NCBI RefSeq assembly: GCF_002159495.1
Contig: NZ_NFIT01000001.1
Location: 1-64,000, forward strand
Direction: 5' to 3'
Length of the DNA stretch: 64,000 bases
Source of the DNA: Olsenella sp. An293
Lineage (GTDB): Bacteria; Actinomycetota; Coriobacteriia; Coriobacteriales; Atopobiaceae
Part shown: piece by piece, positions 1-64,000 of the stretch
How positions within the stretch are numbered: position 1 is the stretch's first letter
Layout: every line of letters starts with the position of its first letter
Made by a program: the position numbers and the translations under genes
The notes under the pieces: generated by a model
Seen by the model: the letters and a program-made list of their open reading frames with translations, nothing else
The model's database searches: none
Told to the model about the DNA's origin: nothing

Positions 1-268
1 CCCCCCCCGCAGTCAAAAATGTATCTACGAATATAATTTCGCAGGCAATCGGCACACGACGCAACGCCTCACGCCCGAATGGTCGCGTCATTGTCCGAAT
101 GGTAGTCACCAGGGGCCCTCATTGAACCGCCCATTGAGCGCCCCTCAGCGCCCCGGCTCCAAACCTTGCGAAACCGTTAGAGCCCCATAAGCCCGCGCCA
201 TGGCGCGCCAGGCCGCCGAGAAGGACGATGGCACCGCACCGTCCATACGCCGCCCGGAAGGAGCGCAC

Positions 269-1657
269 ATGCCCGCCATCCTGCGCGTCGCGCTCGGCAA
301 CGTCTCTCGCTGCGCGCGCGACTACTCGGTCTACCTGGTCACGCTCGCTTTTGCCGCGTGCCTGCTCTACTCGTTCAACGCCTCGGGAGACTATCTCCTG
401 GCGATGCCGCTCACGAGCCCGCAGCTCGAGGTCATCCACAAGGCGCGCGACGTCACGGGCGCCTTCTCCGTCTTCGTGGTGCTGGTCTTCGCCGTGCTCG
501 TGGCCTGCGCGGCCCGCTTCATCGTGCGACGTCGCTCGCGGGAGTTCGGGACGTACGCGCTGCTCGGCATGCGCGCGCCCGCGCTCGCGGCAATACTCGC
601 GGCGGAGGGCGCGATCGTGGGGCTCGTCGCGCTGGCGGCGGGGCTCGCGCTCGGCCTTGCCGCCTCGCCGGCCTTCGGCGCGGTGGCGGCGTTCGTCTTT
701 GGCGTGCCGTGGCGGCTCGCTTGGTCCTTCTCGCCCGCGGCGGCGCTCGACGCGTGCGCGTGGTTCGCTGGGATCGAGGGCCTCGCCGTCATGCTCTCCG
801 TGGTGGACGTGCTGCGCCGTCCGCTCGTGGAGCTCCTCGGGCGGGACCGCGCCCCGGAGCGGCTCGCCCTCGCCGGGCGCCGCGGCGTGACGCGGGCGCA
901 GGCGGTGCTCGCCGTGGTCCTTCTCGCCGTGGTGTGGGGCTCGTGCGCGCTCCAGCCCGGGCTCTTCGTGCTCGCGATCCTGCCGATGGGATGGGCCGCC
1001 TATGTGGCGACGTCGCTCGTCTTTCGCCTGGTGGCGACGGGCATCCCCAGCGGCATGCGCCGGAGTGCCCGCTATTGGGAGGGGCTGCGCGCCTTCACGC
1101 TGAGACAGGTGGAGGGGCACGTGTCCACGGGGTGCCAGGCGCTCTCGTGCACCTGCGTGCTCGTGGCGTGCGCGGTCTGCATGATCTGCGCGGGGCTCCT
1201 GTTCTCGGTCGGGCAGCGCGCGGCGGGGCTCGCGGACCCGGGCGCGCTCTCGGAGGCCTCGCTCGCGCCCATCGGCTACGTGGGAATCTTCTACGGGGAG
1301 GCGTTCCTCGTGGCGGCCGCGGCGGTGCTCGCGCTCCAGCAGGTGAGCCAGGCCGCGGACGGCAGGCGCGCCTACACCACGCTTGCCGCGCTCGGGGCGG
1401 ACGCACGGGAGGCGCGCGGCGCCGTGCGGGCTCAGGTGGGCGTCGCCTTCGCGCTGCCCGCGGCGCTCGCCGTGGCGCACGACTGCTTTGGCCTCACGCT
1501 GGTGCGCCAGCTCGCGCGCGGCGTGCCCGACGAGGTGTTTCTCGCCATCGCGGGCTGCTCGGTTTTGGGCACGCTCGTTCTTCTCGCCCTGTACTACCTG
1601 CTCTGCGTTCGCGAGTGCTCCCGCGTGCTGCTGTCACAGGACTACAATGTGGTCTAA
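269..1657 (+). CDS. FtsX-like ABC transporter permease
   Basis: This is a membrane protein of about 462 residues resembling the FtsX/MacB/BceB permease superfamily, which works with an ATP-binding partner to export or sense peptides and lipids. Several hydrophobic segments are visible: one near the N-terminus (VYLVTLAFAACLLYSF), paired helices around residues 70-160, and a final pair near the C-terminus. The motif FGTYALLGMR after the second helix is typical of FtsX-type permeases. The ATG at 269 is preferred because GGAAGGAG lies 7 bases upstream; an in-frame ATG at 200 exists but has no good ribosome site. No ATP-binding partner is in view; bases 1-199 show no coding signal and contain in-frame stops. 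The partner may lie left of the window or may have been lost. The family is fairly sure, the substrate unknown. Confidence 0.75.
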   Translation: MPAILRVALGNVSRCARDYSVYLVTLAFAACLLYSFNASGDYLLAMPLTSPQLEVIHKARDVTGAFSVFVVLVFAVLVACAARFIVRRRSREFGTYALLGMRAPALAAILAAEGAIVGLVALAAGLALGLAASPAFGAVAAFVFGVPWRLAWSFSPAAALDACAWFAGIEGLAVMLSVVDVLRRPLVELLGRDRAPERLALAGRRGVTRAQAVLAVVLLAVVWGSCALQPGLFVLAILPMGWAAYVATSLVFRLVATGIPSGMRRSARYWEGLRAFTLRQVEGHVSTGCQALSCTCVLVACAVCMICAGLLFSVGQRAAGLADPGALSEASLAPIGYVGIFYGEAFLVAAAAVLALQQVSQAADGRRAYTTLAALGADAREARGAVRAQVGVAFALPAALAVAHDCFGLTLVRQLARGVPDEVFLAIAGCSVLGTLVLLALYYLLCVRECSRVLLSQDYNVV

Positions 1658-1709
1658 CGTAGTAAAAAATGAACCAAACGGCAGATTCTGAGCGACTGAG
1701 GGAGATCCC

Positions 1710-2000
1710 ATGGCAACGACAATGACGTCGCTCAACACCAAGCTGAGCGCTGAGGAGAAGGAGGCCTTCGTCAGGAACACCGCTGCCCTGGGCCTGACGC
1801 CATCCGCCGCCATCAAGGTCTTCGTCCACATGTTCAACGAGTGCGGCGGCTTTCCATTTGAGGTCCGCAGGAAGGTGAGCGACGAGAGCGTGACGTACCT
1901 CTCTGCAGATGACTACGCGCGCTTTGCGAGCGCCCTTGACTCTGCCGTCCCCGCAGCCACCCATGAGCTGCTCGATCGCGAGTTCTCATGGGAGGACTAG
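1710..2000 (+). CDS. RelB/DinJ family antitoxin
   Basis: A 96-residue protein with the layout of RelB/DinJ antitoxins: a short N-terminal ribbon-helix-helix segment (LNTKLSAEEKEAFVRNTAALG), the characteristic TPSAAIKVFVHM stretch, and an acidic C-terminal tail that would wrap the toxin. Such antitoxins neutralise a partner toxin and repress their own promoter. GGGAG sits about 6 bases before the ATG. The next frame, beginning at 1988 and overlapping the antitoxin end by 13 bases, reads as an acetyltransferase-type toxin that is broken. A RelB-type antitoxin beside a GNAT toxin is less usual than the DUF1778-GNAT pairing. The antitoxin itself is intact and may now be an orphan. Confidence 0.82.
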   Translation: MATTMTSLNTKLSAEEKEAFVRNTAALGLTPSAAIKVFVHMFNECGGFPFEVRRKVSDESVTYLSADDYARFASALDSAVPAATHELLDREFSWED

Positions 2001-2472
2001 CGTTTCGTCGCATCCGCCCGCTTCTCGAAAATGACGACGTGAGCGGGTTTTGCTCTGGCAACAGCGACAACGACGCCTGACTCAAAGAACGCGCGCATCG
2101 CGCTATGCGCGACGGGACGGCCCGGGTGTACGTCCTGCCCCTCGCCACCGACGAGATTTGCGGATTTTACGCCCTGAGCACCCATGCGGTCGCACGAGTC
2201 GGGGCGTTTGCCGGGTCGTTGCGCAGAAACGCTCCTAACCCGATTCCCTGCACGCTGCTTGGCCAGCTTGCTGTTGACGAGCGCTGCCAGGGGGGTCGGC
2301 GGGAGCCCGCCTACTGCAGGATGCCATTCGCCGCACGGCCGCGGCGTCGCGCATCGTTGCATCGCGGGCGCTTGTTGTCGATCCGGCTGACGAGCGCGCG
2401 GAGGGCTTCTACGCCCACTTTGGGTTCCAGCGCCTGGCGAGCGATTCCCGTCGCATGTTCGTGCGGCTCTAG
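1988..2472 (+). pseudogene. GNAT acetyltransferase toxin, disrupted
   Basis: Translating from the ATG at 1988 gives the start of a GNAT-type toxin (RRIRPLLENDDVSGFCSGN) and then TGA at 2078-2080 where family members usually have a Trp (reading DA-stop-LKERA for DAWLKERA). The same frame continues as RAMRDGTARVYVL and NPIPCTLLGQLAVDERCQG. At the G run near 2289-2295 the similarity moves to another frame, which reads RLLQDAIRRT, LVVDPADERAEGFYAHFGF and ends at 2472. One nonsense change plus one frameshift therefore separate three recognisable pieces of a single gene. GNAT toxins of this kind acetylate aminoacyl-tRNA and are paired with ribbon-helix-helix antitoxins. The last bases overlap the convergent exporter gene. 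Sequencing error is possible at the G run but would not explain the TGA. Confidence 0.8.
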
Positions 2473-2792
2473 TGCGTCTCCCCCACCAGCTTGAGGCCGA
2501 CGACGCACGCCACGAGGCCCGCGATCAGCAGCGCCTTTGGCCACGAGAACGACTCCGCGCCGGAGGCGACGCCCCATGCCACCGTGAGCGCGGCGCCGAT
2601 GCCCACCCAGACGGCGTAGGCGGTGCCCAGCGGAATCGTGCGTACGGCGTGGCTCAGCCCGAGCATGCTCGCCGCGAGGGCGGCGATGAACACGATCGTG
2701 GGGACGGGCTGCGTAAAGCCCTCGGAGCGGTCGAGGGCTTGGGCCCACACGGCCTCCATCGCGCCCGACACGACCAAGATGACCCAATCCAT
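2469..2792 (-). CDS. gdx: SMR-family guanidinium exporter (Gdx/SugE type)
   Basis: A 107-residue, four-helix small multidrug resistance protein. Glu13 in the first helix (SGAMEAVWAQAL) is the proton/substrate-coupling residue of the family. The surrounding pattern, the IPLGTAYAVWVGIGA stretch and the GLKL ending match the Gdx (SugE) branch, which exports guanidinium in exchange for protons, rather than the EmrE drug branch. It would act as a dual-topology dimer in the cytoplasmic membrane. GGGAGG lies just before the ATG. The leader carries a guanidine-III-type riboswitch, which independently supports the assignment. The gene is monocistronic and converges on the broken GNAT gene. Confidence 0.88.
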   Translation of the reverse strand: MDWVILVVSGAMEAVWAQALDRSEGFTQPVPTIVFIAALAASMLGLSHAVRTIPLGTAYAVWVGIGAALTVAWGVASGAESFSWPKALLIAGLVACVVGLKLVGETH

Positions 2793-2819
2793 GGCAACCT
2801 CCCAGATTATGCGCTGCAG

Positions 2820-2864
2820 TGATGCGCCGTCTTTGCGATTCTGGTACGGCTGCCCTCGTCAGAG
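2820..2864 (-). promoter_or_regulatory. guanidine-III (ykkC-III) riboswitch candidate
   Basis: On the minus strand, starting about 30 bases before the gdx start codon, the leader reads TGACGAGG, then GCCGTACC, then AAAGACGGCGC. These three blocks, in this order and spacing, are the conserved core of the guanidine-III class, which forms a pseudoknot and frees the ribosome site when guanidinium binds. A small GACCC-GAT-GGGTC hairpin lies just upstream. Recognition is from memory of the class consensus; no covariance model was run. Confidence 0.8.
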
Positions 2865-2906
2865 ACCCGATGGGTCGGGTGCATCGTAGCACAGGCGCGG
2901 GGCCCG

Positions 2907-3068
2907 GCGTTGTGCGCACGTGAGGGTATGTACACCGCCGCGTAAGGGTATGTACACCCGGCCTCTCATCTCTTCTCGCATCCCCGCAGCTCAGAGCCTC
3001 AGGCGAGAAGGACGGTCGAGTCGGAACGTGTACATACCCTCAAGGGCGGCTGTACATACCCTCACGCG
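2907..3068. repeat. palindromic word-array element A
   Basis: Left arm: two direct copies of GGGTATGTACACC (about 2924-2936 and 2946-2958). Right arm: the same word inverted twice, as TGTACATACCCTCA (3029-3042 and 3051-3064). Between them CTTCTCG (2972-2978) and CGAGAAG (3004-3010) face each other across exactly 25 bases. The element fills the spacer upstream of the XRE/TipAS regulator. The core geometry is shared with elements B and C. Confidence 0.85.
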
Positions 3069-3173
3069 TCGCCGTAGAGCTGCCGCGCGGCCGCGCAACG
3101 GGCTGTTTCTTGTGCGGCGTCGCCCGCCCGGTGACAATGACCCTACCGAGAAACCCGAGCAAGGAGGGAACCC

Positions 3174-4001
3174 ATGGCCATCAAGGACGTCATCGCCGCC
3201 ATCCGCAGGGAGGCGGGCATCACGCAGGAGGAGATGGCGCGCAGGCTCTACGTGACGAGGCAGGCAGTGTCTCGCTGGGAGCAGGGCGAGACGACCCCCG
3301 GGATCGACATGGTCAAGCTCATCTGCGTCACCTTTGGCGTGCCGCTCGAGCGCTTCTTCGACATGCCCATGAGCTACTACTGCCAGTGCTGCAGCATGCC
3401 CATCCCCGACGAGGAGATGCACGGCACCGAGGCCGACGGCTCCAAGAGCGCGGACTTCTGCAAGTTCTGCTACGACCACGGAGACTTCACCGCCAAGGGC
3501 ATGACGATGGACGAGTTCATCGAGGCCACGGCGCCCATGGAGGCCAAGGCCCTCGGCGTCTCGCTGGACGAGGCGGTCTCGCTCATGGCCACGCTGCTGC
3601 CGCACCTCAAGCGCTGGCGCGAGGTCGCCGAGAACGAGGAGGCCTACGGTGCGGAGGTCCGGGCCGCTTACGGCAGCGAGGTGGTAGACGCCGCAAACGA
3701 GAAGTACGTGGCGATGGGCGAGGCGGCGCACCTGCAGGCAGAGGAGCTGGCGCTTGCCATCAACGAGCAGCTGCGGCGCGCGATGGAGGCTGGCGACCCG
3801 GCCGGTCCGGAGGCCCGCAAGCTCGTGGCGATGCACGGCCACTGGCTGCGCATGTACTGGCCGGACGGGCTCTACACGCCCGAGGCCCACAAGGGCCTGG
3901 CCGACGGCTACGTCTCCGACGAGCGGTTCCGCGCCTACTACGAGAAGGTGGCCCCGGGTGCCGCGCAGTTCTTACGCGACGCGATCCACGCGTGCGCATG
4001 A
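3174..4001 (+). CDS. XRE regulator with zinc ribbon and TipAS domain
   Basis: A 275-residue regulator with three parts. Residues about 5-60 form an XRE helix-turn-helix (ITQEEMARRLYVTRQAVSRW). A zinc ribbon follows with Cys70, Cys73, Cys96 and Cys99 (CQCCSMPI and FCKFCYDHGDF). The last hundred residues resemble the TipAS antibiotic-recognition domain of TipA-like MerR regulators (MHGHWLRMYWPDGLYTP). TipAS domains bind thiopeptides and other hydrophobic drugs, so a drug-responsive transcription factor is likely; the ligand is unknown. AAGGAGGGAACCC precedes the ATG. The gene sits between two large palindromic arrays (elements A and B) whose words contain TGTACA or GTGTACAC, which could be its operators. 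Confidence 0.85.
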   Translation: MAIKDVIAAIRREAGITQEEMARRLYVTRQAVSRWEQGETTPGIDMVKLICVTFGVPLERFFDMPMSYYCQCCSMPIPDEEMHGTEADGSKSADFCKFCYDHGDFTAKGMTMDEFIEATAPMEAKALGVSLDEAVSLMATLLPHLKRWREVAENEEAYGAEVRAAYGSEVVDAANEKYVAMGEAAHLQAEELALAINEQLRRAMEAGDPAGPEARKLVAMHGHWLRMYWPDGLYTPEAHKGLADGYVSDERFRAYYEKVAPGAAQFLRDAIHACA

Positions 4002-4021
4002 TCAACCCAGCAGTGCGTTTC

Positions 4022-4138
4022 GGCGTTGTGCGCACTCTCCGGCGTTGTGTACACTGTCCCCAAGGTCCTTCTCGGCAAAACCGCAGGTAGACGAGCTGGC
4101 GAGAAGTGCGCACATCGCCGGAGAGTGTACACAACGCC
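4022..4138. repeat. palindromic word-array element B
   Basis: Left arm: two tandem 19-base copies, GGCGTTGTGCGCACTCTCC at 4022 and GGCGTTGTGTACACTGTCC at 4041. Right arm: the inverted word at 4120-4138 (GGAGAGTGTACACAACGCC) and a shorter one at 4107-4119. CTTCTCG (4068-4074) and CGAGAAG (4100-4106) face each other across 25 bases. The spacer shares GCAGGTAGACGAGCTG exactly with element C. It lies between the XRE gene and the convergent kinase gene. Confidence 0.9.
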
Positions 4139-4148
4139 AGATGAGCGT

Positions 4149-4658
4149 TTATCCGTTGGATGCGACGATGCGCGCGGCGACCTCATGCGGCGTGAGACCG
4201 GTGGTGTCTATGAGCTCTGTGTCGAGGTTGCGATAGCGCGGGAGATAGGAGAGCGAGCGTGCCACCGCCTCTGCGTCGCGCAAGCCCGCGCGAACGTCCC
4301 CCTCGATGCGGCGGCGTAGCTCGTCCTCGCGGGCAACCAGGGAGACGGCCCGGACCTTGGCGCCGCACTCCTCGATAGGCAGCCTCCCGAGCAACTCGTC
4401 AATGATCGCGCGCTCGTGCATGACCCAGCAGAGGATGACGTTCTCGTATGTGCTGCAGCGCAGGAAGTTGCCGAGCAGGTGGCAGATGTTGTCGAGCACC
4501 ATGCGCTTGGTCTCCGGGGTCACCTGGAACGGGTCGGCGCACCAGCACCAGTCCCCGTCGAGCATGACGGAGGCGGGCAGCATCCGGTTGAGCTCGCGGC
4601 AGACGACGGTCTTGCCCACGCCCATAGGGCCGCCGATGAGGTACAGGGTCTTTGCCAT
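4149..4658 (-). CDS. P-loop nucleotide kinase-like protein
   Basis: A 169-residue P-loop protein. The Walker A motif GGPMGVGKT occupies residues 9-17, followed by LDGDWCWCADPF, the usual place for an acceptor-binding aspartate in small-molecule kinases. The rest is helical, with an Arg-rich lid-like stretch (AREDELRRRIEGDVRAG) near residue 110. The size and layout fit shikimate- or gluconate-kinase-like AAA proteins whose substrates are usually unknown. The start is supported by GAGGGACCC upstream. It stands alone, downstream of and convergent with the XRE regulator, separated from it by element B. The kinase fold is likely; the substrate cannot be read from the sequence. Confidence 0.72.
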   Translation of the reverse strand: MAKTLYLIGGPMGVGKTVVCRELNRMLPASVMLDGDWCWCADPFQVTPETKRMVLDNICHLLGNFLRCSTYENVILCWVMHERAIIDELLGRLPIEECGAKVRAVSLVAREDELRRRIEGDVRAGLRDAEAVARSLSYLPRYRNLDTELIDTTGLTPHEVAARIVASNG

Positions 4659-4729
4659 GTGGGTCCCTCTGAGACTCGTGGACAGTCGAAGCTTATTATT
4701 GCAGGTAATGTAGCTTGTAAGCCTGTATC

Positions 4730-5296
4730 CTACCGAGATCGTTCGGCTTTGCGCTCATAGATCAGCTCCTTATCTCGTTCGATGGCCTCCCGCAGGGCGG
4801 TGTTCTTTATCGTTCTGGCAGTCACCACGTCGGCGGAGCGTCCCGTGAGCTGCTCGACCTGCTTGGAGAAGTGCTCGAGGTCGCGAAGGTTGAACGAGCG
4901 AGATGTCCCGATGTCAAGTCGGATGTCAATGTCGCTTTTATCGGAGTATGTGCCTCGTGCGAACGAGCCGAAGAGGTAGGCGCGCTCGATGGCGGGGAAG
5001 CGCGAACACACCTCTCGTATCTTATCGGCAACGAGCTGCTTTTCGTTGGCGATGTCTTGTCGTCCTTGGATGAGCCTAAGCGTCTCGGATACCTTTTGCT
5101 CTATGCGGGCGAGGGTGGCATTCTCTTGTTCGCTGTTCTCGGACTCAATGCCTTTATTTAGAAAATGGATAAACGCATCGGTTTTGCTCAGGCGGTGCTC
5201 GGAGGCAAACTGTTCGACTTCGCTCACGAGCTCTGGTGGGAGTCGCAGTGAGACGGCGGTTCTTGGCTCCCTTGCTACTGTGGAGTTCGTGGCCAT
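4730..5296 (-). CDS. RHH-minimal nucleotidyltransferase fusion
   Basis: A 188-residue protein that joins two antitoxin-type domains. Residues about 12-50 look like a ribbon-helix-helix DNA-binding domain (AVSLRLPPELVSEVEQFASE). A coiled segment follows, then a minimal nucleotidyltransferase (MNT) domain with the full signature GS-X10-DXD: Gly110-Ser111 and Asp122/Asp124, with Asp156 the likely third acid. MNT proteins normally pair with a HEPN toxin and can AMPylate it, but no HEPN gene adjoins here. GGAGG precedes the ATG at 5296; the reading frame extends further upstream but into unrelated sequence. The gene is visibly less GC-rich than its neighbours, which suggests recent acquisition. 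A near-perfect palindrome lies 15 bases upstream and is a plausible self-operator. Confidence 0.8.
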   Translation of the reverse strand: MATNSTVAREPRTAVSLRLPPELVSEVEQFASEHRLSKTDAFIHFLNKGIESENSEQENATLARIEQKVSETLRLIQGRQDIANEKQLVADKIREVCSRFPAIERAYLFGSFARGTYSDKSDIDIRLDIGTSRSFNLRDLEHFSKQVEQLTGRSADVVTARTIKNTALREAIERDKELIYERKAERSR

Positions 5297-5310
5297 CTTC
5301 TCACCTCCAA

Positions 5311-5334
5311 TGTGTATTGCAATTGTATTACACA
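5311..5334. promoter_or_regulatory. palindromic operator candidate
   Basis: A 24-base imperfect palindrome with TGTGTA and TACACA ends around a CAATTG centre. A related GTGTGTAA half-site occurs at 5351. It lies between the divergent RHH-MNT gene and the YjbR-like gene. Ribbon-helix-helix proteins usually bind such sites, so autoregulation by the RHH domain is inferred. Confidence 0.55.
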
Positions 5335-5392
5335 CGAATGAGAGAGTACCGTGTGTAAGAATAGTCGCGAGCTCATCCAAAGGAGGCACGCC

Positions 5393-5776
5393 ATGGATCT
5401 CTCGCGCATAGACGCCCGCCTTCTCACGCGCCCTGGCGCCACCAAGGCCCTCCACGAGAAGTGGGGCTGGATGGTCTACTGGGTGGGCGGCAGGCAGTTC
5501 GCCTGCGAGTTCACTGCCTCGCCCGACGCCAAGCCACCCTACGCGGGGCGCCACCTGCTCTCGCTCAAGTGCGACCCGGACCGCATCCTGGAGCTGCGCG
5601 CCGAGCACCCGGGCACGGTGCTGCCAGGCTACTACTCCGACGGGCGCACGTGGGTCTCCGTCGACCTGGACGCCGACCTGCCCGAGGACCTCATGCTCGA
5701 CCTCTGCGACATGAGCTACGACCTCGTCTTCTCCAAGCTGCCAAAGCGCGTGCAGCGAGAGGTCTCCGCCGAGTAG
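5393..5776 (+). CDS. MmcQ/YjbR family protein
   Basis: A 127-residue protein of the MmcQ/YjbR (DUF419) family, small cytoplasmic proteins with a CyaY-like double-wing fold and no firmly known function. Visible family features are the KWGWMVYWVGGRQFACEF strand pair, LKCDPDRILELRAEHPG, the PGYYSDGRTWVSV block and the ending MSYDLVFSKLP. The ATG at 5393 has a strong AAAGGAGG site; an earlier in-frame GTG at 5351 has none. It is divergent from the RHH-MNT gene and stands alone. DNA binding has been suggested for relatives because of the fold, but nothing here shows it. Confidence 0.82.
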   Translation: MDLSRIDARLLTRPGATKALHEKWGWMVYWVGGRQFACEFTASPDAKPPYAGRHLLSLKCDPDRILELRAEHPGTVLPGYYSDGRTWVSVDLDADLPEDLMLDLCDMSYDLVFSKLPKRVQREVSAE

Positions 5777-5868
5777 CCGCGCAAAGATCCGTTGCTCGGC
5801 GCGCGACCCTACCTCGCGGCCTCCCGGCGCCTCACGGCAGCGTAGGCTGCCGCGCCGGCGCCGACGAG

Positions 5869-5955
5869 GGCGGCGACGACTACGTGACCAAGCCCTTCTC
5901 GCTCGAGGTCCTCGGCGCCCGCGTGAGGACGCAGCTCGCCCGCGACCGCCGCCCG
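5869..5955 (+). pseudogene. response-regulator fragment (receiver C-terminal part)
   Basis: The plus strand reads GGDDYVTKPFSLEVLGARVR followed by TQLARDRR. This is the end of an OmpR-type receiver domain with the conserved Lys of the KPF motif and the start of the linker. There is no start codon and no downstream DNA-binding domain. It faces the N-terminal receiver fragment on the opposite strand a few tens of bases away. The two together look like one response regulator cut and inverted. Confidence 0.6.
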
Positions 5956-5959
5956 CTCG

Positions 5960-6096
5960 ACCGCGCCCGCGGCGTCGCGCGCCACGAGCGTACGATACCC
6001 CTCGAGCCTGAAGTACGACTCGAGCAAGTCGGCGATGTCGGCCTCGTCGTCCACTATGAGGACGAGGGGAGCGCCTCTGCCCCCGTCTCGCGTCAC
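5960..6096 (-). pseudogene. response-regulator fragment (receiver N-terminal part)
   Basis: From a GTG at 6096 the minus strand reads LVLIVDDEADIADLLESYFR and then LEGYRTLVARDAAGAVERA, the first strand, acidic pocket and second helix of a receiver domain. After about residue 45 the similarity stops, although the frame stays open to 5809; its end (VVAALVGAGAAAYAAVRRR) looks like an unrelated membrane tail. The phospho-acceptor Asp region is missing. The GTG overlaps the alkD stop (GTGA). Some translation is possible, but a working regulator is not. Confidence 0.6.
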
Positions 6097-6815
6097 ACCT
6101 TGAGCGACTGCAGGTACGCCTTCCGCTCAGGTGTGATACGGCGGCTCTCGCGGGCCTTCTGGAGCGCCTTGTTGCGCGTCCAGGGGTCGAGGGCGGTCGG
6201 CCTCCGCTCGAAGAGGGGCAGCGTCGCCGCGGGCTGCTTGATGAGGGCAAACGAGAAGTACCAGGCGCGCGCCATGTTGACATAGTACTCAGGACGGTTG
6301 ATGCCGGCGACAAGCGCGAGGTGCTCGGGCTCGAAGGCGTCATCCAGGAAGAGCGTCATGAGCTGGACCACCCCAAAGCGCACCGTGTACTCCGGCTCCG
6401 CGGCAACCCATCCGCGGATGCGCTCGAGTGCCGCCGGAAGGTCGCGCCTGAAGGCGGGGACGCGGATGAGGTCGCAGGTCGCCCAGTTGTCAACGTGAGG
6501 GAGAAAGGCGTCGAGGAGCTCGAACGCCTCGGCGGGCGTCTTCGCCATCCGGCCGATGAGCGCGCCGTGCAGGTTATTCTCGTCGTAGGTCTCGTGCGGG
6601 AGCGCCGCGAGGAACGCGCGCGCCTCTTCGGGTCGCTCGCGTGCGAGCCTGCGGGCGTAGTCGCGCAGCGCCGGTGTGCGCACGCCAAGGATGCGCGCAG
6701 GGTCGACGGTCGGCACGAGCTTCGCCTGGAAGTCCCGATACGCGGGGTCGGCGAGTGCTTCGAGCTCGTGACGGCTGCGGCCAGCAGTGCCGCCCTTCGG
6801 TGTCTCTCCCCTCAT
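6093..6815 (-). CDS. DNA alkylation repair protein (AlkD-like glycosylase)
   Basis: A 240-residue all-helical HEAT-repeat protein of the AlkC/AlkD superfamily, which removes alkylated bases from DNA. Recognisable blocks are ILGVRTPALRDYARRLARER, YDENNLHGALIG, the core FLPHVDNWATCDLIRV, with the Trp and Asp typical of the AlkD active cleft, and the C-terminal EYYVNMARAWYFSFALIKQP. The ATG at 6815 follows AAGGGAG; the frame extends upstream but into the higBA promoter region. A LexA-type box lies 16 bases upstream, with a TATAAG -10-like element, so SOS induction is likely. Confidence 0.88.
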   Translation of the reverse strand: MRGETPKGGTAGRSRHELEALADPAYRDFQAKLVPTVDPARILGVRTPALRDYARRLARERPEEARAFLAALPHETYDENNLHGALIGRMAKTPAEAFELLDAFLPHVDNWATCDLIRVPAFRRDLPAALERIRGWVAAEPEYTVRFGVVQLMTLFLDDAFEPEHLALVAGINRPEYYVNMARAWYFSFALIKQPAATLPLFERRPTALDPWTRNKALQKARESRRITPERKAYLQSLKV

Positions 6816-6830
6816 GTAGCTCCCTTGACA

Positions 6831-6843
6831 CGAACATGTGTTC
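6831..6843 (-). promoter_or_regulatory. SOS (LexA) box upstream of alkD
   Basis: CGAACATGTGTTC matches the Gram-positive LexA core GAAC-N4-GTTC with near-perfect dyad symmetry. It sits 16 bases before the alkD start codon and touches a TATAAG element that could be the -10. A second box of the same type lies before ruvC. Confidence 0.75.
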
Positions 6844-6858
6844 TTATACAATGAATCT

Positions 6859-6904
6859 ACCACACGAGCTGTGGTTTCGAAATTGACATTGACAATAGTA
6901 ACGC
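6859..6904 (+). promoter_or_regulatory. higBA promoter/operator candidate
   Basis: An inverted repeat ACCACA-N5-TGTGGT (6859-6875) is followed by a doubled ATTGAC word (TTGACATTGACAATAG, 6884-6899) just before higB. HigA-type antitoxins bind short dyads over their own promoter, so this is a plausible autoregulatory site. Inference from position and symmetry only. Confidence 0.5.
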
Positions 6905-6915
6905 GAGGCGATACT

Positions 6916-7194
6916 ATGATTAGGTCATTTGCAGACAAGGATACCGAGCGGCTCTCGTCGGGATTTCGCGTTGCACGGTTCGTGGCGTTCGAGCGTGTTG
7001 CACTGAGAAAGATTCGCCAGCTGCAAATCGCAAACGAGCTGTCTGACCTCAGAATACCGCCGGGAAATCGTCTCGAGGCGCTGAGCGGAGATAGAGCTGG
7101 GCAATTCAGCATTCGCATCAACGACCAGTTCCGAGTCTGTTTTCGATGGGTCGAGGGAGGTGCCGAGGGTGTCGAAATCGTCGACTATCACTGA
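6916..7194 (+). CDS. higB: HigB toxin (RelE-family mRNA interferase)
   Basis: A 92-residue toxin closely matching the HigB family: MIRSFADKDTERLSSG at the start, ALRKIRQLQIANELSDLR, PPGNRLEALSGDRAGQFSIR, INDQFRVCFRW and the terminal VEIVDYH. HigB cleaves mRNA on the ribosome and is held inactive by HigA. The ATG at 6916 fits the family N-terminus exactly; its ribosome site (GAGGCG) is modest. The higA gene overlaps its end, the reversed toxin-first order typical of higBA. It is the only apparently intact toxin-antitoxin pair in the window. Confidence 0.92.
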   Translation: MIRSFADKDTERLSSGFRVARFVAFERVALRKIRQLQIANELSDLRIPPGNRLEALSGDRAGQFSIRINDQFRVCFRWVEGGAEGVEIVDYH

Positions 7195-7513
7195 GCCTGT
7201 TCACGAGGGAGAGATGGTTGCCCCCATTACTCCAGGCGAACTGCTGCGCGACGAGTTCCTCGTGCCCATGGGCATCTCGCAGTACCGTCTTGCCAAGGAG
7301 ACCGGCATACCCGCGCAGCGCATCGGACAGATCGTGTTGGGACGCCGCTCCGTAACTGCCGACACTGACCTGAGGCTCTGTCGCTTCTTTGGCCTGTCTG
7401 ATGGGTACTGGCTGCGTGCGCAGGCGGCGTACGACATCGAGGTGGCCCGACGCAAGATCGAGCCCGAGCTCAGGAAGATAAAGCCCTTCTCCAAGATTGC
7501 CGCTGCGCTGTAG
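7169..7513 (+). CDS. higA: HigA antitoxin (XRE family)
   Basis: An antitoxin with an XRE helix-turn-helix (GISQYRLAKETGIPAQRIGQ, then RRSVTADTDLRLCRFFGLS) and the HigA-typical PGELLRDEFL beforehand. It neutralises HigB and represses the operon. Three starts are possible: GTG at 7160, GTG at 7169 with GGGAGG 8 bases upstream, and ATG at 7215 preceded by GAGGGAGAG. I chose 7169 for the ribosome site, but the shorter form beginning MVAPITPGELL is also credible. It overlaps higB and is followed by a strong terminator. Confidence 0.9.
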   Translation: MSKSSTITEPVHEGEMVAPITPGELLRDEFLVPMGISQYRLAKETGIPAQRIGQIVLGRRSVTADTDLRLCRFFGLSDGYWLRAQAAYDIEVARRKIEPELRKIKPFSKIAAAL

Positions 7514-7555
7514 TCCGCACCACGCGGACTCTGCCAAACATCTCTCGCCACTCGA

Positions 7556-7580
7556 GGCCGCCCAAAGGGCGGCCTTTTGT
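7556..7580 (+). terminator. Rho-independent terminator after higBA
   Basis: GGCCGCCC-AAA-GGGCGGCC forms a perfect 8-bp stem followed by TTTTGT. A smaller stem, AGTCCGC-N5-GCGGACT, lies at 7512-7530. Confidence 0.85.
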
Positions 7581-7662
7581 CATCCGACAGGCAAAGAAAA
7601 ATCAATCCGACCGCTCATCCGCGGGCGTCGCTGCGTTAATAGGGATAGAGGGAGGTGGCGTC

Positions 7663-8172
7663 GTGGGCGAGAAGAACGGGCGGACGGAGGAGGCGGAGCG
7701 CCTCGTGAGCGAGCACTATGCGGACGTGCTGCGGTACTGCCGCAGGCATGCGCCGGCGGGGCTTGCCGAGGACGCCGCCCAGGAGACGTTCCTGCGCTTC
7801 GTCCGCGCCCGCTCGCGCTACCGGGAGCGGGGCCGCGTCCGCGCCTACCTCGTCACCATCGCCCGCAACGTCTGCGCCGACATGGCGCGCGACCGCGCGT
7901 CCTCGTGGGCGGAGCTCCCGGAGGAGCTTTCCGGCGGGGGCGACCCGGGCGAGGCGGACGATCGCCGCGACCTGGCCTCGGCCCTCGCGCGGCTGCCCCG
8001 CGCCCAGCGCGAGGCGCTCGAGCTCAGGTACGGGGAGGGCCTCACGGTCGGCGAGGTGGGCGCCGCGCTGGGCATGAGCAGGTTCGCGGCGGCGCGCGCC
8101 CTGTCGTCTGGGCTCGAGGCGCTGCGGGCGGACCTGGACGCTTCGACGAACGAGTGGGGAGGCACACGATGA
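7663..8172 (+). CDS. ECF-type RNA polymerase sigma factor
   Basis: A 169-residue sigma-70 family protein with only regions 2 and 4. Region 2 covers about residues 10-75 (VLRYCRRHAP, AEDAAQETFLRFVRARSRY, RAYLVTIARNVCADMARD). Region 4 covers about 105-155 (LARLPRAQREALELRYGEGL, TVGEVGAALGMSRFAAARAL). The start is GTG with AGGGAGG upstream. Its stop overlaps the next gene by ATGA, and an ABC exporter follows, so it probably directs expression of that transport operon in response to an envelope signal. No classical zinc-binding anti-sigma factor is present; the next membrane protein may take that role. Confidence 0.88.
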   Translation: MGEKNGRTEEAERLVSEHYADVLRYCRRHAPAGLAEDAAQETFLRFVRARSRYRERGRVRAYLVTIARNVCADMARDRASSWAELPEELSGGGDPGEADDRRDLASALARLPRAQREALELRYGEGLTVGEVGAALGMSRFAAARALSSGLEALRADLDASTNEWGGTR

Positions 8173-8933
8173 GAAGGCGAGAAGAACGCGCCCTCGAGGA
8201 TGCCCTGAAGGACCACTACCGGGCGGTGCGCGGCACCGACGCCGCCGTGCCCCGCGCGCTCGTGGAGGCGGTCGCGGCAGAGATGGCCCGGCCCTCCCGG
8301 CCGCGGGCGGCCGAGGTCGTCGCCGGGCAGGCCCGCCGCATCGGGGCGGGGGCATGGGCGCTGCACGCGGCGCTCGTACTTCTCGCCGTGCCGTGCGCCC
8401 TCTCCGGGGTCGGCGTCGGGACGGTCGCGGCCGCCCTCGGAGCGGCGCTCGCGCTCGCCTCGCTCGCAGGCGTCACGCGCTCGCGCTCCTGCGGCATGGC
8501 CGAGCTCGAGGCGTCATGCCCGGTGAACGCCCAGGCCGCGGCGTGCGCCCGGGGGCTCGTGCTCTGCTGCGCGGACGCGCTCGCGCTCGCCCTTCTCGCC
8601 GTCCTTGCCTGCCCGGCGGGGGGCGCGACCTGGGCAGTGCTCGCCCAGGGCCTCGCGCCCTACCTCGCCGCCCTCGGGGCGGGGCTTCTCGCCGCCCGCC
8701 GCGCGGCGAGCCCTGACGCGACCGTCGCTGCCGTCTCCGCGGCGGCCGGGGTGTGCGCCGCCTGCGTCCTTGCCCGCACCCTCTTTCCGGCGGCCTTCGG
8801 CCCGGCGGCGGCGCTCGCCTGGTGGGCTGCGGCGACGGCGGCGCTCGCCTTCGCTGCGGTTCAGGCCCGCGCGTGGCTGCGCGCGGCGGCGTCCGGCTTC
8901 GCCGACGCCCCCGCACCCGCCGGGGCGCTCTAG
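8169..8933 (+). CDS. polytopic membrane protein after the sigma factor
   Basis: A protein of 254 residues, unidentified. The first 70 residues are charged and helical (RRREERALEDALKDHY); after that about six hydrophobic segments fill the rest. The composition is extremely Ala/Leu-rich. It overlaps the ECF sigma gene by four bases (ATGA), so the two are translationally coupled. By position it could be an anti-sigma factor or sensor with a cytoplasmic N-terminal sigma-binding domain, but no anti-sigma motif is visible. It could equally be an accessory part of the ABC exporter that follows. Confidence 0.75.
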   Translation: MRRREERALEDALKDHYRAVRGTDAAVPRALVEAVAAEMARPSRPRAAEVVAGQARRIGAGAWALHAALVLLAVPCALSGVGVGTVAAALGAALALASLAGVTRSRSCGMAELEASCPVNAQAAACARGLVLCCADALALALLAVLACPAGGATWAVLAQGLAPYLAALGAGLLAARRAASPDATVAAVSAAAGVCAACVLARTLFPAAFGPAAALAWWAAATAALAFAAVQARAWLRAAASGFADAPAPAGAL

Positions 8934-9084
8934 AGGCTCGCCTCAAAGTGCGCCCTCTGCACGATCGAGGACGCACCAACAGGGGAATCGTGAGCCGCCT
9001 CGCGCAAAGGGTGCGTTTTCGACTCGCGGGGGCTCGTCTTGCGAGACGCTCCCGACAACCCGACGATGAGAGGGGATTGCGAAC

Positions 9085-10012
<928 letters not shown>

Positions 10013-10020
<8 letters not shown>

Positions 10021-11278
10021 GCTCATCCTGTTCGAGCTCAAGAAGATGCTCGCGCGGCGCACGGCGCTCGCGGCCAACGTCGGCGTGATCGTGTTCCTCG
10101 TGGCCATCATGGCGCTCAACGTGGTGCAGACCAAGACGACGGACGCCACGGGTGCGATCATCTCGGGCACAGACGCCATCGCGCAGATGCGCGCAGAGGC
10201 CGAGAAGCACGCCGGGCCCGTCACCGCCGAGCGCGCCGCGGCGGACATCGCCGCCTACCAGGAGCGCCTCTTCTCGCGCCTTGACCGCGACGAGGTGACC
10301 CAGATGACGGGCTCGGCCGTCTATGACCTCATGTTCCAGAGCTTCTCCGACGAGGAGGTCTACGAGCTCTACAACCCGTACTGGAGCTGGCTGCTGAGGC
10401 CGTGGCGCGTCTCGGGCGAGGAGCCGGCCCAGACGGCGGCGCGCGTGACGCCCGAGATGGCGGCGGACTGGTACGGCGCCGTCTCCGAGCTGACGCAGGA
10501 CGCCCTCGACGTAGGGCAGGGTGGCATGTGGGAGTACTCCGAGGCGGAGCGCGCCTACTGGACCGAGATGCGAGCCTCCGTTCCGGAGCCCGTCGCATAC
10601 GGCTACTCGGGCGGTTGGGACAACGTCGTCAACTGCGCGGCGTTTCTCGTCTTCTCGATCCTGGCGGTGTGCGTGACGCTGGCGCCCACGTTCTCCTTCG
10701 AGTACCAGTCCGGAGCGGACGCGGTGGTGCTTGCCACGAGGCGGGGCCGCTCCACGCTCGTTGCGGCGAAGGTCATTGCCGCGCTCGCCTACGCGACGGC
10801 GTACCTCTTGCTCTGCGCCGCCATCATCGTGGGGTTCTCGCTTGTCTTCTACGGGGCGGACGGCTTTGGGCTCTCCATCCAGAGCATGGCGCTCTCCTCG
10901 CCCTACCCGCTCACGGCGGGCCAGGCGGCGCTCGTCCTGGTGGGCCTCATGTACGTCGTGTGCCTGGGCTTCGCGTGCCTCACGCTCGCCCTGTCCTCGC
11001 GCACGAGCTCGACCCTCGCGGTCTTCCTGACGGACGTGGTGCTCGTCCTGCTCACGGGGCTTGTCCCGTCGGGCGGCGTCGGGATCCTCGAGCGCGTGCT
11101 CGCCCTCTTCCCGCTCAACTTCGCCAACTTCAGCGTGCCCTTCTCGGCGCTCGAGTCCTACCCGCTGGGCCCGTTGGTGCTCGACCTGATCGGCATGGTG
11201 GTCGCGGTCTACGCCCTGCTCGCCCTCGTGTCAACGCCTCTGGCGGCATTCTCCTTCAGGCGGCGCCAGGTGGCGTAA
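10013..11278 (+). CDS. ABC-2 type transporter permease
   Basis: A 421-residue membrane partner of the preceding ATPase. One helix lies at residues 18-38 (ANVGVIVFLVAIMALNV). A soluble extracytoplasmic stretch of about 150 residues follows, with conserved-looking YNPYWSWLLRPWR, and then five or six helices from about residue 205 to the end. This one-helix, large-loop, multi-helix plan is typical of ABC-2 permeases for peptides or antibiotics. AAGGAGG precedes the ATG. Substrate unknown; self-protection or envelope-stress export would fit the linked ECF sigma factor. Confidence 0.85.
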
Positions 11279-11298
11279 GAGCCTTGCTTCCATAGATA

Positions 11299-11340
11299 TC
11301 AATTAGCGGAAGTGAAATCTGATTCACTTCCGCTAATTGA
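11299..11340. promoter_or_regulatory. perfect 18-bp inverted repeat before fic
   Basis: Two perfectly complementary 18-base arms (11299-11316 and 11323-11340) surround ATCTGA. The arms are AT-rich (TTAGCGGAAGTGAA) compared with the local DNA. No T run follows, so it is not an obvious terminator of the ABC operon. Its place 55 bases before the fic start suggests an operator for fic, possibly bound by the helix-turn-helix at the end of the Fic protein. CGAGAAG follows at 11346. Confidence 0.6.
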
Positions 11341-11394
11341 GGTTACGAGAAGTAAAAAAGACCCAGCGAGAGGTCCGAGTGAGGGGTGAGGAGC

Positions 11395-12585
11395 ATGTTG
11401 TCAGCGGTCGGCTACGAGGAGCTTCCTTGGCATATCGATCCAAACGAGAGGGACCTCATTCCCCGAAGCGCCCGCAGGAGGATGTCCGCGACCTACCAGG
11501 CGTCCATTCCAGCCTCTATTTCCAATCTCAGCCCGGCTGTTCCGGAGGCCACCTCGGCACGCATTGACGACCTGCTGATGAGGCTCGCCCGCTTTGACGA
11601 GGCGCAGGCTGCACGTGGCTACGACCTGCCTGCGCTCCTGCTGCGAAGCGAGTCCGCGGCAAGTTCCCAGATCGAGCACCTCACCTCGAGCGTCCGCGAT
11701 GTCGCTCTTGCCGAGCTCTCGAACGACGCTCCGGCCAATGCGCGCATCGTTCAGGGTAATGTCGCGGCCATGCGCGCGGCGCTCAGACTGCCGTCGGATA
11801 TCTCGATCGATCAGGTCAAGGCCATCCATCGCTCCTTGATCGAGCCGACGGGTGCGTCGTTTGGGGGAGAGCTGCGAGACGAGCAGGTGTGGGTCGGCGG
11901 GACGGCATACGGCCCGCATGGGGCGCTCTTCGTTCCGCCCGCCCCAAGTCGAATCATGGGCTGTCTTGAGGATCTTGTCGCTTTTGTCGGCAGGGATGAC
12001 ATTAGTCCCATTGCCAAGGCGGCGGTCGCTCACGCTCAGTTCGAGACAATCCATCCATTCATCGACGGAAACGGGCGCACGGGCAGAGTCCTTCTCCACC
12101 GTATTCTCAGGAACGAGGGCGTGCTCACGCGCGCCACGCTTCCCGTCTCCGCAGGCCTCCTCCACGACGTCGACGCCTACATGGAGTCGATTGAGGCCTA
12201 TCAGGGTGGCGACTACCTGCCCATAGTGGAGAGCGTGCTGAGCGCGCTCGAGCTTGCCCTCGTCATCGGCGGTCGCGTCTCTGCTCTCATTGACAGTGTG
12301 ATGGAAGGCTGGGAGTCCGCCATAACCGAGCGCGCCGGATCGGCCATCTGGCGTCTCCCTCCTCTGCTGGCAGAGCAGCCGGTTGTGACCGTCGCGTATG
12401 TCGCGGAGCGTCTGGAAATCACTTCGCGTGCCGCCTCGACCCTGGTCGCGAGAGCGTGCGGGTATGGGATGCTACGTCCCCTGGGGACGCGTCGGCGGGG
12501 CGACTTCTACCAGAGCGACGAGCTCATCGACGTCCTTGAGGAGATATCGAGCATGGAGGGCGTTCGACGCATGCTCGCGCGGTGA
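11395..12585 (+). CDS. fic: Fic family protein with C-terminal winged helix
   Basis: A 396-residue Fic-domain protein. The catalytic loop HPFIDGNGRTGR begins at His220. An inhibitory-helix motif SSQIEH (Ser90 to Glu94) lies N-terminal to it, as in class II Fic proteins that hold themselves inactive. The last 80 residues (VVTVAYVAERLEITSRAAST) look like a winged helix. Fic enzymes transfer AMP or similar groups to target hydroxyls; this architecture is common in bacteria and is often autoregulatory. ATG at 11395 is preferred, with GAGGGG upstream; GTG at 11386 is an alternative. The gene stands alone, with a perfect palindrome before it and element C after it. Confidence 0.9.
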   Translation: MLSAVGYEELPWHIDPNERDLIPRSARRRMSATYQASIPASISNLSPAVPEATSARIDDLLMRLARFDEAQAARGYDLPALLLRSESAASSQIEHLTSSVRDVALAELSNDAPANARIVQGNVAAMRAALRLPSDISIDQVKAIHRSLIEPTGASFGGELRDEQVWVGGTAYGPHGALFVPPAPSRIMGCLEDLVAFVGRDDISPIAKAAVAHAQFETIHPFIDGNGRTGRVLLHRILRNEGVLTRATLPVSAGLLHDVDAYMESIEAYQGGDYLPIVESVLSALELALVIGGRVSALIDSVMEGWESAITERAGSAIWRLPPLLAEQPVVTVAYVAERLEITSRAASTLVARACGYGMLRPLGTRRRGDFYQSDELIDVLEEISSMEGVRRMLAR

Positions 12586-12625
12586 GACGGGAGCCATTGA
12601 CGAGGGCGGGAGCCCACATCTCCGC

Positions 12626-12760
12626 TTCGTTGTGTACACCGTTCGGCGTCGTGTACACGGTCCTCGACGTCCTTCTCGGCGGATGTGCAGGTAGACGAGC
12701 TGTCGAGAAGTGCGCACAACGCAGGAAGGTGTACACAACGCAAGAGGGTGCGCACAACGT
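12626..12760. repeat. palindromic word-array element C
   Basis: Left arm: CGTTGTGTACACC (about 12628-12640) and CGTCGTGTACACGG (about 12647-12660). Right arm: three inverted copies, TGCGCACAACGC (12711), GTGTACACAACGC (about 12730) and GTGCGCACAACG (12748). CTTCTCG (12672-12678) and CGAGAAG (12704-12710) face each other across 25 bases, and the spacer contains the GCAGGTAGACGAGCTG also found in element B. It lies in the convergent spacer between fic and the release-factor-like gene. Confidence 0.9.
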
Positions 12761-12780
12761 CAGCGGGACCTCTGCCGGCC

Positions 12781-13158
12781 CTACTCCCCGTCCACGCGGC
12801 GACGGAGCTGCTTGACCTGACCGCGGGCGCGCTTGGAGTCGAGACGCCTGCGCTTCTGGGAGGCGGGAACGCGGGTCTTCTTGCGCGGCCGAGGCGGGCG
12901 GGCACGGCGCCGGCAGATCTCGAGGATCTTCTCGACGCAGCGCTCGCGGTTGCGCAGCTGGCTGCGGCTCTCGCGCGAAACCACGGTGATGCCGGTAGGG
13001 ACGTGGCGCATGCGCACCGCGGAGTCGGTCGTGTTCACGCCCTGGCCGCCCGGTCCCGTCGCGCGAAAGACCTGCACCTCACAGGCACGGGCAATCTCCT
13101 CGGGCGTCTGTCGCGCGAAGGCGGCGTAGTCGCGATGCGTGAGCCCTGTCTCCCCCAC
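12781..13158 (-). CDS. release-factor-like peptidyl-tRNA hydrolase (ArfB type)
   Basis: A 125-residue protein with the GGQ motif of class I release factors ([20 protein letters not shown]) and the catalytic-domain block [18 protein letters not shown], followed by a very basic tail ([20 protein letters not shown]). It lacks codon-recognition domains, as in ArfB/YaeJ, which frees peptides from stalled ribosomes by inserting its basic tail into the empty mRNA channel. The GTG start at 13158 is preceded by AGGGGG immediately after the stop of the DJ-1 gene, so the two are co-transcribed. An RF-H-like role cannot be excluded. Confidence 0.85.
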
Positions 13159-13166
13159 CGCGCCCC

Positions 13167-13745
13167 CTACAGGACCACGCCCGCGCGGACGCGCTCCACG
13201 GCCTCGTCGCCGAGGTAGTGGCGGACGATCTCGAGCGCAAAGGGCATCGCGGTCCCCGCGCCCTGGCTCGTGATGAGGTTGCCGTCCACGACGACGGGCT
13301 CGTCGGCGAGAAGCTCCGCCCCCTGCTCGGCGAGCACGTGCTGGAAGCCGGGGTTGGAGGTCGCGCGGCGACCCTTGAGCAGCCCGAGCTCGGCAAAGAT
13401 GGAGGGGGCGGCGCAGATGGCGGCGAGCGGCCTTCCCGCCTCGGCGCGGGCGACGACCTCCGCGCAGAGCGGCTCGCAGGCGCGCAGGTTGGGCGTGCCG
13501 GGGATGCCGCCGGGCAGCACGAGCATGTCGTAGTCGTCGAAGGCAAAGCCTTCGTCGTCGATGGAGCGCTTGCAGACGATGGTCACCTCGTGGGAGGAGG
13601 TCACCGTGCGCTCGGGCGTGATGGCGACGGTGTCGCACGGAATGCCCGCGCGGAAGAGCAGGTCCACGACCGTGAGGCCCTCGATCTCCTCGAGCCCCGG
13701 GGCGATGAGGACGGCGACACGCCTGTCGGTTGTCTGCTTGACCAT
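13167..13745 (-). CDS. DJ-1/PfpI family protein
   Basis: A 192-residue protein of the DJ-1/ThiJ/PfpI superfamily. The nucleophile is Cys111 in the elbow [10 protein letters not shown], and the paired acid lies in GLEEIEG (residues 18-24). [12 protein letters not shown] is the conserved glycine turn. Family members include deglycase/glyoxalase and chaperone-like YajL proteins; this length fits the DJ-1/YajL branch. AAGGAGG precedes the ATG. The gene sits between the EIIA gene, separated by a terminator-like stem, and the ArfB-like gene. A protein-damage or carbonyl-stress role is inferred from the family. Confidence 0.88.
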
Positions 13746-13765
13746 GTGATGCCTCCTTGTGACGA

Positions 13766-13792
13766 GACCCCGCCGGCATGCCAGGCGGGGCC
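13766..13792 (-). terminator. terminator-like stem after the EIIA gene
   Basis: CCCCGCC and GGCGGGG form a 7-bp stem enclosing GGCATGCCA, which lies between the EIIA stop and the DJ-1 start. There is no long T run, so it may only attenuate. Confidence 0.45.
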
Positions 13793-13817
13793 CTCGGGTG
13801 AACGCCTGCGACCTCGC

Positions 13818-14273
13818 CTAGTCCTCGATGCCGGCCTCCACGGCGGCGGCGATGGCCTCGGCGTCGTCGGTGTCGCGGACGAGCGCCTTGAACTCGTCCT
13901 TCATGAGAAGGACGGCGGTCTTGGAGAGGAGCCTGATGTGGGTGGTGCCCGCCTCGTCGTCCGGGACGAGCAGCGAGATGGCGACGTCGATGGGCTTGTC
14001 GTCGAAGCTTGGCCACTCGATGGCGTGGTCGTTCTTGACCACGATGACGGCCGGCTCCTTGATGGCGGTCGACTTGGCGTGCGGAACGGCGAAGCCGTCG
14101 GTCATGCCGGTCTCGCCCATCTCCTCGCGGGCAACGAACGCCTGATAGACGGCGTCGGCATCATCGGTGACGCCGAGCTCGGCAGCCTTGTCGGAAATGA
14201 AGCGAAGCATGTCCTCGCGCGTGGCCAGGCTCTGCCCGACGAAGACGTTCCCAGCCTTGACAAAGTCGCTCAC
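13818..14273 (-). CDS. PTS EIIA (fructose/mannitol type)
   Basis: A 151-residue single-domain PTS EIIA of the fructose-mannitol family. His65 in GFAVPHAKS is the phosphorylation site. Other family features are [12 protein letters not shown] just before it and [20 protein letters not shown] after it. No EIIB or EIIC gene is nearby, so it is either a component of a transporter encoded elsewhere or a regulatory EIIA of the nitrogen-PTS kind. AAGGAGG lies before the ATG. Confidence 0.88.
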
Positions 14274-14378
14274 GTAAGTCCTCCTTCATCACGAGGGAGT
14301 CCTCCCCCCGCACCCAAAGTCAAGCCCATCATACCTAGTTTGTACGCGAGAAGAACCCAGAAGCTGGGATTTCTTGGC

Positions 14379-15443
14379 CTATCGTGACGGCGGCTCGATC
14401 CCGAGGTGCTCGAAGGCGGCAAACGTTGCCTGGCGGCCCTGCGGCGTGCGCACGATGAGACCGCGCTGCAGCAGGTAGGGCTCGTAGACGTCCTCGAGGG
14501 TGGAGGGGTCCTCGGAGACCGCGCTCGCGACGGTGGTGAGCCCCACCGGGCGCCCGCGGAAGGTCTCGCAGAGCGCCGTGAGGATGCGCACGTCCATCGT
14601 GTCGAGGCCCATCGCGTCGATCTCGAAGAACTCGAGCGCCTCCGCGGCGACCTCCCAGGTGATGGTTCCCTCGCGCTTGACCTGGGCGTAGTCGCGCACG
14701 CGCTTGAGCAGGCGGTTGGCCAGGCGCGGCGTCCCGCGCGAGCGCGAGGCGATCTCCGCCGCGCCCTGCTCGTCGATCTGCACGCCGAGGATCTGCGCCG
14801 AGCGCCCCACGATGACGGCGAGCTCGGAGGTGGTGTAGTAGTCCAGGCGGTACGAGATGCCAAAGCGGTCGCGCAGCGGGCCGGTGAGAAGCCCCGTGCG
14901 CGTGGTGGCGCCCACGAGCGTGAAGCGCGGGACGTCGATGCGGATCGATCGCGCCGCCGGCCCCTTGCCGATCACGATGTCGAGGAAGAAGTCCTCCATC
15001 GCCGGGTAGAGGATCTCCTCGATCTGGTGGTTGAGGCGGTGAATCTCGTCCACGAACAGGACGTCTCCGGCCTCGAGGTTGGTGAGGATGGCCGCGAGGT
15101 CGCCCGCACGCTCGATGGCGGGGCCCGAGGTGGTGTGCATCTTTGCGCCCATCTCGTTGGCGACGATGCCGGCGAGCGTGGTCTTGCCCAGCCCCGGGGG
15201 GCCCGAGAAGATCACGTGGTCGAGCGCCTCGCCGCGGTCGCGCGCGGCCTGGATGAGCACGCGCAGGTTCTCGCGGACGCGCTCCTGGCCGATGTACTCG
15301 TCGAGCGTGCGCGGGCGCAGCGTACGGTCCTGGTCGAGGTCCTCGGCCGTGAGCTCGCCCGAGACGTCGCGCGGGCCCACCGGGCGGCGCTCGGAGGCGC
15401 CCGCGCCGGCGAAGAGGTCCTTCTCGCTCGACTCCCACATCAT
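14379..15443 (-). CDS. ruvB: Holliday junction helicase RuvB
   Basis: RuvB is the hexameric AAA+ motor that drives branch migration of Holliday junctions. The 354-residue protein has Walker [10 protein letters not shown], Walker [11 protein letters not shown], sensor 1 LVGATTRTG and the C-terminal winged helix ([17 protein letters not shown]). The N-terminus [15 protein letters not shown] is a short divergent extension before the conserved [12 protein letters not shown]. It overlaps the end of ruvA by 4 bases and is the last gene of ruvCAB. The spacer that follows, toward the EIIA gene, contains CGAGAAG at 14347. Confidence 0.96.
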
Positions 15444-16081
15444 CTACCACTCCCCAGGCGCCGCAGCGCGTAGGCGAGCACCTGCTCGACGCTCACGGCC
15501 CCCGCCTCGGCGTGGCCCTCGAGCGCGAGCTCGGCCTCCTGGGAGGTGAAGCCCATCGAGAGCAGCGCCTCGGTCGCGTCCGCCTCCACGCCGGCGCCCG
15601 CCGCCGCGACAGATCCCAGCGGCAGCGACGCCGCGTCCGGGCTCGAGAGGCCAACCAGGCCGCGGAGCTCGGCGTTTTTGGAGAAGACGTCCGAGAGCTC
15701 GACGATCAGGCGGCTCGCCTTCTTGCGCCCCACGCCCGGGACCTGCGCCATGCGCGCCGTGTCCTGCGTGGTCACGACCTGGGCGAGGACGGAGGGAGAG
15801 AAGGTCGAGAGCACGGCGAGGGCGAGCTTCGAGCCCACGCCCGAGATGGCGCGCAGCTGGTCGAACAGGGCACGCTCCTCGCGCGTGGCGAAGCCGTAGA
15901 GCTCCATCGAGCCGTCGCGCACGACCATGCGCGCGAGCACGGTCACACCGGACTCCCCCACGTGCGGCAGCGACGCCGCGGTGGTCGAGGACACGCCGAG
16001 CTCAAAGCCCACCCCGCCCACGTCGAGCACGATATGAGTGGGCAGCACCTCGACGAGCGTGCCGGTCAGCTGGACAATCAC
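15440..16081 (-). CDS. ruvA: Holliday junction DNA-binding protein RuvA
   Basis: RuvA binds the four-way junction and loads RuvB. The 213-residue protein has the OB-fold N-terminus ([20 protein letters not shown]), two helix-hairpin-helix motifs ([16 protein letters not shown] and [19 protein letters not shown]) and the C-terminal RuvB-binding three-helix domain ([17 protein letters not shown]). The start is a GTG that overlaps the ruvC stop as GTGA. An earlier start in the same frame would run through ruvC and is not supported. Confidence 0.96.
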
Positions 16082-16584
16082 GCGAGAACCCTCCTTGCCT
16101 GCTCGAGGCTCCTTGTGCGGGTGAAGTTGGCGTGGCAGACGGCGGCGGCGAGCGCGTCCGCCGCGTGGTCGGGACGGGGCTCGTGGTCGAGCTCGAGGAC
16201 CGTGCGCACCATGTACATGACCTGGCGCTTGTCCGCCGCGCCCGTGCCGACCACGGCCTGCTTGATCTGCATGGGGGTGTACTCGCCCACCGAGAGGCCC
16301 GCCGTCGAGCACGCCACGATGGCGGCGCCGCGCGCCTGCGCGGTGGCGATGGCGGACTTGGTGTTCTCGCCGAAGTAGATGCTCTCGATGGCGAGCTCCG
16401 TGGGGCCGTACCTCTCGATCACTTCCCTGAGCCTGCGGTAGATGCGGCCGAGGCGAAGGTCGATGGGCTCCGAGGCCGTGGTGGTCACGCAGCCGTAGGC
16501 GCGCGCCCGGCAGACGGGGCCGCGCGTCTCGACCACGCCCCATCCGGTGTGGGCGAGTCCCGGGTCTATGCCGAGAATGACCAT
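16078..16584 (-). CDS. ruvC: Holliday junction resolvase RuvC
   Basis: RuvC is the dimeric endonuclease that resolves Holliday junctions. The 168-residue protein begins with the RNase-H-like strand carrying the first catalytic acid (MVILGIDPGLAHTGWGV, Asp7). It continues with AIESIYFGENTKSAIATAQA, holding the second acid, and ends with the acidic helix DHAADALAAAVCHANF. It is the first gene of ruvCAB. The operon promoter region carries a LexA-type box and a TATGAT -10 element 30-50 bases upstream of the ATG. Confidence 0.96.
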   Translation of the reverse strand: MVILGIDPGLAHTGWGVVETRGPVCRARAYGCVTTTASEPIDLRLGRIYRRLREVIERYGPTELAIESIYFGENTKSAIATAQARGAAIVACSTAGLSVGEYTPMQIKQAVVGTGAADKRQVMYMVRTVLELDHEPRPDHAADALAAAVCHANFTRTRSLEQARRVLA

Positions 16585-16604
16585 GAGCCCCCTTCTGCCA
16601 TTAC

Positions 16605-16620
16605 TAGAACGTTCGTTCTA
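16605..16620 (-). promoter_or_regulatory. SOS (LexA) box of ruvCAB
   Basis: TAGAACGTTCGTTCTA is a dyad with the GAAC-N4-GTTC core of Gram-positive LexA sites. On the minus strand TATGATAGAACG places a -10 hexamer directly against the box, the usual arrangement for repression. Damage induction of ruv genes is known in many bacteria. Confidence 0.8.
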
Positions 16621-16655
16621 TCATAGCACACGGCCACGGCTTGGCAAGGGTCGCG

Positions 16656-18479
16656 TCAGTTCTCGGAGAAGGGGCCCTCCCAGAGCGGCCGGGGGCCCTC
16701 GCCCTGTCCCGGATGGCGGCCGTGCCCCTCCGAAGGCGCCCCGTGCGCGGGACCGGAGAACGCCCCGCCCTGGGAGAAGTCCCTGAGGTAGCCGAGAAGG
16801 TCGTGCACCTCGCGCTCGCGATCGCGCTCGGAGACCGCCGGGATGTCCGGGCGCCCGGGCGCGAGCGCCCCCGTCTGCGCGAGGGCCTCCACGGCCTCCT
16901 CGACGCGTATGCGCTCGTCGTCGGCGCGAACGCGGTCGGACCAGGCGAGCCCGATCGGCCCGCGGGCCTCCGAGAGCGTCTTCGACGTGAGGGCGACCGA
17001 CCTCGCGGCCATGCCCTGCCGCTCCTGGGCCGCGCGCATGAGCTCGACGATGGCGGCGGCGGCCTCGGGACGCCCGTGGTCGGCGACGATGTCGGAGAGC
17101 GGCTGCTCCCACTCGACGTAGCTCGAGAGCACGAGGTCGACGAACTCGAGGCGCACCTCGTCGGAGGCGAGCGCCTCGAGCCCGGGCACCTCAGGCACGC
17201 CGAGGCGCCTGAAGGCCCCCGCCGGGATGGCCGGGGAGATGGTGTTTCTCAGGTGCGCGAGGGCAACGACCTCGGAGCGATACACGTCGGCGAGGGGGCT
17301 CAGCGCAGCCGCGCTCAGGCCGGCGCCGTCGCCGAGGGCACGGCCCGTCTTGTCGGCGGACCCCAGCGCGACGCAGCCCGTCCGCCGCGCGAGCTCGGCG
17401 AGGCGCGCCTGCGCGAGGTCGGCGGCGAGCGCGCGGTCCCTCTCGCCCGAGAGGTCGAGGCGCGAGACGTTCTCCGCGGGGAGCCTGAGCGCGGAGACGA
17501 GCCGCTCGGACGCGTCGTCCGCGGCGGCGTCCCCAGTGGCGAGCACGAGCGCGCGCACGCGTGTGGGGCCGAGGGCGTCGGTGGCGAGGGCGCACGTCAC
17601 CAGCGAGCCGAGGCTGCCGTCGAGAAGCGCGCAGACCCCCTGCGCCCCGAGCCGCGCGCACGCGTCCGAGACGCCACGGGAGAGCGCGCCCCAGGCCATG
17701 AGGGTGCCGTCGTAGACCTCGGGGGTGAGCGGGGCGGCGAGCGGGCCCTCGGCGGAGGGGTCGACGTCGCAGACGAGCAGGGCCTCCTCAAGGCTCGGAG
17801 CCTGGGCGGCGAGCTCACCCCACGGCGCGAGGACAAAGCTCGAGCCGCAGAAGACCTGCGAGTCGTAGGACCCCACGGCACCCACGCCCACGATCCAGGC
17901 GCCCGTCGCCTCGGCGTCGGCGAGGAAGCGGCCCTCGGTGAGCGAGCTGCCGAGCGCGCTCGACGCGTCATCGAGGGCAAACCCGTAGCCGCTGAGGTAG
18001 ACGATGACGTCGACGTCGTACTCGAACTCGTCGTACTCGTCGAGGTCGTCGTAGTCGAAGGCGACGCCCAGGCGCGCGCCGGCGAACTCGAGCTCGGGCA
18101 GGGGCCGCGCCTCGGGCGCCCCGGACCCCTGGCTCGCCGCGACCGACTGGAGGTACGCCGCCAGCCTGACGGGGACGATCCCGCCGTCTGCGATCAGCAT
18201 CGCCTCGGGGAGGGGCGCGCCGTCGATGTCGGCCAGCACCGGCACCAGGCAGGGGCACGCCAGCTCGTCGACGAGCCCGAGCAGGCACTCGGCGAGGTCG
18301 AGCAGGAACCCCTCGCGGTCGGCGTAGCTCACGGGGGCCACGCCGCAGAGCGCCGGCGCGGGAAAGACGAGCAGGTCGGCCCCCTGCCCCGCCGCGCGCT
18401 CGGACAGCTCGACCATGCGCGCCGCCGTCGCGGCGAACTCCCCCGCCCTCGTGCCCATCTGGGCGATCGCGATTCTCAT
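16656..18479 (-). CDS. NAD synthetase (NadE) homologue with lost catalytic residues
   Basis: A 607-residue protein with the two-domain plan of glutamine-dependent NAD+ synthetase: an N-terminal nitrilase-like glutaminase (about residues 1-240) and a C-terminal ATP-pyrophosphatase domain. Much of the framework is recognisable (MRIAIAQMGTRAGEF, LSPLADVYRSEVVALAHL, AIPAGAFRRLGVPEVPGLEA). The active sites are not. The nitrilase Glu position reads FPAPAL (Ala41), the Cys position reads GVAFDYDD (no Cys), and the P-loop SGGxDS reads DGSLGS (residues 287-292). The frame is intact over its full length, so it is maintained rather than decayed. It could be a pseudoenzyme with a regulatory or binding role. 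Start: ATG with GAGGGC upstream. It ends in a proline/glycine/histidine-rich tail. Confidence 0.8.
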   Translation of the reverse strand: MRIAIAQMGTRAGEFAATAARMVELSERAAGQGADLLVFPAPALCGVAPVSYADREGFLLDLAECLLGLVDELACPCLVPVLADIDGAPLPEAMLIADGGIVPVRLAAYLQSVAASQGSGAPEARPLPELEFAGARLGVAFDYDDLDEYDEFEYDVDVIVYLSGYGFALDDASSALGSSLTEGRFLADAEATGAWIVGVGAVGSYDSQVFCGSSFVLAPWGELAAQAPSLEEALLVCDVDPSAEGPLAAPLTPEVYDGTLMAWGALSRGVSDACARLGAQGVCALLDGSLGSLVTCALATDALGPTRVRALVLATGDAAADDASERLVSALRLPAENVSRLDLSGERDRALAADLAQARLAELARRTGCVALGSADKTGRALGDGAGLSAAALSPLADVYRSEVVALAHLRNTISPAIPAGAFRRLGVPEVPGLEALASDEVRLEFVDLVLSSYVEWEQPLSDIVADHGRPEAAAAIVELMRAAQERQGMAARSVALTSKTLSEARGPIGLAWSDRVRADDERIRVEEAVEALAQTGALAPGRPDIPAVSERDREREVHDLLGYLRDFSQGGAFSGPAHGAPSEGHGRHPGQGEGPRPLWEGPFSEN

Positions 18480-18552
18480 GCGCCCTCCAGTCGTCGCTCT
18501 TCTCGCTCAATTGTGCCACACGCCCGGGCGTGGCCGGCCGCGGCACAAAGGA

Positions 18553-18579
18553 GGCGGGGCCGGTCTCCCGCGCCCCGCC
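18553..18579 (-). terminator. terminator of the superoxide reductase gene
   Basis: GGCGGGGC and GCCCCGCC pair over 8 bp. On the minus strand the stem is followed by TCCTTTGTG. A second nested stem (TTGTGCC/GGCACAA, 18511-18548) lies beyond it. Confidence 0.6.
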
Positions 18580-18608
18580 CGGATCCTGCCCCGAAGCCAG
18601 CGTCTAGC

Positions 18609-18995
18609 CTAGGCGTCGACCTCGGCCTTCCAGAGGCCGTGCAGGTTACAGTAGGCGTAGACGGTGCCGCCCGCCGAGCAGCAGGCCCCAAACTTGGCGG
18701 AGGGCTCGTCGCCGGGGGCGAGGTGCTTCAGGCAGAGCTTGCCGTCGGTGGCCAGGGCGACCCACTCGATGTAGTGCTCCTCGAGCATGGGGTGGGCGAC
18801 CTCGCCCACGCTCACGACGATGTGGTTGCCGTCTCTGCTCACGACCGGCACGTGCTTCTCGGTGGCGGCGTCCGTGGAGCCTGCGACGAGCAGCTCCATG
18901 GGCTCGCCGCAGCAGCTCGGCGTGACGCCGCCGTCCCTCACGACGGTGACGATGTTGCCGCAGTGGTTGCAGCGATAGAACTTGACCTCGGCCAT
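18609..18995 (-). CDS. dfx: desulfoferrodoxin (superoxide reductase)
   Basis: A 128-residue class I desulfoferrodoxin (2Fe superoxide reductase). The N-terminal rubredoxin-like centre uses Cys9, Cys12, Cys28 and Cys29 (YRCNHCGN and SCCGEPM). The catalytic domain has the E46-K47-H48 motif (ATEKHVPVV), HPMLEEHYIEWV and the Cys-Asn-x-His pair YCNLHGLW, which ligate the second iron. It reduces superoxide to peroxide without making oxygen, the usual strategy of strict anaerobes. It supports an anaerobic lifestyle for the host. GAGAGGAACC precedes the ATG. It appears monocistronic. Confidence 0.96.
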   Translation of the reverse strand: MAEVKFYRCNHCGNIVTVVRDGGVTPSCCGEPMELLVAGSTDAATEKHVPVVSRDGNHIVVSVGEVAHPMLEEHYIEWVALATDGKLCLKHLAPGDEPSAKFGACCSAGGTVYAYCNLHGLWKAEVDA

Positions 18996-19119
18996 GGCGG
19001 TTCCTCTCTCGTGCGCGGGCGCCCTCTGCGCACCGCGATGCCCTATTGATACCCATAGGCTCGCATTTTTACACCGAGAAGGGCGAACGGGGGCGCGGGC
19101 GGCGAGCTCCGCGGGGCGC

Positions 19120-22100
19120 CTACGCCACGAGGACCTTGCCCTGACGTCCCACCAGGTCGATCATCTCGGCGAGAAGGACCATGTTGCGCGCGTCGACGCG
19201 CGTGGGAAGCTCCATGCGCATGACGTCGCCGGAGGTCGACTCCACGCGCAGCTCCACGTGATCGAGGCCCGGATAGCGCCCGAGGATCTGCCCGAGGCTG
19301 TCCATGTAGGGCCGCGTGAGCAGCGCCGCGGGGATGTTGACCTCCATGACCTTGGGCCGGTTGGACTTCTCGTCGAGCACGAGCGGCTCGACCGCCATGC
19401 AGATGACCTGGTTGCCGCGGTCGCCGCGCTCGAGCTTGCCCTCCACCTTCACGAAGACGTCCCCCGAGCTCTCGCCCGTCTCCTCGTCGACCTCGCCGGC
19501 GAGCGCCGAGGCGCACTTCTTGTAGAGCTTGGGGAAGACCACGAGCGTGACCTCGCCCTCCATGTCCTCGAGGGTGACGATGGCCATGGAGTCGCCGTTC
19601 TTGGTGGTCTTCTTCTGCACTGCCGTGACCATGCCGGCCAGGCGGATGACCTTGCCCTCGGGCACCTTGAAGCGCTCGTGGACGCCGCCGGAGGCGTCCG
19701 TGACCTCCTCGGCGACCTCGATGTCGGCGATGGTGTAGTCGCGGTTCTTGGCGAGCGCGTACTCGTACGGGCGCAGCGGGTGGTCCGAGACGTACAGTCC
19801 CAGGACCTCGTGCTCCTTTGCGAGCTTGACCGAGCGGTCCCACTCCACGCCGTCGGGCTCGGGGACGGTGTTCTCAAAGCCCGAGCCCGCCACGTCGCCA
19901 AAGAGGTCGAACATCGAGAACTGCCCGGCGGCGCGCTCCTTCTGGCGCTTGGTCGCGGCGTCGATGATGTTCTCGGGGTTGGCCTTGTCGACGAAGCGCA
20001 TGAGCTGCATGCGCGTGTAGCCCGTCGAGTCGAAGGCGCCCGAGCAGATCAGCGCCTCGACCACGCGGCGGTTGGCCTGGCCCGTGTCCATGCGGTCCAC
20101 GAAGTCGTGGAGGTTGGCGAACGGGCCGTTCTTATCGCGCTCCGCCATGATGGCCTCGCCCACGCCCTCGCCCACGCCGCGGATGCCGGCAAAGCCAAAG
20201 CGCACGCCGTCGGCGGTGGCGGTGAAGTCGCGGCCCGACTCGTTGATGTCGGGCGGCAGGATGGCCACGCCCTCGTGGCGGTAGGCGGTGACGTAGTGCA
20301 CGATCTTGTCGGTCTTGCCCATGTAGGACGTGAGGACCGAGGCCATGTACTCCTTGGGGTAGTGGGCCTTGAGCCAGGCCGTCTGCATGACGAGAATGGC
20401 ATAGCCCGCGGAGTGGCTCTTGTTGAACGCGTAGGAGGCGAACTCCAGGACGTCGTCCCAGATGCGCTGGGCGATCTCCTTCTTGTAACCGTTGGTGACC
20501 GCGCCGTTCATCCAGTGGTCGTAGGTCGTCTCGTCCTTGCCGTCGTCCCAGTGGAAGACCGTCGAGGTGAGGAGCTTGATCTTCTTCTTGGCCACCGGCT
20601 TTCTGATGCGCGAGTCGGACTCACCGGCCGAGAACCCCGACATCTTCATCGAGATCTTCATGACCTGCTCCTGGTAGACCATCGTGCCGTAGGTCTCGCC
20701 CAGGATGTCATCGAGGCGCGGGTCGTAGGAGACGGCCTCCTCGCGGCCGTTCATGCGGTTGATGTAGCTCGTGACCATGCCGGCGCCCAGAGGGCCCGGG
20801 CGGTAGAGGGCGATGAGGGCGACGACCTGCTTGTACTCGGTCGGCCGCATGTTCTTGATCGTGGAGGTCATGCCCGCGGACTCGATCTGGAAGACGCCGG
20901 CGGTGCGGCCCTCGCGCATGAGCTTGTAGATCTCCGGGTCGTCGAAGGGGATCTCGTCGACGTTGATGTCCACGCCGTGGTTGGCCTTGATGTTGGCGAG
21001 TGCCTTGGAGATGACCGTGAGGGTACGCAGGCCCAGGAAGTCCATCTTGAGCAGGCCCATGTCCGCCACGGAGTGGCCCTCGTACTGGGTGATCTCGACG
21101 CCGCCCTTGGTATCGATCTTGGTGGGCACGTGGTCGTTCACCGGCGTCGGGGTGATCAGGACGGCGCAGGCGTGCACGCCCTCGCCGCGGTGCAGGCCCT
21201 CGATGGAGAGCGCGGCGTCGATGATGCTGCGGGAGTCGGCCTCCTTGTTGTAGGCCTCCTCGAAGTCCGGGGAGTACTGGTCGGGTGCCTTCTCGGACTT
21301 GTGCAGCGCGTGGTCGAGCGTGAGCTTGGGGTCGTTGGCGAGCATCTTGGAGAGCTTCTGGCCCTGCCAGACGGGAAATCCGAGCACGCGGGCGGCGTCG
21401 TTGATGGCCTGCTTGGCCTTGATCGTGGAGTAGGTGATGACGTGGCAGACGCGCTCGGGGCCGTAGAGCTGACGGACGTGCTCCACGACCTCGAGGCGAC
21501 GCTCGTCGTCGAAGTCCATGTCGATATCGGGCATCTCGGAGCGCTGCGGGGAGAGGAAGCGCTCGAACATGAGGCCGTTGTCGAGCGGGTCGAAGGTCGT
21601 GATGTCCATCGCGTAGGCGACGATGGCGCCGGCGGCCGAGCCGCGGCCCGGGCCCACGCCGATGCCGTTGCGCTTGGCCCAGCGCACGTACTCCTGGACG
21701 ATCAGGAAGTAGTCGGCGAAGCCCTTCTCGCAGATGACCTTGTACTCGTACTCGAATCGCTCGCGCACGTTCTCGCCGCCGATGGTGAGCTCGCGCCAGT
21801 TCTCGCCGTAGCGGCGCGCGAGGCCGACCTCGCACTCCTTGCGGAAGCGCTCCTCCGAGGTCTCCCCGGGGTCGAGGTCCGGGAACTTGGGCAGGTACAT
21901 GTGCGACCAGTCGAGCTCGTAGGAGCACTTGTCGGCGACCTCGAGCGTGTTGTCGATGACCTCGGGGCACCAGGAGAAGAGCTCGCGCATCTCCTCCTCG
22001 CTCTTGATGTAGAACTCGGTGCCGGTCATGCGCTTGCGGTTGGCATCGTCGAGCTTGGAGGCCGTGCCGATGCAGCTGAGCACGTCCTGGGTGGGGGCGT

Positions 22101-22950
22101 CGTCGCGCGTGAGGTAGTGGTTGTCGTTGGTGGCGATGACCTTGATGCCGAGCTCCGCGCCCATCTTCACGATCTGCTCGGAGAGGGTGCGGTCCGTGAA
22201 GCCGCCCCAGTTGGGGTCGGCCAGGCCGTGGTCCTGGACCTCGAGGTAGAAGTCGTCGCCAAAGATCTCCTTGTAGGCGAGCGCCCAGCGACGGGCCTCG
22301 TCCGCGCGGCCCTCGAAGAACATGCGCGGGATGATGCCCGAGACGCAGGCCGAGGTGCAGATGATGCCCTCGTGGTAGCGCCGCAGCATGTCGAGGGTGG
22401 TGCGCGGGTAGTAGTAGAACATCTCGCCCGAGGCCGCCTCGCTCATCATCTTCATGAGGTTGACGTAGCCGGTCTCGTTCTTGGCGAGCAGGATCAGGTG
22501 GTAGCGATGCTGGCGGGTGCCCTTCTCGATGCAGTCGTCCGTGATGAAGTAGGCCTCGCAGCCAAAGATCGGCTTGATCAGCAGGCTCGGGCGGTTGGCG
22601 CGCACGGCGTCCAGGTCGTGGGTCTGCTCCCAGACGCGCACGTCGGAGGCCCACTGGGCATGGACGCGGTCGTGCGGGGCGGCGTCAGGGGCGTCCGGCT
22701 CGGGTTCCTCGAGCTCCCAGCCCTTCTGGAAGCACTCGACGTCGTGGCGCCACTGGCCCATGTCCTTCTGGGCGTCGTTGTAGCGGCGGCACTCCATGTC
22801 AAAGTCCGGGATGCCAAACATGTAGCCGTGGTCGGTCAGGGCCAGCGCCGGCATCCCGAGGTCGACGGCGCGCTTGACCATGTCCGAGACGCGGGTAGCG
22901 GCGTCGAGGATCGAGAAGTCCGAGTGGTTGTGAAGGTGGACGAAAGCCAT
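19120..22950 (-). CDS. dnaE: DNA polymerase III subunit alpha
   Basis: The replicative polymerase catalytic subunit, about 1,276 residues. It begins with a PHP domain (FVHLHNHSDFSILDA). The polymerase core shows PGRGSAAGAIVAYAMDIT and the catalytic aspartates in MPDIDMDFDDERR. Further on are the KPVAKKK fingers region, the helix-hairpin-helix (FAGIRGVGEGVGEAI) and an OB-fold near residue 1,050 (VIRLAGMVTAVQKKTTKNG). The ATG at 22950 fits the DnaE N-terminus and has GGGGAA upstream; the longer frame to 23052 adds nothing conserved. Several very long open frames on the opposite strand are composition artefacts. Confidence 0.96.
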   Translation of the reverse strand: MAFVHLHNHSDFSILDAATRVSDMVKRAVDLGMPALALTDHGYMFGIPDFDMECRRYNDAQKDMGQWRHDVECFQKGWELEEPEPDAPDAAPHDRVHAQWASDVRVWEQTHDLDAVRANRPSLLIKPIFGCEAYFITDDCIEKGTRQHRYHLILLAKNETGYVNLMKMMSEAASGEMFYYYPRTTLDMLRRYHEGIICTSACVSGIIPRMFFEGRADEARRWALAYKEIFGDDFYLEVQDHGLADPNWGGFTDRTLSEQIVKMGAELGIKVIATNDNHYLTRDDAPTQDVLSCIGTASKLDDANRKRMTGTEFYIKSEEEMRELFSWCPEVIDNTLEVADKCSYELDWSHMYLPKFPDLDPGETSEERFRKECEVGLARRYGENWRELTIGGENVRERFEYEYKVICEKGFADYFLIVQEYVRWAKRNGIGVGPGRGSAAGAIVAYAMDITTFDPLDNGLMFERFLSPQRSEMPDIDMDFDDERRLEVVEHVRQLYGPERVCHVITYSTIKAKQAINDAARVLGFPVWQGQKLSKMLANDPKLTLDHALHKSEKAPDQYSPDFEEAYNKEADSRSIIDAALSIEGLHRGEGVHACAVLITPTPVNDHVPTKIDTKGGVEITQYEGHSVADMGLLKMDFLGLRTLTVISKALANIKANHGVDINVDEIPFDDPEIYKLMREGRTAGVFQIESAGMTSTIKNMRPTEYKQVVALIALYRPGPLGAGMVTSYINRMNGREEAVSYDPRLDDILGETYGTMVYQEQVMKISMKMSGFSAGESDSRIRKPVAKKKIKLLTSTVFHWDDGKDETTYDHWMNGAVTNGYKKEIAQRIWDDVLEFASYAFNKSHSAGYAILVMQTAWLKAHYPKEYMASVLTSYMGKTDKIVHYVTAYRHEGVAILPPDINESGRDFTATADGVRFGFAGIRGVGEGVGEAIMAERDKNGPFANLHDFVDRMDTGQANRRVVEALICSGAFDSTGYTRMQLMRFVDKANPENIIDAATKRQKERAAGQFSMFDLFGDVAGSGFENTVPEPDGVEWDRSVKLAKEHEVLGLYVSDHPLRPYEYALAKNRDYTIADIEVAEEVTDASGGVHERFKVPEGKVIRLAGMVTAVQKKTTKNGDSMAIVTLEDMEGEVTLVVFPKLYKKCASALAGEVDEETGESSGDVFVKVEGKLERGDRGNQVICMAVEPLVLDEKSNRPKVMEVNIPAALLTRPYMDSLGQILGRYPGLDHVELRVESTSGDVMRMELPTRVDARNMVLLAEMIDLVGRQGKVLVA

Positions 22951-23225
22951 GTGGTGGTTCCCCGTCAGCTTGGTGTCAGTGGCGTGTCTCCTAGGATAGC
23001 GCCTCGACCGCGCGGCGGGACGCGACGAGGTGGGGCGCTGAGCTGCGCTCAATTGCGTTCTCGCAGGTCGTGACCACAGGGAATCTTCATGACGAGAAGG
23101 ACGCGGGGCGCGGGGCAGGGCTTACGAATCGGCGCGCGGGGCGCGCAGACCGGCTTCGCAGGCGCCGCCGGCCCGTCCGCGGCGAAGGGCGGGCGGGCCG
23201 GCGGGGCGAGAGGCACGAGACGCCG

Positions 23226-26200
23226 TCAGCCCCCGAAGGCGTAGCGCGCGACGAGCGGCTCGCCTGGGTCTGCGGGGTCATCGCGCTCCACGCAGACGAA
23301 GGCGCACGAGACGCTCGAGAAGCCCTGGTCGAGAAGGACGCCCGCATAGAACTCCGCCTGCATGGCATGGCGCTCGCGGACCTCCTCGGGCGAGAGCCCG
23401 GCGTCGCCGGTCTTGTAGTCGACCACGAGCGCGCGGCGCGCGGCGGAATCTGCGCAGAGCAGGTCGATCGCCCCCTCGAGGTACTCGCCGTGCGGTGAGT
23501 CCACCCGCAGGAAGAACGGGACCTCGGGGCGCACGCTCGGCCAGGCGAGCGCCTCGGCGCGCAGCGTCGAGCCCTCCCAGCGCGCGAGCGCCGCGCGAAG
23601 GCGGGCCGCCGCGCGCTCTGAGAGGTTCCATCGGCGCACCTGGGAGGCCACGCGCGCCTCGTCGACCGGGCCTCCCAGCTCGACCATCGCCTGCGCGAGC
23701 TCGTGGAAGGCGGAGCCGAGGTTGGTCGCCTTGTCGGCGTCCTCCGTCACGGGCGCGCCGGCGGAGCGGGCCTCGCGCTCCGCGTGCGACGGCACGGGCG
23801 CGGGCCTGCCCTCGGGGGCGAGCGCCGCGTGCACGCTCGAGTAGCTGAAGACGCCCTCGCGGGCGCGCCAGGTCCCCGGGGCCTCGTCGGCGCCGGGCGC
23901 CTCCGCCTCGTAGAGCACAAACGGAGCGACCTCGCCGTCCTTCTCGGCCGCCGCCCCGTCATCGTCTCCGAGCCCCCAGGCCACGACGTCGAGGGGGTCC
24001 TCCGGCAGCGGCCCGTCGAAGCCGGGCAGCGCGCCGCCGGAGCGGGCGAGCTCGCGGCGGCTCTCGCCCTCGCCCTCCGACTCCACGACGACGCAGCGCA
24101 GACGCGCCGGGGCGGACCCGCCGTAGTCGATCGCGCGCTCCCCCGGGACGGGGTCCCACTCCCCCGCCGAGAGCGCCTCGAGCGTCGCGGCGGCGAGCTC
24201 CGAGCACACGCCCTGCTTGCCGGAGGCCCCCGCCACGCCCACGACGAGCGCCTCGCGGGCGCGCGTGAGCGCCACGTAGAGCAGGCGCGCCTTCTCCTGG
24301 GACTCCTGGCGGAGGTCGGACTCCCTGAGCGCGAGGTAGCGCGCGGCGAGCGGGCGCGCCTCGGAGCGGTCCGCCCCCTCCTCGAGCGCCTCGGGGTCGA
24401 TCGCGGCGAGGACGGAGGGAACCACGTCGGCGGGGCGCAGCACGAAGGAGCGCCCGCCGGCCGCGGACGGCCCGCACGCGAGCCTCGAGTCGGCGCGCGG
24501 GTTGCCCCAGCACTCGGCCACGGCGCAGACGCCAAACTCCAGGCCCTTGGAGGCGTGCACGGTCATGACGCGCACCGTCCCGCCACCCTCCTCCTCGCCG
24601 CCGGCGAGCGAGGCGGGCGGGACCTTCGCCGCGGCGAGCCAGAGGTCGAACTCCGTCGCCGCGCGCGCGGCCCCGAGCCCGAGCTCGGAGGTGAGGTCGC
24701 GCACGTAGCGGATCGCCGCGAGCACGTTCGCGGCGCGCGCGAGCCCCTCGGGGCCGCCCGCCTCGAGGCGCGCGAGCCACCCGGAGTCGCGCGCGACGTC
24801 GGCGCAGACGTCGGCCACGGGACGCCAGCGCACCTGCTCGAGGGCACGGGCGAGCACCTCGTGCGCCCGGCGCAGCCGGGCCGACGGCTCACGGTCGTGG
24901 AAGAAGGTCATGTCGAGGATGCCGCGGTCGATCGAGCGCTTGGTCGGGGCGTCGAGCTTGTCCTGGGCTCGCGTCCCCAGCTCACAGAAGTCGTTGGCGT
25001 CGAGGCCAAACATCTCGCTGGCGAGCAGCGGGAAGAGCCCCGACTGCGTGTCCTTGGGGTTGGCCAGCGCGTGCAGCAGCGCGCAGACGACCTTGACCTC
25101 GTCGGTGCCCGTGAAGGTGGAGCCGCCCGTGACCACGCACTCCATCCCGCGGGCGCGGATCGCGTCGATGTAGGCGTCTGCGTGCGTGGTCACGCCGAGC
25201 AGAAGCGCCATGTCCCCGGGCCGCTCCCCGGCGTCGCGGTAGCGCGCGAGGGCGTCGGCGACCTGCGCCGCCATGACCGACGTCTGATGGCGGCTCGGCC
25301 GGCCCGACCGCCCGGTCCCGGCGCACACCTCGATGTCGACGCGCGGCAGCTCACGGGCGCGATAGCGGTCCTCGCGCGTGGCGCAGGCGTCGAGGTGCAT
25401 GAAGTCGGGCATGGCGCCGCGCGCCGCGCCCGCCCCGGCGCAGACCCGCTCGACGAGGGCGAGGACGTCCGCGTGGCTGCGGTAGTTGACGTCGAGGCGC
25501 ACCGTGCCCCGCTCGCCCACGCTCGCGCCGCGCCCGCGGAACACGCCGACGTCCGCCCCGCGGAAGCGGTAGATGGACTGCTGGGCGTCGCCCACGGTGC
25601 ACAGATGGCGCGCGCCCTCCCCCGAGAGCAGGCCGATGAGCTCGAGCTGCGTCTCGTCGGTGTCCTGGAACTCGTCGACCATCACCAGTCGGAAGCGGCC
25701 CGCGTAATCGCGCCGGACCTCCTCGTGGTCCCGGACGGCCGCGAGCGCGAGGCGCACGAGGTCGTCGTTGTCAAGGCAGCTCTGCGACCGCTTGAGCTCG
25801 TCGTAGCGCGCCGCGACGCGCCGCGCGAGCTCGAGCAGGAGGCCCGAGACGGGCGCCGCGCGCAGAAACGCCGCCTCCGCGCGCGCGAGGGCGAGGGCAG
25901 ATTTTGCAGCCGCGACCTGCTCCTTTATGGCGCCGCGCGCCTGAGGGAGCGAGACGCCTTCGAGCGCGGACAAGACCTCCTCCGGGGCGAGCGACCCCGG
26001 CCGGGCACCCGCGAGCCCCCGGAGCGTCTCGAGGGCGGGCGCGACCCTCTCGGCCGCCGCGGCGGTGAGCCCGCACGCGCCGAGCTCCTCCACGCGCATC
26101 GCGAGGTCGCGGACCGCGGCGTCCAGGGCGCGCGCGTCGCGGGGCGCCGGCGCGAGGGCGTCCAGGCCGCCCGGCAGCGCGGCCCCCTCGCGGACGAGGC

Positions 26201-26744
26201 GCTCGACGACGCCCATCGCCCCGGTGTAGCCCTGTGCGGAGAGCGTCCCCATGTCAAACTCGGAGAAGACCGGCGAGAAGGACTCGTCTGCTCGGGCGGC
26301 GCGCATGACCTCGTCCATGGCCGCGTCGAGAAGTGCCTGCTGGCGGGAGTCTGCGATGACCGAGAAGGACGGGTCGAGCCCGAGGTCGAGGGCGTGTCGC
26401 GCGAGGATGCGCCGGCACATGCCGTGGATCGTGGAGATCCAGGCGTCGTCGACGGAGAGCGCCTCGTCCGCCATGCCCGAGCGGCGCAGCGTGGAGCGGA
26501 CGCGCTCCTTGATCTCGCGCGCGGCGGCCTCGGTGAAGGTGATCACGAGCGCCTGGCCGAGGTCGTCGAGGAAGGGGGCGCCGTCCGGGCCGGAGCCCGG
26601 ACAGAGCGCCCACGCGATGCGCTGGGTGAGCGTGAAGGTCTTGCCCGACCCCGCGCCCGCCTCCACGAACAGGGGCTCGTCAAGGGTCTCGGCGATCTGG
26701 CGCTGGCGCTCGTTGAGGCCGGAGAGGTCGACGGGGCTGCTCAC
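23226..26744 (-). CDS. addA: AddA helicase-nuclease
   Basis: AddA is the 3'-5' UvrD-type motor and RecB-family nuclease of the AddAB recombinational repair complex. The 1,172-residue protein has Walker A FVEAGAGSGKT near residue 30, LVMVDEFQDTDETQLELIGL (motif II) and GDAQQSIYRFRGADVGVF (motif III). The UvrD C-terminal motif is VRVMTVHASKGLEFGVCAVA, and the C-terminal nuclease has GAIDLLCAD and ALVVDYKTGD. The GTG start at 26744 overlaps the addB stop (GTGA). The longer open frame upstream lies within addB and is not used. Confidence 0.94.
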   Translation of the reverse strand: MSSPVDLSGLNERQRQIAETLDEPLFVEAGAGSGKTFTLTQRIAWALCPGSGPDGAPFLDDLGQALVITFTEAAAREIKERVRSTLRRSGMADEALSVDDAWISTIHGMCRRILARHALDLGLDPSFSVIADSRQQALLDAAMDEVMRAARADESFSPVFSEFDMGTLSAQGYTGAMGVVERLVREGAALPGGLDALAPAPRDARALDAAVRDLAMRVEELGACGLTAAAAERVAPALETLRGLAGARPGSLAPEEVLSALEGVSLPQARGAIKEQVAAAKSALALARAEAAFLRAAPVSGLLLELARRVAARYDELKRSQSCLDNDDLVRLALAAVRDHEEVRRDYAGRFRLVMVDEFQDTDETQLELIGLLSGEGARHLCTVGDAQQSIYRFRGADVGVFRGRGASVGERGTVRLDVNYRSHADVLALVERVCAGAGAARGAMPDFMHLDACATREDRYRARELPRVDIEVCAGTGRSGRPSRHQTSVMAAQVADALARYRDAGERPGDMALLLGVTTHADAYIDAIRARGMECVVTGGSTFTGTDEVKVVCALLHALANPKDTQSGLFPLLASEMFGLDANDFCELGTRAQDKLDAPTKRSIDRGILDMTFFHDREPSARLRRAHEVLARALEQVRWRPVADVCADVARDSGWLARLEAGGPEGLARAANVLAAIRYVRDLTSELGLGAARAATEFDLWLAAAKVPPASLAGGEEEGGGTVRVMTVHASKGLEFGVCAVAECWGNPRADSRLACGPSAAGGRSFVLRPADVVPSVLAAIDPEALEEGADRSEARPLAARYLALRESDLRQESQEKARLLYVALTRAREALVVGVAGASGKQGVCSELAAATLEALSAGEWDPVPGERAIDYGGSAPARLRCVVVESEGEGESRRELARSGGALPGFDGPLPEDPLDVVAWGLGDDDGAAAEKDGEVAPFVLYEAEAPGADEAPGTWRAREGVFSYSSVHAALAPEGRPAPVPSHAEREARSAGAPVTEDADKATNLGSAFHELAQAMVELGGPVDEARVASQVRRWNLSERAAARLRAALARWEGSTLRAEALAWPSVRPEVPFFLRVDSPHGEYLEGAIDLLCADSAARRALVVDYKTGDAGLSPEEVRERHAMQAEFYAGVLLDQGFSSVSCAFVCVERDDPADPGEPLVARYAFGG

Positions 26745-29700
26745 TTCCTGAGCCTCCTCTCGCAGTTGAGGACCGGGCAGAACAGGCAGGCCTCGGGGTC
26801 GACCGGGGCGGCCTCGATGTCTCCCGCGAGCATGCGCTCGATGCGGGCCGCGACCAGCTCCTCGCAGGCGTCGAGCAGCGCCTCCATGCCGCTCTCGTCG
26901 GCACGGCCAAAGCTCGCGTCGCGCGGGACGCATATGCGGGCGAGGCGCTTCTCGGAGACCGGGCGCGCGCCGAAGACGTTGTCCACGAGGTTCTCGTCCA
27001 CCGCGCCGGCCAGCGCATGGCCCCCCTTGGTGCACAGATACACCGCGGCGCGGACCTTGAGCTGCGGGAAGGCGCGCCTGACGACCTGCCCGTAGACGAG
27101 CGACTGCACGCGGCGCGGCAGCGCGAGCGCCGAGGCGTCCGCCCCCTTGGCGGGGAAGACGTCGTACTCCGCGGCAAAGCCCGCGTCCGACTTGTGCTTG
27201 TAGTCGATGACCACCGCCTGGCCGTGCGCGTCCACGTCGATGCGGTCGATCGTGCCCGTGAGGCGCACTCCGGCGTACTCGACGCACGCCCCTCCCCGGC
27301 CAAACCCCCACTCGAAGAAGCGCGGCTCAAAGCCCGCGAGCATCTGCGCCTCGTAGTCGAGCAGGGTCGAGAGGTCGCGCCTCAGGACGCGCAGCTGCCC
27401 GTCCTGGCGCGCGCTGTGCGGGACGAGCGCCTGCGGCAGGGGGTGGTTCCTGCGGTCGACCTGATACTGGTGCGCGAGATGGGCGTCGAACTCCTCGAGC
27501 AGCACCTCACGAGCCTCCTCGAGCACCTCGGGGTCGGCGACCGAAGACCCCGGCAACCGGGCCGAGGGATCCTCCTGCGCCCGGGCCTCGAGGGCGGCGA
27601 CCAGCTCGCGATAGTCGGGCTGCTGCATGGCGTCGGCCCGTGCCTCGCGCTCGGCGGCGAGGCGGGTCTCCCCGTGCGCGCGCTCGGCCGCCCGGGCGAG
27701 CAGCTCGCGGCGCGTGACCTCGAGGACGCGATGCGCGAAGGTGCCCATCTCGGCGCCGGTGAACCCGGCGTCGGCGTCGCACAGGCGAAGGCGGCGCAGG
27801 CTGAACCACTTGTACGGGCACTCGAGATAGGTCTCGATCTGGGAGGCGGAGAGGATGGGCCGCGACCCCTCGACGGGCACGCCCTCGGGCGGGGGCGAGA
27901 CGCACGAGCGCTCGTGGGCCTGGATGCGGCCGGCCGGGGCGGGGGTCTCGACCGTCTCGACGCCCGGCGCGGCGCCCGTGCTCGCGACGTTCTCGCGGAC
28001 GAGCGTCTCTGAGCGCGCGACGGCGGCGTCGGCCAGCCGCTCGACGAGGTCCTGGGGCTTGGCGTAGGCCTCGAGCCCATAGCAGGCCTGGACCTCGGTC
28101 ATCATGACCGAGGGATAGCACAGCTTCCCGTCCTCCCCAAAGAGCGGACGCTCGAGCACGACGGCGTCGCGCGCGGCCCGCACCGTCGCCGCGAAGCGCG
28201 CGCGGGCGAGGTCCATGGCACTCGGGGCCCCCTCGACGCCGTAGGCGCAAAGTAGGGCCGTGCGGACGTCGTCGGGGGTGGAGACCGCCGAGGACGCGGA
28301 GGTCTGGGAGAGCAGCACGACGGCGTCGACCGAGCAGGGCGCGAGCCGGGAAGCCGCGCGCGGGGACGTGACGAACGCGGCGCAGGTCGCACCGGGTGCC
28401 GGACGCTCGAGACGGAGCGCCGCGCGCGAGCGGCGCAGCACCCCGGCAGCGAGCTCGACGAGCTCGGAGAGGCCCACGTGGCCGGGGACGGACGGGTCCG
28501 CCGTGAAGCCGAGCTCCTTCAGGCTCTTGGCTACGCCCAGGACCGTGGAGAGAACCGCCGTCGCCTCCGCGGCCAGCGGGGCGTCGCGCTTCTCGCCCTG
28601 GACGTAGGGCGCGAGGAGCTTGGAGGCCGCAGACCCCAGCCTCCCGCGCAAAAGCTCGCGCGTGGCGGCCGCCACCTCCGGCGAGACGTCGCGCTCAGAC
28701 TGCAGCTGCGCGAGCACCGCGGCGGGGGTGAGCAGGCGGTTGCCGCGCCACGCGGCGTCCAGGTCGCGGGCGCGGCGGGCGTCGGTGTGCGAGATGTCGC
28801 AGAGCAGGAAGTCGGAGAGGTCGCGTGGCGGCCACCAGGACATGTCCGCGAGGCGCACGCGCGTCGTGCCCGCCTTGGGCGCGTCCGGGACCGGCTCCGC
28901 GGGCGGCCAGGACGCCGCGAGCTCGGCGAGGCGGGCCACGCCGCAGACGTACTCGAGAAAGGCGCGACCGCACTCGAGCGAGGCGAGGTCGGGCGTCATC
29001 TGGGCGCGCACGCTCACGCCCCGGGAGACGAGCCTGCCCGCGAGGGAGCGCCAGGCGCGCTCCGGGTCCGGAGCGACGACGACGACCTCCCTCGCGCCCC
29101 GGCCGGCGAGCGCGCGCACCTCGCGGGCGACGAGCTCCGCCTCGGCGGAGGGCCCGGCCGGCAGAAGGACGCGCACCGCCCCCGTGGGGTCAAGCGCCTC
29201 CGCCGCGCCAACGAAGAGCGACCTGAGGAGGGCGGAGAGCTCGGAGGCGCGCCCGAGGGCCGGGACGGGGGCGTCGTCGCAGGACTGCTCGACTAGGACC
29301 CCGCGCTCGACGCAGAGCGCGAGCAGCCGGAGCGCAAGCTCGCGCGTCTGGGCGTGAGCCGGGCCCGGCGCGTCAGGGAAGACGACGGTGAGCTCCTGGC
29401 GCGCGGCGAGGCCGCAGACGAGCTCGCGCTCGGCGCGGGACAGCTCGACGAAGCCGGCCAGCACGGTCGGGGGGACCGCGGCGCCGGACGCCTCGAGCGC
29501 GCCGGGAAGCGACGCCATGGCCGCGCACGGCTCGACGAGACCGCGCGCGTCGAGCTCGGCCGCATAGTCCCCGAGCAGCGCGACCACGGCCGCCTCGGCG
29601 GCGCTCACGCCCTCCGGGACGGGGGCGTCGAGAAGCCACGGCAGGCCCGCGCGCGCGAGGTCCGCGAGCAGGGCGGCCGCCCCCGGAGAGCTCGTCACGG

Positions 29701-30013
29701 GCGCGCCGGGGCGCCACGCCGCGCGAGCGAGCACGCGGCTGGCGAGGACGTCGCGCGAGACGTCGTCGACGAGACGGCGGCCGTCCCCCCAGACGTCCCA
29801 GCGCTCCTCGGCCCAGGCGGAAGGCGTCGTCACCGTGACGCCGAGCGAAAGCCCTCCCGCCGCCGCGAGCGCTCGCTGGGCGTCGAGCGCCTGGGGAAAC
29901 GAGGGGACGAGCAGCACGGCGCGGCCGGCAGCGGCAAGCCCCGCTCGCAGAGCGCGCTCGACCCCGGCGCCCACGAGGCGCTCGTCAGTTGTTCTCACGA
30001 GGTTCAGCGACAT
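26741..30013 (-). CDS. addB: AddB helicase/nuclease subunit
   Basis: AddB is the second subunit of AddAB, with an inactive helicase core, a second nuclease domain and an iron-sulfur staple. The 1,090-residue protein has the nuclease motif AVVIDYKHKSD. The Fe-S cysteines are one before the domain (QIETYLECPYKWF) and three at the very end (CLFCPVLNC). The N-terminal helicase-like part is weakly conserved (VLLVPSFPQALDAQRAL, a degenerate Walker A). The ATG at 30013 (MSLNLVRTTDERLV) has AGAGGA upstream. It is the first gene of addBA; the word CGAGAAG lies 21 bases upstream of the start. Confidence 0.92.
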   Translation of the reverse strand: MSLNLVRTTDERLVGAGVERALRAGLAAAGRAVLLVPSFPQALDAQRALAAAGGLSLGVTVTTPSAWAEERWDVWGDGRRLVDDVSRDVLASRVLARAAWRPGAPVTSSPGAAALLADLARAGLPWLLDAPVPEGVSAAEAAVVALLGDYAAELDARGLVEPCAAMASLPGALEASGAAVPPTVLAGFVELSRAERELVCGLAARQELTVVFPDAPGPAHAQTRELALRLLALCVERGVLVEQSCDDAPVPALGRASELSALLRSLFVGAAEALDPTGAVRVLLPAGPSAEAELVAREVRALAGRGAREVVVVAPDPERAWRSLAGRLVSRGVSVRAQMTPDLASLECGRAFLEYVCGVARLAELAASWPPAEPVPDAPKAGTTRVRLADMSWWPPRDLSDFLLCDISHTDARRARDLDAAWRGNRLLTPAAVLAQLQSERDVSPEVAAATRELLRGRLGSAASKLLAPYVQGEKRDAPLAAEATAVLSTVLGVAKSLKELGFTADPSVPGHVGLSELVELAAGVLRRSRAALRLERPAPGATCAAFVTSPRAASRLAPCSVDAVVLLSQTSASSAVSTPDDVRTALLCAYGVEGAPSAMDLARARFAATVRAARDAVVLERPLFGEDGKLCYPSVMMTEVQACYGLEAYAKPQDLVERLADAAVARSETLVRENVASTGAAPGVETVETPAPAGRIQAHERSCVSPPPEGVPVEGSRPILSASQIETYLECPYKWFSLRRLRLCDADAGFTGAEMGTFAHRVLEVTRRELLARAAERAHGETRLAAEREARADAMQQPDYRELVAALEARAQEDPSARLPGSSVADPEVLEEAREVLLEEFDAHLAHQYQVDRRNHPLPQALVPHSARQDGQLRVLRRDLSTLLDYEAQMLAGFEPRFFEWGFGRGGACVEYAGVRLTGTIDRIDVDAHGQAVVIDYKHKSDAGFAAEYDVFPAKGADASALALPRRVQSLVYGQVVRRAFPQLKVRAAVYLCTKGGHALAGAVDENLVDNVFGARPVSEKRLARICVPRDASFGRADESGMEALLDACEELVAARIERMLAGDIEAAPVDPEACLFCPVLNCERRLRK

Positions 30014-30097
30014 GGGTTCCTCTCGCTTTTGCGCTTCTCGACACCTCTCACGCAACGATGGTAGCGCGGCGACCGGACAACAATTGACGGGCCCCGC

Positions 30098-30385
30098 TCA
30101 GTCGAGCCGGGAAAGCACCGCCCGATACCCGCCCGCCGGGCCGTTAAGGCACTTGGAGACGCGGCTCACTGTGGTGGACGAGGCGCCCGTCGCGCGAGAG
30201 ACGTCCATGTAGGAGCGGCCCTGCGCGAGCAGGCTCGCCACCTCGAGGCGCTGCGCGAGGTCCGCGAGCTCGCGCGGGGTGCAGAGGTCGGAGAGCAGCG
30301 CGCGGGCCTGATCGGGCGTCTCCAGCGCGCACAGGGCCCGCGCCAGCCGTTCGAGGCCGTCGCTGTTCTCGCCTGCATGCGTCAT
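30098..30385 (-). CDS. TrpR-related regulator, YerC/YecD family
   Basis: A 95-residue protein of the YerC/YecD family, TrpR-like helix-turn-helix proteins. The TrpR-type helical core is LCTPRELADLAQRLEVASLL and the recognition unit is SYMDVSRATGASSTTVSRVS. The ending NGPAGGYRAVLSR is typical. Family members are small DNA-binding proteins, and few have known targets. The ATG at 30385 is preferred over a slightly earlier in-frame start because it has the better ribosome site (GAGAGGGGG) and fits the usual length. It is divergent from the small membrane gene at 30488. Confidence 0.88.
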   Translation of the reverse strand: MTHAGENSDGLERLARALCALETPDQARALLSDLCTPRELADLAQRLEVASLLAQGRSYMDVSRATGASSTTVSRVSKCLNGPAGGYRAVLSRLD

Positions 30386-30487
30386 GCGTCCCCCTCTCCC
30401 TTTCCTCAAGGAGACACTTTAGCCGATTAAAGCGTTCGACGCGAGGAGGTTCGGGTACGCTATCCCCAGGCAGACAAGGAGGTCTCC

Positions 30488-30850
30488 ATGAGCTTCATCG
30501 CACGCTGGGTCGTCACCACCATCGCCTGCGCCGTAGCCATCTGGCTCGTCCCCGGGATCGTCCCGGTGGGCGGGACCTGGGTGGGCGCGGTGTTCTGCGC
30601 GCTCGTGCTCGCGCTGCTCAACACCACCGTCAAGCCCGTGCTTCAGGCGCTCGCCATCCCCTTCACCATCGCCACGCTCGGCATCTTCTACGTGATCGTG
30701 AACGCCTTCGTGCTCGAGCTCGCGAGCTGGCTGTCGCGCAACATCTTCCACGCGGGGATCGCCATCGACTCGCTCTTCTCGGCCGTCCTCGGGGCGATCG
30801 TGATATCCGTGGTGAGCATGCTGCTCTCCGGCGTCGTGGGCGACGAGTAG
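30488..30850 (+). CDS. phage-holin-superfamily-4 (YvlD-like) membrane protein
   Basis: A 120-residue protein with four hydrophobic helices, belonging to the family once labelled phage holin superfamily 4 (YvlD-like). The conserved block is LVPGIVPVGGTWVGAVFCAL followed by LLNTTVKPVLQALAIPFTI and NAFVLELASW. These are chromosomal bacterial proteins of unknown function, linked to envelope stress in Bacillus; nothing here suggests a prophage. AAGGAGG precedes the ATG. It converges on the lipase-like gene with a 12-base gap. Confidence 0.88.
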   Translation: MSFIARWVVTTIACAVAIWLVPGIVPVGGTWVGAVFCALVLALLNTTVKPVLQALAIPFTIATLGIFYVIVNAFVLELASWLSRNIFHAGIAIDSLFSAVLGAIVISVVSMLLSGVVGDE

Positions 30851-30862
30851 CGCGGCGGCGGC

Positions 30863-32032
30863 TCACGCCTCCCCCTGCGCGCGGGACGTCACGCGCCGTG
30901 CCACGTCCGCCGCGGCCTCCGATACGCCGCGCACCACGGCCTCCCGCGTCGCGGCCCCGGCCGCGCCCACCAGCTCGCGCACGAGCCCGAGCATCATGTC
31001 GCGCGTCCGGGGGTCGACCCCGCCTAGGGCGGCCATCACCTCGCGCGCCGCCGCCGGGCTCGAGAAGAGGTCCTCGAACGTCGTCGCGCCGCCCGCCGCC
31101 AGCGCGTCGAAGAGCTCGTCGGTGAGCTGACGGCGGTCCTCGGGCCCCAGCCGCTCGAGCCACGACGAGAAGGACCTTGCCACGACGAGGCACTCGGGGT
31201 CGGGCCCGTCCGCCTCGAGAAAGCCCGCAGGCCCCACCTGCCAGGTCAGCGGGTCGTGCTGGAGGCTGCGCTCCGCCGAGCTCCGCACGATCGTCGCCGG
31301 CGCGTCGTCCGAGAAGAACCTCCCCACCACGCTGTAGGCGGGGATGATGCGCACGTAGCGCTCCCCCATCACGTCGTGACAGCTCACGGGCATGACGGAG
31401 CGGTCCATGCCGGGCCCGTCGTTGCTGTAGACGCACGCGATCGAGGAGGCGAGCGAAACGGGCGCACTGGTCGCGGCATAGGCCGCAAGGTTGCCGCCCT
31501 TGGAGTGGCCTCCCACGCGCACGGGCCGCCCCGAGGCGCCCGCGCGCGCGAGCTGCGCCGCCAGGTACTCCGCCGCGGCCTCCTGGGCTAGCGTGACGGC
31601 AAAGCTCAGGACGAAGTTCTCGCGCCACCCGACGAGCGTGGTGTCGGTCCCGCGAAAGGCGACGTAGGTCTGCCCGTCGTCGAGGTCCGCGGTGACGGCG
31701 GAGAACTGCATGACGCGCTCGTCGTCGCGCACGTCGACGTAGTCGCGCAGCACGGCGTCGCCGAGCCGCGCCGAGCCGCCGAGGGCCACCACGAAGCGCT
31801 CGTCGACCGTCGCGAGCGAGCGCACGCGCGCGGCGAGGTCCCCGCCCGACCGGGCGAGCAGCTCGCCGCAGGCATCGGTGAGCCGGACGCCCCGCTCGCC
31901 GGGGCCGCCCACGATGCCCGTGAGGTCCAGGTAGGAAAGCGTCGCCAGCGCGAGGTTGTCGACGTCGTTGAACGGCCGCTCCGAAAGCGTGACGTCGCCC
32001 CTCAGCTCCAGATAGTCCCGAACGTCCGCCAC
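30863..32032 (-). CDS. Mbeg1-like (DUF2974) alpha/beta-hydrolase
   Basis: A 389-residue protein of the Mbeg1-like DUF2974 family, related to lipases. It starts in the typical way (VADVRDYLELRGDVTL) and carries YVAFRGTDTTLVGWRENF, a lipase-3-like strand. The nucleophile elbow GGHSKGGNLAAYAA has Ser in GHSKG. SNDGPGMDR follows with the likely acid, and a candidate His lies in SLQHDPLTWQV. A phospholipase or acylglycerol hydrolase activity is plausible but unproven. The start is a GTG with AAGGGTGG upstream. The frame stays open for another 560 codons through repeats and the fucO region, but that part is not coding. Confidence 0.85.
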   Translation of the reverse strand: MADVRDYLELRGDVTLSERPFNDVDNLALATLSYLDLTGIVGGPGERGVRLTDACGELLARSGGDLAARVRSLATVDERFVVALGGSARLGDAVLRDYVDVRDDERVMQFSAVTADLDDGQTYVAFRGTDTTLVGWRENFVLSFAVTLAQEAAAEYLAAQLARAGASGRPVRVGGHSKGGNLAAYAATSAPVSLASSIACVYSNDGPGMDRSVMPVSCHDVMGERYVRIIPAYSVVGRFFSDDAPATIVRSSAERSLQHDPLTWQVGPAGFLEADGPDPECLVVARSFSSWLERLGPEDRRQLTDELFDALAAGGATTFEDLFSSPAAAREVMAALGGVDPRTRDMMLGLVRELVGAAGAATREAVVRGVSEAAADVARRVTSRAQGEA

Positions 32033-32062
32033 CCCGTCACCACCCTTCTCTTCTCCCTGGTC

Positions 32063-32243
32063 GCCAAACAGCCCCGCAGCGACGCGCCCCGCTTCCTTGC
32101 TAAGCAAGCTTTCTGAGCGCGAAGCGCGAAATCGCTTCCCTTGGTTGCCAAGCAGCCCCGCAGCGACGCGCCCCGCTTCCTTGCTAAGCAAGCTTTCTGA
32201 GCGCGAAGCGCGAAGCAGCTTGCTTAGCAAGGAAGCGGGGCGC
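32063..32243. repeat. direct and inverted repeat element
   Basis: A 68-base unit at 32063-32130 is repeated at 32147-32214 with one mismatch (period 84). The second copy is followed by a perfect 27-base inverted copy of part of it: arms 32168-32194 and 32217-32243 (GCGCCCCGCTTCCTTGCTAA outward), loop 22 bases. The unit also holds the small palindromes TTGCTAAGCAA and GCGCGAAGCGC. It fills the spacer between fucO and the upstream end of the lipase-like gene. No target-site duplication or transposase is visible. Confidence 0.9.
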
Positions 32244-32262
32244 CATCCCGACGATAAGGACG

Positions 32263-33426
32263 CTACGCCATGACTTTGCGGAACAGCTCCACCACGGCGG
32301 CGTGGTCGGCCTCGCGCGGGTTGCCCGGGAAGCAGGCGTCGGCGATGGCGTCGTCGGCGAGCTGGTCGAGGTCGGCCTCGACGAGACCGTCGCAGGTGGG
32401 CTTGATGTTGACGTCGGCGGAGAGCTGGCGGACGGCGGCGATCGCGGCGTCTGCCGCCTCGTCGTCGGTCATGCCGGCGGTGTCGACGCCCATGGCAACG
32501 GCCACCTCTGCCAGACGCTTGGTCACGACGGGCTTGTTGTACTCCATGGCGACGGGCAGCAGCATCGCGCAGGCGACGCCGTGCGGGGTGTCGTAGTGCG
32601 CGGAGAGCGTGTGCGCCATGGCGTGATCGATGCCCAGGCCCACGTTGGAGAAGCCCATGCCGGCGATGTACTGGGCGAGCGCCATGCCCTCGCGGCCGGA
32701 GCCCGGGACGCCGCTCTTGGCCTCGGCGACGGCGTCGCGCAGGTGATGGGAGATGAGCTGGATGGCCTTGTAGTGGAACATGTCGGAGAGCTCCCAGGCA
32801 CCCTGGGTGGTGTAGCCCTCGATCGCGTGGGTGAGCGCGTCCATGCCGGTGGCGGCGGTAAGGCCGGCGGGCATCGAGGCCATCATGTCGGGGTCGACGA
32901 CGGCGACGTCGGGGATGTCGTTGACGTCGACGCACACGAACTTGCGGACCTTCTCGGGGTCGGTGATCACGTAGTTGATCGTGACCTCGGCCGCGGTGCC
33001 AGCGGTGGTGGGCACGGCGATGGTGAAGACGGCGTGGTTCTTGGTCGGCGCCACGCCCTCGAGGGAGACGACGTCGGCGAACTCGGGGTTGGCGACGATG
33101 ATGCCGATGCCCTTGGCGGTGTCCATCGAGGAGCCGCCACCGATGGTGACGATGCAGTCGGCGCCGGAGGCCTTGTACGCCTCGACGCCGTCCTGGACGT
33201 TCTTGATCGTGGGGTTGGGCTTGATCTCGGAGTAGAGCTCCCAGGCGATGCCGGCCTCGTCGAGCAGGTCGGTCACCTTGGACACGACGCCAAACTTCAC
33301 GAGGTCGGGGTCGGAGCAGACGAAGGCCTTCTGGTAGCCGCGGCGGGTGAGCTCGCCGGGAATCTCCTTGATGGCCCCGGAGCCGTGGTAGGAGATGTTG
33401 TTGAGGACGAAGCGGTTGACAGCCAT
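32263..33426 (-). CDS. fucO: lactaldehyde reductase (iron-containing alcohol dehydrogenase)
   Basis: A 387-residue group III iron-dependent alcohol dehydrogenase closely resembling FucO. Shared blocks include YQKAFVCSDPDLVKFGVVSK, the dinucleotide loop GGGSSMDTAKGIGII, and FTIAVPTTAGTAAEVTINYV. Metal ligands are in GMDALTHAIEGY (Asp, His) and DHAMAHTLSAHYDTPHG (two His). FucO reduces L-lactaldehyde to 1,2-propanediol with NADH during anaerobic fucose or rhamnose use. No fucose genes are adjacent, so a general aldehyde-disposal role is also possible. AAGGGGG precedes the ATG at 33426; the frame extends upstream without conserved sequence. Confidence 0.9.
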   Translation of the reverse strand: MAVNRFVLNNISYHGSGAIKEIPGELTRRGYQKAFVCSDPDLVKFGVVSKVTDLLDEAGIAWELYSEIKPNPTIKNVQDGVEAYKASGADCIVTIGGGSSMDTAKGIGIIVANPEFADVVSLEGVAPTKNHAVFTIAVPTTAGTAAEVTINYVITDPEKVRKFVCVDVNDIPDVAVVDPDMMASMPAGLTAATGMDALTHAIEGYTTQGAWELSDMFHYKAIQLISHHLRDAVAEAKSGVPGSGREGMALAQYIAGMGFSNVGLGIDHAMAHTLSAHYDTPHGVACAMLLPVAMEYNKPVVTKRLAEVAVAMGVDTAGMTDDEAADAAIAAVRQLSADVNIKPTCDGLVEADLDQLADDAIADACFPGNPREADHAAVVELFRKVMA

Positions 33427-33809
33427 CTGATTCCCCCTTGGGTTGATGCGTGCAGGAATGCCGGCGTTCCGCGGGGTAGTATGCTCCTCCCCGCCCCCGC
33501 ACAGGCGCACCGCTCCGCCGACGGCACGTACTTCTCGGCGGGAAGCGGGCGCGCATGGACGACGGGGCGCCACTCAAGCCGGCTGTTGGCATTTTCTGCC
33601 CCTTGTGCATGCCGCGCCGCCGGGCCCGCCGCGGGCGGACGATCGCCATCTGGCAAAACCCGTGGAGCAGGCGCCCCCGCACGCCGCGCCCCTTTCGCGC
33701 GCCGCTCACATCGCGCCATTTTTGCCACCGCCCGGCCGCTCCGCCACCCCGAAGGTCGCGGCTAAGGTAAGCTCAAGGCAAAAGACCACGCATCACGGGA
33801 GCGGCCAGC
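33427..33809. other. gene-free spacer between fucO and the peptidase gene
   Basis: A divergent spacer of 383 bases. Open frames here have no ribosome sites or recognisable products. The only structure I see is one CTTCTCG word (33531-33537) and GC-rich imperfect inverted repeats such as GCCGCCGGGCCCGCCGCGGGC around 33610-33630. It must contain both promoters, but no convincing -35/-10 pair stood out. Confidence 0.5.
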
Positions 33810-34970
33810 ATGGACGAGAAGACCAGAGAGATCGCGACGGCCTACGCCGATGCGTGCTTCGAGGAGGAGCTCGAGCTGCTGCGCGAGCTCGCCCAGATCC
33901 CGGCCCCCTCCGGCCACGAGGAGAGGCGCGCGGAGTTCATCCGCGACTGGTGGCTCGCCCAGGGCGCGCCCGTGGGCGCGGTGCGCATCGACGAGGCGAA
34001 AAACGTCATCCTGTCGCTGCCCGCCGGCCCGCACGCCGAGCCTGACGGCGGCATCGCGGTCTTTGCCGCCCACACCGACGTGGTCTTCCCCGACACCGAG
34101 CCGCTGCCGCTCGCCGAGTCAAGGACGCGCCTGCTCGCCCCGGGCGTGGGAGACGACACGGCCAACCTCGTGGGCCTCATGCTCGCCGGGCGCTACCTGC
34201 TGCGCAACCAGGTGCCGCTCGACCGACCCCTGCTCATCGTTGCCAACTCCTGCGAGGAGGGCCTCGGCAACCTCGCGGGCACGCGCGAGCTCTTCCGCCA
34301 CTACGCCGGACGCGTGGCCGAGTTCACGAGCTTTGACCTCTACCTCGGCATGCACGTGGTGTCTGCCGTGGGCAGCCACCGCTGGCGCGTGAAGTGCCAC
34401 ACCGAGGGCGGCCACTCCTGGGAGAACTTCGGACGCGACAACGCGATCGAGGCGCTCTGCTCGTTCATCGAGGACCTCTATGCGCTCGAGCTGCCTCGCG
34501 AGGCCAAGACGACCATCAACGTGGGCCGCTTCGTGGGCGGCACCACGGTGAACTCGATCGCCGAGGACGCGAGCGTGCTCGTGGAGTACCGCTCGGCCTC
34601 CGAGGAGTGCCTCGAGCAGATGTACGGCAAGTTCGTGGTGCTCGTGGAGGAGCACCTCAAGGAGAACACGCGCATCGACGCCAAGCTGATCGGCCGCCGC
34701 CCCGCCTCCGGCGAGCACACGCCCGAGGGCCAGTGGGAGCTCATCGCCCGCACCGACGAGGTGCTGCGCGAGCTCGGCGGCGTGGAGCCCACGCACCAGG
34801 AGTCCTCGACCGACGCTAACATCCCGCTCTCACTCGGCATCCCCGCCCATACCGTGGGCGCCGTCGAGGGAGACCTGCTCCACACGCGCGAGGAGTGGAT
34901 CGAGAAGGACAGCCTTCGTCGAGGGCTCGCCGTCACGCTCGCCCTGCTGCTCGCGCACGCGCGGACGTGA
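33810..34970 (+). CDS. M20 family metallopeptidase (PepT-like)
   Basis: A 386-residue M20-family zinc aminopeptidase or deacylase. The metal and catalytic residues are visible: FAAHTDVVFPDTEP (His, Asp), VGDDTANLVGLM (bridging Asp), SCEEGLGNL (catalytic Glu followed by metal Glu) and LYLGMHVVSAVG. The dimerisation domain runs from about residue 190 (KCHTEGGHSWENFGRDNAIE). The final metal His is in PAHTVGAVEGDLLHTREEWI. It would cut small peptides in the cytoplasm. GGGAGCGG is the ribosome site. Tripeptidase specificity is a guess from similarity to PepT. Confidence 0.86.
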   Translation: MDEKTREIATAYADACFEEELELLRELAQIPAPSGHEERRAEFIRDWWLAQGAPVGAVRIDEAKNVILSLPAGPHAEPDGGIAVFAAHTDVVFPDTEPLPLAESRTRLLAPGVGDDTANLVGLMLAGRYLLRNQVPLDRPLLIVANSCEEGLGNLAGTRELFRHYAGRVAEFTSFDLYLGMHVVSAVGSHRWRVKCHTEGGHSWENFGRDNAIEALCSFIEDLYALELPREAKTTINVGRFVGGTTVNSIAEDASVLVEYRSASEECLEQMYGKFVVLVEEHLKENTRIDAKLIGRRPASGEHTPEGQWELIARTDEVLRELGGVEPTHQESSTDANIPLSLGIPAHTVGAVEGDLLHTREEWIEKDSLRRGLAVTLALLLAHART

Positions 34971-35037
34971 GCGCGGCGTCCGACGCACGGCTCTCGTCAC
35001 CTACAAAGCAGGGTTTTTCCTGCCTGGCACTTCGACA

Positions 35038-35062
35038 AAGAAAAAGGAGCCCGCAGGCTCCT
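35038..35062 (-). terminator. Rho-independent terminator
   Basis: On the minus strand AGGAGCC-TGCG-GGCTCCT is followed by TTTTCTTT. It terminates the small 75-residue gene at 35088-35315. Confidence 0.85.
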
Positions 35063-35087
35063 CCTCCCTAAGTGGGATATGTGACGC

Positions 35088-35315
35088 TTACGCCGCGCAC
35101 ACGCACTTGACGAGCAGGGGCGAATCCGCGTGATTCTGCTCGTGGGAGGAGAACCACTCGTCAACGTCCTTGAACAGAAGCCCCTTGCTGTCCGCATGGA
35201 AGCGGCGCTCGTGGCCGTCCATGATGGCGCGATACTCGCCGCTCATGAACCAGCCGTTGTGACACGCGTCGAGCACCTTGCGCTCGCGCTTGCTCATGTC
35301 CTTGATCTTGGTCAT
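35088..35315 (-). CDS. small hypothetical protein
   Basis: A 75-residue protein I do not recognise. It is charged and aromatic, with a basic start (MTKIKDMSKRERKVLDACHN), a central FMSGEYRAIMDGHERRFHAD and a DVDEWFSSHEQNH segment, ending in KCVCAA. Three cysteines and five histidines are present, but no clear metal-binding pattern. It has a strong GAAAGGAGGG ribosome site and its own terminator, so it is very likely a real, separately expressed gene. No membrane segment is visible. Function unknown. Confidence 0.75.
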   Translation of the reverse strand: MTKIKDMSKRERKVLDACHNGWFMSGEYRAIMDGHERRFHADSKGLLFKDVDEWFSSHEQNHADSPLLVKCVCAA

Positions 35316-35647
35316 GCCTTCCCTCCTTTCGTCTGTATCGTGACGCGATTTTTATACCCAATTTGCCCGCTAACCGAAAGATGCTTGACAGAACGTTTAC
35401 AACTCCTACATGAGTCGTTAAGACGTCGTTAAGCTGGGGTTTATAAAATGTCTGTCGAGAGACGCATTGTCCCGACGCCTTCACGAGTCGTTCACGGTCG
35501 ACCGTTCGCGGCAGCATGCCGCAGAGGGTAGAAACGCCCCATCAGACGCTTGGTTTTGTGTCGTGGGGCATGCACGGCGCCGCGCGACGTCACGCTGCTG
35601 TCAAACGATACAATCTTGCTATATCGCAGCCGTTCGCAGGAGGTTTC
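35316..35647. other. gene-free spacer before the LysR gene
   Basis: A divergent spacer of 332 bases that is clearly richer in A and T than its surroundings near 35340-35450. A TTGACA hexamer occurs at 35384. GTCGTTAAG is repeated at 35413 and 35424, with the related GAGTCGTTCACG near 35483. GCCCCA and TGGGGC form a stem at about 35538-35567. TATATC near 35621 could be the -10 of the LysR gene. LysR autoregulation through the repeated words is possible. Confidence 0.45.
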
Positions 35648-36490
35648 GTGAATCTCAAGCAGCTCGAGTACTTCGTCGCCATCGCCGAGGAGGGCCAGAT
35701 CACCGCAGCCGCGCGACGTCTGCACATCTCGCAGCCCCCGCTCTCCTACGAGCTCGCCCAGCTCGAGCGCGAGCTCGGCACGCAGCTTGTGCGCCGTGGG
35801 CCGCGCGGCGTCACGCTCACCGAGGCGGGCCGGCTCCTGCACGAGCGCGCCGCGCGCATCCTCGCGATGGCGACCGCCACGGCACGCGAGGTCTCGAGCG
35901 TGGGAAAGGGGCTCACGGGAACGCTCTGCCTCGCGGTCTGCGACTCCGCCGCCGGACTTGCCCCGGGCACTCGGCTCGCGGAGCTCTCGCGCCTCGCGCC
36001 GGAGGTCTCGATCGAGGTGCTCGACGGGAGCGTACCCAAGGTCCTCGAGCTCGTCGCGAGCGGCCTTGCCGAGGTCGGGGTCGTGCGCACGCCCTTCTCC
36101 TCCCAGGGGCTGCGCTGCCGATACGCCCCCGCCGAGCCGCTCGTCGCCGTGATGCCCCAGGAGCTCGAGCGCGGCGACGAGCTCGAGGTCAGGCTCACCG
36201 AGCTCGCCGACGTCCCGCTCGCCTGCTCGCGACGCGTGGCGGCCCAGCTCGCTCAGACGCCGTTTTGCCTCACCGAGGACGATCGCGCCACATGCGCCTG
36301 CTCCGCCGCAGGCCTGGGAGTGGGGCTTGTGCCGCGGTCGCTGCTCTCGACCTGCGACACGGGGGCGTGCTTTATCAAGGTCGTCGCCGAGAAGGACCTG
36401 GAGTCGCGCGCCGCCGTCATCTGGAAGGCCGACCGTGCGCTCTCCCCGCTCGCCGAGCGTGCTGTCGCCCTTCTCGGCGAGCTCGCCTAA
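35648..36490 (+). CDS. LysR-family transcriptional regulator
   Basis: A 280-residue LysR-type regulator. The winged helix-turn-helix is at residues 1-60 (NLKQLEYFVAIAEEGQITAA and ARRLHISQPPLSYELAQLER). It is followed by the linker helix and a periplasmic-binding-protein-like effector domain from about residue 88 (GTLCLAVCDSAAGLAPGTRL). The start is GTG with GCAGGAGG upstream. The final residues (LLGELA) end at CTTCTCGGCG, which carries the intergenic word in coding DNA. Target genes are not evident; the neighbours are a small unknown gene and tatA, both on the other strand. Confidence 0.88.
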   Translation: MNLKQLEYFVAIAEEGQITAAARRLHISQPPLSYELAQLERELGTQLVRRGPRGVTLTEAGRLLHERAARILAMATATAREVSSVGKGLTGTLCLAVCDSAAGLAPGTRLAELSRLAPEVSIEVLDGSVPKVLELVASGLAEVGVVRTPFSSQGLRCRYAPAEPLVAVMPQELERGDELEVRLTELADVPLACSRRVAAQLAQTPFCLTEDDRATCACSAAGLGVGLVPRSLLSTCDTGACFIKVVAEKDLESRAAVIWKADRALSPLAERAVALLGELA

Positions 36491-36566
36491 CCCGCTCGTC
36501 CGTTCGAGTCCCGCGCGTCGGGGACAGCGCGCGGACCATGACCGGAAGGTCCCGACGCACAGAAAC

Positions 36567-36595
36567 GCCCCCGGGCGGGAAAGGGTCCCGGGGGC
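36567..36595 (-). terminator. terminator after tatA
   Basis: GCCCCCGGG and CCCGGGGGC form a 9-bp stem. On the minus strand it is followed by GTTTCTG. It lies between the convergent lysR and tatA genes and could serve both. Confidence 0.65.
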
Positions 36596-36620
36596 TGGGA
36601 GGAAGGCTTGCTCGAAGAGG

Positions 36621-36818
36621 CTACTGCGCGAGGTCGTCTTCGGTCGTGGACGCGGGGGAAGGCTCCGAGTCGCCAGAGCCCTCCTCCATGCCCTCTCGAA
36701 CGCTCTTGACCGTCTTTCCTAGGGCAGACCCCAGCTTGGGCAGGTTCTTGGGACCAAAGATAACGAGCACGATGAGAAGGATCACCGCCAGCTCGGGAAT
36801 GCCCATGCCAAGAATCAT
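36621..36818 (-). CDS. tatA: twin-arginine translocase subunit TatA
   Basis: A 65-residue TatA/E-type protein with a single transmembrane helix (IPELAVILLIVLVIFG), the conserved FGPKNLPKLGSALGKTVKS hinge and amphipathic helix, and an acidic tail (EEGSGDSEPSPASTTEDDL). TatA oligomerises to form the passage for folded proteins. The gene stands alone; tatC is not in the window. Coriobacteriia use Tat to export many cofactor-containing reductases, although the flavoproteins in this window have no Tat signal. Confidence 0.92.
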   Translation of the reverse strand: MILGMGIPELAVILLIVLVIFGPKNLPKLGSALGKTVKSVREGMEEGSGDSEPSPASTTEDDLAQ

Positions 36819-36898
36819 GCGTGTCGCCTCCAGAAGATCTCGTCACCGTACGAGACCATGGTAGGCCTGCCGCCGGCAATCGTAAAATACATAGTAAA

Positions 36899-36933
36899 GG
36901 GGACTGCCATATAAACGATATATGGCAGTCCCC
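36899..36933. repeat. perfect 15-bp inverted repeat (GGGGACTGCC type)
   Basis: GGGGACTGCCATATA and its exact complement TATATGGCAGTCCCC surround AACGA. It lies between tatA and the end of the ACT-domain gene. The GGGGAC/GTCCCC ends resemble other small palindromes in the window (near 43733, 49325 and 59318). It could be the terminator of the ACT gene, but no T run follows. Confidence 0.75.
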
Positions 36934-36957
36934 TCAGACGCGTTCCGTAAGCTGTCG

Positions 36958-37386
36958 CTACTCGACCTCTGACTGATCAAACACGTGGAAGCCCGCCTTC
37001 TCGATGGCCCAGCTCGCCTCCGCCGCGCTCGCCGGGTCGGCGATCTTGAGCGCCAGCACCGCCATGTCGTCGGTGGTGGAGAAGCAGTAGAAGTACTCGA
37101 TGTCCACGTCGAGGTCGTCGAGCTTCTCGAGCAGGTCGGCAGCGCCGCCCGGGTGGTGCGGGACGGCGATCGCCATGACCTTGGTCTTGATGGCGCGGTA
37201 GCCACCGGCCTCGAGGGCCGCGAGCGCGGCGGCCGTGTCGCTGCAGATGATGCGCACGATGCCGTACTCGGTGGTGTCGGCCACGGAGAGGGCCGCCATG
37301 TTGATGTTGGCGTCACCGAGGGTGCGGCACAGCGATGCGATGCGGCCGCGCTTGTTCTCGAGGAAAACCGTAATCTGATCGATCAT
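36958..37386 (-). CDS. tandem ACT-domain protein
   Basis: A 142-residue protein made of two ACT domains. The first begins MIDQITVFLENKRGRIASLC; the second begins near residue 70 (VMAIAVPHHPGGAADLLEKL). ACT domains bind amino acids and regulate metabolic enzymes. The ATG overlaps the stop of the phenylacetate-CoA ligase gene by one base, and AAAGGGG lies upstream within it. This pairing of an aryl-acid CoA ligase with a small tandem-ACT protein is common in anaerobes that degrade aromatic amino acids, so allosteric control of the ligase is likely. Confidence 0.9.
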   Translation of the reverse strand: MIDQITVFLENKRGRIASLCRTLGDANINMAALSVADTTEYGIVRIICSDTAAALAALEAGGYRAIKTKVMAIAVPHHPGGAADLLEKLDDLDVDIEYFYCFSTTDDMAVLALKIADPASAAEASWAIEKAGFHVFDQSEVE

Positions 37387-38687
37387 TACTTGATCCCCTT
37401 TCGCAGGTCGACGATGCGCTTGGCCTTGCCCTCGCTGCGCGCGATGGTCTTGGGCTCCACGAGCTTGACCTTGACGCCCACGGACAGCGCCGTCTTGAGG
37501 CGCGCAGAGATCTCCTTCTGCAGGCGCTCGACGGCGGCGACGGAGTCGAAGGCAAAGTCGGGGTTGACCTCGGCCTTGAGCGTGACCATGTCGAGCGAGC
37601 GGTGATCGGTGTCGACCTCGATCTGGTACCAGGAGGAGACCTGGTCGAAGGTCTTCATGACGTCCTCGATCTGGCTCGGGAAGACGTTGACGCCGCGGAT
37701 GATGAGCATGTCGTCGGTGCGGCCGTGGATGCGGTCGATGCGACGGTGCGTGCAGCCGCAGGCGCACTCCCCCGGCAGGATGCGCGTGATGTCGCGCGTA
37801 CGGTAGCGCACCACGGGCGACGCCTCGCGGTCGATCGTGGTGAGGACGAGCTCGCCCCACTCGCCGTCGGGCAGGACCTCGCCGGTGTTGGGGTCGATGA
37901 TCTCCGCGTAGAAGTGATCCTCGGCCAGGTGCAGGCCATCTTGCTCCCAGCACTCGATGGCGACGCCCGGGCCCATGGTCTCGGTGAGGCCGTAGACGTC
38001 GAGGACATGGTAGTTGAGCTTGCGCTCGAGGTCGCGACGGAAGTTGTCACTGAAGGGCTCGGCGCCGTGGATGCCCGCGCGCAGATGGAAGTCGCGCGCC
38101 GGGTCGATGCCCATCTCGAGGGCGGTGTCGGCGATGTGCATGGCGTAGCTCGGCGTGCAGCAGATGATCGTGGAGCCCATCTCCTTGAGCACGCGGATCT
38201 GGCGCTCGGTGTTGCCCGCGGACATGGGGATCGTGGTTGCCCCGGAGTAGAGGCCGCCGTAGTGGGCGCCCAGGCCGCCGGTGAACAGGCCGTAGCCGTA
38301 GCAGACGTGCACGACGTCGTCCTTGCCGCCGTTTGCGTACTCGATGCCGCGCGCAAAGCACTCGCCCCAGATGTCGAGGTCGTGCTGGGTGTAGCCGCCC
38401 ACCGTCGCCACGCCCGTGGTGCCGGAGGACATGTGGATCTCCTTGACCTCGGAAAGGGGCGTGGCGAACATGCCGTAGGGATAGTTGTCGCGCAGGTCCT
38501 GCTTGGTCACGAACGGCGCCTTCTGGAGGTCGTCGAGGCTCTTGACGGCATACGGGTCAAAGCCGGCCTCGTCGAAGCTCTTCTTGTAGAACGGCACGTT
38601 CTCGTAACACGCGATCACGGTCTTCTTGATGCCCTCGAGCTGGATCTGCTCGATCTGCTCGTGGGGCGCGTGGAGGATCTCCTGCAT
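37386..38687 (-). CDS. paaK: phenylacetate-CoA ligase
   Basis: A 433-residue AMP-forming ligase of the PaaK family. The AMP-binding P-loop is MSSGTTGVATVGGY near residue 95. The acyl-adenylate motif is VYGLTETMGPG. The hinge region is RYRTRDITRILPGECACG, and the C-terminal domain carries DDMLIIRGVNVFPSQIEDV. PaaK activates phenylacetate or indoleacetate as CoA thioesters in the cytoplasm; in anaerobes it can also run toward ATP formation during aromatic amino acid fermentation. ATG at 38687 has AAAGGGCGAG upstream. It is co-transcribed with the ACT gene. The upstream spacer holds palindromic element F. Confidence 0.92.
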   Translation of the reverse strand: MQEILHAPHEQIEQIQLEGIKKTVIACYENVPFYKKSFDEAGFDPYAVKSLDDLQKAPFVTKQDLRDNYPYGMFATPLSEVKEIHMSSGTTGVATVGGYTQHDLDIWGECFARGIEYANGGKDDVVHVCYGYGLFTGGLGAHYGGLYSGATTIPMSAGNTERQIRVLKEMGSTIICCTPSYAMHIADTALEMGIDPARDFHLRAGIHGAEPFSDNFRRDLERKLNYHVLDVYGLTETMGPGVAIECWEQDGLHLAEDHFYAEIIDPNTGEVLPDGEWGELVLTTIDREASPVVRYRTRDITRILPGECACGCTHRRIDRIHGRTDDMLIIRGVNVFPSQIEDVMKTFDQVSSWYQIEVDTDHRSLDMVTLKAEVNPDFAFDSVAAVERLQKEISARLKTALSVGVKVKLVEPKTIARSEGKAKRIVDLRKGIK

Positions 38688-38829
38688 CTTGCTCGCCCTT
38701 TCCTGAAAGCACGCGGACACAGGGATTTTACGGCGTGCGACGTGCGGGAAGGACGCGGGCGGGCGGCGCGTTCGCAAACGGAAACCATGGGAACGCGGGT
38801 CACGGACGTGACAGGCGCTTCGCGGCATG

Positions 38830-39046
38830 CAAAACGTGCCTTCGGTCCATATTGCGATCCCTTCGGATACAAAAGTCGCCTTCGATCCATGCGGATTTGG
38901 CCCCTTGGCGGCATCTCCATCAGCATCAGTTCACTATTGATTTAATGATGCAAAGTCATAGAGAGGGCAACGCTTGAGAAGCCGCCAAAACTCATGGATC
39001 GAAGCCCGGTTTTGTTTCTGGGCGCCGCGAAATATGGACTGAAGGC
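38830..39046. repeat. palindromic word-array element F
   Basis: Left arm: CAAAACGTGCCTTCGGTCCAT (38830) and a second copy with GTCG for CGTG and GATCC for GGTCC (38870), 40 bases apart. Right arm: inverted copies starting at 38994 (ATGGATCGAAG...GGTTTTG) and 39034 (ATGGACTGAAGGC), also 40 bases apart. Near the centre GGCGGCATCTCC and TTGAGAAGCCGCC are inverted relatives that resemble a degenerate CTTCTCG/CGAGAAG pair. It fills the 390-base gap between paaK and the gene at 39078; I see no gene there. Confidence 0.85.
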
Positions 39047-39077
39047 AAGAAGTGCAGGCGCCCGCGCCGGTCAGACG

Positions 39078-39497
39078 CTAGCGAAGCGCCTCGAGGCGCG
39101 CGAGCACGGTGCGCGTGGCCCCGATGGCCGCCTCGACGCCGTCCTGGGCGTCGTCGATCTTCTTCTGCACGTAGAGGTCCACGAACGGATTGTCCGCGAT
39201 CACGTCGAGCGCCGTCGCGATACCGCCCACGTCGACGCACAGGCTCTCGATGGTGCGCACGTCGTCCACCTCGCGCGTGAAGGCGTAGAGGTCCGCGCGG
39301 GCCCGCTCGAGCGCCTCGCGAGCGTCACCCAGGCGCGCATGCTTGACCAGGCTCGTGATGAGACCGCCCGCGAGCAGGTCGAAGAGTCCCCAGTTGCTCG
39401 CGCTGTCGAGCGCCTCGGACGCCTCCTCGAGACTCTCCAGCGCCCGTCTCCCGGCAAGCACCGCCTCGCGCACCTCTCGCCTCTCGTCTGCCGTCAC
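39078..39497 (-). CDS. conserved hypothetical helical protein
   Basis: A 139-residue, soluble, mostly helical protein. The notable block is SNWGLFDLLAGGLITSLVKH followed by ARLGDAREALERARADL, which I recall from small uncharacterised proteins of Firmicutes and Actinobacteria but cannot tie to a named family. The rest is charged, heptad-like helix that could form a helical bundle. The start is GTG with GGGGGAG upstream; a slightly longer version is possible. It is divergent from pfkA. No function is proposed. Confidence 0.7.
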   Translation of the reverse strand: MTADERREVREAVLAGRRALESLEEASEALDSASNWGLFDLLAGGLITSLVKHARLGDAREALERARADLYAFTREVDDVRTIESLCVDVGGIATALDVIADNPFVDLYVQKKIDDAQDGVEAAIGATRTVLARLEALR

Positions 39498-39661
39498 GAC
39501 ACTCCCCCTTCCCAATGTCCCTCACGACCAGTGTGACAGATGTGGGACGACGAGGCGCGACACACGCCGCTGAGAACGATACCGTTTGCGGACGCGACGC
39601 CGCACGGCCGGCTGAAAGCGCAATAATGCGTCTATCTGTGGACAAGAGGAAGGGAACAGCT

Positions 39662-40741
39662 ATGCTTCGAGTCGGTCTTCTCACGAGCGGCGGCGACTGC
39701 CAGGCGCTCAACGCCACCATGCGCGGCATCGTCAAGACGCTCTACCGTCAGTCCAAGGAGCCTGTCGAGGTCTACGGCTTCGAGGACGGCTACCAGGGTC
39801 TCATCTACGAGCGCTACCGCATGATGGACAACCGCGACTTCTCGGGCCTGCTCACCCGCGGCGGCACCGTCCTCGGCACCAGCCGCACGCCGTTCAAGCT
39901 CCTCGACACGCCCGAGGCGGACGGCGTCAACAAGGTCCAGGCCATGAAGGACACCTACGCCAAGCTCAAGCTCGACTGCCTGTTCATGCTCGGCGGCAAC
40001 GGCTCCACCAAGACGGCCAACCGCCTCTCTCAGGAGGGCCTGAACGTCATCGCGCTGCCCAAAACCATCGACAACGACACCTTTGGCACCGACATGACCT
40101 TCGGCTTCACCAGCTCGGTCGAGGTCGCCACCCGCTGCATCGACGAGATCCACACCACTGCCTCGAGCCACGGCCGCGTCTTCGTCATCGAGATCATGGG
40201 CCACAAGGTCGGCTGGATCCCCCTCTACGCGGGCGTCGCCGGCGGCGCCGACGTCATCCTCATCCCCGAGATCCCCTATGACATGGACAACGTCGTCCGC
40301 GTCATCGAGGAGCGAGACAAGGCCGGCTCGCGCTTCACGATCGTCGTCGTCGCCGAGGGCGCCATCTCCAAGGAGGAGGCCGCGCTCTCCAAGAAGGAGT
40401 ACAAGAAGCTCGTCGCCGAGCGCACCTCCCCCTCGATCGCCTACGACATCGCCGCCGAGATCGACAAGCGCACCGGACGCGAGATCCGCATCGCCGTCCC
40501 CGGCCACACCCAGCGCGGCGGCCAGCCGGACGCACAGGACCGCATCTTCGCGACGCAGTGCGGCGTCGAGGCGGCCCTCGCCTGCCTCAAGGGCAAGTTC
40601 GGCGTCATGATCGCCCAGGTCAACGGCAAGATGTGCCGCGTCCCGCTCGAGGAGGTCGCCGGCAAGCTCAAGTACGTCGACCCCAAGAGCGACCTCGTCA
40701 AGGAGGCCAAGGCCCTCGGCATCAGCTTCGGAGACGAGTAG
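39662..40741 (+). CDS. pfkA: 6-phosphofructokinase (phosphoryl donor uncertain)
   Basis: A 359-residue phosphofructokinase of the PfkA superfamily, the committed step of glycolysis. Conserved blocks are GLLTSGGDCQALNATMRG, the sugar-binding PKTIDNDTFGTD, and the substrate-site IEIMGHKVGWI. The donor-specifying loop reads GGNGS (Asn113-Gly114) rather than the GGDGS of classical ATP enzymes or GGDDT of PPi enzymes, while the second switch position is Lys134 (PKTIDND), as in PPi-type and related long PFKs. The donor, ATP or pyrophosphate, cannot be settled by eye. GGAAGGGAAC precedes the ATG. It is monocistronic with a strong terminator. Confidence 0.93.
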   Translation: MLRVGLLTSGGDCQALNATMRGIVKTLYRQSKEPVEVYGFEDGYQGLIYERYRMMDNRDFSGLLTRGGTVLGTSRTPFKLLDTPEADGVNKVQAMKDTYAKLKLDCLFMLGGNGSTKTANRLSQEGLNVIALPKTIDNDTFGTDMTFGFTSSVEVATRCIDEIHTTASSHGRVFVIEIMGHKVGWIPLYAGVAGGADVILIPEIPYDMDNVVRVIEERDKAGSRFTIVVVAEGAISKEEAALSKKEYKKLVAERTSPSIAYDIAAEIDKRTGREIRIAVPGHTQRGGQPDAQDRIFATQCGVEAALACLKGKFGVMIAQVNGKMCRVPLEEVAGKLKYVDPKSDLVKEAKALGISFGDE

Positions 40742-40771
40742 GCTGTGCCTCTCGCACAAACGAGCGCCTGC

Positions 40772-40806
40772 GTGCGGGGTCTCTTTTGAGACCCCGCACC
40801 TTTTTT
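40772..40806 (+). terminator. Rho-independent terminator of pfkA
   Basis: GTGCGGGGTCTC-TTTT-GAGACCCCGCAC is a perfect 12-bp stem followed by CTTTTTT. Confidence 0.95.
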
Positions 40807-40864
40807 GCGCACCTCTACGAGACGTACGCTCTTCTCGACAGAACCAGCGAGAAGGGGCAGCGTC

Positions 40865-41263
40865 ATGTGCGAGTGGAACCGCAACGTCATCATCCAGGAC
40901 CTCGTCCTGGCCATCGTCATCAACACGAGCGCGACGATCATCGACGGGGCGCCGTTCGACCACACGTGGTACACCTTCACCTGCGTGGCGCTGGCCACCA
41001 ACATCATCGGCCAGCTCGTCCTGCCCACCGGCGCCGTCGCCCGCGCGCTCACCGGCTGGGCCGGCGACGCCTCATGGCGCGTCTACGCACAGATCTTCAT
41101 CGAAAACCTCATCTTCGTGACGATCATCTCGCTCACCGAAGCCTTCGTGCACACGGGCGGCGCCGGCCTCGTCGCGGCGTGGCTCAACTCCTACGTCTGG
41201 CTCGTGATCATCGGCTACGCGACGTCGGTCGTCCTCTTCCGCGCGCTCAAGCCGCGCGAGTAA
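40865..41263 (+). CDS. small four-helix membrane protein
   Basis: A 132-residue protein with four predicted membrane segments (IIQDLVLAIVINTSATII; TFTCVALATNIIGQLVLP; IFIENLIFVTIISLTEAF; LVIIGYATSVVLFRAL). It may relate to small DUF2798-like proteins, but I cannot confirm this. AAGGGG precedes the ATG. In the leader, CTTCTCG (40831) and CGAGAAG (40848) form an inverted pair 10 bases apart that could fold into a hairpin just upstream of the ribosome site. Function unknown. Confidence 0.75.
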   Translation: MCEWNRNVIIQDLVLAIVINTSATIIDGAPFDHTWYTFTCVALATNIIGQLVLPTGAVARALTGWAGDASWRVYAQIFIENLIFVTIISLTEAFVHTGGAGLVAAWLNSYVWLVIIGYATSVVLFRALKPRE

Positions 41264-41289
41264 TCATCTCTCCCAACATGAGGGCAAAA

Positions 41290-41323
41290 GGGGCGCGGGC
41301 GAGAAAAACCTCGTCCGCGCCCC
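41290..41323 (-). terminator. terminator of the thiolase-buk operon
   Basis: GGGGCGCGG and CCGCGCCCC form a 9-bp stem extended by GCGAG/CTCGT. On the minus strand it is followed by CTTTTGCCC. It also lies at the 3' end of the convergent membrane-protein gene. Confidence 0.75.
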
Positions 41324-41351
41324 TCGCCTGTTGGGCCCAAAGCCCGGAAAA

Positions 41352-42461
41352 CTAGTCGTCGAAGCCGGTGAAGACGGGCACTCCCGTGTAGGTGCGCGGC
41401 TCCTCCTGGCCGCAGAGCACGCGCCGGGCACCGGCCGCCATGGCCTCGAGCTCGAACTCACCCGGATAGGCCGTGACCGGGGCGATCCACTCGCAGCGCC
41501 TGCGGATGTCGGCGACCAGGCCGTCGTTATGGACCATGCCGCCACCGAGCAGGATGCCGTCGACGCGGCCCTCGAGCACGCAGGCCATCTCGCCGATGGT
41601 CTTGCAGATCTGGTAGATCATCGCGTCCCAGGCGCGCTTGCAGGCGGCATCCCCCGCTGCCGCGCGCCGGCTCACCTCGAGCGCGTCGGAGGTGCCGAGA
41701 AGGTCGACGAAGCCGCCGGTCTTCATGCACAGGGCGCGCGCGTCGCCGGTGGTGTGGCTCTCCAGGTAGCGCAGCAGCTCCACCACGGGCACGGCGCCGC
41801 AGCGCGTGGGCGCCATCGGGCCGTCGCCACCGACGATGTCGTTGCCGTCGACCATCTGGCCGCGGTCGTGGGCCGAGACGGAGATGCCCCCGCCGATGTG
41901 GCACACGACGAAGCGGCAGTCCTCGTAGCGCCGCCCGAGCGACGCCGCATGGCGGATGGCCGTCTCCTTGAGGTTGAGCGCGTGCAGGTGCACGCGACGG
42001 TACACGCCCCTCACGCCGGTCATGCGCGCGAGGTCGCAGAGCTCGTCGGTGTCGGGCGGGTTGACCACGAAGGCGGGCTTGCCGCCGGCCGCCTGGGCAA
42101 ACTCGCTCGCGAGCTGCGGGCCGAGCTGCGCGGGGTGCTGGATGCCGTTGGCGCCGTCGTGGGAGTGGCGCAGCATGACCTCGTTCACCGCGTAAGTGCC
42201 GCCCGGCGTGGGCAGAAGCCCGCCGCCGCGCCCGACGAAGGCGTCGACGCTCGCGAGGTCGACGCCATGGGCGTCGAGCATCTCGAGGATGGTGTCGCGG
42301 CGGTAGGGCATCTGCTCGGAGATGCCGCCGAACTGCGCGAGCCTCTCGGCGGAGTGCGCGACGTTCTCGGAGAAGACCTCCGTCTCCCCGTCGAACAGGC
42401 CCACCTTGGTGGAGGTGGAGCCGGGGTTGATCACGAGCACGCGATAGTTCTTCTCGGCCAT
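41352..42461 (-). CDS. buk: butyrate kinase-type acyl kinase (cassette 1)
   Basis: A 369-residue kinase of the butyrate kinase branch of the ASKHA superfamily. It has the adenosine/phosphate motifs LVINPGSTSTKVGLFDGE, FVGRGGGLLPTPGG, FVVCHIGGGISVSAHDRG and ILLGGGMVHNDGL. It makes ATP from an acyl-phosphate, typically butyryl- or a branched acyl-phosphate. It is the last gene of a five-gene run: thiolase, DUF35, ACP, phosphate acyltransferase, kinase. One base separates its start codon from the acyltransferase stop. A paralogue with the same neighbours lies at 60800. Confidence 0.92.
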   Translation of the reverse strand: MAEKNYRVLVINPGSTSTKVGLFDGETEVFSENVAHSAERLAQFGGISEQMPYRRDTILEMLDAHGVDLASVDAFVGRGGGLLPTPGGTYAVNEVMLRHSHDGANGIQHPAQLGPQLASEFAQAAGGKPAFVVNPPDTDELCDLARMTGVRGVYRRVHLHALNLKETAIRHAASLGRRYEDCRFVVCHIGGGISVSAHDRGQMVDGNDIVGGDGPMAPTRCGAVPVVELLRYLESHTTGDARALCMKTGGFVDLLGTSDALEVSRRAAAGDAACKRAWDAMIYQICKTIGEMACVLEGRVDGILLGGGMVHNDGLVADIRRRCEWIAPVTAYPGEFELEAMAAGARRVLCGQEEPRTYTGVPVFTGFDD

Positions 42462-42462
42462 G

Positions 42463-43467
42463 CTAGCCCTCCAGCGCCTGGGCGCGCACGCAGCTCATCA
42501 CGACGTTGCCCACGATCTCGGAGACGGGGGCGGAGCGGCTGCAGTCGCACACGATCTTCTTGAAGCCCTGCAGCATCGGGCCGTAGGCGTCGGCGCCGGT
42601 GAGGTTCTGGATGATCTTCACGCCGATGTTGCCGACGTCGATGTCGGGCCAGATGAGCAGGTTGGCGCGGCCGGCGACCTCGGATTCGCGGGCCACCTTC
42701 TTGGCGGCCACCTTGGGGTTGATCGCGGCGTCGAACTGGAACTCGCCGTCGATCTTGAGGTCGGGGCGACGCTCGTTGGCGATGTCGCGCGCCGCGCGCA
42801 CCTTGTCCACGAGCTCGTTGTCCATCGAGCCGTCCGTGGAGTGGCTGAGCAGCGCGCAGCGCACGTCCCAGCCGGTCAGCGCCGCCACGGTCTCGCTCGA
42901 GGCGATGGCGATCGAGGCGAGCTCCTCGGGCGTGGGGTTCACGCACACGGCCGAGTCGCCGAAGCCGATGAGACCGCCCTCGCCGCCGTCCCAGCCCGGC
43001 ACGTCGGCGATGCCGCAGGAGCTGATGGTGTCCACGCCGTCGGCCAGGCCCACGATGGCCTGGGCGGCGAGGATGATGTCGCCCGTGGCGCTCGCGATGC
43101 CGGCGAACATGACGTCAACGTCGCCGAGCACCTGCATGATCAGGGCGCGCTCCAGCGGGCGCGTCATGCGGCGCGCGACGCCCTTGGCCTTGTACTTGCA
43201 GTCGGGGCGCGCGAGATAGCGCTCGGCGCAGGCGGCGTTGCCCGCCTCGTCGGTGACGTCCACGACCTCGACGCCGTCGAGGCTGACGCCGCGCTCCTCG
43301 GCGAGGCGCGCGAGCTCGGCGCCGTCGCCCACGAGCACGCACTTGGCGAGGCCGGCCTCGGTGAGCTCGGCCACGGCGCGCATCATGGTGTCGTTGTCGC
43401 CCTCGGGGAAGGCGACGCGCATCGGGCGCGCGGCGGCGCGCTCGCGCAGGGTCTCCATCAGGCCCAC
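42463..43467 (-). CDS. phosphate acyltransferase, Pta/Ptb family (cassette 1)
   Basis: A 334-residue member of the phosphate acetyl/butyryltransferase family. Family blocks seen are MRVAFPEGDNDTMMRAVAEL, GIASATGDIILAAQAIVGLA, DGEFQFDAAINPKVAAKK, and AGRANLLIWPDIDVGNIGVK. The family interconverts an acyl thioester plus phosphate and an acyl-phosphate plus free thiol. It sits directly between an ACP gene (3 bases away) and an acyl kinase gene (1 base away). The acyl carrier could therefore be ACP rather than CoA; this is inference from gene order. Confidence 0.88.
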   Translation of the reverse strand: MGLMETLRERAAARPMRVAFPEGDNDTMMRAVAELTEAGLAKCVLVGDGAELARLAEERGVSLDGVEVVDVTDEAGNAACAERYLARPDCKYKAKGVARRMTRPLERALIMQVLGDVDVMFAGIASATGDIILAAQAIVGLADGVDTISSCGIADVPGWDGGEGGLIGFGDSAVCVNPTPEELASIAIASSETVAALTGWDVRCALLSHSTDGSMDNELVDKVRAARDIANERRPDLKIDGEFQFDAAINPKVAAKKVARESEVAGRANLLIWPDIDVGNIGVKIIQNLTGADAYGPMLQGFKKIVCDCSRSAPVSEIVGNVVMSCVRAQALEG

Positions 43468-43470
43468 GGT

Positions 43471-43704
43471 TTACTCCATCTCTTCCTCGACGCGCTCCAC
43501 GAGCTCGCCGATGGTCTTCATGGTCATGACCTCGCGGATGGGCACCTCGGCGTCGAGCTCGTTCTCGATCATGGAGGTGAGGGCGATCATCTTCATCGAG
43601 CCCTTGCCGAGCTCGGCGAAGGTGGTCTCGGCGGTGACCTCGCCGTCGTACTTGTAGGCGGACTTGGCGAACTCGCAGACCTGCTCGAGGACTTCCTGGC
43701 TCAT
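43471..43704 (-). CDS. acyl carrier protein with GSM at the prosthetic-group site (cassette 1)
   Basis: A 77-residue acyl carrier protein. The pantetheine-attachment site aligns as ELGKGSMKMIALTSMIENEL, with Ser36 in place but the usual DSL replaced by GSM. Helix 3 (DAEVPIREVMTMKTIGELVE) is typical. The acidic ends fit an ACP. GAAAGGAAAC precedes the ATG. It lies between the DUF35 gene and the phosphate acyltransferase gene, not among fatty-acid genes, so it is a dedicated carrier for this pathway. Whether a standard phosphopantetheinyl transferase accepts the altered motif is unknown. Confidence 0.88.
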   Translation of the reverse strand: MSQEVLEQVCEFAKSAYKYDGEVTAETTFAELGKGSMKMIALTSMIENELDAEVPIREVMTMKTIGELVERVEEEME

Positions 43705-43754
43705 GATGTTTCCTTTCTGTCGGTGGTGATGAGAGGGGACGGTCCCTTTCGTCG

Positions 43755-44174
43755 TTAGTCGAGCTCGAAGCAGAGCTCCTTGTAACCGGGGCGGTCGATG
43801 ATCTTGGGGTGGACGCCGACCTTCTCGCCGGCGATGAGGCGGGCGCGGATGTCGGCGGCCTTCTTCTTGGTGATGCCGAAGATCACGTAGGTGTAGGCCG
43901 GGCCCTCGTCGAGCTCGACGGCGCCGTAGGCGTACTTGCCGACCTCGCGCAGGTAGGGCTTGTCGTTTTGCGGCCCGGGAAGCGTGAAGTCGATGAGGCG
44001 GCCGTGGCCGGAGACCTCGCACCACTCGGTCGCGTGATAGCCGCAGGCGTTGCAGGCCAGGTGGGGCGGGAACTCGATCGCGCCGCACTCGAGGCAGCGA
44101 CGGCCGTAGAGCTTGCCCTCCTCGAGGCCCTGGTAGAACTTCTTGACGACGGGCTCCATCTGATCAAGCTGCAT
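43755..44174 (-). CDS. DUF35 zinc-ribbon/OB-fold protein
   Basis: A 139-residue protein of the DUF35 family: a rubredoxin-like zinc ribbon with Cys27, Cys30, Cys41 and Cys44 (RRCLECG, ACNACGYHATEWCEVSG), followed by an OB-fold (YAYGAVELDEGPAYTYVIFG). DUF35 proteins bind acyl-CoA and act as obligate partners of SCP2-type thiolases, as in HMG-CoA synthase complexes and steroid aldolases. The thiolase gene is immediately upstream. AAGGAGG precedes the ATG. It probably stabilises the thiolase and helps load or channel its substrate. Confidence 0.9.
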   Translation of the reverse strand: MQLDQMEPVVKKFYQGLEEGKLYGRRCLECGAIEFPPHLACNACGYHATEWCEVSGHGRLIDFTLPGPQNDKPYLREVGKYAYGAVELDEGPAYTYVIFGITKKKAADIRARLIAGEKVGVHPKIIDRPGYKELCFELD

Positions 44175-44205
44175 GGGGTATGCCTCCTTTGTCCTCTCGG
44201 CTCTT

Positions 44206-45492
44206 CTACTCGACGGTGCGCAGGATCTGGCAGCGGACGTTCTGGGAGCCGCCGAAGCCGCGCAGGAACGTGGTGCGGGGCACCTTGGCCATCTGCGTCG
44301 CGCCGGCCTCGCCGCGCATCTGCTTGACGGCCTCGTAGATGTCGGCGATGCCGGAGGCGCCGTGCGCGTGGCCGAAGTTGCAGCGGCCTCCGTGCGGGTT
44401 GATGGGCTTGTCGCCGTCAAAGGCGGTGCGTCCCTCGATGGCGTACTTCCAGGCCTCTCCGCGCGGGATGTAGCCGCACTCCTCGGCGGAGCAGATCTCG
44501 GACGCGAGGAAGAAGTCGTTGCACATGAACAGGTCGACCTCGTCCGGAGAGACGCCGGTGAGCTCGTAGACCTGCTTGGCCGCGATCTCGGTCGCCCAGT
44601 GCTCGTTGTGCACGAGGCCCGCCTCCACGGCGGCCGCCCCGGTGCCCAGGACCTCGATCGGGGCGTGCGGCACGCCCATGGCCTTGGCCTTCTCCGTGGG
44701 CATGACCACGATGGCGGCGGCGCCGTCGCACTTCTTCTCGAAGCCGGTCACGCGCAGGTACTGGGTGACCTTGGGGTTGTACATGCTCTTGAGGTACTCG
44801 TCGGCCGTCTCGAAGCCCATCTCGGCGGCGTCCTGTTCGACGGTGGTCTCGTAGTAGGCCAGCGGGTTGGCCACCGCGCCACGGCGCAGGCTCTTGGTGA
44901 GGCCGTTGAGCGCGTCGTCGATCTTGTCGGCGTCGAGGTCGTAGATCATCGAGTACTCGTTGATCCAGTTGTCGAAGGAGACGCCGAAGGCGCCGTCGAG
45001 CGGACGGCCGTAAGCGCGGTCGTAGATCTTGTCGAGCGAGGGGATCATGACCTCGAGCGGGAAGTCCTGGCGCACGTGGGAGGGCATGTGCTCGACGGGC
45101 AGCGTCGAGGCGAGGTCCACCGCGCCGGAGAGCACCACGTCGTAGGTTCCGGAGGCGACGGCCATCACGGCCTGCTCGAGCGCCACGTAGCCGGTGCAGC
45201 AGGCCTCGGAGTGGTGCACCGAGCCCTTGGAGCGCATGCCAAACCAGTCGGCCACCTGCATGTTGGGGGTGATGCAGTCGTTGATCAGATAGGGGTTGGC
45301 GGCGCCGTGATAGAAGAAGTCGACGTCGCGCGGCTCGAGGCCCGCGTCGGCGATCGCCTCGAGCGCGGCGTAGCCAAACGCCTCGCCCTCGCCGATCCCC
45401 TGGGTCTCGGGGTGGTCCTCGAAGTCCTTGAACGGGGTGCAGCCCACGCCCACGATCGAGACGCTGCGCATGTTCCTGCCAAGCTTGACCAT
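44206..45492 (-). CDS. SCP2-type thiolase
   Basis: A 428-residue thiolase-fold protein. The nucleophile is Cys98 or Cys99 in HHSEACCTGYVALEQAVM. The C-terminal catalytic block is GGRCNFGHAHGASGIADIYE (His375/His377 region), and FMCNDFFLASEICSAEECGY is the usual NxFA-like helix. Pairing with DUF35 places it with SCP2-type thiolases that cleave or form C-C bonds on acyl-CoA or acyl-ACP. It leads the operon that ends with the acyl kinase. A TetR-type gene lies upstream in the same direction, and TTGCGTAC occurs twice in the gap (about 45515 and 45609). The ATG at 45492 fits the family start better than earlier in-frame ones. Confidence 0.88.
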   Translation of the reverse strand: MVKLGRNMRSVSIVGVGCTPFKDFEDHPETQGIGEGEAFGYAALEAIADAGLEPRDVDFFYHGAANPYLINDCITPNMQVADWFGMRSKGSVHHSEACCTGYVALEQAVMAVASGTYDVVLSGAVDLASTLPVEHMPSHVRQDFPLEVMIPSLDKIYDRAYGRPLDGAFGVSFDNWINEYSMIYDLDADKIDDALNGLTKSLRRGAVANPLAYYETTVEQDAAEMGFETADEYLKSMYNPKVTQYLRVTGFEKKCDGAAAIVVMPTEKAKAMGVPHAPIEVLGTGAAAVEAGLVHNEHWATEIAAKQVYELTGVSPDEVDLFMCNDFFLASEICSAEECGYIPRGEAWKYAIEGRTAFDGDKPINPHGGRCNFGHAHGASGIADIYEAVKQMRGEAGATQMAKVPRTTFLRGFGGSQNVRCQILRTVE

Positions 45493-45683
45493 AGCATCAC
45501 ATCCTTTTCCGAAGCATTGCGTACCTTCCATGTCTCGCATGCTATGCCGCATGCCAAATGCCGAGAAGAACCTCTGGGCTCAGGGCGTTCCGCCCTGTGG
45601 GACAACTTTGCGTACGGTGTTTCTTTTCGCTGGTGAAAGGTATTGTTCGAGAGGGAGCGGGTCTGCCGCTCGGCGGTCGGAAC

Positions 45684-46370
45684 CTACCGCTGGCGGCGCC
45701 GCTCGCCCTTCTCGTCCCGCACGTCCCGCCCGTCCTTCTCGCCCCGCGCGCCCCTTCCGCGGAACGGCGACGCGGGCACGTGACGCGCGTTGGTCTCGTC
45801 GAGGAAAAAAGGCGCGTAGAAGAGGCGGTTGAGCACGCCGGCGACGACCTCCGGGGAGACCTCCGGGCGCTCCTCGAGCCAGTACTGGATCACGTTGTGG
45901 TGGCCGGCGAGAACGAAGGCGAGGTAGAAATCGCGGTAGGTGTCGGAGCCCTCCACGTCGGAGAGGCGCTCGCGGAAGTGGTCGTGCATGAGGATCGTGG
46001 CCTTGTGCACGAACTGCGGGTCGCCGTGCGGGCCGTTGAGCGCCACGATCTTGTCGCGCCGCTCAGCGAGGACCTCCATGCGCCGGATCATCGTGGGCGT
46101 GGGGTCGAGCTCGGACTGGCCGAAGCGGGCCTTGAGGGCGTAGCTGTTGATGGAGTGCATGTTGGCCAGCACGTCGGTCTCGAAGGCCTTGACCACGTCG
46201 TCGACCGAGCCAAAGCGCCGGTAGAAGGTCGAGCGGGAGATGCCGGCGAGGCGCACGACGTCCGCCACGCGGATGTCGGGGATGTCGGTCGTCTCCATGA
46301 GCGTAAAGACCGCGTCCTCGATGCGCGCGTCGACGGGGTCCATCCTGTCGCTGCCTCCCCAGACCGTCAT
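45684..46370 (-). CDS. TetR/AcrR-family regulator
   Basis: A 228-residue TetR-type repressor. The helix-turn-helix lies at residues 30-55 (IRVADVVRLAGISRSTFYRR). A mostly helical ligand domain follows (DIPD to LNRLFYAPFF). The C-terminal 30 residues are a charged, low-complexity tail (GRGARGEKDGRDVRDEKGER) that is unusual for the family and coincides with CTTCTCG-rich DNA, suggesting recent read-through into former spacer. GGGAGGGC precedes the ATG at 46370. It lies upstream of the thiolase operon and is divergent from the PucR-type gene, so it may control both. Confidence 0.87.
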   Translation of the reverse strand: MTVWGGSDRMDPVDARIEDAVFTLMETTDIPDIRVADVVRLAGISRSTFYRRFGSVDDVVKAFETDVLANMHSINSYALKARFGQSELDPTPTMIRRMEVLAERRDKIVALNGPHGDPQFVHKATILMHDHFRERLSDVEGSDTYRDFYLAFVLAGHHNVIQYWLEERPEVSPEVVAGVLNRLFYAPFFLDETNARHVPASPFRGRGARGEKDGRDVRDEKGERRRQR

Positions 46371-46446
46371 GGTCGCCCTCCCTCTCATTTCCATTATCAT
46401 GTGTCGCAGAAATCCGTCAGCAGCGCACCGCCGAAAGGAGCCGTGA

Positions 46447-47763
46447 ATGGAGCAGGGCGACCCTTCCACGCAGGCGAGAAGAGACCGCATCCTCGCGGCG
46501 CTCCTCTCCGACCGGGGCATCAGGCACCTCGTCGACGAGGCGGCCGACGCCCTCGGCAACCCCATCGTGGTCGTGGACCCGAGCTACCACTACGTCGCGA
46601 GCGGCGGCGTGTCCCCGGCGGCCGATGACGACTCCGCCTACGCGCGCGCGATGCGCGAGGAGATGGCCTTCGGCGACATCCTCGAGGACGGCGTGGCCTT
46701 CATCGAGGACGACGGCATCAACGAGCGGCTCGCCCGCGCCCGCGGGCCCGTGGTGCGCGACAACGCCAACCTCGCCCTCACCACGATGACGCAAAACGTC
46801 ATGGTGCACGGCATCTGCCTGGCGCGCGTCATGATGATGGCCCACGAGAGGCCCTTCGCCGAGGGTGACGTCGAGGACTTCTCGCTTTTGTGCAACGTCG
46901 TCGGGCAGGAGCTGCAGAAGGGGGAGGTCTTCACCGTGGGCAGCGCCCAGATGGAGTCCTACTTCCTGCGCCGCCTGCTCGAGGACGAGCAGCCCACGCC
47001 CCAGGCCACCGCGCGCCGCCTGGCGCTTCTGGGCATCGAGCCGCTGCCCACGCTCTTCGTCGTGGTGGTCCGCGACGCGTCCGACGGCGCCCTCGGCGCT
47101 CGGGACGAGGAGAGCCTGCGCGGCCAGCTCCAGCCGATGCTGGTCAAGAGCCTCACGACCTCCTACGGCGGCGACCTCGTGATCGTGGCGAGCCGTGCGG
47201 AGGGGCCGATGCTCTCCGCCTACGACCGGCGCCTGCTCGCGCGCGTCGCCAAGGACAACGATGTGCTCGTGGGCGTGAGCAACGCCTTCGACGACATCTG
47301 CGACGTGCGCCGTCACCTCGCCCAGGCGCGCTCCGCGATCCACTTTGGCTCCTCCTACACCAAGGTGCTCGACGACACCCACGTCTACAACTACTGCGAC
47401 TACACCTACATGGAGCTGCTCGACTTAGCCAACGACCGGGTGAACCTGTTCAACTACGTCCATCCCGCGATCTGGGCGCTCTACGACCACGACCAGCGCC
47501 ACGGCAGCGAGCTGGTGGAGACGCTTTACGCCTACATGCAAAACGGCTGCAGCACCGCGCGCACCGCGCTTCTGCTGTGCCTGCACAAGAACACGCTGCT
47601 CTACCGCCTGGGCCGCATCAAGGAGATCTGCGAGAACGACCTCACGTCCGGCGAGGACCTGTTCTTGTTCCACCTCTCCATCCGCGCCCTGATCTACCTG
47701 GGCCTGCTCGAGACGCGCACCAAGCCGCGCACGAGCGACGACCTCCGCGCGCACCACAAGTGA
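46447..47763 (+). CDS. PucR-type regulator (1)
   Basis: A 438-residue regulator with a PucR C-terminal helix-turn-helix (MQNGCSTARTALLLCLHKNT, then LLYRLGRIKEICENDLTSGE). The middle has a diverged GGDEF-like domain common in the CdaR/PucR family (LFVVVVRDASDGALGARDEE to HLAQARSAIHFG). The N-terminal 150 residues look like a PAS/GAF-type sensor (ALGNPIVVVDPSYHYVASGG). AAAGGAGCC precedes the ATG. Such regulators often activate small-molecule catabolic genes. It is followed by palindromic element D and the convergent flavin reductase gene; a second PucR-type gene lies at 55677. Confidence 0.87.
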   Translation: MEQGDPSTQARRDRILAALLSDRGIRHLVDEAADALGNPIVVVDPSYHYVASGGVSPAADDDSAYARAMREEMAFGDILEDGVAFIEDDGINERLARARGPVVRDNANLALTTMTQNVMVHGICLARVMMMAHERPFAEGDVEDFSLLCNVVGQELQKGEVFTVGSAQMESYFLRRLLEDEQPTPQATARRLALLGIEPLPTLFVVVVRDASDGALGARDEESLRGQLQPMLVKSLTTSYGGDLVIVASRAEGPMLSAYDRRLLARVAKDNDVLVGVSNAFDDICDVRRHLAQARSAIHFGSSYTKVLDDTHVYNYCDYTYMELLDLANDRVNLFNYVHPAIWALYDHDQRHGSELVETLYAYMQNGCSTARTALLLCLHKNTLLYRLGRIKEICENDLTSGEDLFLFHLSIRALIYLGLLETRTKPRTSDDLRAHHK

Positions 47764-47781
47764 GGGCGCGAGGAGGTCGCC

Positions 47782-47934
47782 CTTCTCGGCCGGATCGTCC
47801 GGAACCCGCACGTTTCGAGGAAGCGCGCGGATTCCGGACGCTTTTGTCGAGAAGAACGACCGGAACTCGCACCTCTTCCGGAGACGTGCGGACTCCGGAC
47901 GCTTTCGCGGTCCAAACCGTCCGGAATCCGCACG
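47782..47934. repeat. palindromic word-array element D
   Basis: Five copies of one word alternate in orientation: CGTCCGGAACCCGCACG (47796), inverted (about 47825-47840), direct (CGACCGGAACTCGCAC, about 47857), inverted (about 47884-47901), and direct (CGTCCGGAATCCGCACG, 47918). CTTCTCG (47782) and CGAGAAG (47848) face each other. It occupies the convergent spacer between the PucR-type gene and the flavin reductase gene. The word differs from those of elements A-C, E and F. Confidence 0.88.
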
Positions 47935-47967
47935 CGGGCCAGAGGGGACGACTCCCCCTCTGGCCCG
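47935..47967. terminator. bidirectional terminator-like stem
   Basis: CGGGCCAGAGGGG and CCCCTCTGGCCCG pair over 13 bp with a 7-base loop, between the convergent PucR-type and flavin reductase genes. There is no strong T run on either side. Confidence 0.6.
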
Positions 47968-47972
47968 TCTGA

Positions 47973-48962
47973 CTAGCGCTCGATCTTGAGCGTCGGGAAC
48001 TCCATCTTGGCGTACTTCTCCATCAGCGGCTTGACCTCGTCGAGGTGCGCGAAGAACTCATCGCGCGTCTTGTTGATCTCGTTGAGGTGCTCGGCGCGTG
48101 CCTTGTCGTCGTTGCGGTCGCGGATGAGGCCGTTCTCGGCGATCTTGAGGTAGGGACGACCGGTCTCCTCGTTGACGGCGAGGTCGCCGCCGGCGCCGCA
48201 CACCGCGCACTCCCACGGGAACTCGATGCCGTCCCAGTGCTTGTCGCCGGGGTAGACGAGCGAGCTGTGGCAGTTGGGGCACACGCCGTCATCGGGGTCG
48301 CCGAGCCAGGTGCGCTCCTCGACCGGCGTCTGGATGGCCTTGACGATGTTCTCGCCCATCTTGCGGGCGCGGGCGAGCTGGCCGCCCCACTCGACGTCGT
48401 CGCCCCAGACGAAGGCATTGCCCGGGCGGCCGTCGCGCTGCGCCATGTAGCGGTCGACGACCTGCAGCGACATCGTGAACATGGTGGCCTGCAGGCTCTC
48501 GAGGGCGAGGCTCTGCCAGTCGTGCATGGAGCCGCCCACCGCGATCAGGCCGGCCACGGTGTGCGGGTTCTCCTTCACCGCGCCGATGGCGAGAAGGAAC
48601 GACAGCTCGTAGGCAAGGAAGCGCTGCGCGAAGCGCGTGTAGACCGAGCTCGGGGTGAGGTCGTAGGTCGGGACGGCGAAGATCACGCCGTGGCAGGTGC
48701 GCAGCTCGCTCACGATGGCGTCGACGTCGTCCTTGTTCTTGAGGACGCAGCCGTGATACTCCTTCTGGAGGCCCGCGCCGACCTTGCCCATCTGCATCGT
48801 GCAGCCCTCGCAGCCGGTGCACGGCAAGATGTTGTAGTCAAAGAGGTTGATCAGCTCGACCTCGCCGCCGGCCTCCTGGACCGCGCAGAGCGCCTCCTTG
48901 GCGAGCGCCTCGCCGTTGCCTCCGTGCCTGCCGGCGCAGATTGCCATGACCTTGAAAGACAT
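47973..48962 (-). CDS. iron-sulfur flavoprotein-like reductase (1)
   Basis: A 329-residue protein with an N-terminal flavodoxin-like NADPH:FMN reductase domain (FKVMAICAGRHGGNGEALAK). It carries a compact cysteine cluster CTGCEGC (Cys48, 51, 54) with a further Cys in YHGC, as in iron-sulfur flavoproteins. Residues 130-250 contain family helices and a WGDDVEWGGQLARARKMGEN block. A C-terminal zinc-ribbon-like domain follows (VCPNCHSSLVY and WECAVCGAGGDLAV), which is an unusual addition. It should be cytoplasmic and pass electrons between Fe-S and FMN. A paralogue with the same plan is at 54465. The substrate is unknown. Confidence 0.82.
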   Translation of the reverse strand: MSFKVMAICAGRHGGNGEALAKEALCAVQEAGGEVELINLFDYNILPCTGCEGCTMQMGKVGAGLQKEYHGCVLKNKDDVDAIVSELRTCHGVIFAVPTYDLTPSSVYTRFAQRFLAYELSFLLAIGAVKENPHTVAGLIAVGGSMHDWQSLALESLQATMFTMSLQVVDRYMAQRDGRPGNAFVWGDDVEWGGQLARARKMGENIVKAIQTPVEERTWLGDPDDGVCPNCHSSLVYPGDKHWDGIEFPWECAVCGAGGDLAVNEETGRPYLKIAENGLIRDRNDDKARAEHLNEINKTRDEFFAHLDEVKPLMEKYAKMEFPTLKIER

Positions 48963-49283
48963 GTCCGCTCCTCTCCTCGAGCGTCGGGCGCGGACCCCCG
49001 TCCGCGCATTCTGAGGGAATGCTACGGCGGCGCGCGCGGGCGTTCACCGTCTGGGCGAACGACGCTTTTGGTCGTGGCGGGCGCGGCTTCGTGCGCGCGG
49101 ACAAAGGCGTGACCCCCTCGGGCTCCGGCATGGCAAACAGAGCGCGAGAGGGTCATGTTGCGAGTAGTATCGCACGGCGCCCGACGCGGCGGCATGTTCG
49201 CGGGACCAGAGCCTGGCGGGCGGGAGGGGCCGCCTTTGTGCGCACGGGACAAATCCGCGGCGGCGCGCCCTTCTCGGCCGACG
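48963..49283. other. gene-free spacer
   Basis: This gap lies upstream of the first flavin reductase gene and downstream of the NuoF-like gene. It is very GC-rich, and its open frames lack ribosome sites and recognisable products. It should hold the promoter of the reductase gene; no clear -35/-10 pair is visible. One CTTCTCG word occurs at 49270. Confidence 0.5.
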
Positions 49284-49311
49284 AAAAGGGCCGCCTCGGG
49301 GGAGGCGGCCC
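49284..49311 (-). terminator. Rho-independent terminator of the NuoF-like gene
   Basis: GGGCCGCCTC and GAGGCGGCCC form a 10-bp stem. On the minus strand it is followed directly by TTTTCG. Confidence 0.85.
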
Positions 49312-49324
49312 AGGGACGTCACCT

Positions 49325-49351
49325 GCACGTTGGGGACAGTCCCCAACGTGC
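49325..49351. repeat. perfect palindrome GCACGTTGGGGAC type
   Basis: GCACGTTGGGGAC and its exact complement GTCCCCAACGTGC surround a single A, immediately downstream of the NuoF-like gene stop. It belongs with the other GGGGAC/GTCCCC stems of this window. Confidence 0.8.
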
Positions 49352-49353
49352 TG

Positions 49354-50439
49354 CTAGCGCTTGCGGATGGGGATCGGGCGCGGCGGGGTGCGCGGCTTGT
49401 CGGCGCCGGCCATGATGATGGCCTCCTCGTCGCAGACGCTCACGCACTTGCCGCACTGCGTGCACGCCTTCTGGTCGATAACGTGGATGAAGCGCGGCTT
49501 GCCGAGGATGGCCTCGTCCTCGCAGGCGTCGACGCACTCGCCGCAGCCCACGCACTTGGTGGGCAGGATGTGGTAGGTCATGTACGCCTTGCACTCCCCC
49601 GCCGGGCAGACCTTCTTGGTGAAGTGCTGCTCGATCTCGTCGCCAAAGGCGTCGAGCGCGGAGAGCACGGTGCGCGCCATCACGCGGCCCATCTCGCAGA
49701 GGCTCTGCGTCTCCATGACGGGGCAGAGGTCGCGCAGCAGCGCCACGTCGGAGGCCTTGCCCTTCTTGCGGCAGATGTCGCTCACGATCTGCGCGATCTG
49801 GTGCCCGCCCTCGTGGCCGAAGACGCACCGGCCGCAGGTCTCGTGCCGGTAGAGCTGGCACACCTGGTCGAGCGCGCTCGCCATGCACGACTCCTGGCCG
49901 TACACGCGCACGTAGTCGCTGCCGAGCTCGACGGCGGCGTCGGCGTTCGAGGCCGAGAAGAACGCGCCGGTGGGATAACCCACGTAGACCGCCTTGGCGT
50001 CGCTCACGCCGGAGGCCGCGACGAGCGCGCCCACGGTCGTGGACGCGGGGAGCTCGACGGGGGCCTGCACGCCCTCGAACCAGGTCCAGCGGGAACCCTC
50101 GGCGCCGAGGAGCTCGGAGCCGGCAACGAGGCGCAGCTCAGGGGTGGTGCCGGTGACCTCAGAGGGCAGAGGTTTCTCGCCTGCCAGCACGCAGGCGCAC
50201 GCGGTGTCGTTGGCGTAGACAAAGCCGAGGGACGCGTCGGCCTCGACCACGCGCGCGGCGTCGCCGAGAAGCTCGCGCAGGCGCGCGGCGAGCTCGGGCT
50301 CCGAGGACGGCACGAGCACCGCCACCTCTCCCCCGAGGCCGGCGATCCTCTCTGCCGCGCCCTCGACGTCGGCCTTCAGGAGGTGAAGGGAGACGGGCGC
50401 CGCCGCGTAGGTCGGCATGAAGCTCACAATAGTCGTCAT
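49354..50439 (-). CDS. NuoF-like Fe-S subunit lacking the FMN/NADH domain
   Basis: A 361-residue protein that matches only the C-terminal half of NuoF/HydB-type subunits, plus a ferredoxin tail. The first 140 residues resemble no flavin domain. A SLBB-like segment follows (VELPASTTVGALVAASGVSD), then the NuoF Fe-S domain (HETCGRCVFGHEGGHQIAQI to LRDLCPVMETQSLCEMG), and two 4Fe-4S motifs (CVGCGECVDACEDEAI and CTQCGKCVSVCDEEAI). The usual glycine-rich FMN/NADH loop is absent. It is 14 bases downstream of the NuoG-GltD fusion gene, with which it probably forms a soluble electron-transfer complex. The ATG at 50439 (MTTIVSFMPTYAA) has GAAGGGAGCG upstream. Confidence 0.82.
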   Translation of the reverse strand: MTTIVSFMPTYAAAPVSLHLLKADVEGAAERIAGLGGEVAVLVPSSEPELAARLRELLGDAARVVEADASLGFVYANDTACACVLAGEKPLPSEVTGTTPELRLVAGSELLGAEGSRWTWFEGVQAPVELPASTTVGALVAASGVSDAKAVYVGYPTGAFFSASNADAAVELGSDYVRVYGQESCMASALDQVCQLYRHETCGRCVFGHEGGHQIAQIVSDICRKKGKASDVALLRDLCPVMETQSLCEMGRVMARTVLSALDAFGDEIEQHFTKKVCPAGECKAYMTYHILPTKCVGCGECVDACEDEAILGKPRFIHVIDQKACTQCGKCVSVCDEEAIIMAGADKPRTPPRPIPIRKR

Positions 50440-50453
50440 TTCTCGCTCCCTTC

Positions 50454-52580
50454 CTAGTACTCGTTCCACAGGCGCGGGGTGGTGAGGGTCAGGCGCAGAT
50501 CGCACTGCAGGCAGCGCGACGCCTCGCAGCGGGCCTCGTCCTCGGTGAACGGGCACTCGAAGACGTCGAAGGTGTGCGCGCGCTCCTCGGCCGGCGCGAT
50601 CTTGGGCTCGACGCGGCCGCCGTAGAAGCCCTCGGGGACCTTGTCCACGCGCTGCTGCGGCATCTCGGCGTCGAGCAGCTCGGCCGTGATGTCGCCGTCG
50701 CCGCCGAGGTGGCGGTCGATCGAGCTCGCGGCCTCGCGGCCCTGCTCGATGGCGGCGATGACGGACTTGGTGCCCGTGACGCAGTCGCCGGCGGCCCAGA
50801 CGCCCTCGGCGCTCGTGGCGAGCTCGGCGTCGGCCGCGATGTAGGGGCCGTGCGTGAGCTCGAGGCCCATCGCGTCGGTGCCCTCGGGCTTCTGGCCCAC
50901 GGCAAAGATCACGTGGTCGGCGGGGATCGTGAGCTCGCCGCCCTCGACGAGCTCGGTCACCGCGCGGTGGTTCTCGTCAAAGTAGAAGCGCTCGATCTTG
51001 TGAATCGTGACGGAGCCAACGCGGCCGGATCCGGGCTCGGACTCGTTGATGGAGGTGAAGGCGTAGGCGTCGTGGAGCTCCACGCCCTCCTCGGCGGCCT
51101 CCTCGCGCTCCTCGGGCGTGGAGGTCATCTTATCGATGGACTCGAGGCAGGCCACGTCGACCTTCTCGGCACCCAGGCGCACGGCCGTGCGGGCGCAGTC
51201 GTAGGCCACGTTGCCGCCGCCGAGCACCACCACGCGGCCGGTCACGTCCATCGGCTCGCCGGTGCGGGCCGCCTTGAGGAAGTCGGTGTTGACGTAGACG
51301 CCCTCGAGGTCGGAGCCCTCCATCGGAAGGCGGGTGCCCACGTGGGTGCCCACGGCCACGAGCACGGCGTCATAGCCCTCGCCGAGAAGCGCCCTGGGAT
51401 CGGCCACGCGCTCGCCGCAGCGGATGTCGATGCGCGGCTCGGCGTCGGTGCCCTGGGAGATCTCGCGGATGATGTCGACCTCGTGGTCGACGGTGGCGTC
51501 GGGCAGGCGGTAGGCCGGGATGCCGTAGCGCAGCTGCCCGCCGACCTTCTCGTTGGCCTCGAAGACCGTCACCAGGTGGCCCTTCTCGGCGAGGAACAGA
51601 GCCGCCGTGAGGCCCGCGGGGCCGGCGCCCACGACGGCCACGCGCTTGCCCGTGAGCGGCTCGTGGCGCACGCGGCTCTTCCACTCGCCGGTGTCGCGCA
51701 CCGCTGCCGCGCGCTTGAGGCGGCAGACCGAGAGCGGCGCGGTCAGGTCGTTGCGCTTGCACTCGCTCTCGCAGTTGTGGTTGCAGATGGTGCCGAGGGT
51801 CTCGGGGAACGGGACCTTCTCGCGCACGACGGCCGTCGCGGCCTCCCACTCGCCGTCGCGGACGTGGCGCAGGTAGCGCGGGATGTCGATGTGCGCCGGG
51901 CAGCCAAAGCGGCAGGGCACGACGTCCTCCTCGCGGGAGCGGTCCTCGTGCACGCGGGAGAGCACGTCGATGATCGAGCCCGTGGGGCAGACCTCGATGC
52001 ACGCGCCGCAGAAGCGGCAGCCCGCCTCCTCGAGCGAGACCGAGCCGTCGGTGCCGATGCGGATGCCCTCCTCGGTGTGCTGGTAGTCCAGGACGCCAAC
52101 CCCGCGCAGCTCGCGGCAGGCGCGCACGCAGCGGCCGCAGCGGATGCAGCGCGTGAACATGTGGGTGATGAGCGGGTTGGACTCGTCGGTGGCGACGGGG
52201 CGGCTCTTCACGCGCCAGCGCGTGGGCGAGACGCCCAGGTACTGGTACATCGACTGCAGCTCGCACTTGCCGTACTTGGGGCAGCCGGTGCAGTCGGTAG
52301 GGTGCGTGGCGAGGATGAGCTCCATCGCCATGCGGCGCACGCGGTCGGCGCGCTCGCCGTTGACGTTGACCTGCATGCCCTCGCGCACCTCGGTCTTGCA
52401 GGCGCACACGGGCTCCTCCGCGCCGTCGACCTCGACCATGCACAGGCGGCAGCCGCCCACGGCCTCGAGGTCGGGGTGCTTGCAGAGGTGCGGGATGAAG
52501 ATGCCGGCTTCGAGCGCCGCGTCGAGGACCGACTGGCCCTCGCGTGCCTCGACCTGCTGGCCGTTGATCGTGAGCTTCAC
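50454..52580 (-). CDS. NuoG N-terminal domain fused to GltD-like oxidoreductase
   Basis: A 708-residue fusion. Residues 1-75 are a 2Fe-2S ferredoxin (HLCKHPDLEAVGGCRLCMVE; Cys33, 44, 47). Next is the NuoG His-Cys cluster (HPTDCTGCPKYGKC) and two 4Fe-4S motifs (CIRCGRCVRACRE, CRFCGACIEVCPTGSI). From about residue 220 it is a GltD/NfnB-like unit: a CRFGCPAHIDIPRYL Fe-S domain, FAD-binding VAVVGAGPAGLTAALFLA, NAD(P)-binding VVVLGGGNVAYDCARTA and the C-terminal GVWAAGDCVTGTKSVIAAIE. The domain order recalls StnC/NfnB-type subunits of electron-bifurcating transhydrogenases. It likely oxidises or reduces NAD(P)H and exchanges electrons with the adjacent NuoF-like subunit. Confidence 0.88.
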   Translation of the reverse strand: MKLTINGQQVEAREGQSVLDAALEAGIFIPHLCKHPDLEAVGGCRLCMVEVDGAEEPVCACKTEVREGMQVNVNGERADRVRRMAMELILATHPTDCTGCPKYGKCELQSMYQYLGVSPTRWRVKSRPVATDESNPLITHMFTRCIRCGRCVRACRELRGVGVLDYQHTEEGIRIGTDGSVSLEEAGCRFCGACIEVCPTGSIIDVLSRVHEDRSREEDVVPCRFGCPAHIDIPRYLRHVRDGEWEAATAVVREKVPFPETLGTICNHNCESECKRNDLTAPLSVCRLKRAAAVRDTGEWKSRVRHEPLTGKRVAVVGAGPAGLTAALFLAEKGHLVTVFEANEKVGGQLRYGIPAYRLPDATVDHEVDIIREISQGTDAEPRIDIRCGERVADPRALLGEGYDAVLVAVGTHVGTRLPMEGSDLEGVYVNTDFLKAARTGEPMDVTGRVVVLGGGNVAYDCARTAVRLGAEKVDVACLESIDKMTSTPEEREEAAEEGVELHDAYAFTSINESEPGSGRVGSVTIHKIERFYFDENHRAVTELVEGGELTIPADHVIFAVGQKPEGTDAMGLELTHGPYIAADAELATSAEGVWAAGDCVTGTKSVIAAIEQGREAASSIDRHLGGDGDITAELLDAEMPQQRVDKVPEGFYGGRVEPKIAPAEERAHTFDVFECPFTEDEARCEASRCLQCDLRLTLTTPRLWNEY

Positions 52581-52610
52581 ATGACCCCCTCTGTCAGATC
52601 GTGCCGCGCC

Positions 52611-52712
52611 GAGAAGGACGCGGGCTCGCGGCTCCCCCCTTCGAAAGTCCGCAAGCCCGCGTCCCTCTCGCCTCTCCGCGGCTTGGGCGCGGGGCCCCGC
52701 AGGGCCCCGCGC
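52611..52712 (-). terminator. two stacked stems after the flavoprotein gene
   Basis: GCGCGGGGCCC-CGCA-GGGCCCCGCGC (52687-52712) is a perfect 11-bp stem just after the fumarate-reductase-like gene on the minus strand. A second long stem pairs GGACGCGGGCT with AGCCCGCGTCC (52616-52664) and begins with the word CGAGAAG. There is no strong T run. They may separate expression of the flavoprotein from that of the NuoG-GltD gene. Confidence 0.6.
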
Positions 52713-52721
52713 GTCACGGAA

Positions 52722-54206
52722 CTAGTACTCGAAGAGCTTGGCGGCGGCGTTCTCGCCGGCGATGCGCCCGGAGTTGAGGCAGAAGCCCATGGTGTTGCCC
52801 GGGATGCAGTAGTTGTAGGAGTCGCCGTAGATGGTGCAGGCGTCGGTGCCCACGCAGTAGAGGCCGGGGATGACCTTGTAGTCGTCGGTCATGACCTCCA
52901 TGTTGTGGTTGATCAGCACGCCGCCCAGGGTGCCGTAGGCGCCGATGTACTGCTTGCAGCAGTAGAACGGGCCCTTCTCGAGCGGCTGCATGAACTCGCG
53001 CTCCTTCTCGAAGATCTCGTCCCAGCCGCTCTCGCACATCTCGTTGTACTCCTCGACGTTGGCGATGAGGCCTTCGACGTCGATGCCGGCCTTCTCGGCG
53101 AGCTCCTCGAGGGTGTCGGCCTGGCAGATGGGCTCGTAGCCGTCGGCGAGGTCGCGCTCCCACTGCTCGTCGAAGCCCTCGTAGAGGTCGTGCGGGTGGA
53201 CATGGGAGACGATGTCCGGGCCGTCCTTCTTCCAGTGCTTGAGCATCTTGGAGTCAAAGATCGCGTAGGCGACCTTGCCGGGCAGGTGGTTGATCGCGTT
53301 GCCCACGAAGGTGGTGTTGAAGATCTCGTCCTCGGGCATGAAGCGCTCGCCCATGCGGTTGCACCAGTAGCAGGGCTGGCGGAAGGCGCCCTCGACGTAG
53401 AAGTGGTTCATGTTGTCGGGGATCTGGTACATCATCTCCATGGTGACCGGGGTGTGGCCGGCGCCCACGGAGTGGCACATGTTGATGCCGTCGCCGTCCA
53501 TGCCGGGGATGGCGAAGGAGAACAGGTTCTTGCCCCACTCGAAGCCCATGGTGTCCTTGATCATCTGGGCGTTGTGGCCAAAGCCGCCGGTGGCGACGAT
53601 GACCGAGGAGCAGGAGATCTCGTACTCCTCGCCGTTCTTGTCCTTGGCGGTGACGCCCACGACGGCGCCCTCGTCGTTGGTGATGAGGCCGGTGCCGGGG
53701 CACTCGAGCATGAACTCGACGCCGAGCTCCTGGGCGTGCTCGGTCATGCGCTTGGTCATCGTGGTCGCGGCGCGCGGGCCGGGCTCGGAGCCGTCCTCGG
53801 GCTGGACGACATGCCAGGTGTACTCGCCGTCGGCGTAGGCGCGGGTGCGCTCGCGGGCGCGGAACGCCGGGCGGACGCTGTTGAACTCGACGCCCATGTC
53901 CATGAGCCACTGGATGGTGTCGCCGCTCTTGAAGTAGTAGTCGCGCACGAGGCGGGCGTCGACCTGGTAGTGGGTGTAGAACATGTGACGGCGGAAGAGC
54001 TCGCCGGGGGTGACCTCGATCATCGAGGCCTTCTGGAGGGGCGAGCCGGCCGCGGCCGGGCCCATGCCCATGTTGGCGGCGCCGCCGGTGTTGGACGCCT
54101 TCTCGAGGGTGATGACCCTCGCGCCGCTCTCGGCGGCCGCCACGGACGCGGCGAGGCCGGAGAGGCCGGCCGCGATGACGACGACGTCGGTCTCAAGCTG
54201 CTTCAT
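52722..54206 (-). CDS. soluble fumarate reductase-type flavoprotein
   Basis: A 494-residue FAD enzyme of the fumarate reductase/succinate dehydrogenase flavoprotein family. The dinucleotide fold is DVVVIAAGLSGLAASVAAAE, with Ala for the first Gly. FAD contacts continue in NTGGAANMGMG, SVIVATGGFGHN and the C-terminal LYCVGTDACTIYGDSYNYCI followed by PGNTMGFCLNSGRIAGE. There is no Tat signal, FMN-binding domain or haem motif, so it is cytoplasmic and needs an external donor, probably the neighbouring Fe-S proteins. Coriobacteriia carry many such reductases, each for a different organic acceptor. The acceptor here cannot be read from sequence. AGGAGGA precedes the ATG. Confidence 0.88.
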   Translation of the reverse strand: MKQLETDVVVIAAGLSGLAASVAAAESGARVITLEKASNTGGAANMGMGPAAAGSPLQKASMIEVTPGELFRRHMFYTHYQVDARLVRDYYFKSGDTIQWLMDMGVEFNSVRPAFRARERTRAYADGEYTWHVVQPEDGSEPGPRAATTMTKRMTEHAQELGVEFMLECPGTGLITNDEGAVVGVTAKDKNGEEYEISCSSVIVATGGFGHNAQMIKDTMGFEWGKNLFSFAIPGMDGDGINMCHSVGAGHTPVTMEMMYQIPDNMNHFYVEGAFRQPCYWCNRMGERFMPEDEIFNTTFVGNAINHLPGKVAYAIFDSKMLKHWKKDGPDIVSHVHPHDLYEGFDEQWERDLADGYEPICQADTLEELAEKAGIDVEGLIANVEEYNEMCESGWDEIFEKEREFMQPLEKGPFYCCKQYIGAYGTLGGVLINHNMEVMTDDYKVIPGLYCVGTDACTIYGDSYNYCIPGNTMGFCLNSGRIAGENAAAKLFEY

Positions 54207-54405
54207 GCGAATCCTCCTCTATCTGCTGCCATGCGTGCCTCTCGGCACCTTCTTGCACGCGTACACCATCGCGCACGGGCGTCTCGCCAACAATGTGCGC
54301 GCAACACATATCGGGCCAAAATGTCCCGCGTGGTTTGTGCGCTCGACCCATGCGCTTTTCGACGGTCTCGGGCCTGGCGCCCGGGAGCCCCGCACGGGAC
54401 GAGAA

Positions 54406-54433
54406 GACCCGGCCACGTGGTCGCGGCCGGGTC
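54406..54433 (-). terminator. terminator-like stem after the second flavin reductase gene
   Basis: GACCCGGCC and GGCCGGGTC form a perfect 9-bp stem. On the minus strand it is followed by TTCTCGTCC, part of a CTTCTCG word. Confidence 0.6.
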
Positions 54434-54464
54434 CTAAAGGCAGTTCTTCTGGCCTGCCGACGCG

Positions 54465-55433
54465 CTAGGCGCGCGGGGGCATCGTGGGCTGGATGAGGTC
54501 GCGATAGTAGGCGACGCGGTCCTTGTAGGCCTGGGTCTTCTTCATCTCCGCGAGCTTGCCCTCGTTCTCGGCGATGTCCTTGCCGTGGATCTCCTTGCCG
54601 GACTGGATGTCGTGGGCCTTGTGCAGGTCCTCGTCGGCGTAGGTGACCTTCACGACGCCGTCCTCGACCGAGACGGTGCCCTCGAGGCCGCAGACGCAGC
54701 AGATGGCGCGGTTCTCGCCGGGGACGAGGTAGAAGTCGTTGCAGTTGCAGTGCGGGCAGATGCCGGGCTTGCCCTGGTAGGTGGCGTGCTCGATGTCCTT
54801 GGCGGCGTTGGCCAGGTTGACGCCGATCTGGTGGGCACGCTCGATCAGGGAGTCGTCCATGAGGGCGGTCTTGGACCAGGCGACCCACTCGTTGTCAATG
54901 ACCTTCCAGCTGGGGGTCATGGCCTGGAGCTGGTGCTCGGACTGGACGTGGGTGCCCCAGTCGGAGCCGCCGATGCCGATGTAGGAGACGACCTTGGGGC
55001 TCATGATCGCGGGGTTGGGCACCTCGACGCCCTTGGCGGCGGCGCCGCCCTGGGCAAGGCGGCCCTGGGCGATCTGGGTGCCGATGAAGTTGTTGCCGGT
55101 GTCCATGCGGGGCCCGAAGCGGTCCATGATGGTGTGGAAGAGGCCCGACGCGCCGGTCTCGAAGATCGGGTCGACCATGATGACGCCGTCGGCGTTGAAC
55201 ATCTCGAAGGCGAGCCAGTCAAAGTCGTCCTTGTGGACGCACATGTTCTTGGTGCCGCTCATGAGCATCTTGACGCAGGTGATGCAGCCGGTGCAGTGCT
55301 TGATGTCAAGGTCCATCGCGCGGATGAACTCGATCTCGCAGCCCTCCTCCTGGCAGGCCTTGAGCACCTCCTTGCAGATGCAGTCGTTGTTGCCGTTCTT
55401 GGTGCCAAACGAAACGCCCACGATCTTGGTCAT
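54465..55433 (-). CDS. iron-sulfur flavoprotein-like reductase (2)
   Basis: A 322-residue paralogue of the protein at 47973. It begins with a flavodoxin-like strand (TKIVGVSFGTKNGNNDCICK) and has the compact cysteine cluster CTGCITC (Cys47, 50, 53) with Cys65, compatible with one 4Fe-4S cluster. MVDPIFETGASGLFHTIMDR is the FMN-domain helix. A C-terminal zinc-ribbon-like domain follows (ICPHCNCNDFYLV and AICCVCGLEGTVSVED). It is cytoplasmic by lack of a signal. AAAGGGG precedes the ATG. The upstream spacer holds element E. It probably belongs to the same redox module as the flavoprotein gene downstream of it. Confidence 0.83.
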   Translation of the reverse strand: MTKIVGVSFGTKNGNNDCICKEVLKACQEEGCEIEFIRAMDLDIKHCTGCITCVKMLMSGTKNMCVHKDDFDWLAFEMFNADGVIMVDPIFETGASGLFHTIMDRFGPRMDTGNNFIGTQIAQGRLAQGGAAAKGVEVPNPAIMSPKVVSYIGIGGSDWGTHVQSEHQLQAMTPSWKVIDNEWVAWSKTALMDDSLIERAHQIGVNLANAAKDIEHATYQGKPGICPHCNCNDFYLVPGENRAICCVCGLEGTVSVEDGVVKVTYADEDLHKAHDIQSGKEIHGKDIAENEGKLAEMKKTQAYKDRVAYYRDLIQPTMPPRA

Positions 55434-55494
55434 GGCGACCCCTTTCCTCTCCGGCTTGGGTTCCGTTGGGAAAAGCGTATGGGCAAACCCGTTA

Positions 55495-55670
55495 GGCTGA
55501 CGTTTGATAAACGCCCAGGCGAGAAGAACGTGTCTGTGCGATTGCACATTGGACGGCTGACGCCGCTGTCAACCCCGTGCGGCATCCGGACGTTCTTCTC
55601 GGCCAACTTGACAATATAACCTGACGCGATTGTCAAGTTGACAATATAACCTGACGCCACTGTCAACCGG
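55495..55670. repeat. palindromic word-array element E
   Basis: TTGACAATATAACCTGACGC occurs at 55608 and 55638 (period 30), each followed by a TGTCAA that is complementary to its own start. Partial copies (GGCTGACGCCGCTGTCAAC near 55555, GGCTGACGTTTGATA near 55495) lie to the left. GCGAGAAGAACG (55519-55530) and CGTTCTTCTCG (55591-55601) form an inverted pair across 60 bases, in the opposite sense to elements A-C. It lies between the flavin reductase start and the end of the PucR-type gene, where the reductase promoter should be. Confidence 0.88.
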
Positions 55671-55676
55671 CGCACG

Positions 55677-57233
55677 CTACCGGCGCGAGGCCTCGAGGAC
55701 CTGCGCGGTGAAGGAGAGCGCCAGGCGGTCCTCGCCGTCCTTGAGGTCGACGAAGAAGAGCTCCTTGACCTTGTTCATGCGGTAGAAGTAGGTGTTGCGG
55801 TGGACCGAGAGCGCGGCGGCCGCCTCGGCGGGGCTGCCGGGGTGGCGCACGGACATGATGGCGGTCTCGAGGTAGGCCGTGCCGTGCTCCCGGTCGTAGG
55901 CGTACATCGCCACCACGCGCTTGTCAAGCATCATGTCGACGCGCTCCCGCGTGCCCGCGACGGCAGCCAGCACGCCAAAGCGGTTCTCCCAGAAGTAGCA
56001 GACGCGGCCGCGGGCGCGCGGGTCGGGCACGCGCATGAGCAGCCGGCACTGCTCGAGGCGGGCGCCGGCGCGGTCGACCTCGTCAAAGGGCTCGCTCACG
56101 AAGGCGCGCAGGTCGTTGTTCTCGAGCATCGAGGCCAGGGCGGAGTTGGCGGAGAGGCGCCGGACGCAGCGCGCGTAGTCGTCGTAGCCAACGGCCTCGC
56201 TCCTGCCCACCGGCACCAGCGCGCACAGGACGCCGTCCTCGATGCACCACAGGCAGCTGCGCACCGCGCGGCCCACCATCGAGCCCACGCGGGCGAGGTA
56301 GTCGCGGTCGGCGTCGCGCTGGCCGGAGAACGTGAGCATCGCGTAGGACCCGTCCCGCGGGAGGTGCGTGACCCCAAGCTGGGCGCGCATGGTCTCCTCG
56401 TTGACGAAGCCGCCGGTCACGAGGTCGTGCAGGACCGAGGAGCCAAACCCCACGCGCTCGCCGGCGAGGCCGAGGCGGTCGATGAGGATGCCCGCGAGCT
56501 GGGAGGCGTAGTCGATGAGCTCGAGGTCGATGCCGGATATCGGGCGGTCCTTCTCCATCACGTCGAAGCGACCCATCTCGAGATGATGGAAGTAGACCAT
56601 CGAGGTGACCCAGCTTCGGGCGTAGCGCGCGCTGAAGGCGAGGATGGAGTGATGCGAGCGCCGCACGCCCTCGATGATGCCGTCGGCCTCCATGTCGGCG
56701 TTGACCATCTCGGAGATGTAGCCCTGCGCGAGGACCTCCTGCGCGTCGAGGGCGTCGACCGGGAACTCGCCGGCAGTGGCGAGCACGCGCTGGTCGGAGT
56801 TGAGGACGATCACGGGATTGCCGAGCACCTCCGAGGAGCGGCGCGCGAACTGCGCCACGTCGTAGGAGCCGAGAAACGCGTTGAACATCCGCTCGCGCAG
56901 CAGCTCCAGCACCGCGATGCGGGAGGGCAGGTCGAGAAACTGGGCCCGCAGGTCCTCGTAGCAGCTCGGATGGGAGATGAGCACGACATTGCCCGCGGGC
57001 GAGGCGTCGGCGGGGATCTTGGGCCCCGCGTGGACGAGCAGAAGCTCGCGCTCGCCCGCGCTGACCCTCCCGTCCGCCCAGTCCTCGAGGCGGCACAGGC
57101 GCACGAACAGCATGTCCCCCGGGGTCGTCGAGCCGTACTCGGGGGTGAGCAGGACGTTGGCGTCCAAAAGCTCCGGTCGCGCCGGCCAGAGCGCCCCGCA
57201 CGCCAGCTCGTTGACGACCGTTCTCAGCTTCAT
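55677..57233 (-). CDS. PucR-type regulator (2)
   Basis: A 518-residue regulator of the PucR/CdaR class. The C-terminal helix-turn-helix is SPAEAAAALSVHRNTYFYRM, followed by NKVKELFFVDLKDGEDRLAL. A middle domain runs from about residue 280 (YAMLTFSGQRDADRDYLARV). The N-terminal half contains a PucR-like ligand region beginning MKLRTVVNELACGALWPARP. GGAGGGGGAG precedes the ATG at 57233; the open frame extends far upstream through the divergent hydrolase gene but is not coding there. It is divergent from the hydrolase-ACP-kinase operon with a 246-base gap, so it is the likely regulator of that operon. Confidence 0.86.
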   Translation of the reverse strand: MKLRTVVNELACGALWPARPELLDANVLLTPEYGSTTPGDMLFVRLCRLEDWADGRVSAGERELLLVHAGPKIPADASPAGNVVLISHPSCYEDLRAQFLDLPSRIAVLELLRERMFNAFLGSYDVAQFARRSSEVLGNPVIVLNSDQRVLATAGEFPVDALDAQEVLAQGYISEMVNADMEADGIIEGVRRSHHSILAFSARYARSWVTSMVYFHHLEMGRFDVMEKDRPISGIDLELIDYASQLAGILIDRLGLAGERVGFGSSVLHDLVTGGFVNEETMRAQLGVTHLPRDGSYAMLTFSGQRDADRDYLARVGSMVGRAVRSCLWCIEDGVLCALVPVGRSEAVGYDDYARCVRRLSANSALASMLENNDLRAFVSEPFDEVDRAGARLEQCRLLMRVPDPRARGRVCYFWENRFGVLAAVAGTRERVDMMLDKRVVAMYAYDREHGTAYLETAIMSVRHPGSPAEAAAALSVHRNTYFYRMNKVKELFFVDLKDGEDRLALSFTAQVLEASRR

Positions 57234-57479
57234 GGCTCCCCCTCCGGACCCGACGGCGGGACGGCCCGCCCGCTCTTCTCGCCCCCATGATAGCAGCGCG
57301 TTGTGCTGTTGACCAAGGGCTCTGAGCTGGGCGATGGGCAGCGGTACCGCGCGGGCCCGCCACGGGGCCCCAAAGTTTGTAACCCAGTCCAATGAAGTTC
57401 TTGGCCCAAACGCCCACACTCTGGGGCAGGGAAAGCGCCCGCCGGGCACGCCCGGGGGCTCGTCAGAGAGGAGCGCCGC

Positions 57480-59273
57480 ATGGCCGAGAAGAGAGAGGGC
57501 ATCGTCAAGAAGATGACCTTCGGCGGGGAGGAGTTCGAGGTCCCCTTTGCCAAGGGCAACCCCGGCAAGTCCCGCGAGGAGCTCGAGGAGATCAAGCGCC
57601 GCCTGGCCGAGGACCCCGACGCCGGCGACGGCGAGATGGTCGCCACGATGGGGTTTTGCGCCCCCTACCAGCCGCACACCTACATGACCGAGATCCCCGG
57701 CGTCATGTGCGAGCGCGACCAGGCCTGCGTCCTGCGCGACGGCACCACCATCTACGCGGACATCTACCGTCCCGCCAACACCACCGAGAAGGTGCCGGTC
57801 ATCTGCGTCTTTGCCCCGTTTGGCAAGAACCCCTCCGAGGGCATGGACTCCTGGCAGCTCATGGGCGTGCCACCCAAGACGGTCTCCCAGTACGCCAAGT
57901 TCGAGGCGCCCGACCCCGGCTACTGGTGCCACTACGGCTACGCCGTGGCCAACGTGGACCCGCGCGGCGTGGGCAACTCCGAGGGCGACGTCTACCTCTG
58001 GGGCAGCCAGGACGCCCAGGACGGCTATGACTTCATCGAGTGGGTCACCGCTCAGGAGTGGTGCAACGGAAAGGCCACGATGATCGGCAACTCCGGCGTG
58101 TGCATGGCCCACTGGCGCATCGCCGCCACCCGTCCGCCCCACCTCGCGTGCCTGGCGGCCTGGGAGGGCCAGGGCGACCTCTACCGCGAGAGCTACTACT
58201 GCGGCGGCATCCCCAACCCCGACTACGAGACCCACATCATCCAGGCGCTCGCGGTCAACAACTACATCGAGGATACGCCGGCGATGGTCGCCCAGTACCC
58301 GCTCATGAACGCGTACTACAAGGACAAGATCGTCGACTGGAACAAGATCCGCATCCCCACGTACGTGACGGCCGGCTGGGTCCACCACCACCTGCGCGGC
58401 GCCTTCGAGGGCTTCCGCCGCATCCGCTCGCCCAAGAAGTGGATGCGCGCGCACCGCGACTTCGAGTGGCCCGACAGCTACAAGCCCGAGAATCTCGAGG
58501 ACCTGCGCCGCTTCTTCGACCGCTACTGCAAGGACATCCACAACGGCTGGGAGATGACGCCGCGCGTGCGCATCGACGTCATGGACGGCTATGACTTTGA
58601 CTACGCCGACCGCCGCCCGGAGGAGTCCTTCCCGCTCAAGCGCACCGAGTACAAGAAGCTCTACCTCAACGCCGCCGACGGCTCCGCGAGCTTTGAGAAT
58701 CCCGGGCAGGAGGCCGAGGTCGTCTACGACCCCAAGACCGAGACCACGACGTTCACCTATCAGTTCACCGAGGACACCGAGATCACGGGCTTCATGAAGC
58801 TGCACCTGAACGTCGAGTGCCGCGGCTACGACAACATGGACCTGTTCCCCTGGGTCATCAAGCTCGACAAGGACGGCAACTACGTGCCGATCCGCGTCAT
58901 GGGCGCGCCCTTCCGCGGCGCATGGGGGTTCCTGCGCTGCAGCCACCGCGAGCTCGACCCCAAGTACGCGAGCGACTTCCAGCCGGTGCACGCTCACACC
59001 AAGGAGGAGCGCATGCAGCCCGGCGAGATCGTGCCGGTGGACGTGGAGATGTACCCGCACTCCCGCTTCTGGCACAAGGGCGAGAAGATCCAGGTGGTCA
59101 TCGCCGGCCGCTTCATCAAGACCGAGTGGTTCCACGACAACGACATGAACCACAAGACCGACAACGGCGACGGCATGCACGTCATCCACACCGGCGGCGA
59201 GCACGACTCCTACCTGCAGATCCCCGTGGTGCCGCCCAAGTACCAGGTCGGCGACTACGTCTACCGCGGCTAA
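57480..59273 (+). CDS. CocE/NonD (S15-type) alpha/beta-hydrolase
   Basis: A 597-residue hydrolase of the X-Pro dipeptidyl-peptidase S15/CocE family. It has the N-terminal catalytic fold (QACVLRDGTTIYADIYRPAN, YAVANVDPRGVGNSEGD) and a nucleophile elbow ATMIGNSGVCMAHWR with Ser205. A cap follows, and then a C-terminal jelly-roll (TEDTEITGFMKLHLNVECRG). The candidate acid and His lie around TYVTAGWVHHHLRGAFEGF. Known members cleave esters, amides and some C-C bonds through an acyl-serine. It is the first gene of the second ACP-acyltransferase-kinase cassette, so its product acyl group may be handed to ACP; this is inference. AGAGAGGAGCG precedes the ATG. Confidence 0.87.
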   Translation: MAEKREGIVKKMTFGGEEFEVPFAKGNPGKSREELEEIKRRLAEDPDAGDGEMVATMGFCAPYQPHTYMTEIPGVMCERDQACVLRDGTTIYADIYRPANTTEKVPVICVFAPFGKNPSEGMDSWQLMGVPPKTVSQYAKFEAPDPGYWCHYGYAVANVDPRGVGNSEGDVYLWGSQDAQDGYDFIEWVTAQEWCNGKATMIGNSGVCMAHWRIAATRPPHLACLAAWEGQGDLYRESYYCGGIPNPDYETHIIQALAVNNYIEDTPAMVAQYPLMNAYYKDKIVDWNKIRIPTYVTAGWVHHHLRGAFEGFRRIRSPKKWMRAHRDFEWPDSYKPENLEDLRRFFDRYCKDIHNGWEMTPRVRIDVMDGYDFDYADRRPEESFPLKRTEYKKLYLNAADGSASFENPGQEAEVVYDPKTETTTFTYQFTEDTEITGFMKLHLNVECRGYDNMDLFPWVIKLDKDGNYVPIRVMGAPFRGAWGFLRCSHRELDPKYASDFQPVHAHTKEERMQPGEIVPVDVEMYPHSRFWHKGEKIQVVIAGRFIKTEWFHDNDMNHKTDNGDGMHVIHTGGEHDSYLQIPVVPPKYQVGDYVYRG

Positions 59274-59358
59274 CGCGAGGAAAAGGGGCGCTCCCCTCTC
59301 CACATACGGCAAACGCGGAAGAGGGGCGGTCCCTCTTCCACAAGCGAAAGGAAGCAAG

Positions 59359-59610
59359 ATGAACGAGTTCCAGGAAGAGGTCGTGGACATCCTCAAGAAC
59401 AAGGCGGCCGAGATCTTTGGCGTGGACGCCTCCACCCTGTCCGCCGAGACGCGCTTCGTCGACGACCTGCACTGCAAGTCCGTCAACATCGTGCAGTTTG
59501 CGTCCGCGCTCGAGGACGAGTACGAGGTCGAGGTCCCCTACATGCAGCTCAACAAGTGCGCGACCTTCGCCGACGCCGCCAAGTTTGTGGATGACGCCCT
59601 GTCCATGTAG
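59359..59610 (+). CDS. acyl carrier protein with KSV at the prosthetic-group site (cassette 2)
   Basis: An 83-residue acyl carrier protein. The attachment site aligns as VDDLHCKSVNIVQFASALED, with Ser41 retained and DSL replaced by KSV. Helix 3 is DEYEVEVPYMQLNKCATFAD. It lies 85 bases after the hydrolase gene, and GAAAGGAAGC precedes the ATG. Small stems (GGGGCGCTCCCC near 59287, GGAAGAGGG...CCCTCTTCC near 59318-59340) occupy the gap. A stem with a T run separates it from the next gene. It is only weakly similar to the ACP of cassette 1, so the two are old paralogues or independent recruits. Confidence 0.88.
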   Translation: MNEFQEEVVDILKNKAAEIFGVDASTLSAETRFVDDLHCKSVNIVQFASALEDEYEVEVPYMQLNKCATFADAAKFVDDALSM

Positions 59611-59617
59611 CACGAAC

Positions 59618-59661
59618 GGCCCGGCAGCGCGGCCCCTCTCGGCCGCCGCCGGGCCCTTTTT
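59618..59661 (+). terminator. terminator inside the operon, between ACP and acyltransferase genes
   Basis: GGCCCGGC and GCCGGGCC pair, with inner GCGGCC/GGCCGC, and are followed by CTTTTTCT. This looks like a full intrinsic terminator. Its place between two genes that should work together suggests it lowers rather than stops read-through, making ACP the more abundant product. Confidence 0.75.
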
Positions 59662-59679
59662 CTATCGAAAGGACCTGAC

Positions 59680-60675
59680 ATGACGCTTATCGAGAAGCTC
59701 GTGGAGGACGCCAAGGCGGCGCCCGCGCGCCGCGTTGCCCTGCCCGAGTGCGAGGCAGCAAAGACCCTGCTCGCCGCCCGTCGCGTGCTCGACGAGGGCG
59801 TGGGGACGCCCGTGCTCGTGAGCCCGCGCGAGGTCATCGAGGCCACGGCCGCCGAGGCCGGAGTTGCGCTCGATGGCATGGAGATCGTCGACTCCTCCGA
59901 CGAGGCGGCCGCCGACGCGCTGGCCGAGCGCTACATGGCCGGCGGCGCCCGCCTGCTCTCCGCCAAGGGCACCCGCCGCAAGATCAAGAGCCCGATGTGG
60001 TACGCGATGGTCATGGAGGAGCTCGGCGACGTGGACTGCACCTTCTGCGGCCACACCAACACCACCGGCGACGTCCTCATGGCCGCCCAGACCATCATCG
60101 GCCTCAAGGAGGGCGTGGATGTCCCGTCGATCTTCGCACTCGTGGAGACCGAGGGCTTCGAGGGCCCGGAGGGCAACGTCGTCTGCTTCGCCGACTGCGG
60201 GCTCAACCCCGAGCCCACGGCCTCCGAGCTCGCCTCCATCGCCATCTCCGCGGCGGACAACGTGGCCGCCATCATGGGCTGGGAGCCGCGCGTGGGCTTC
60301 CTCTCGTACTCCACCTGCGGCTCGGGCGCCGGCAGCTCGGTTGACCGCGTGAACGAGGCGATCTCGCTCGTGCACGAGCGCAGGCCCGACATCGCCGCCG
60401 ACGGCGAGTTCCAGCTCGACGCCGCCATCGACGAGGCCGTCGCCGCCAAGAAGGTGGGTCGCGACTCGGCCGTCGCGGGCCGCGCCAACGTGCTCATCTT
60501 CCCCGACCTCAACTCCGCCAACCTCGCGGTGAAGATCGTCCAGCGCTTCGCCCACGGCGCCGCCTACGGTCACACGCTCTCCGGCTTCAAGTGCCCCGTG
60601 GCCGACTCCTCCCGCGGAGCCACCGTCGACGAGATCGTCGGCGACATCGCGATGCTCGTCCTCGCCGCCCGCTAG
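59680..60675 (+). CDS. phosphate acyltransferase, Pta/Ptb family (cassette 2)
   Basis: A 331-residue phosphate acetyl/butyryltransferase-family enzyme. Typical blocks are RRVALPECEAAKTLLAARRV, FCGHTNTTGDVLMAAQTIIG, ADGEFQLDAAIDEAVAAKKV, AGRANVLIFPDLNSANLAVK and HGAAYGHTLSGFKCPVADSS, the last being closer to acetyl-specific Pta than cassette 1 is. It would convert an acyl thioester and phosphate to acyl-phosphate. It sits between the ACP and acyl kinase genes. GAAAGGACC precedes the ATG. Carrier preference (ACP or CoA) is not visible in the sequence. Confidence 0.9.
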   Translation: MTLIEKLVEDAKAAPARRVALPECEAAKTLLAARRVLDEGVGTPVLVSPREVIEATAAEAGVALDGMEIVDSSDEAAADALAERYMAGGARLLSAKGTRRKIKSPMWYAMVMEELGDVDCTFCGHTNTTGDVLMAAQTIIGLKEGVDVPSIFALVETEGFEGPEGNVVCFADCGLNPEPTASELASIAISAADNVAAIMGWEPRVGFLSYSTCGSGAGSSVDRVNEAISLVHERRPDIAADGEFQLDAAIDEAVAAKKVGRDSAVAGRANVLIFPDLNSANLAVKIVQRFAHGAAYGHTLSGFKCPVADSSRGATVDEIVGDIAMLVLAAR

Positions 60676-60685
60676 CGCCGACGCC

Positions 60686-60725
60686 GGGCGAGAGGGACGC
60701 GTCCGTTCTTCTCGCCCGCATTTTG
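60686..60725 (+). terminator. terminator inside the operon, between acyltransferase and kinase genes
   Basis: GGGCGAGA and TCTCGCCC pair around GGACGCGTCC, followed by GCATTTTGTTGTG. The 3' arm contains CTTCTCG (60708-60714), showing one way the recurrent word can be built into a terminator. Confidence 0.65.
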
Positions 60726-60799
60726 TTGTGTCCGCACAAAGACAGGGGCCGCCGCGCCGCGCACAATCGCCGTACGGCGCGCCCGCAGAAAGGAACCGC

Positions 60800-61921
60800 A
60801 TGGGCCACAAGATCCTCACGCTCTCCCCCGGCTCCACCTCCACGAAGGTGGCTGTCTTCGACGGGACCGAGGCGCTCTTCCGTCTCAACGTCACCCACCC
60901 CGCCGAGGAGATCGCGGCCTTCGACAACGCCGCCGACCAGTTCGAGTACCGCCGCCAGACCATCCTCGACGCCCTCGCCGAGCAGGGCATCGCCCTCGAG
61001 GACATCGACGCCTTCTCCGGCTACTGCGGCGCGATGGGCCCCACCGTCGGCGGCATCTTCGCCATCGACGACACGGTCTGCGACCACGTCATGAACGCCG
61101 GCGTCAACCACCCCGCCATCCTCGGCGCGCCGCTGCTGCACGCCTTCGCGCAGGCGACCGGCAAGCCCGCCTACGCCGTCAACCAGCCCGACACCGACGA
61201 GCTCGTCGACGTGGCGCGCATCACCGGATTTCCCGGCGTCTACCGCAAGAGCCACGTGCACTGCCTCAACCAGAAGGAGTGCGCGATCCGCTGCGCCGCC
61301 GAGCTCGGCCTCACCTACGAGGGCGGCTCCTTCATCGTGGCGCACGTGGGAGGCGGCCTCTCCGTCGCCTGCCACAACCACGGCCGCATGGTCGACACCA
61401 ACGACGTCCTCGAGGGCTCCGGCCCCTTCGCGCCCAACCGCTCCGGCGACGCGCCGCTCAAGCCTGTGGTGAAGCTCGCCTACTCCGGCGCGACCAAGAA
61501 GGAGCTCGACGGCGTCATCGGCAAGACCGGCGGCCTGCTCGGGCTGCTCGGCACCGACGACGCGCGCCAGATCACGGCGCGCATCGAGGCCGGCGACGCC
61601 TGGGCGGAGGTCGTCTACGACGCGATGGCCTACCAGGTCGCCAAGGCGATCGGCGCCTTCGCCGCGGTCCTCGCCGGCAAGGTCGACGGCATCGTGCTCA
61701 CCGGCGGCGTCTCCCACGACCCGCGCTTCGTGTCCTACGTGACCGAGCGCGTGGGCTGGATCGCCCCGGTCAAGGTCTACGCCGGCGACTTCGAGATGGA
61801 CGCGCTCGCCGCGGGCGCCATCCGCGCGCTCGAGGGCACCGAGCCCGTCATGACCTACACCGGCGAGCCCAGCTGGAAGGGTTTCACGATGGACGGCGCC
61901 ATCGCCGACGTCGAGGGCTAG
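60800..61921 (+). CDS. buk: butyrate kinase-type acyl kinase (cassette 2)
   Basis: A 373-residue acyl kinase of the butyrate kinase branch, paralogous to the gene at 41352. Motifs are ILTLSPGSTSTKVAVFDGTE, FSGYCGAMGPTVGGIFAIDD, FIVAHVGGGLSVACHNHGRM and GIVLTGGVSHDPRFVSYVTE. It makes ATP from an acyl-phosphate. The ATG at 60800 follows GAAAGGAACC; the open frame begins earlier, inside the terminator, but without a ribosome site. It is followed 26 bases later by the MFS gene, so transport and energy capture are co-expressed. Confidence 0.92.
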   Translation: MGHKILTLSPGSTSTKVAVFDGTEALFRLNVTHPAEEIAAFDNAADQFEYRRQTILDALAEQGIALEDIDAFSGYCGAMGPTVGGIFAIDDTVCDHVMNAGVNHPAILGAPLLHAFAQATGKPAYAVNQPDTDELVDVARITGFPGVYRKSHVHCLNQKECAIRCAAELGLTYEGGSFIVAHVGGGLSVACHNHGRMVDTNDVLEGSGPFAPNRSGDAPLKPVVKLAYSGATKKELDGVIGKTGGLLGLLGTDDARQITARIEAGDAWAEVVYDAMAYQVAKAIGAFAAVLAGKVDGIVLTGGVSHDPRFVSYVTERVGWIAPVKVYAGDFEMDALAAGAIRALEGTEPVMTYTGEPSWKGFTMDGAIADVEG

Positions 61922-61947
61922 GACAAGAGATAGGAGACGCAAGGCCC

Positions 61948-63222
61948 ATGACCGAGAAGAACGTCGAGACTGGCGCGAGGGCGGGCGGGTTCCACTACGC
62001 CTACGCCATCGTCGCGTCCTGCATAGCGATAACGTTTCTCCCCTGCGCGCTCGTGCTGTCGTGCGCCGGCATCTTCTTCACGCCGGTCTCGCAGTACTTT
62101 GGGGTGGCGACCGCGGAGTTCACGCTGTACTTCTCGGTGCTCAACATCGCCCAGATGCTCACCCTGCCCGTGGCCGGCAAGCTCCTCTCGCGCCTCGACG
62201 CGCGGGCGGTGCTCTCCGCGGCCGTGGTGCTGTGCGCCCTCGGCCTCGCGGGCATGAGCCAGTGCCAGGCCATGTGGCAGTTCTACGTCTGCGGCGCGGT
62301 CCTGGGCGTAGGCGTGTGCCCGCTGATCTACCTCTCCGTGCCCACGCTCGTGAACGCCTGGTGCGTCAAGCGCGTCGGCTTCTTCGTGGGCCTGTGCATG
62401 GCGTTCACCGGCATCGGCGGCGTGGTCTTCAACCCCGTGGGCACGGCGCTGATCAACTCCGGCGCCGAGGGCTGGCGCACCGCCTACCTGGTCTTCGCCG
62501 CGATCGTGGCGGTGGGTACGCTGCCGTTCACGCTGCTCGTGGTGCGCAGCCGGCCCGAGGACAAGGGCCTTGCCCCCTACGGCGCCGGCGAGGCGGCCGC
62601 GGGCGACGGCGCGAAGGCCGAGCTCTCCGGCGTGCCCGCGGAGCGCGCCATGCGCATGCCGGCGTTCTTTGCCCTCGCTGCCTTCTGCGGCGTGATCACG
62701 CTCAACCAGACCATCTACCAGTTCCTTGCCGGCTACGCCCAGTCCTTCGCCGACACCATGCCCGCCATCGCCGCCGCCTCCGGCATCGTGGCGAGCGCCG
62801 CGATGGGCGGCCAGGCCGTGGGCAAGGTCGTGCTCGGCGCCGTGAACGACCGCTCCGTGCACGCCGGCGTGGTGCTGGGCATCGGGGCGGGCGTTGCCGG
62901 CATCACGCTCATGTGGCTCTTCCCGGGCGCGCTCGCGCTGCTGCTCGTGGGCTCCTTCCTCTTTGGCGTGGTCTACGCGATGACCACCGTGCAGACGCCG
63001 CTGCTCGTGCGCACCGTCTTCGGCAGCGCCGACTACACCAACATCTACTCGCGCGTCTCGATGGTGGGCTCGCTCATGAGCGCCGTCGCCGCCGTGCTCT
63101 GGGGCCTGGTCGTGGACTCCGCGGGCGGCTACCCGCTGATGTTTGTCCTTGGCTACGGCTGCATGGCCGTGTGCCTCGTGCTCGCGCTCTTCTCGCTCAA
63201 GGCGAGGCCGCACGTGGCGTAA
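61948..63222 (+). CDS. MFS transporter (oxalate/formate antiporter-like)
   Basis: A 424-residue major facilitator with about twelve helices in two bundles split by a charged loop (RSRPEDKGLAPYGAGEAAAG, residues 195-215). The overall look (YFGVATAEFTLYFSVLNIAQ, GVGVCPLIYLSVPTLVNAWC, AFTGIGGVVFNPVGTALINS) fits the OFA family of carboxylate carriers and antiporters. As the last gene of the hydrolase-ACP-acyltransferase-kinase operon it probably imports the substrate or exchanges it for the acid end product. The N-terminus is short and hydrophilic (MTEKNVETGARAGG). Substrate not determinable. Confidence 0.88.
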   Translation: MTEKNVETGARAGGFHYAYAIVASCIAITFLPCALVLSCAGIFFTPVSQYFGVATAEFTLYFSVLNIAQMLTLPVAGKLLSRLDARAVLSAAVVLCALGLAGMSQCQAMWQFYVCGAVLGVGVCPLIYLSVPTLVNAWCVKRVGFFVGLCMAFTGIGGVVFNPVGTALINSGAEGWRTAYLVFAAIVAVGTLPFTLLVVRSRPEDKGLAPYGAGEAAAGDGAKAELSGVPAERAMRMPAFFALAAFCGVITLNQTIYQFLAGYAQSFADTMPAIAAASGIVASAAMGGQAVGKVVLGAVNDRSVHAGVVLGIGAGVAGITLMWLFPGALALLLVGSFLFGVVYAMTTVQTPLLVRTVFGSADYTNIYSRVSMVGSLMSAVAAVLWGLVVDSAGGYPLMFVLGYGCMAVCLVLALFSLKARPHVA

Positions 63223-63250
63223 CCGCCGAGCAGCTCGCACGTCCTCTCCC

Positions 63251-63278
63251 GCCCCGGGCGCCCCCTCACGCCCGGGGC
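63251..63278 (+). terminator. terminator of the MFS operon
   Basis: GCCCCGGGCG and CGCCCGGGGC form a 10-bp stem followed by GCTCTTGTG. It overlaps the 3' end of the convergent metallo-hydrolase gene. Confidence 0.7.
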
Positions 63279-64000
63279 GCTCTTGTGCCGCGCCTGCGCG
63301 GCGCCGGCAGCCCGCGCGTGATCACCGCACGGAAGTCCGGGCTGTCGACGTCGGCAGTGGGACACGGGCACAGGTGACAGGTGCCCTCCCACTCCGCGAC
63401 GTCGGCGTGGTGCCAGGCGATGCCGCGGTCCCGCTCGGCAAAGTCGGCGGCGGCGCGCCAGCTCGGCAGGTCCGCCTTGGTGAAGGCGTGGCGGTGGTGC
63501 CCCGTGAAGAAGCGCTCGAAGGGCAGGCCCTCCATCTTGTCGAGGGTCGCGCGCCACGCGGAGATGGGCAGAGACTCCTCGAAGCACAGGCACATGATCG
63601 GCGTCACGGCGTCTCCGGAGAGCAGCACCCCGAGCTCCGGGCAGAGGTATCCCATCGAGCCCGTGGTGTGCCCCGGAAGCGCCACGCAGCGCAGGGTGAG
63701 CCCGCCCAGGTCGAGCTCGTCGCCCTCCGCCACGTGCGTCACGCGCGGTCGGGCGCGCTCGGAGATCGCCCACGGGGCGTCGGCCAGGCGCGGGTCGGCG
63801 GCGACGCCGGCGGCGCGGTGCTCCGCGGCGAAGCGCTCCGTCTCGTCCCAGTGGCCGTCCTCCTCCGCCGGCATCATGACCTCGTCGAAGCGATACGCGC
63901 CGCCCACGTGGTCGGGATGGCGATGGGTGAGCAGGACGCGAGGCGTCCGGCCTCCCGCGAGCCCCTCGGCGACGGAGCGCACGTCGCCGAGGCCGAGCAT
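63266..64000 (-). CDS. MBL-fold metallo-hydrolase (partial at window edge)
   Basis: At least 244 residues of a metallo-beta-lactamase-fold hydrolase. The zinc motif is VLLTHRHPDHVGGAYRF. Later ligands are in VALPGHTTGSMGYLCPELGV and LSGDAVTPIMCL, with a final His in FFTGHHRHAF. The frame is open at the right edge of the window, so the true start lies outside; the Met at 63998-64000 may be internal. The end of the protein contains TCHLCPCPTADVDSPDFRAV. Family members hydrolyse thioesters, lactones and phosphodiesters. Glyoxalase-II- or quorum-quenching-like activity is possible; specificity is unknown. Confidence 0.85.
   Translation of the reverse strand: MLGLGDVRSVAEGLAGGRTPRVLLTHRHPDHVGGAYRFDEVMMPAEEDGHWDETERFAAEHRAAGVAADPRLADAPWAISERARPRVTHVAEGDELDLGGLTLRCVALPGHTTGSMGYLCPELGVLLSGDAVTPIMCLCFEESLPISAWRATLDKMEGLPFERFFTGHHRHAFTKADLPSWRAAADFAERDRGIAWHHADVAEWEGTCHLCPCPTADVDSPDFRAVITRGLPAPRRRGTRAPRA

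Follow-up and report, generated by a model that had tools for sequence, protein, structure and literature searches.

Substrate-level phosphorylation via acyl phosphates is textbook chemistry and is built on CoA thioesters. The phosphotransacylase (PTA) and acyl kinase (BUK) families involved normally use CoA, and both enzymes are reversible. Another known arrangement is that of PhlACB and the archaeal thiolase-HMGCS complexes, where a thiolase subunit is found with a zinc-ribbon/OB-fold partner. In Firmicutes, as described in excerpts of PMC12594616, PlsX and FakA handle the acyl phosphate/acyl-ACP pair reversibly, including the activating direction, and PlsX/FakAB serves phospholipid synthesis. 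Phloroglucinol breakdown gains ATP via a phosphate acyltransferase and kinases, according to parts of PMC10470551 and PMC11170127, i.e., from CoA thioesters after ring opening; the term "acyl carrier" appears nowhere in the main texts of the two papers.

We analyzed a 64,000-nucleotide stretch of DNA (the window) that encodes a related gene set. With Pta-AckA and Ptb-Buk it shares the PTA family, the acyl kinase family and the step from acyl phosphate to ATP, but here the carrier is apparently a dedicated ACP, and the acyl donor would be a serine hydrolase or a thiolase tied to this ACP. The interconversion of acyl-ACP and acyl phosphate and an acid kinase are common to this set and PlsX/FakAB as excerpted in PMC12594616, whereas the module kinase belongs to the butyrate-kinase type. 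Among the matches listed in open-licence literature, papers on the PTA arginines included, no gene row of this kind was described, in line with the original prediction that no pathway with this gene order is known.

Layout of the gene row

The row comprises a CocE/NonD-type hydrolase (HYD), an ACP, a PTA-type acyltransferase, a butyrate-kinase-type kinase and a major facilitator superfamily (MFS) carrier, with the following features:

55677-57236, - strand: divergent PucR-type regulator (HTH_30, 53 bits)
57480-59273, + strand: HYD, CocE/NonD-type serine hydrolase, 597 aa, putative acyl transferase to ACP (profiles, predicted model)
58092-58094, + strand: codon of the HYD nucleophile Ser205 (GNS205; sequence, alignment)
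59359-59610, + strand: ACP1, acyl carrier protein, 83 aa (PF00550, 32.8 bits, cut-off 20.8)
59479-59481, + strand: codon of Ser41 of ACP1, phosphopantetheine site in CKS41VN (sequence)
59638-59653, + strand: terminator-like hairpin between ACP1 and PTA1, possible attenuator
59680-60675, + strand: PTA1, PTA-type phosphotransacylase, 331 aa, Met where MtPta has Arg133 (PF01515, 283 bits)
60685-60718, + strand: terminator-like hairpin between PTA1 and BUK1
60800-61921, + strand: BUK1, butyrate-kinase-type acyl kinase, 373 aa (TIGR02707)
61948-63222, + strand: MFS carrier, OFA-like (subfamily models, all under their cut-offs)

All five genes of the row (57480-63222) lie in the predicted order on the + strand, separated by gaps of 85, 69, 124 and 26 bp. 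They had been called an operon, a term to be used with caution, as the two terminator-like hairpins interrupt the row. The hairpin stretches had folding z values of -3.5 (ACP1/PTA1) and -4.5 (PTA1/BUK1), and a scan for such hairpins found six compared with 2.7 ± 1.7 expected from shuffles, a modest excess overall. The closest models for the MFS carrier were bile-salt, L-lactate and oxalate/formate carriers, each below its own cut-off, and the OFA carrier model TIGR00890 gave 51.4 bits against a cut-off of 374.85. A PucR homologue was present at 17 of the 36 non-redundant named loci.

HYD has a CocE/NonD fold

HYD matched Peptidase_S15 (118 bits) and PepX_C (117 bits) and passed TIGR00976 CocE_NonD with 185.9 bits (cut-off 66.3). 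Its structure was predicted with a pLDDT of 86.1, and the best structural match of this model was 3ib3_A (SACOL2612 of S. aureus, for which we know of no function), with Z 41.9, an rmsd of 1.8 and 507 aligned residues, compared with Z of about 30 for cocaine esterase. HYD hence shares fold, family and serine nucleophile with the CocE/NonD hydrolases. Gly203, Asn204, Ser205 and His325 did not vary across 30 aligned relatives, and Ser205 and His325 align with Ser and His of 3ib3; the nucleophile, located in GNSGV, is the one originally named. The HYD group differs from CocE/NonD hydrolases in the N-terminal ACPs of some members, in ACP, PTA and BUK neighbours and in its GNSxV context, i.e., the cocaine esterase motif GxSYxG is absent and 14 relatives had GNS(G/A/C)V instead of GVSYLG. 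Among the structural matches to HYD we noticed no ACP-linked hydrolase, which carries no weight as evidence of absence.

HYD is paired with a carrier protein

At 21 of 80 named loci ACP was fused to the N-terminus of HYD, at 47 it was adjacent (same strand, ≤700 bp) and at five it was more distant but still within the locus. For the remaining seven, six genomes encoded a module-type ACP elsewhere (92-131 bits), with a PTA directly downstream in five cases and a second HYD in one; in the seventh genome (L089), which has HYD, no module-type ACP was found, the best candidate reaching 40 bits. Each of the 15 fusions that were read had either one ACP domain or two, attached via linkers rich in Ala and Pro, and in the predicted model of an ACP-HYD fusion the ACP was confident and the linker disordered (residues 88-121, pLDDT <50). 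Across 101 good genomes of one family, which are non-independent samples, 37 had HYD as well as module-type ACP and 64 had neither, with no mismatches. Fusions and co-occurrence place the pairing well beyond chance, and we dismissed a chance neighbourhood. These data support the view that HYD and ACP form a pair, and judged from gene content, many gut and rumen anaerobes appear to pair a CocE-like enzyme with its own ACP, sometimes as a fusion and often next to genes for enzymes that might convert the captured acyl group to ATP. In the host genome, none of the four places with PP-binding proteins adjoins either of the two other S15 proteins.

ACP1 scored 39.2 bits with the fatty-acid ACP model TIGR00517 (equivalog cut-off 70.45), and the genome has additional PP-binding proteins on contigs C30 and C35; we hence rejected a fatty-acid ACP. 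The phosphopantetheine Ser was unvarying across 11 diverse ACPs and a holo-ACP synthase gene was found at 54 of the 80 named loci, in the host genome about 1 kb beyond the window end (C1:64992), which supports that ACP1 would carry pantetheine.

The ACP might instead hold the substrate, loaded by another enzyme; HYD would then attack the bound compound, either as a thioesterase or as a tethered lyase, with a later step left to PTA and BUK. Fusion and Ala/Pro linkers suit an arm that delivers as well as one that receives, but no ACP-loading ligase was found among the annotated neighbour clusters (opposite-strand-frame clusters were excluded as shadows), and the AMP-binding ligase of the window has a homologue at none of 36 loci. 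Moreover, ACP-PTA pairs occur apart from HYD and also with a thiolase, as expected if ACP is the donor for PTA. We therefore regard this alternative as unlikely.

The phosphotransacylases of the module have lost an arginine

In Pfam, PF01515 was the sole match of PTA1 at E ≤ 0.01, and PTA1 remained below the equivalog cut-off of TIGR00651, the CoA-dependent phosphate acetyltransferase (252.3 compared with 311.2 bits). We aligned 30 module PTAs, i.e., those from 28 of 29 non-redundant PTA loci (L127, whose called frame is overlong, was omitted) and the two of the window. Unlike in Pta-AckA and Ptb-Buk, Arg133 of MtPta was missing from all 30, with Met in PTA1 and Leu in PTA2, whereas the catalytic Ser309 and Arg310 (MtPta numbering) were retained by all; position 316 was Glu in 29. 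Six further module-type PTAs at other loci also lacked Arg133. It was retained in four aligned solved PTAs and in five others (L150, L165, L167, L168 and MtPta), four of these being loci without ACP or HYD in the fetched flanks. Two phosphate-butyryltransferase-like sequences with Arg (L158) or Lys (L159) near position 133 are weak controls, with a gapped alignment and scores below the family cut-off. A PTA tree, taken without branch supports, placed 29 of the 30 module PTAs in one group, with L088 outside both groups.

According to excerpts of PMC6461089, mutations of Arg87 and Arg133 in MtPta mainly affect Km, which is raised or altered for Arg133, and those of Ser309 and Arg310 affect kcat; Arg133 is placed at a second CoA site not considered the active site, and the corresponding P. 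gingivalis mutants had moderate effects only. The last two points limit the Arg133 argument. Within this limit, and given the loss in all 30 proteins, we rejected the default assumption of a plain CoA-linked PTA.

BUK1 passed the butyrate kinase equivalog TIGR02707 with 373.3 bits (cut-off 289.1). PTA and BUK were both found at 54 of the 80 named loci; one or the other was missing from the fetched stretch at 26 of these and at 13 of 30 family loci, which stem from 28 genomes and overlap the named loci.

HYD could also be an ordinary CocE-type hydrolase beside a CoA-linked PTA-kinase pair, with a fatty-acid or accidental ACP. This would be consistent with its complete fold and with the usual CoA dependence of the PTA and BUK families. 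Against it stand the fusions, the dedicated ACP synthase, the matching distribution and the PTA arginine loss, as well as the separate canonical PTA, acetate kinase and additional PP-binding proteins that the host genome encodes at other places. We consider it very improbable.

Proposed route

From gene content and protein families, we think it rather probable that the row encodes an ACP-based substrate-level phosphorylation, in which HYD would load the dedicated ACP, PTA would make acyl phosphate and the kinase ATP. As the fold suggests, Ser205 of HYD would attack an activated acyl compound to give an acyl-enzyme, and the acyl group would then pass to the phosphopantetheine thiol of the tethered or free ACP in place of water. 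By family, the PTA without the arginine linked to CoA binding would form acyl phosphate from acyl-ACP and Pi, the butyrate-kinase-type enzyme would convert it to ATP and acid, and the MFS carrier may export the acid. A plain oxygen ester contains too little energy for good thioester formation, an activated acyl donor must hence be assumed. The original idea of a path from hydrolase via ACP to ATP is thus supported in part, i.e., strongly on the genomic side by the HYD/ACP pairing, the holo-ACP synthase and the PTA arginine loss.

If experiments bear it out, such a route would be a novel means of conserving energy on acyl bond cleavage. Anaerobic bioenergetics would have ACP as an additional carrier, and the carrier arm attached to a hydrolase fold would have made a transferase of it. 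The conserved clustering of these genes in so many gut and rumen bacteria would thereby be explained, and the genes could serve as markers of a catabolic route not yet mapped, which may be that of dietary polyphenols.

A second module with a thiolase

On the opposite strand, the window encodes a second module:

44206-45492, - strand: thiolase-type acyltransferase, start uncertain (Thiolase_C_1, 100 bits)
43755-44180, - strand: ChsH2-type zinc-ribbon/OB-fold thiolase partner (PF12172 over, PF01796 under cut-off)
43471-43707, - strand: ACP2 (PF00550, 40.1 bits)
42463-43467, - strand: PTA2, Leu where MtPta has Arg133 (alignment)
41352-42461, - strand: BUK2 acyl kinase (PF00871, 66.8 bits)

PDB relatives of the thiolase are 7yvy, 6esq and PhlC (5m3k). 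The module shares thiolase and zinc-ribbon/OB-fold partner with PhlACB and the archaeal thiolase-HMGCS complexes, but by eye no third synthase-like gene was present beside them in the ORF list between 41352 and 45552; ACP, PTA and kinase follow instead. It would work like the first module, with thiolase and zinc-ribbon/OB-fold protein as acyl donor. Both modules might, as a tentative generalization that we rate slightly below even, represent an undescribed, general energy conservation in which acyl-cleaving enzymes of unrelated folds (CocE-type serine hydrolase, thiolase) pass acyl groups to dedicated, in some cases covalently tethered ACPs, and an ACP-specific PTA clade and a kinase use the thioester to form ATP. 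Anaerobes would then earn one ATP for each acyl-ketone or activated-ester bond that is cleaved, perhaps in plant phenolics. This second module, the ACP-HYD fusions and the dedicated holo-ACP synthase had been overlooked in the original prediction.

Gene neighbourhood and substrate

Between the two modules, the window encodes several redox proteins:

54465-55430, - strand: FMNred, FMN-reductase-family flavoprotein (PF03358)
52722-54206, - strand: FADred, FAD-dependent reductase (closest curated model vinyl phenol reductase VprA, under cut-off)
50454-52580, - strand: NuoG/GltD-like Fe-S NAD(P)H oxidoreductase
49354-50439, - strand: NuoF-like Fe-S subunit, start uncertain
47973-48962, - strand: second FMN-reductase-family protein (PF03358)

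Homologues of FMNred and FADred occurred at ten and nine of the 36 non-redundant loci, respectively, and the order FADred-NuoG/GltD-NuoF recurs in L112 and L134. C-glycoside deglycosidase beta homologues were located near seven of the 80 named loci, Pfam-confirmed in both tested, and hint at plant phenolics as substrate class. As most likely substrate we tentatively consider a plant phenolic whose acyl group is activated, e.g., an acyl-phloroglucinol or dihydrochalcone ketone or a phenolic ester, on which FADred and FMNred may reduce a C=C bond before acyl cleavage. If so, the compound class cleaved would be that of phloretin hydrolase and anaerobic phloroglucinol breakdown; phloretin hydrolase is, however, a metal enzyme with a fold different from HYD.

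The chain could run in reverse, with acid and ATP giving acyl phosphate and acyl-ACP, from which HYD or thiolase would acylate an acceptor for biosynthesis or detoxification. The sequence by itself is compatible with either direction. PTA and acyl kinases would permit the reverse one, and PhlC, which we take to be a C-acylation enzyme, is among the thiolase relatives. Firmicutes PlsX and FakA, too, produce acyl-ACP from acyl phosphate (excerpts of PMC12594616). However, PucR-type regulator, MFS carriers, C-glycoside deglycosidases and flavin reductases form a catabolic-looking setting, and by eye the 14 locus maps contained no biosynthetic signature genes, most neighbours there being unannotated. 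Reverse flow thus appears unlikely, and we prefer the ATP-forming direction.

Fumarate reductase was rejected as an assignment for FADred: the NRLGGN stretch of flavocytochrome c3 is NYCIPGN in FADred, which makes a dicarboxylate substrate unlikely, given the role that we presume for the Arg of this stretch. Neighbour genes differ from locus to locus, i.e., L072 and L089 have sugar-isomerase-like and Gfo/Idh-like genes, and CoA transferase, 2-hydroxyacyl-CoA dehydratase and acyl-CoA dehydrogenase genes lie upstream in L138.

The gene row and its hydrolase

The original prediction had described a row of five genes, and all five proved to be in frame with the coordinates claimed for them. Family scans assigned a CocE/NonD hydrolase, a phosphopantetheine-binding protein (ACP), a PTA/PTB-family transferase (phosphotransacylase, PTA1), a kinase above the butyrate-kinase cut-off (BUK1) and an MFS protein below the OFA cut-off. 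The genome comprises 2.31 Mb in 35 contigs and is 99.75% complete; it is close to Atopobiaceae/Olsenella, as the six top-ranking named hydrolase relatives (98–99% identity) are all from such records. Terminator-like hairpins lie 3' of the ACP gene (59638–59653, folding z −3.5) and of the PTA gene (60685–60718, folding z −4.5) and may set the ratio of hydrolase and ACP to PTA and kinase. An additional structured stretch lies between the hydrolase and ACP genes (folding z −3.0).

The predicted model of the window hydrolase (pLDDT 86.1, pTM 0.88) is closest to the S. aureus CocE/NonD protein SACOL2612 (Z 41.9, rmsd 1.8, 507 aligned residues), followed by cocaine esterases (Z about 30). Across 30 aligned sequences, Gly203-Asn204-Ser205 (Ser205 being the nucleophile) and His325 do not vary. 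Where cocaine esterase has a Tyr directly after the nucleophile, 14 relatives have Gly, Ala or Cys.

Pairing of hydrolase and ACP across genomes

The hydrolase was found in 45 of 140 genomes of the host family (E ≤ 1e-40), and 30 neighbourhoods were fetched from 28 of these 45. A scan of a species-genome collection gave 183 places encoding a hydrolase relative. The best 80 were kept, some of them from the family genomes already counted; once hydrolases sharing 85% identity or more had been taken out, 36 non-redundant loci were left.

Table. Genes accompanying the hydrolase
Family neighbourhoods (n = 30): ACP adjacent 29, further off 1; PTA 18, BUK 17, both 17, ACP synthase 12
Best 80 of 183 loci: ACP fused 21, adjacent 47, further off in the locus 5, none in the locus 7; PTA 58, BUK 55, both 54, ACP synthase 54
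Non-redundant loci (36, from the best 80 of 183): ACP fused 8, adjacent 21, further off 3, none 4; PTA 29, BUK 27, both 26, ACP synthase 22

The ACP gene lies upstream of the hydrolase in some family neighbourhoods and downstream in others; the pairing has hence outlasted rearrangement. Hydrolase and module-type ACP occurred together in 44 of the 140 family genomes, the hydrolase without this ACP in one (a 73% complete genome in which a contig end truncates the gene) and the ACP without hydrolase in four (68–87% complete). Among the 101 family genomes with at least 90% completeness and at most 5% contamination, 37 had both genes, 64 had neither and mismatches were zero (Fisher p about 2e-28, kinship ignored). 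Together with the fused and adjacent genes in the best 80 of 183 loci, this bears out a tie between ACP and hydrolase, and we regard gene row and partnership as well supported. Six of the seven genomes lacking a local ACP encode a module-type ACP elsewhere (92–131 bits), directly followed by a PTA in five cases and by a second hydrolase copy in one; a search of the L089 genome for a module-type ACP found none (best match 40 bits). Second hydrolase copies are present in the genomes of loci L096 and L072 (L171:1501–3246 and L164), one directly 3' of a module-type ACP and the other beside its own PTA and kinase.

Ala/Pro-rich linkers are the type of arm found with carrier domains of multienzyme complexes. 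Such linkers connect the domains in the 15 of 21 fusion proteins that we read, where two ACP domains (8 proteins) or one (7) precede the hydrolase and each ACP copy retains its serine. In an AlphaFold2 model of one fusion, a confident ACP is followed by a disordered linker and then the hydrolase. The 4'-phosphopantetheinyl transferase (PF01648) formed one neighbour cluster of 22 loci; in 13 of them its gene has the orientation of the hydrolase gene and starts within 450 bp 3' of it. From such ACP synthase genes near the hydrolase, we conclude that the pathway often supplies its own ACP-arming enzyme. The window's genome encodes a second ACP synthase about 1 kb beyond the window end (C1:64992–65297) and a higher-scoring one on another contig.

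In the proposed scheme, the acyl group would pass from the hydrolase serine to the ACP pantetheine and onward towards ATP. The original prediction knew of no described pathway with this exact gene order, and among the matches listed in the open-licence literature (subscription papers and preprints being outside the scope) we likewise found neither such an order nor a description of this system.

A second, thiolase-headed module

Searching the genome for further ACPs, PTAs and kinases yielded a second module, which also lies in the window:
45492–41352, minus strand, thiolase-type protein, zinc-ribbon/OB-fold protein, ACP2, PTA2 and BUK2

In the tree, PTA2 falls within the same group as the module PTAs, i.e., those of ACP-linked gene sets. 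The thiolase occurs in 45 of the 140 family genomes, 37 with both thiolase and hydrolase, and either enzyme occurs alone in eight. Both were in one fetched stretch in 8 of 30 family neighbourhoods and in five of the best 80 of 183 loci, four of these five being family genomes. Since the ACP–PTA–kinase set accompanies hydrolase and thiolase alike, it looks like a reusable unit, which would be supplied with acyl groups by enzymes of two unrelated kinds.

Between the two modules, a plus-strand regulator-like protein (46447–47763) has, by eye only, a PucR-like C-terminal end. A minus-strand AMP-binding ligase (37386–38828) with a C-terminal AMP-binding_C_2 domain, which we take to be phenylacetate-CoA-ligase-like, adjoins a small protein that is ACT-like by eye.

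Divergence of the module phosphotransacylases

We aligned 28 PTAs from non-redundant loci with the two window PTAs, M. thermophila Pta (MtPta) and the genome's canonical PTA. The place of MtPta Arg133 is taken by Leu, Met, Ile, Phe or His in all 30 module PTAs; Ser309 and Arg310 are retained in 30/30, and position 316 is Glu in 29. The Arg87 loop is rebuilt and its alignment uncertain, with an Arg at that column in PTA2. In six further PTAs, of which five are encoded with an ACP at a distance from the hydrolase and the sixth lies next to a second hydrolase, Arg133 is likewise missing and Ser309 and Arg310 are kept. Arg133 is present in MtPta, in four aligned solved PTAs and in loci L150, L165, L167 and L168, whose fetched flanks are without module-type ACP or hydrolase.

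In the MtPta literature, Arg87 and Arg133 mutations affected mainly Km, and Ser309 and Arg310 mutations kcat; the two former residues were placed at a second CoA site, not considered the active site, and the effects of the corresponding P. gingivalis mutations were moderate (PMC6461089). Work on the MaeB PTA domain describes an arginine that touches the CoA 3'-phosphate and whose loss abolishes acetyl-CoA binding, a binding mode that its authors find in agreement with earlier biochemical data (PMC7902834). We infer that this arginine is the counterpart of the Arg87 loop. The divergence fits, and does not prove, a module PTA no longer needing the nucleotide part of CoA, and is compatible with an ACP substrate.

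Substrate context

On the far side of the divergent regulator are an FMN-reductase-family flavoprotein, an FAD-dependent reductase (52722–54206, minus strand) and NuoG/GltD-like and NuoF-like proteins; L112 and L134 show the order FAD-dependent reductase–NuoG/GltD–NuoF again, together with the hydrolase. The nearest curated model of the FAD-dependent reductase is vinyl phenol reductase, below cut-off. It has NYCIPGN in place of the NRLGGN of flavocytochrome c fumarate reductases, and a dicarboxylate is therefore probably not what it reduces. Homologues of the beta subunit of C-glycoside deglycosidase are encoded in 7 of the best 80 of 183 loci (Pfam-confirmed in both of two tested):
L112:6460–7907, homologue near the hydrolase
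L113:4382–5779, homologue near the hydrolase
L074, L096, L101, L107 and L114, further homologues near the hydrolase

Reductase neighbours and deglycosidase homologues thus weakly indicate plant phenolics as the substrate class. Energetics demand an activated acyl donor, e.g., an acylphloroglucinol or phenolic ester. According to one published account, phloretin hydrolase acts upstream of phloroglucinol breakdown, which yields ATP via a CoA thiolase, phosphate acyltransferase and kinases (PMC10470551). If acylphloroglucinol-type ketones were the substrate, the system would capture the bond cut by phloretin hydrolase.

In L138 (65–7424), genes for CoA transferase III, 2-hydroxyacyl-CoA dehydratase subunits, acyl-CoA dehydrogenase and Etf-like proteins lie immediately 5' of an ACP–hydrolase fusion gene, on the same strand.
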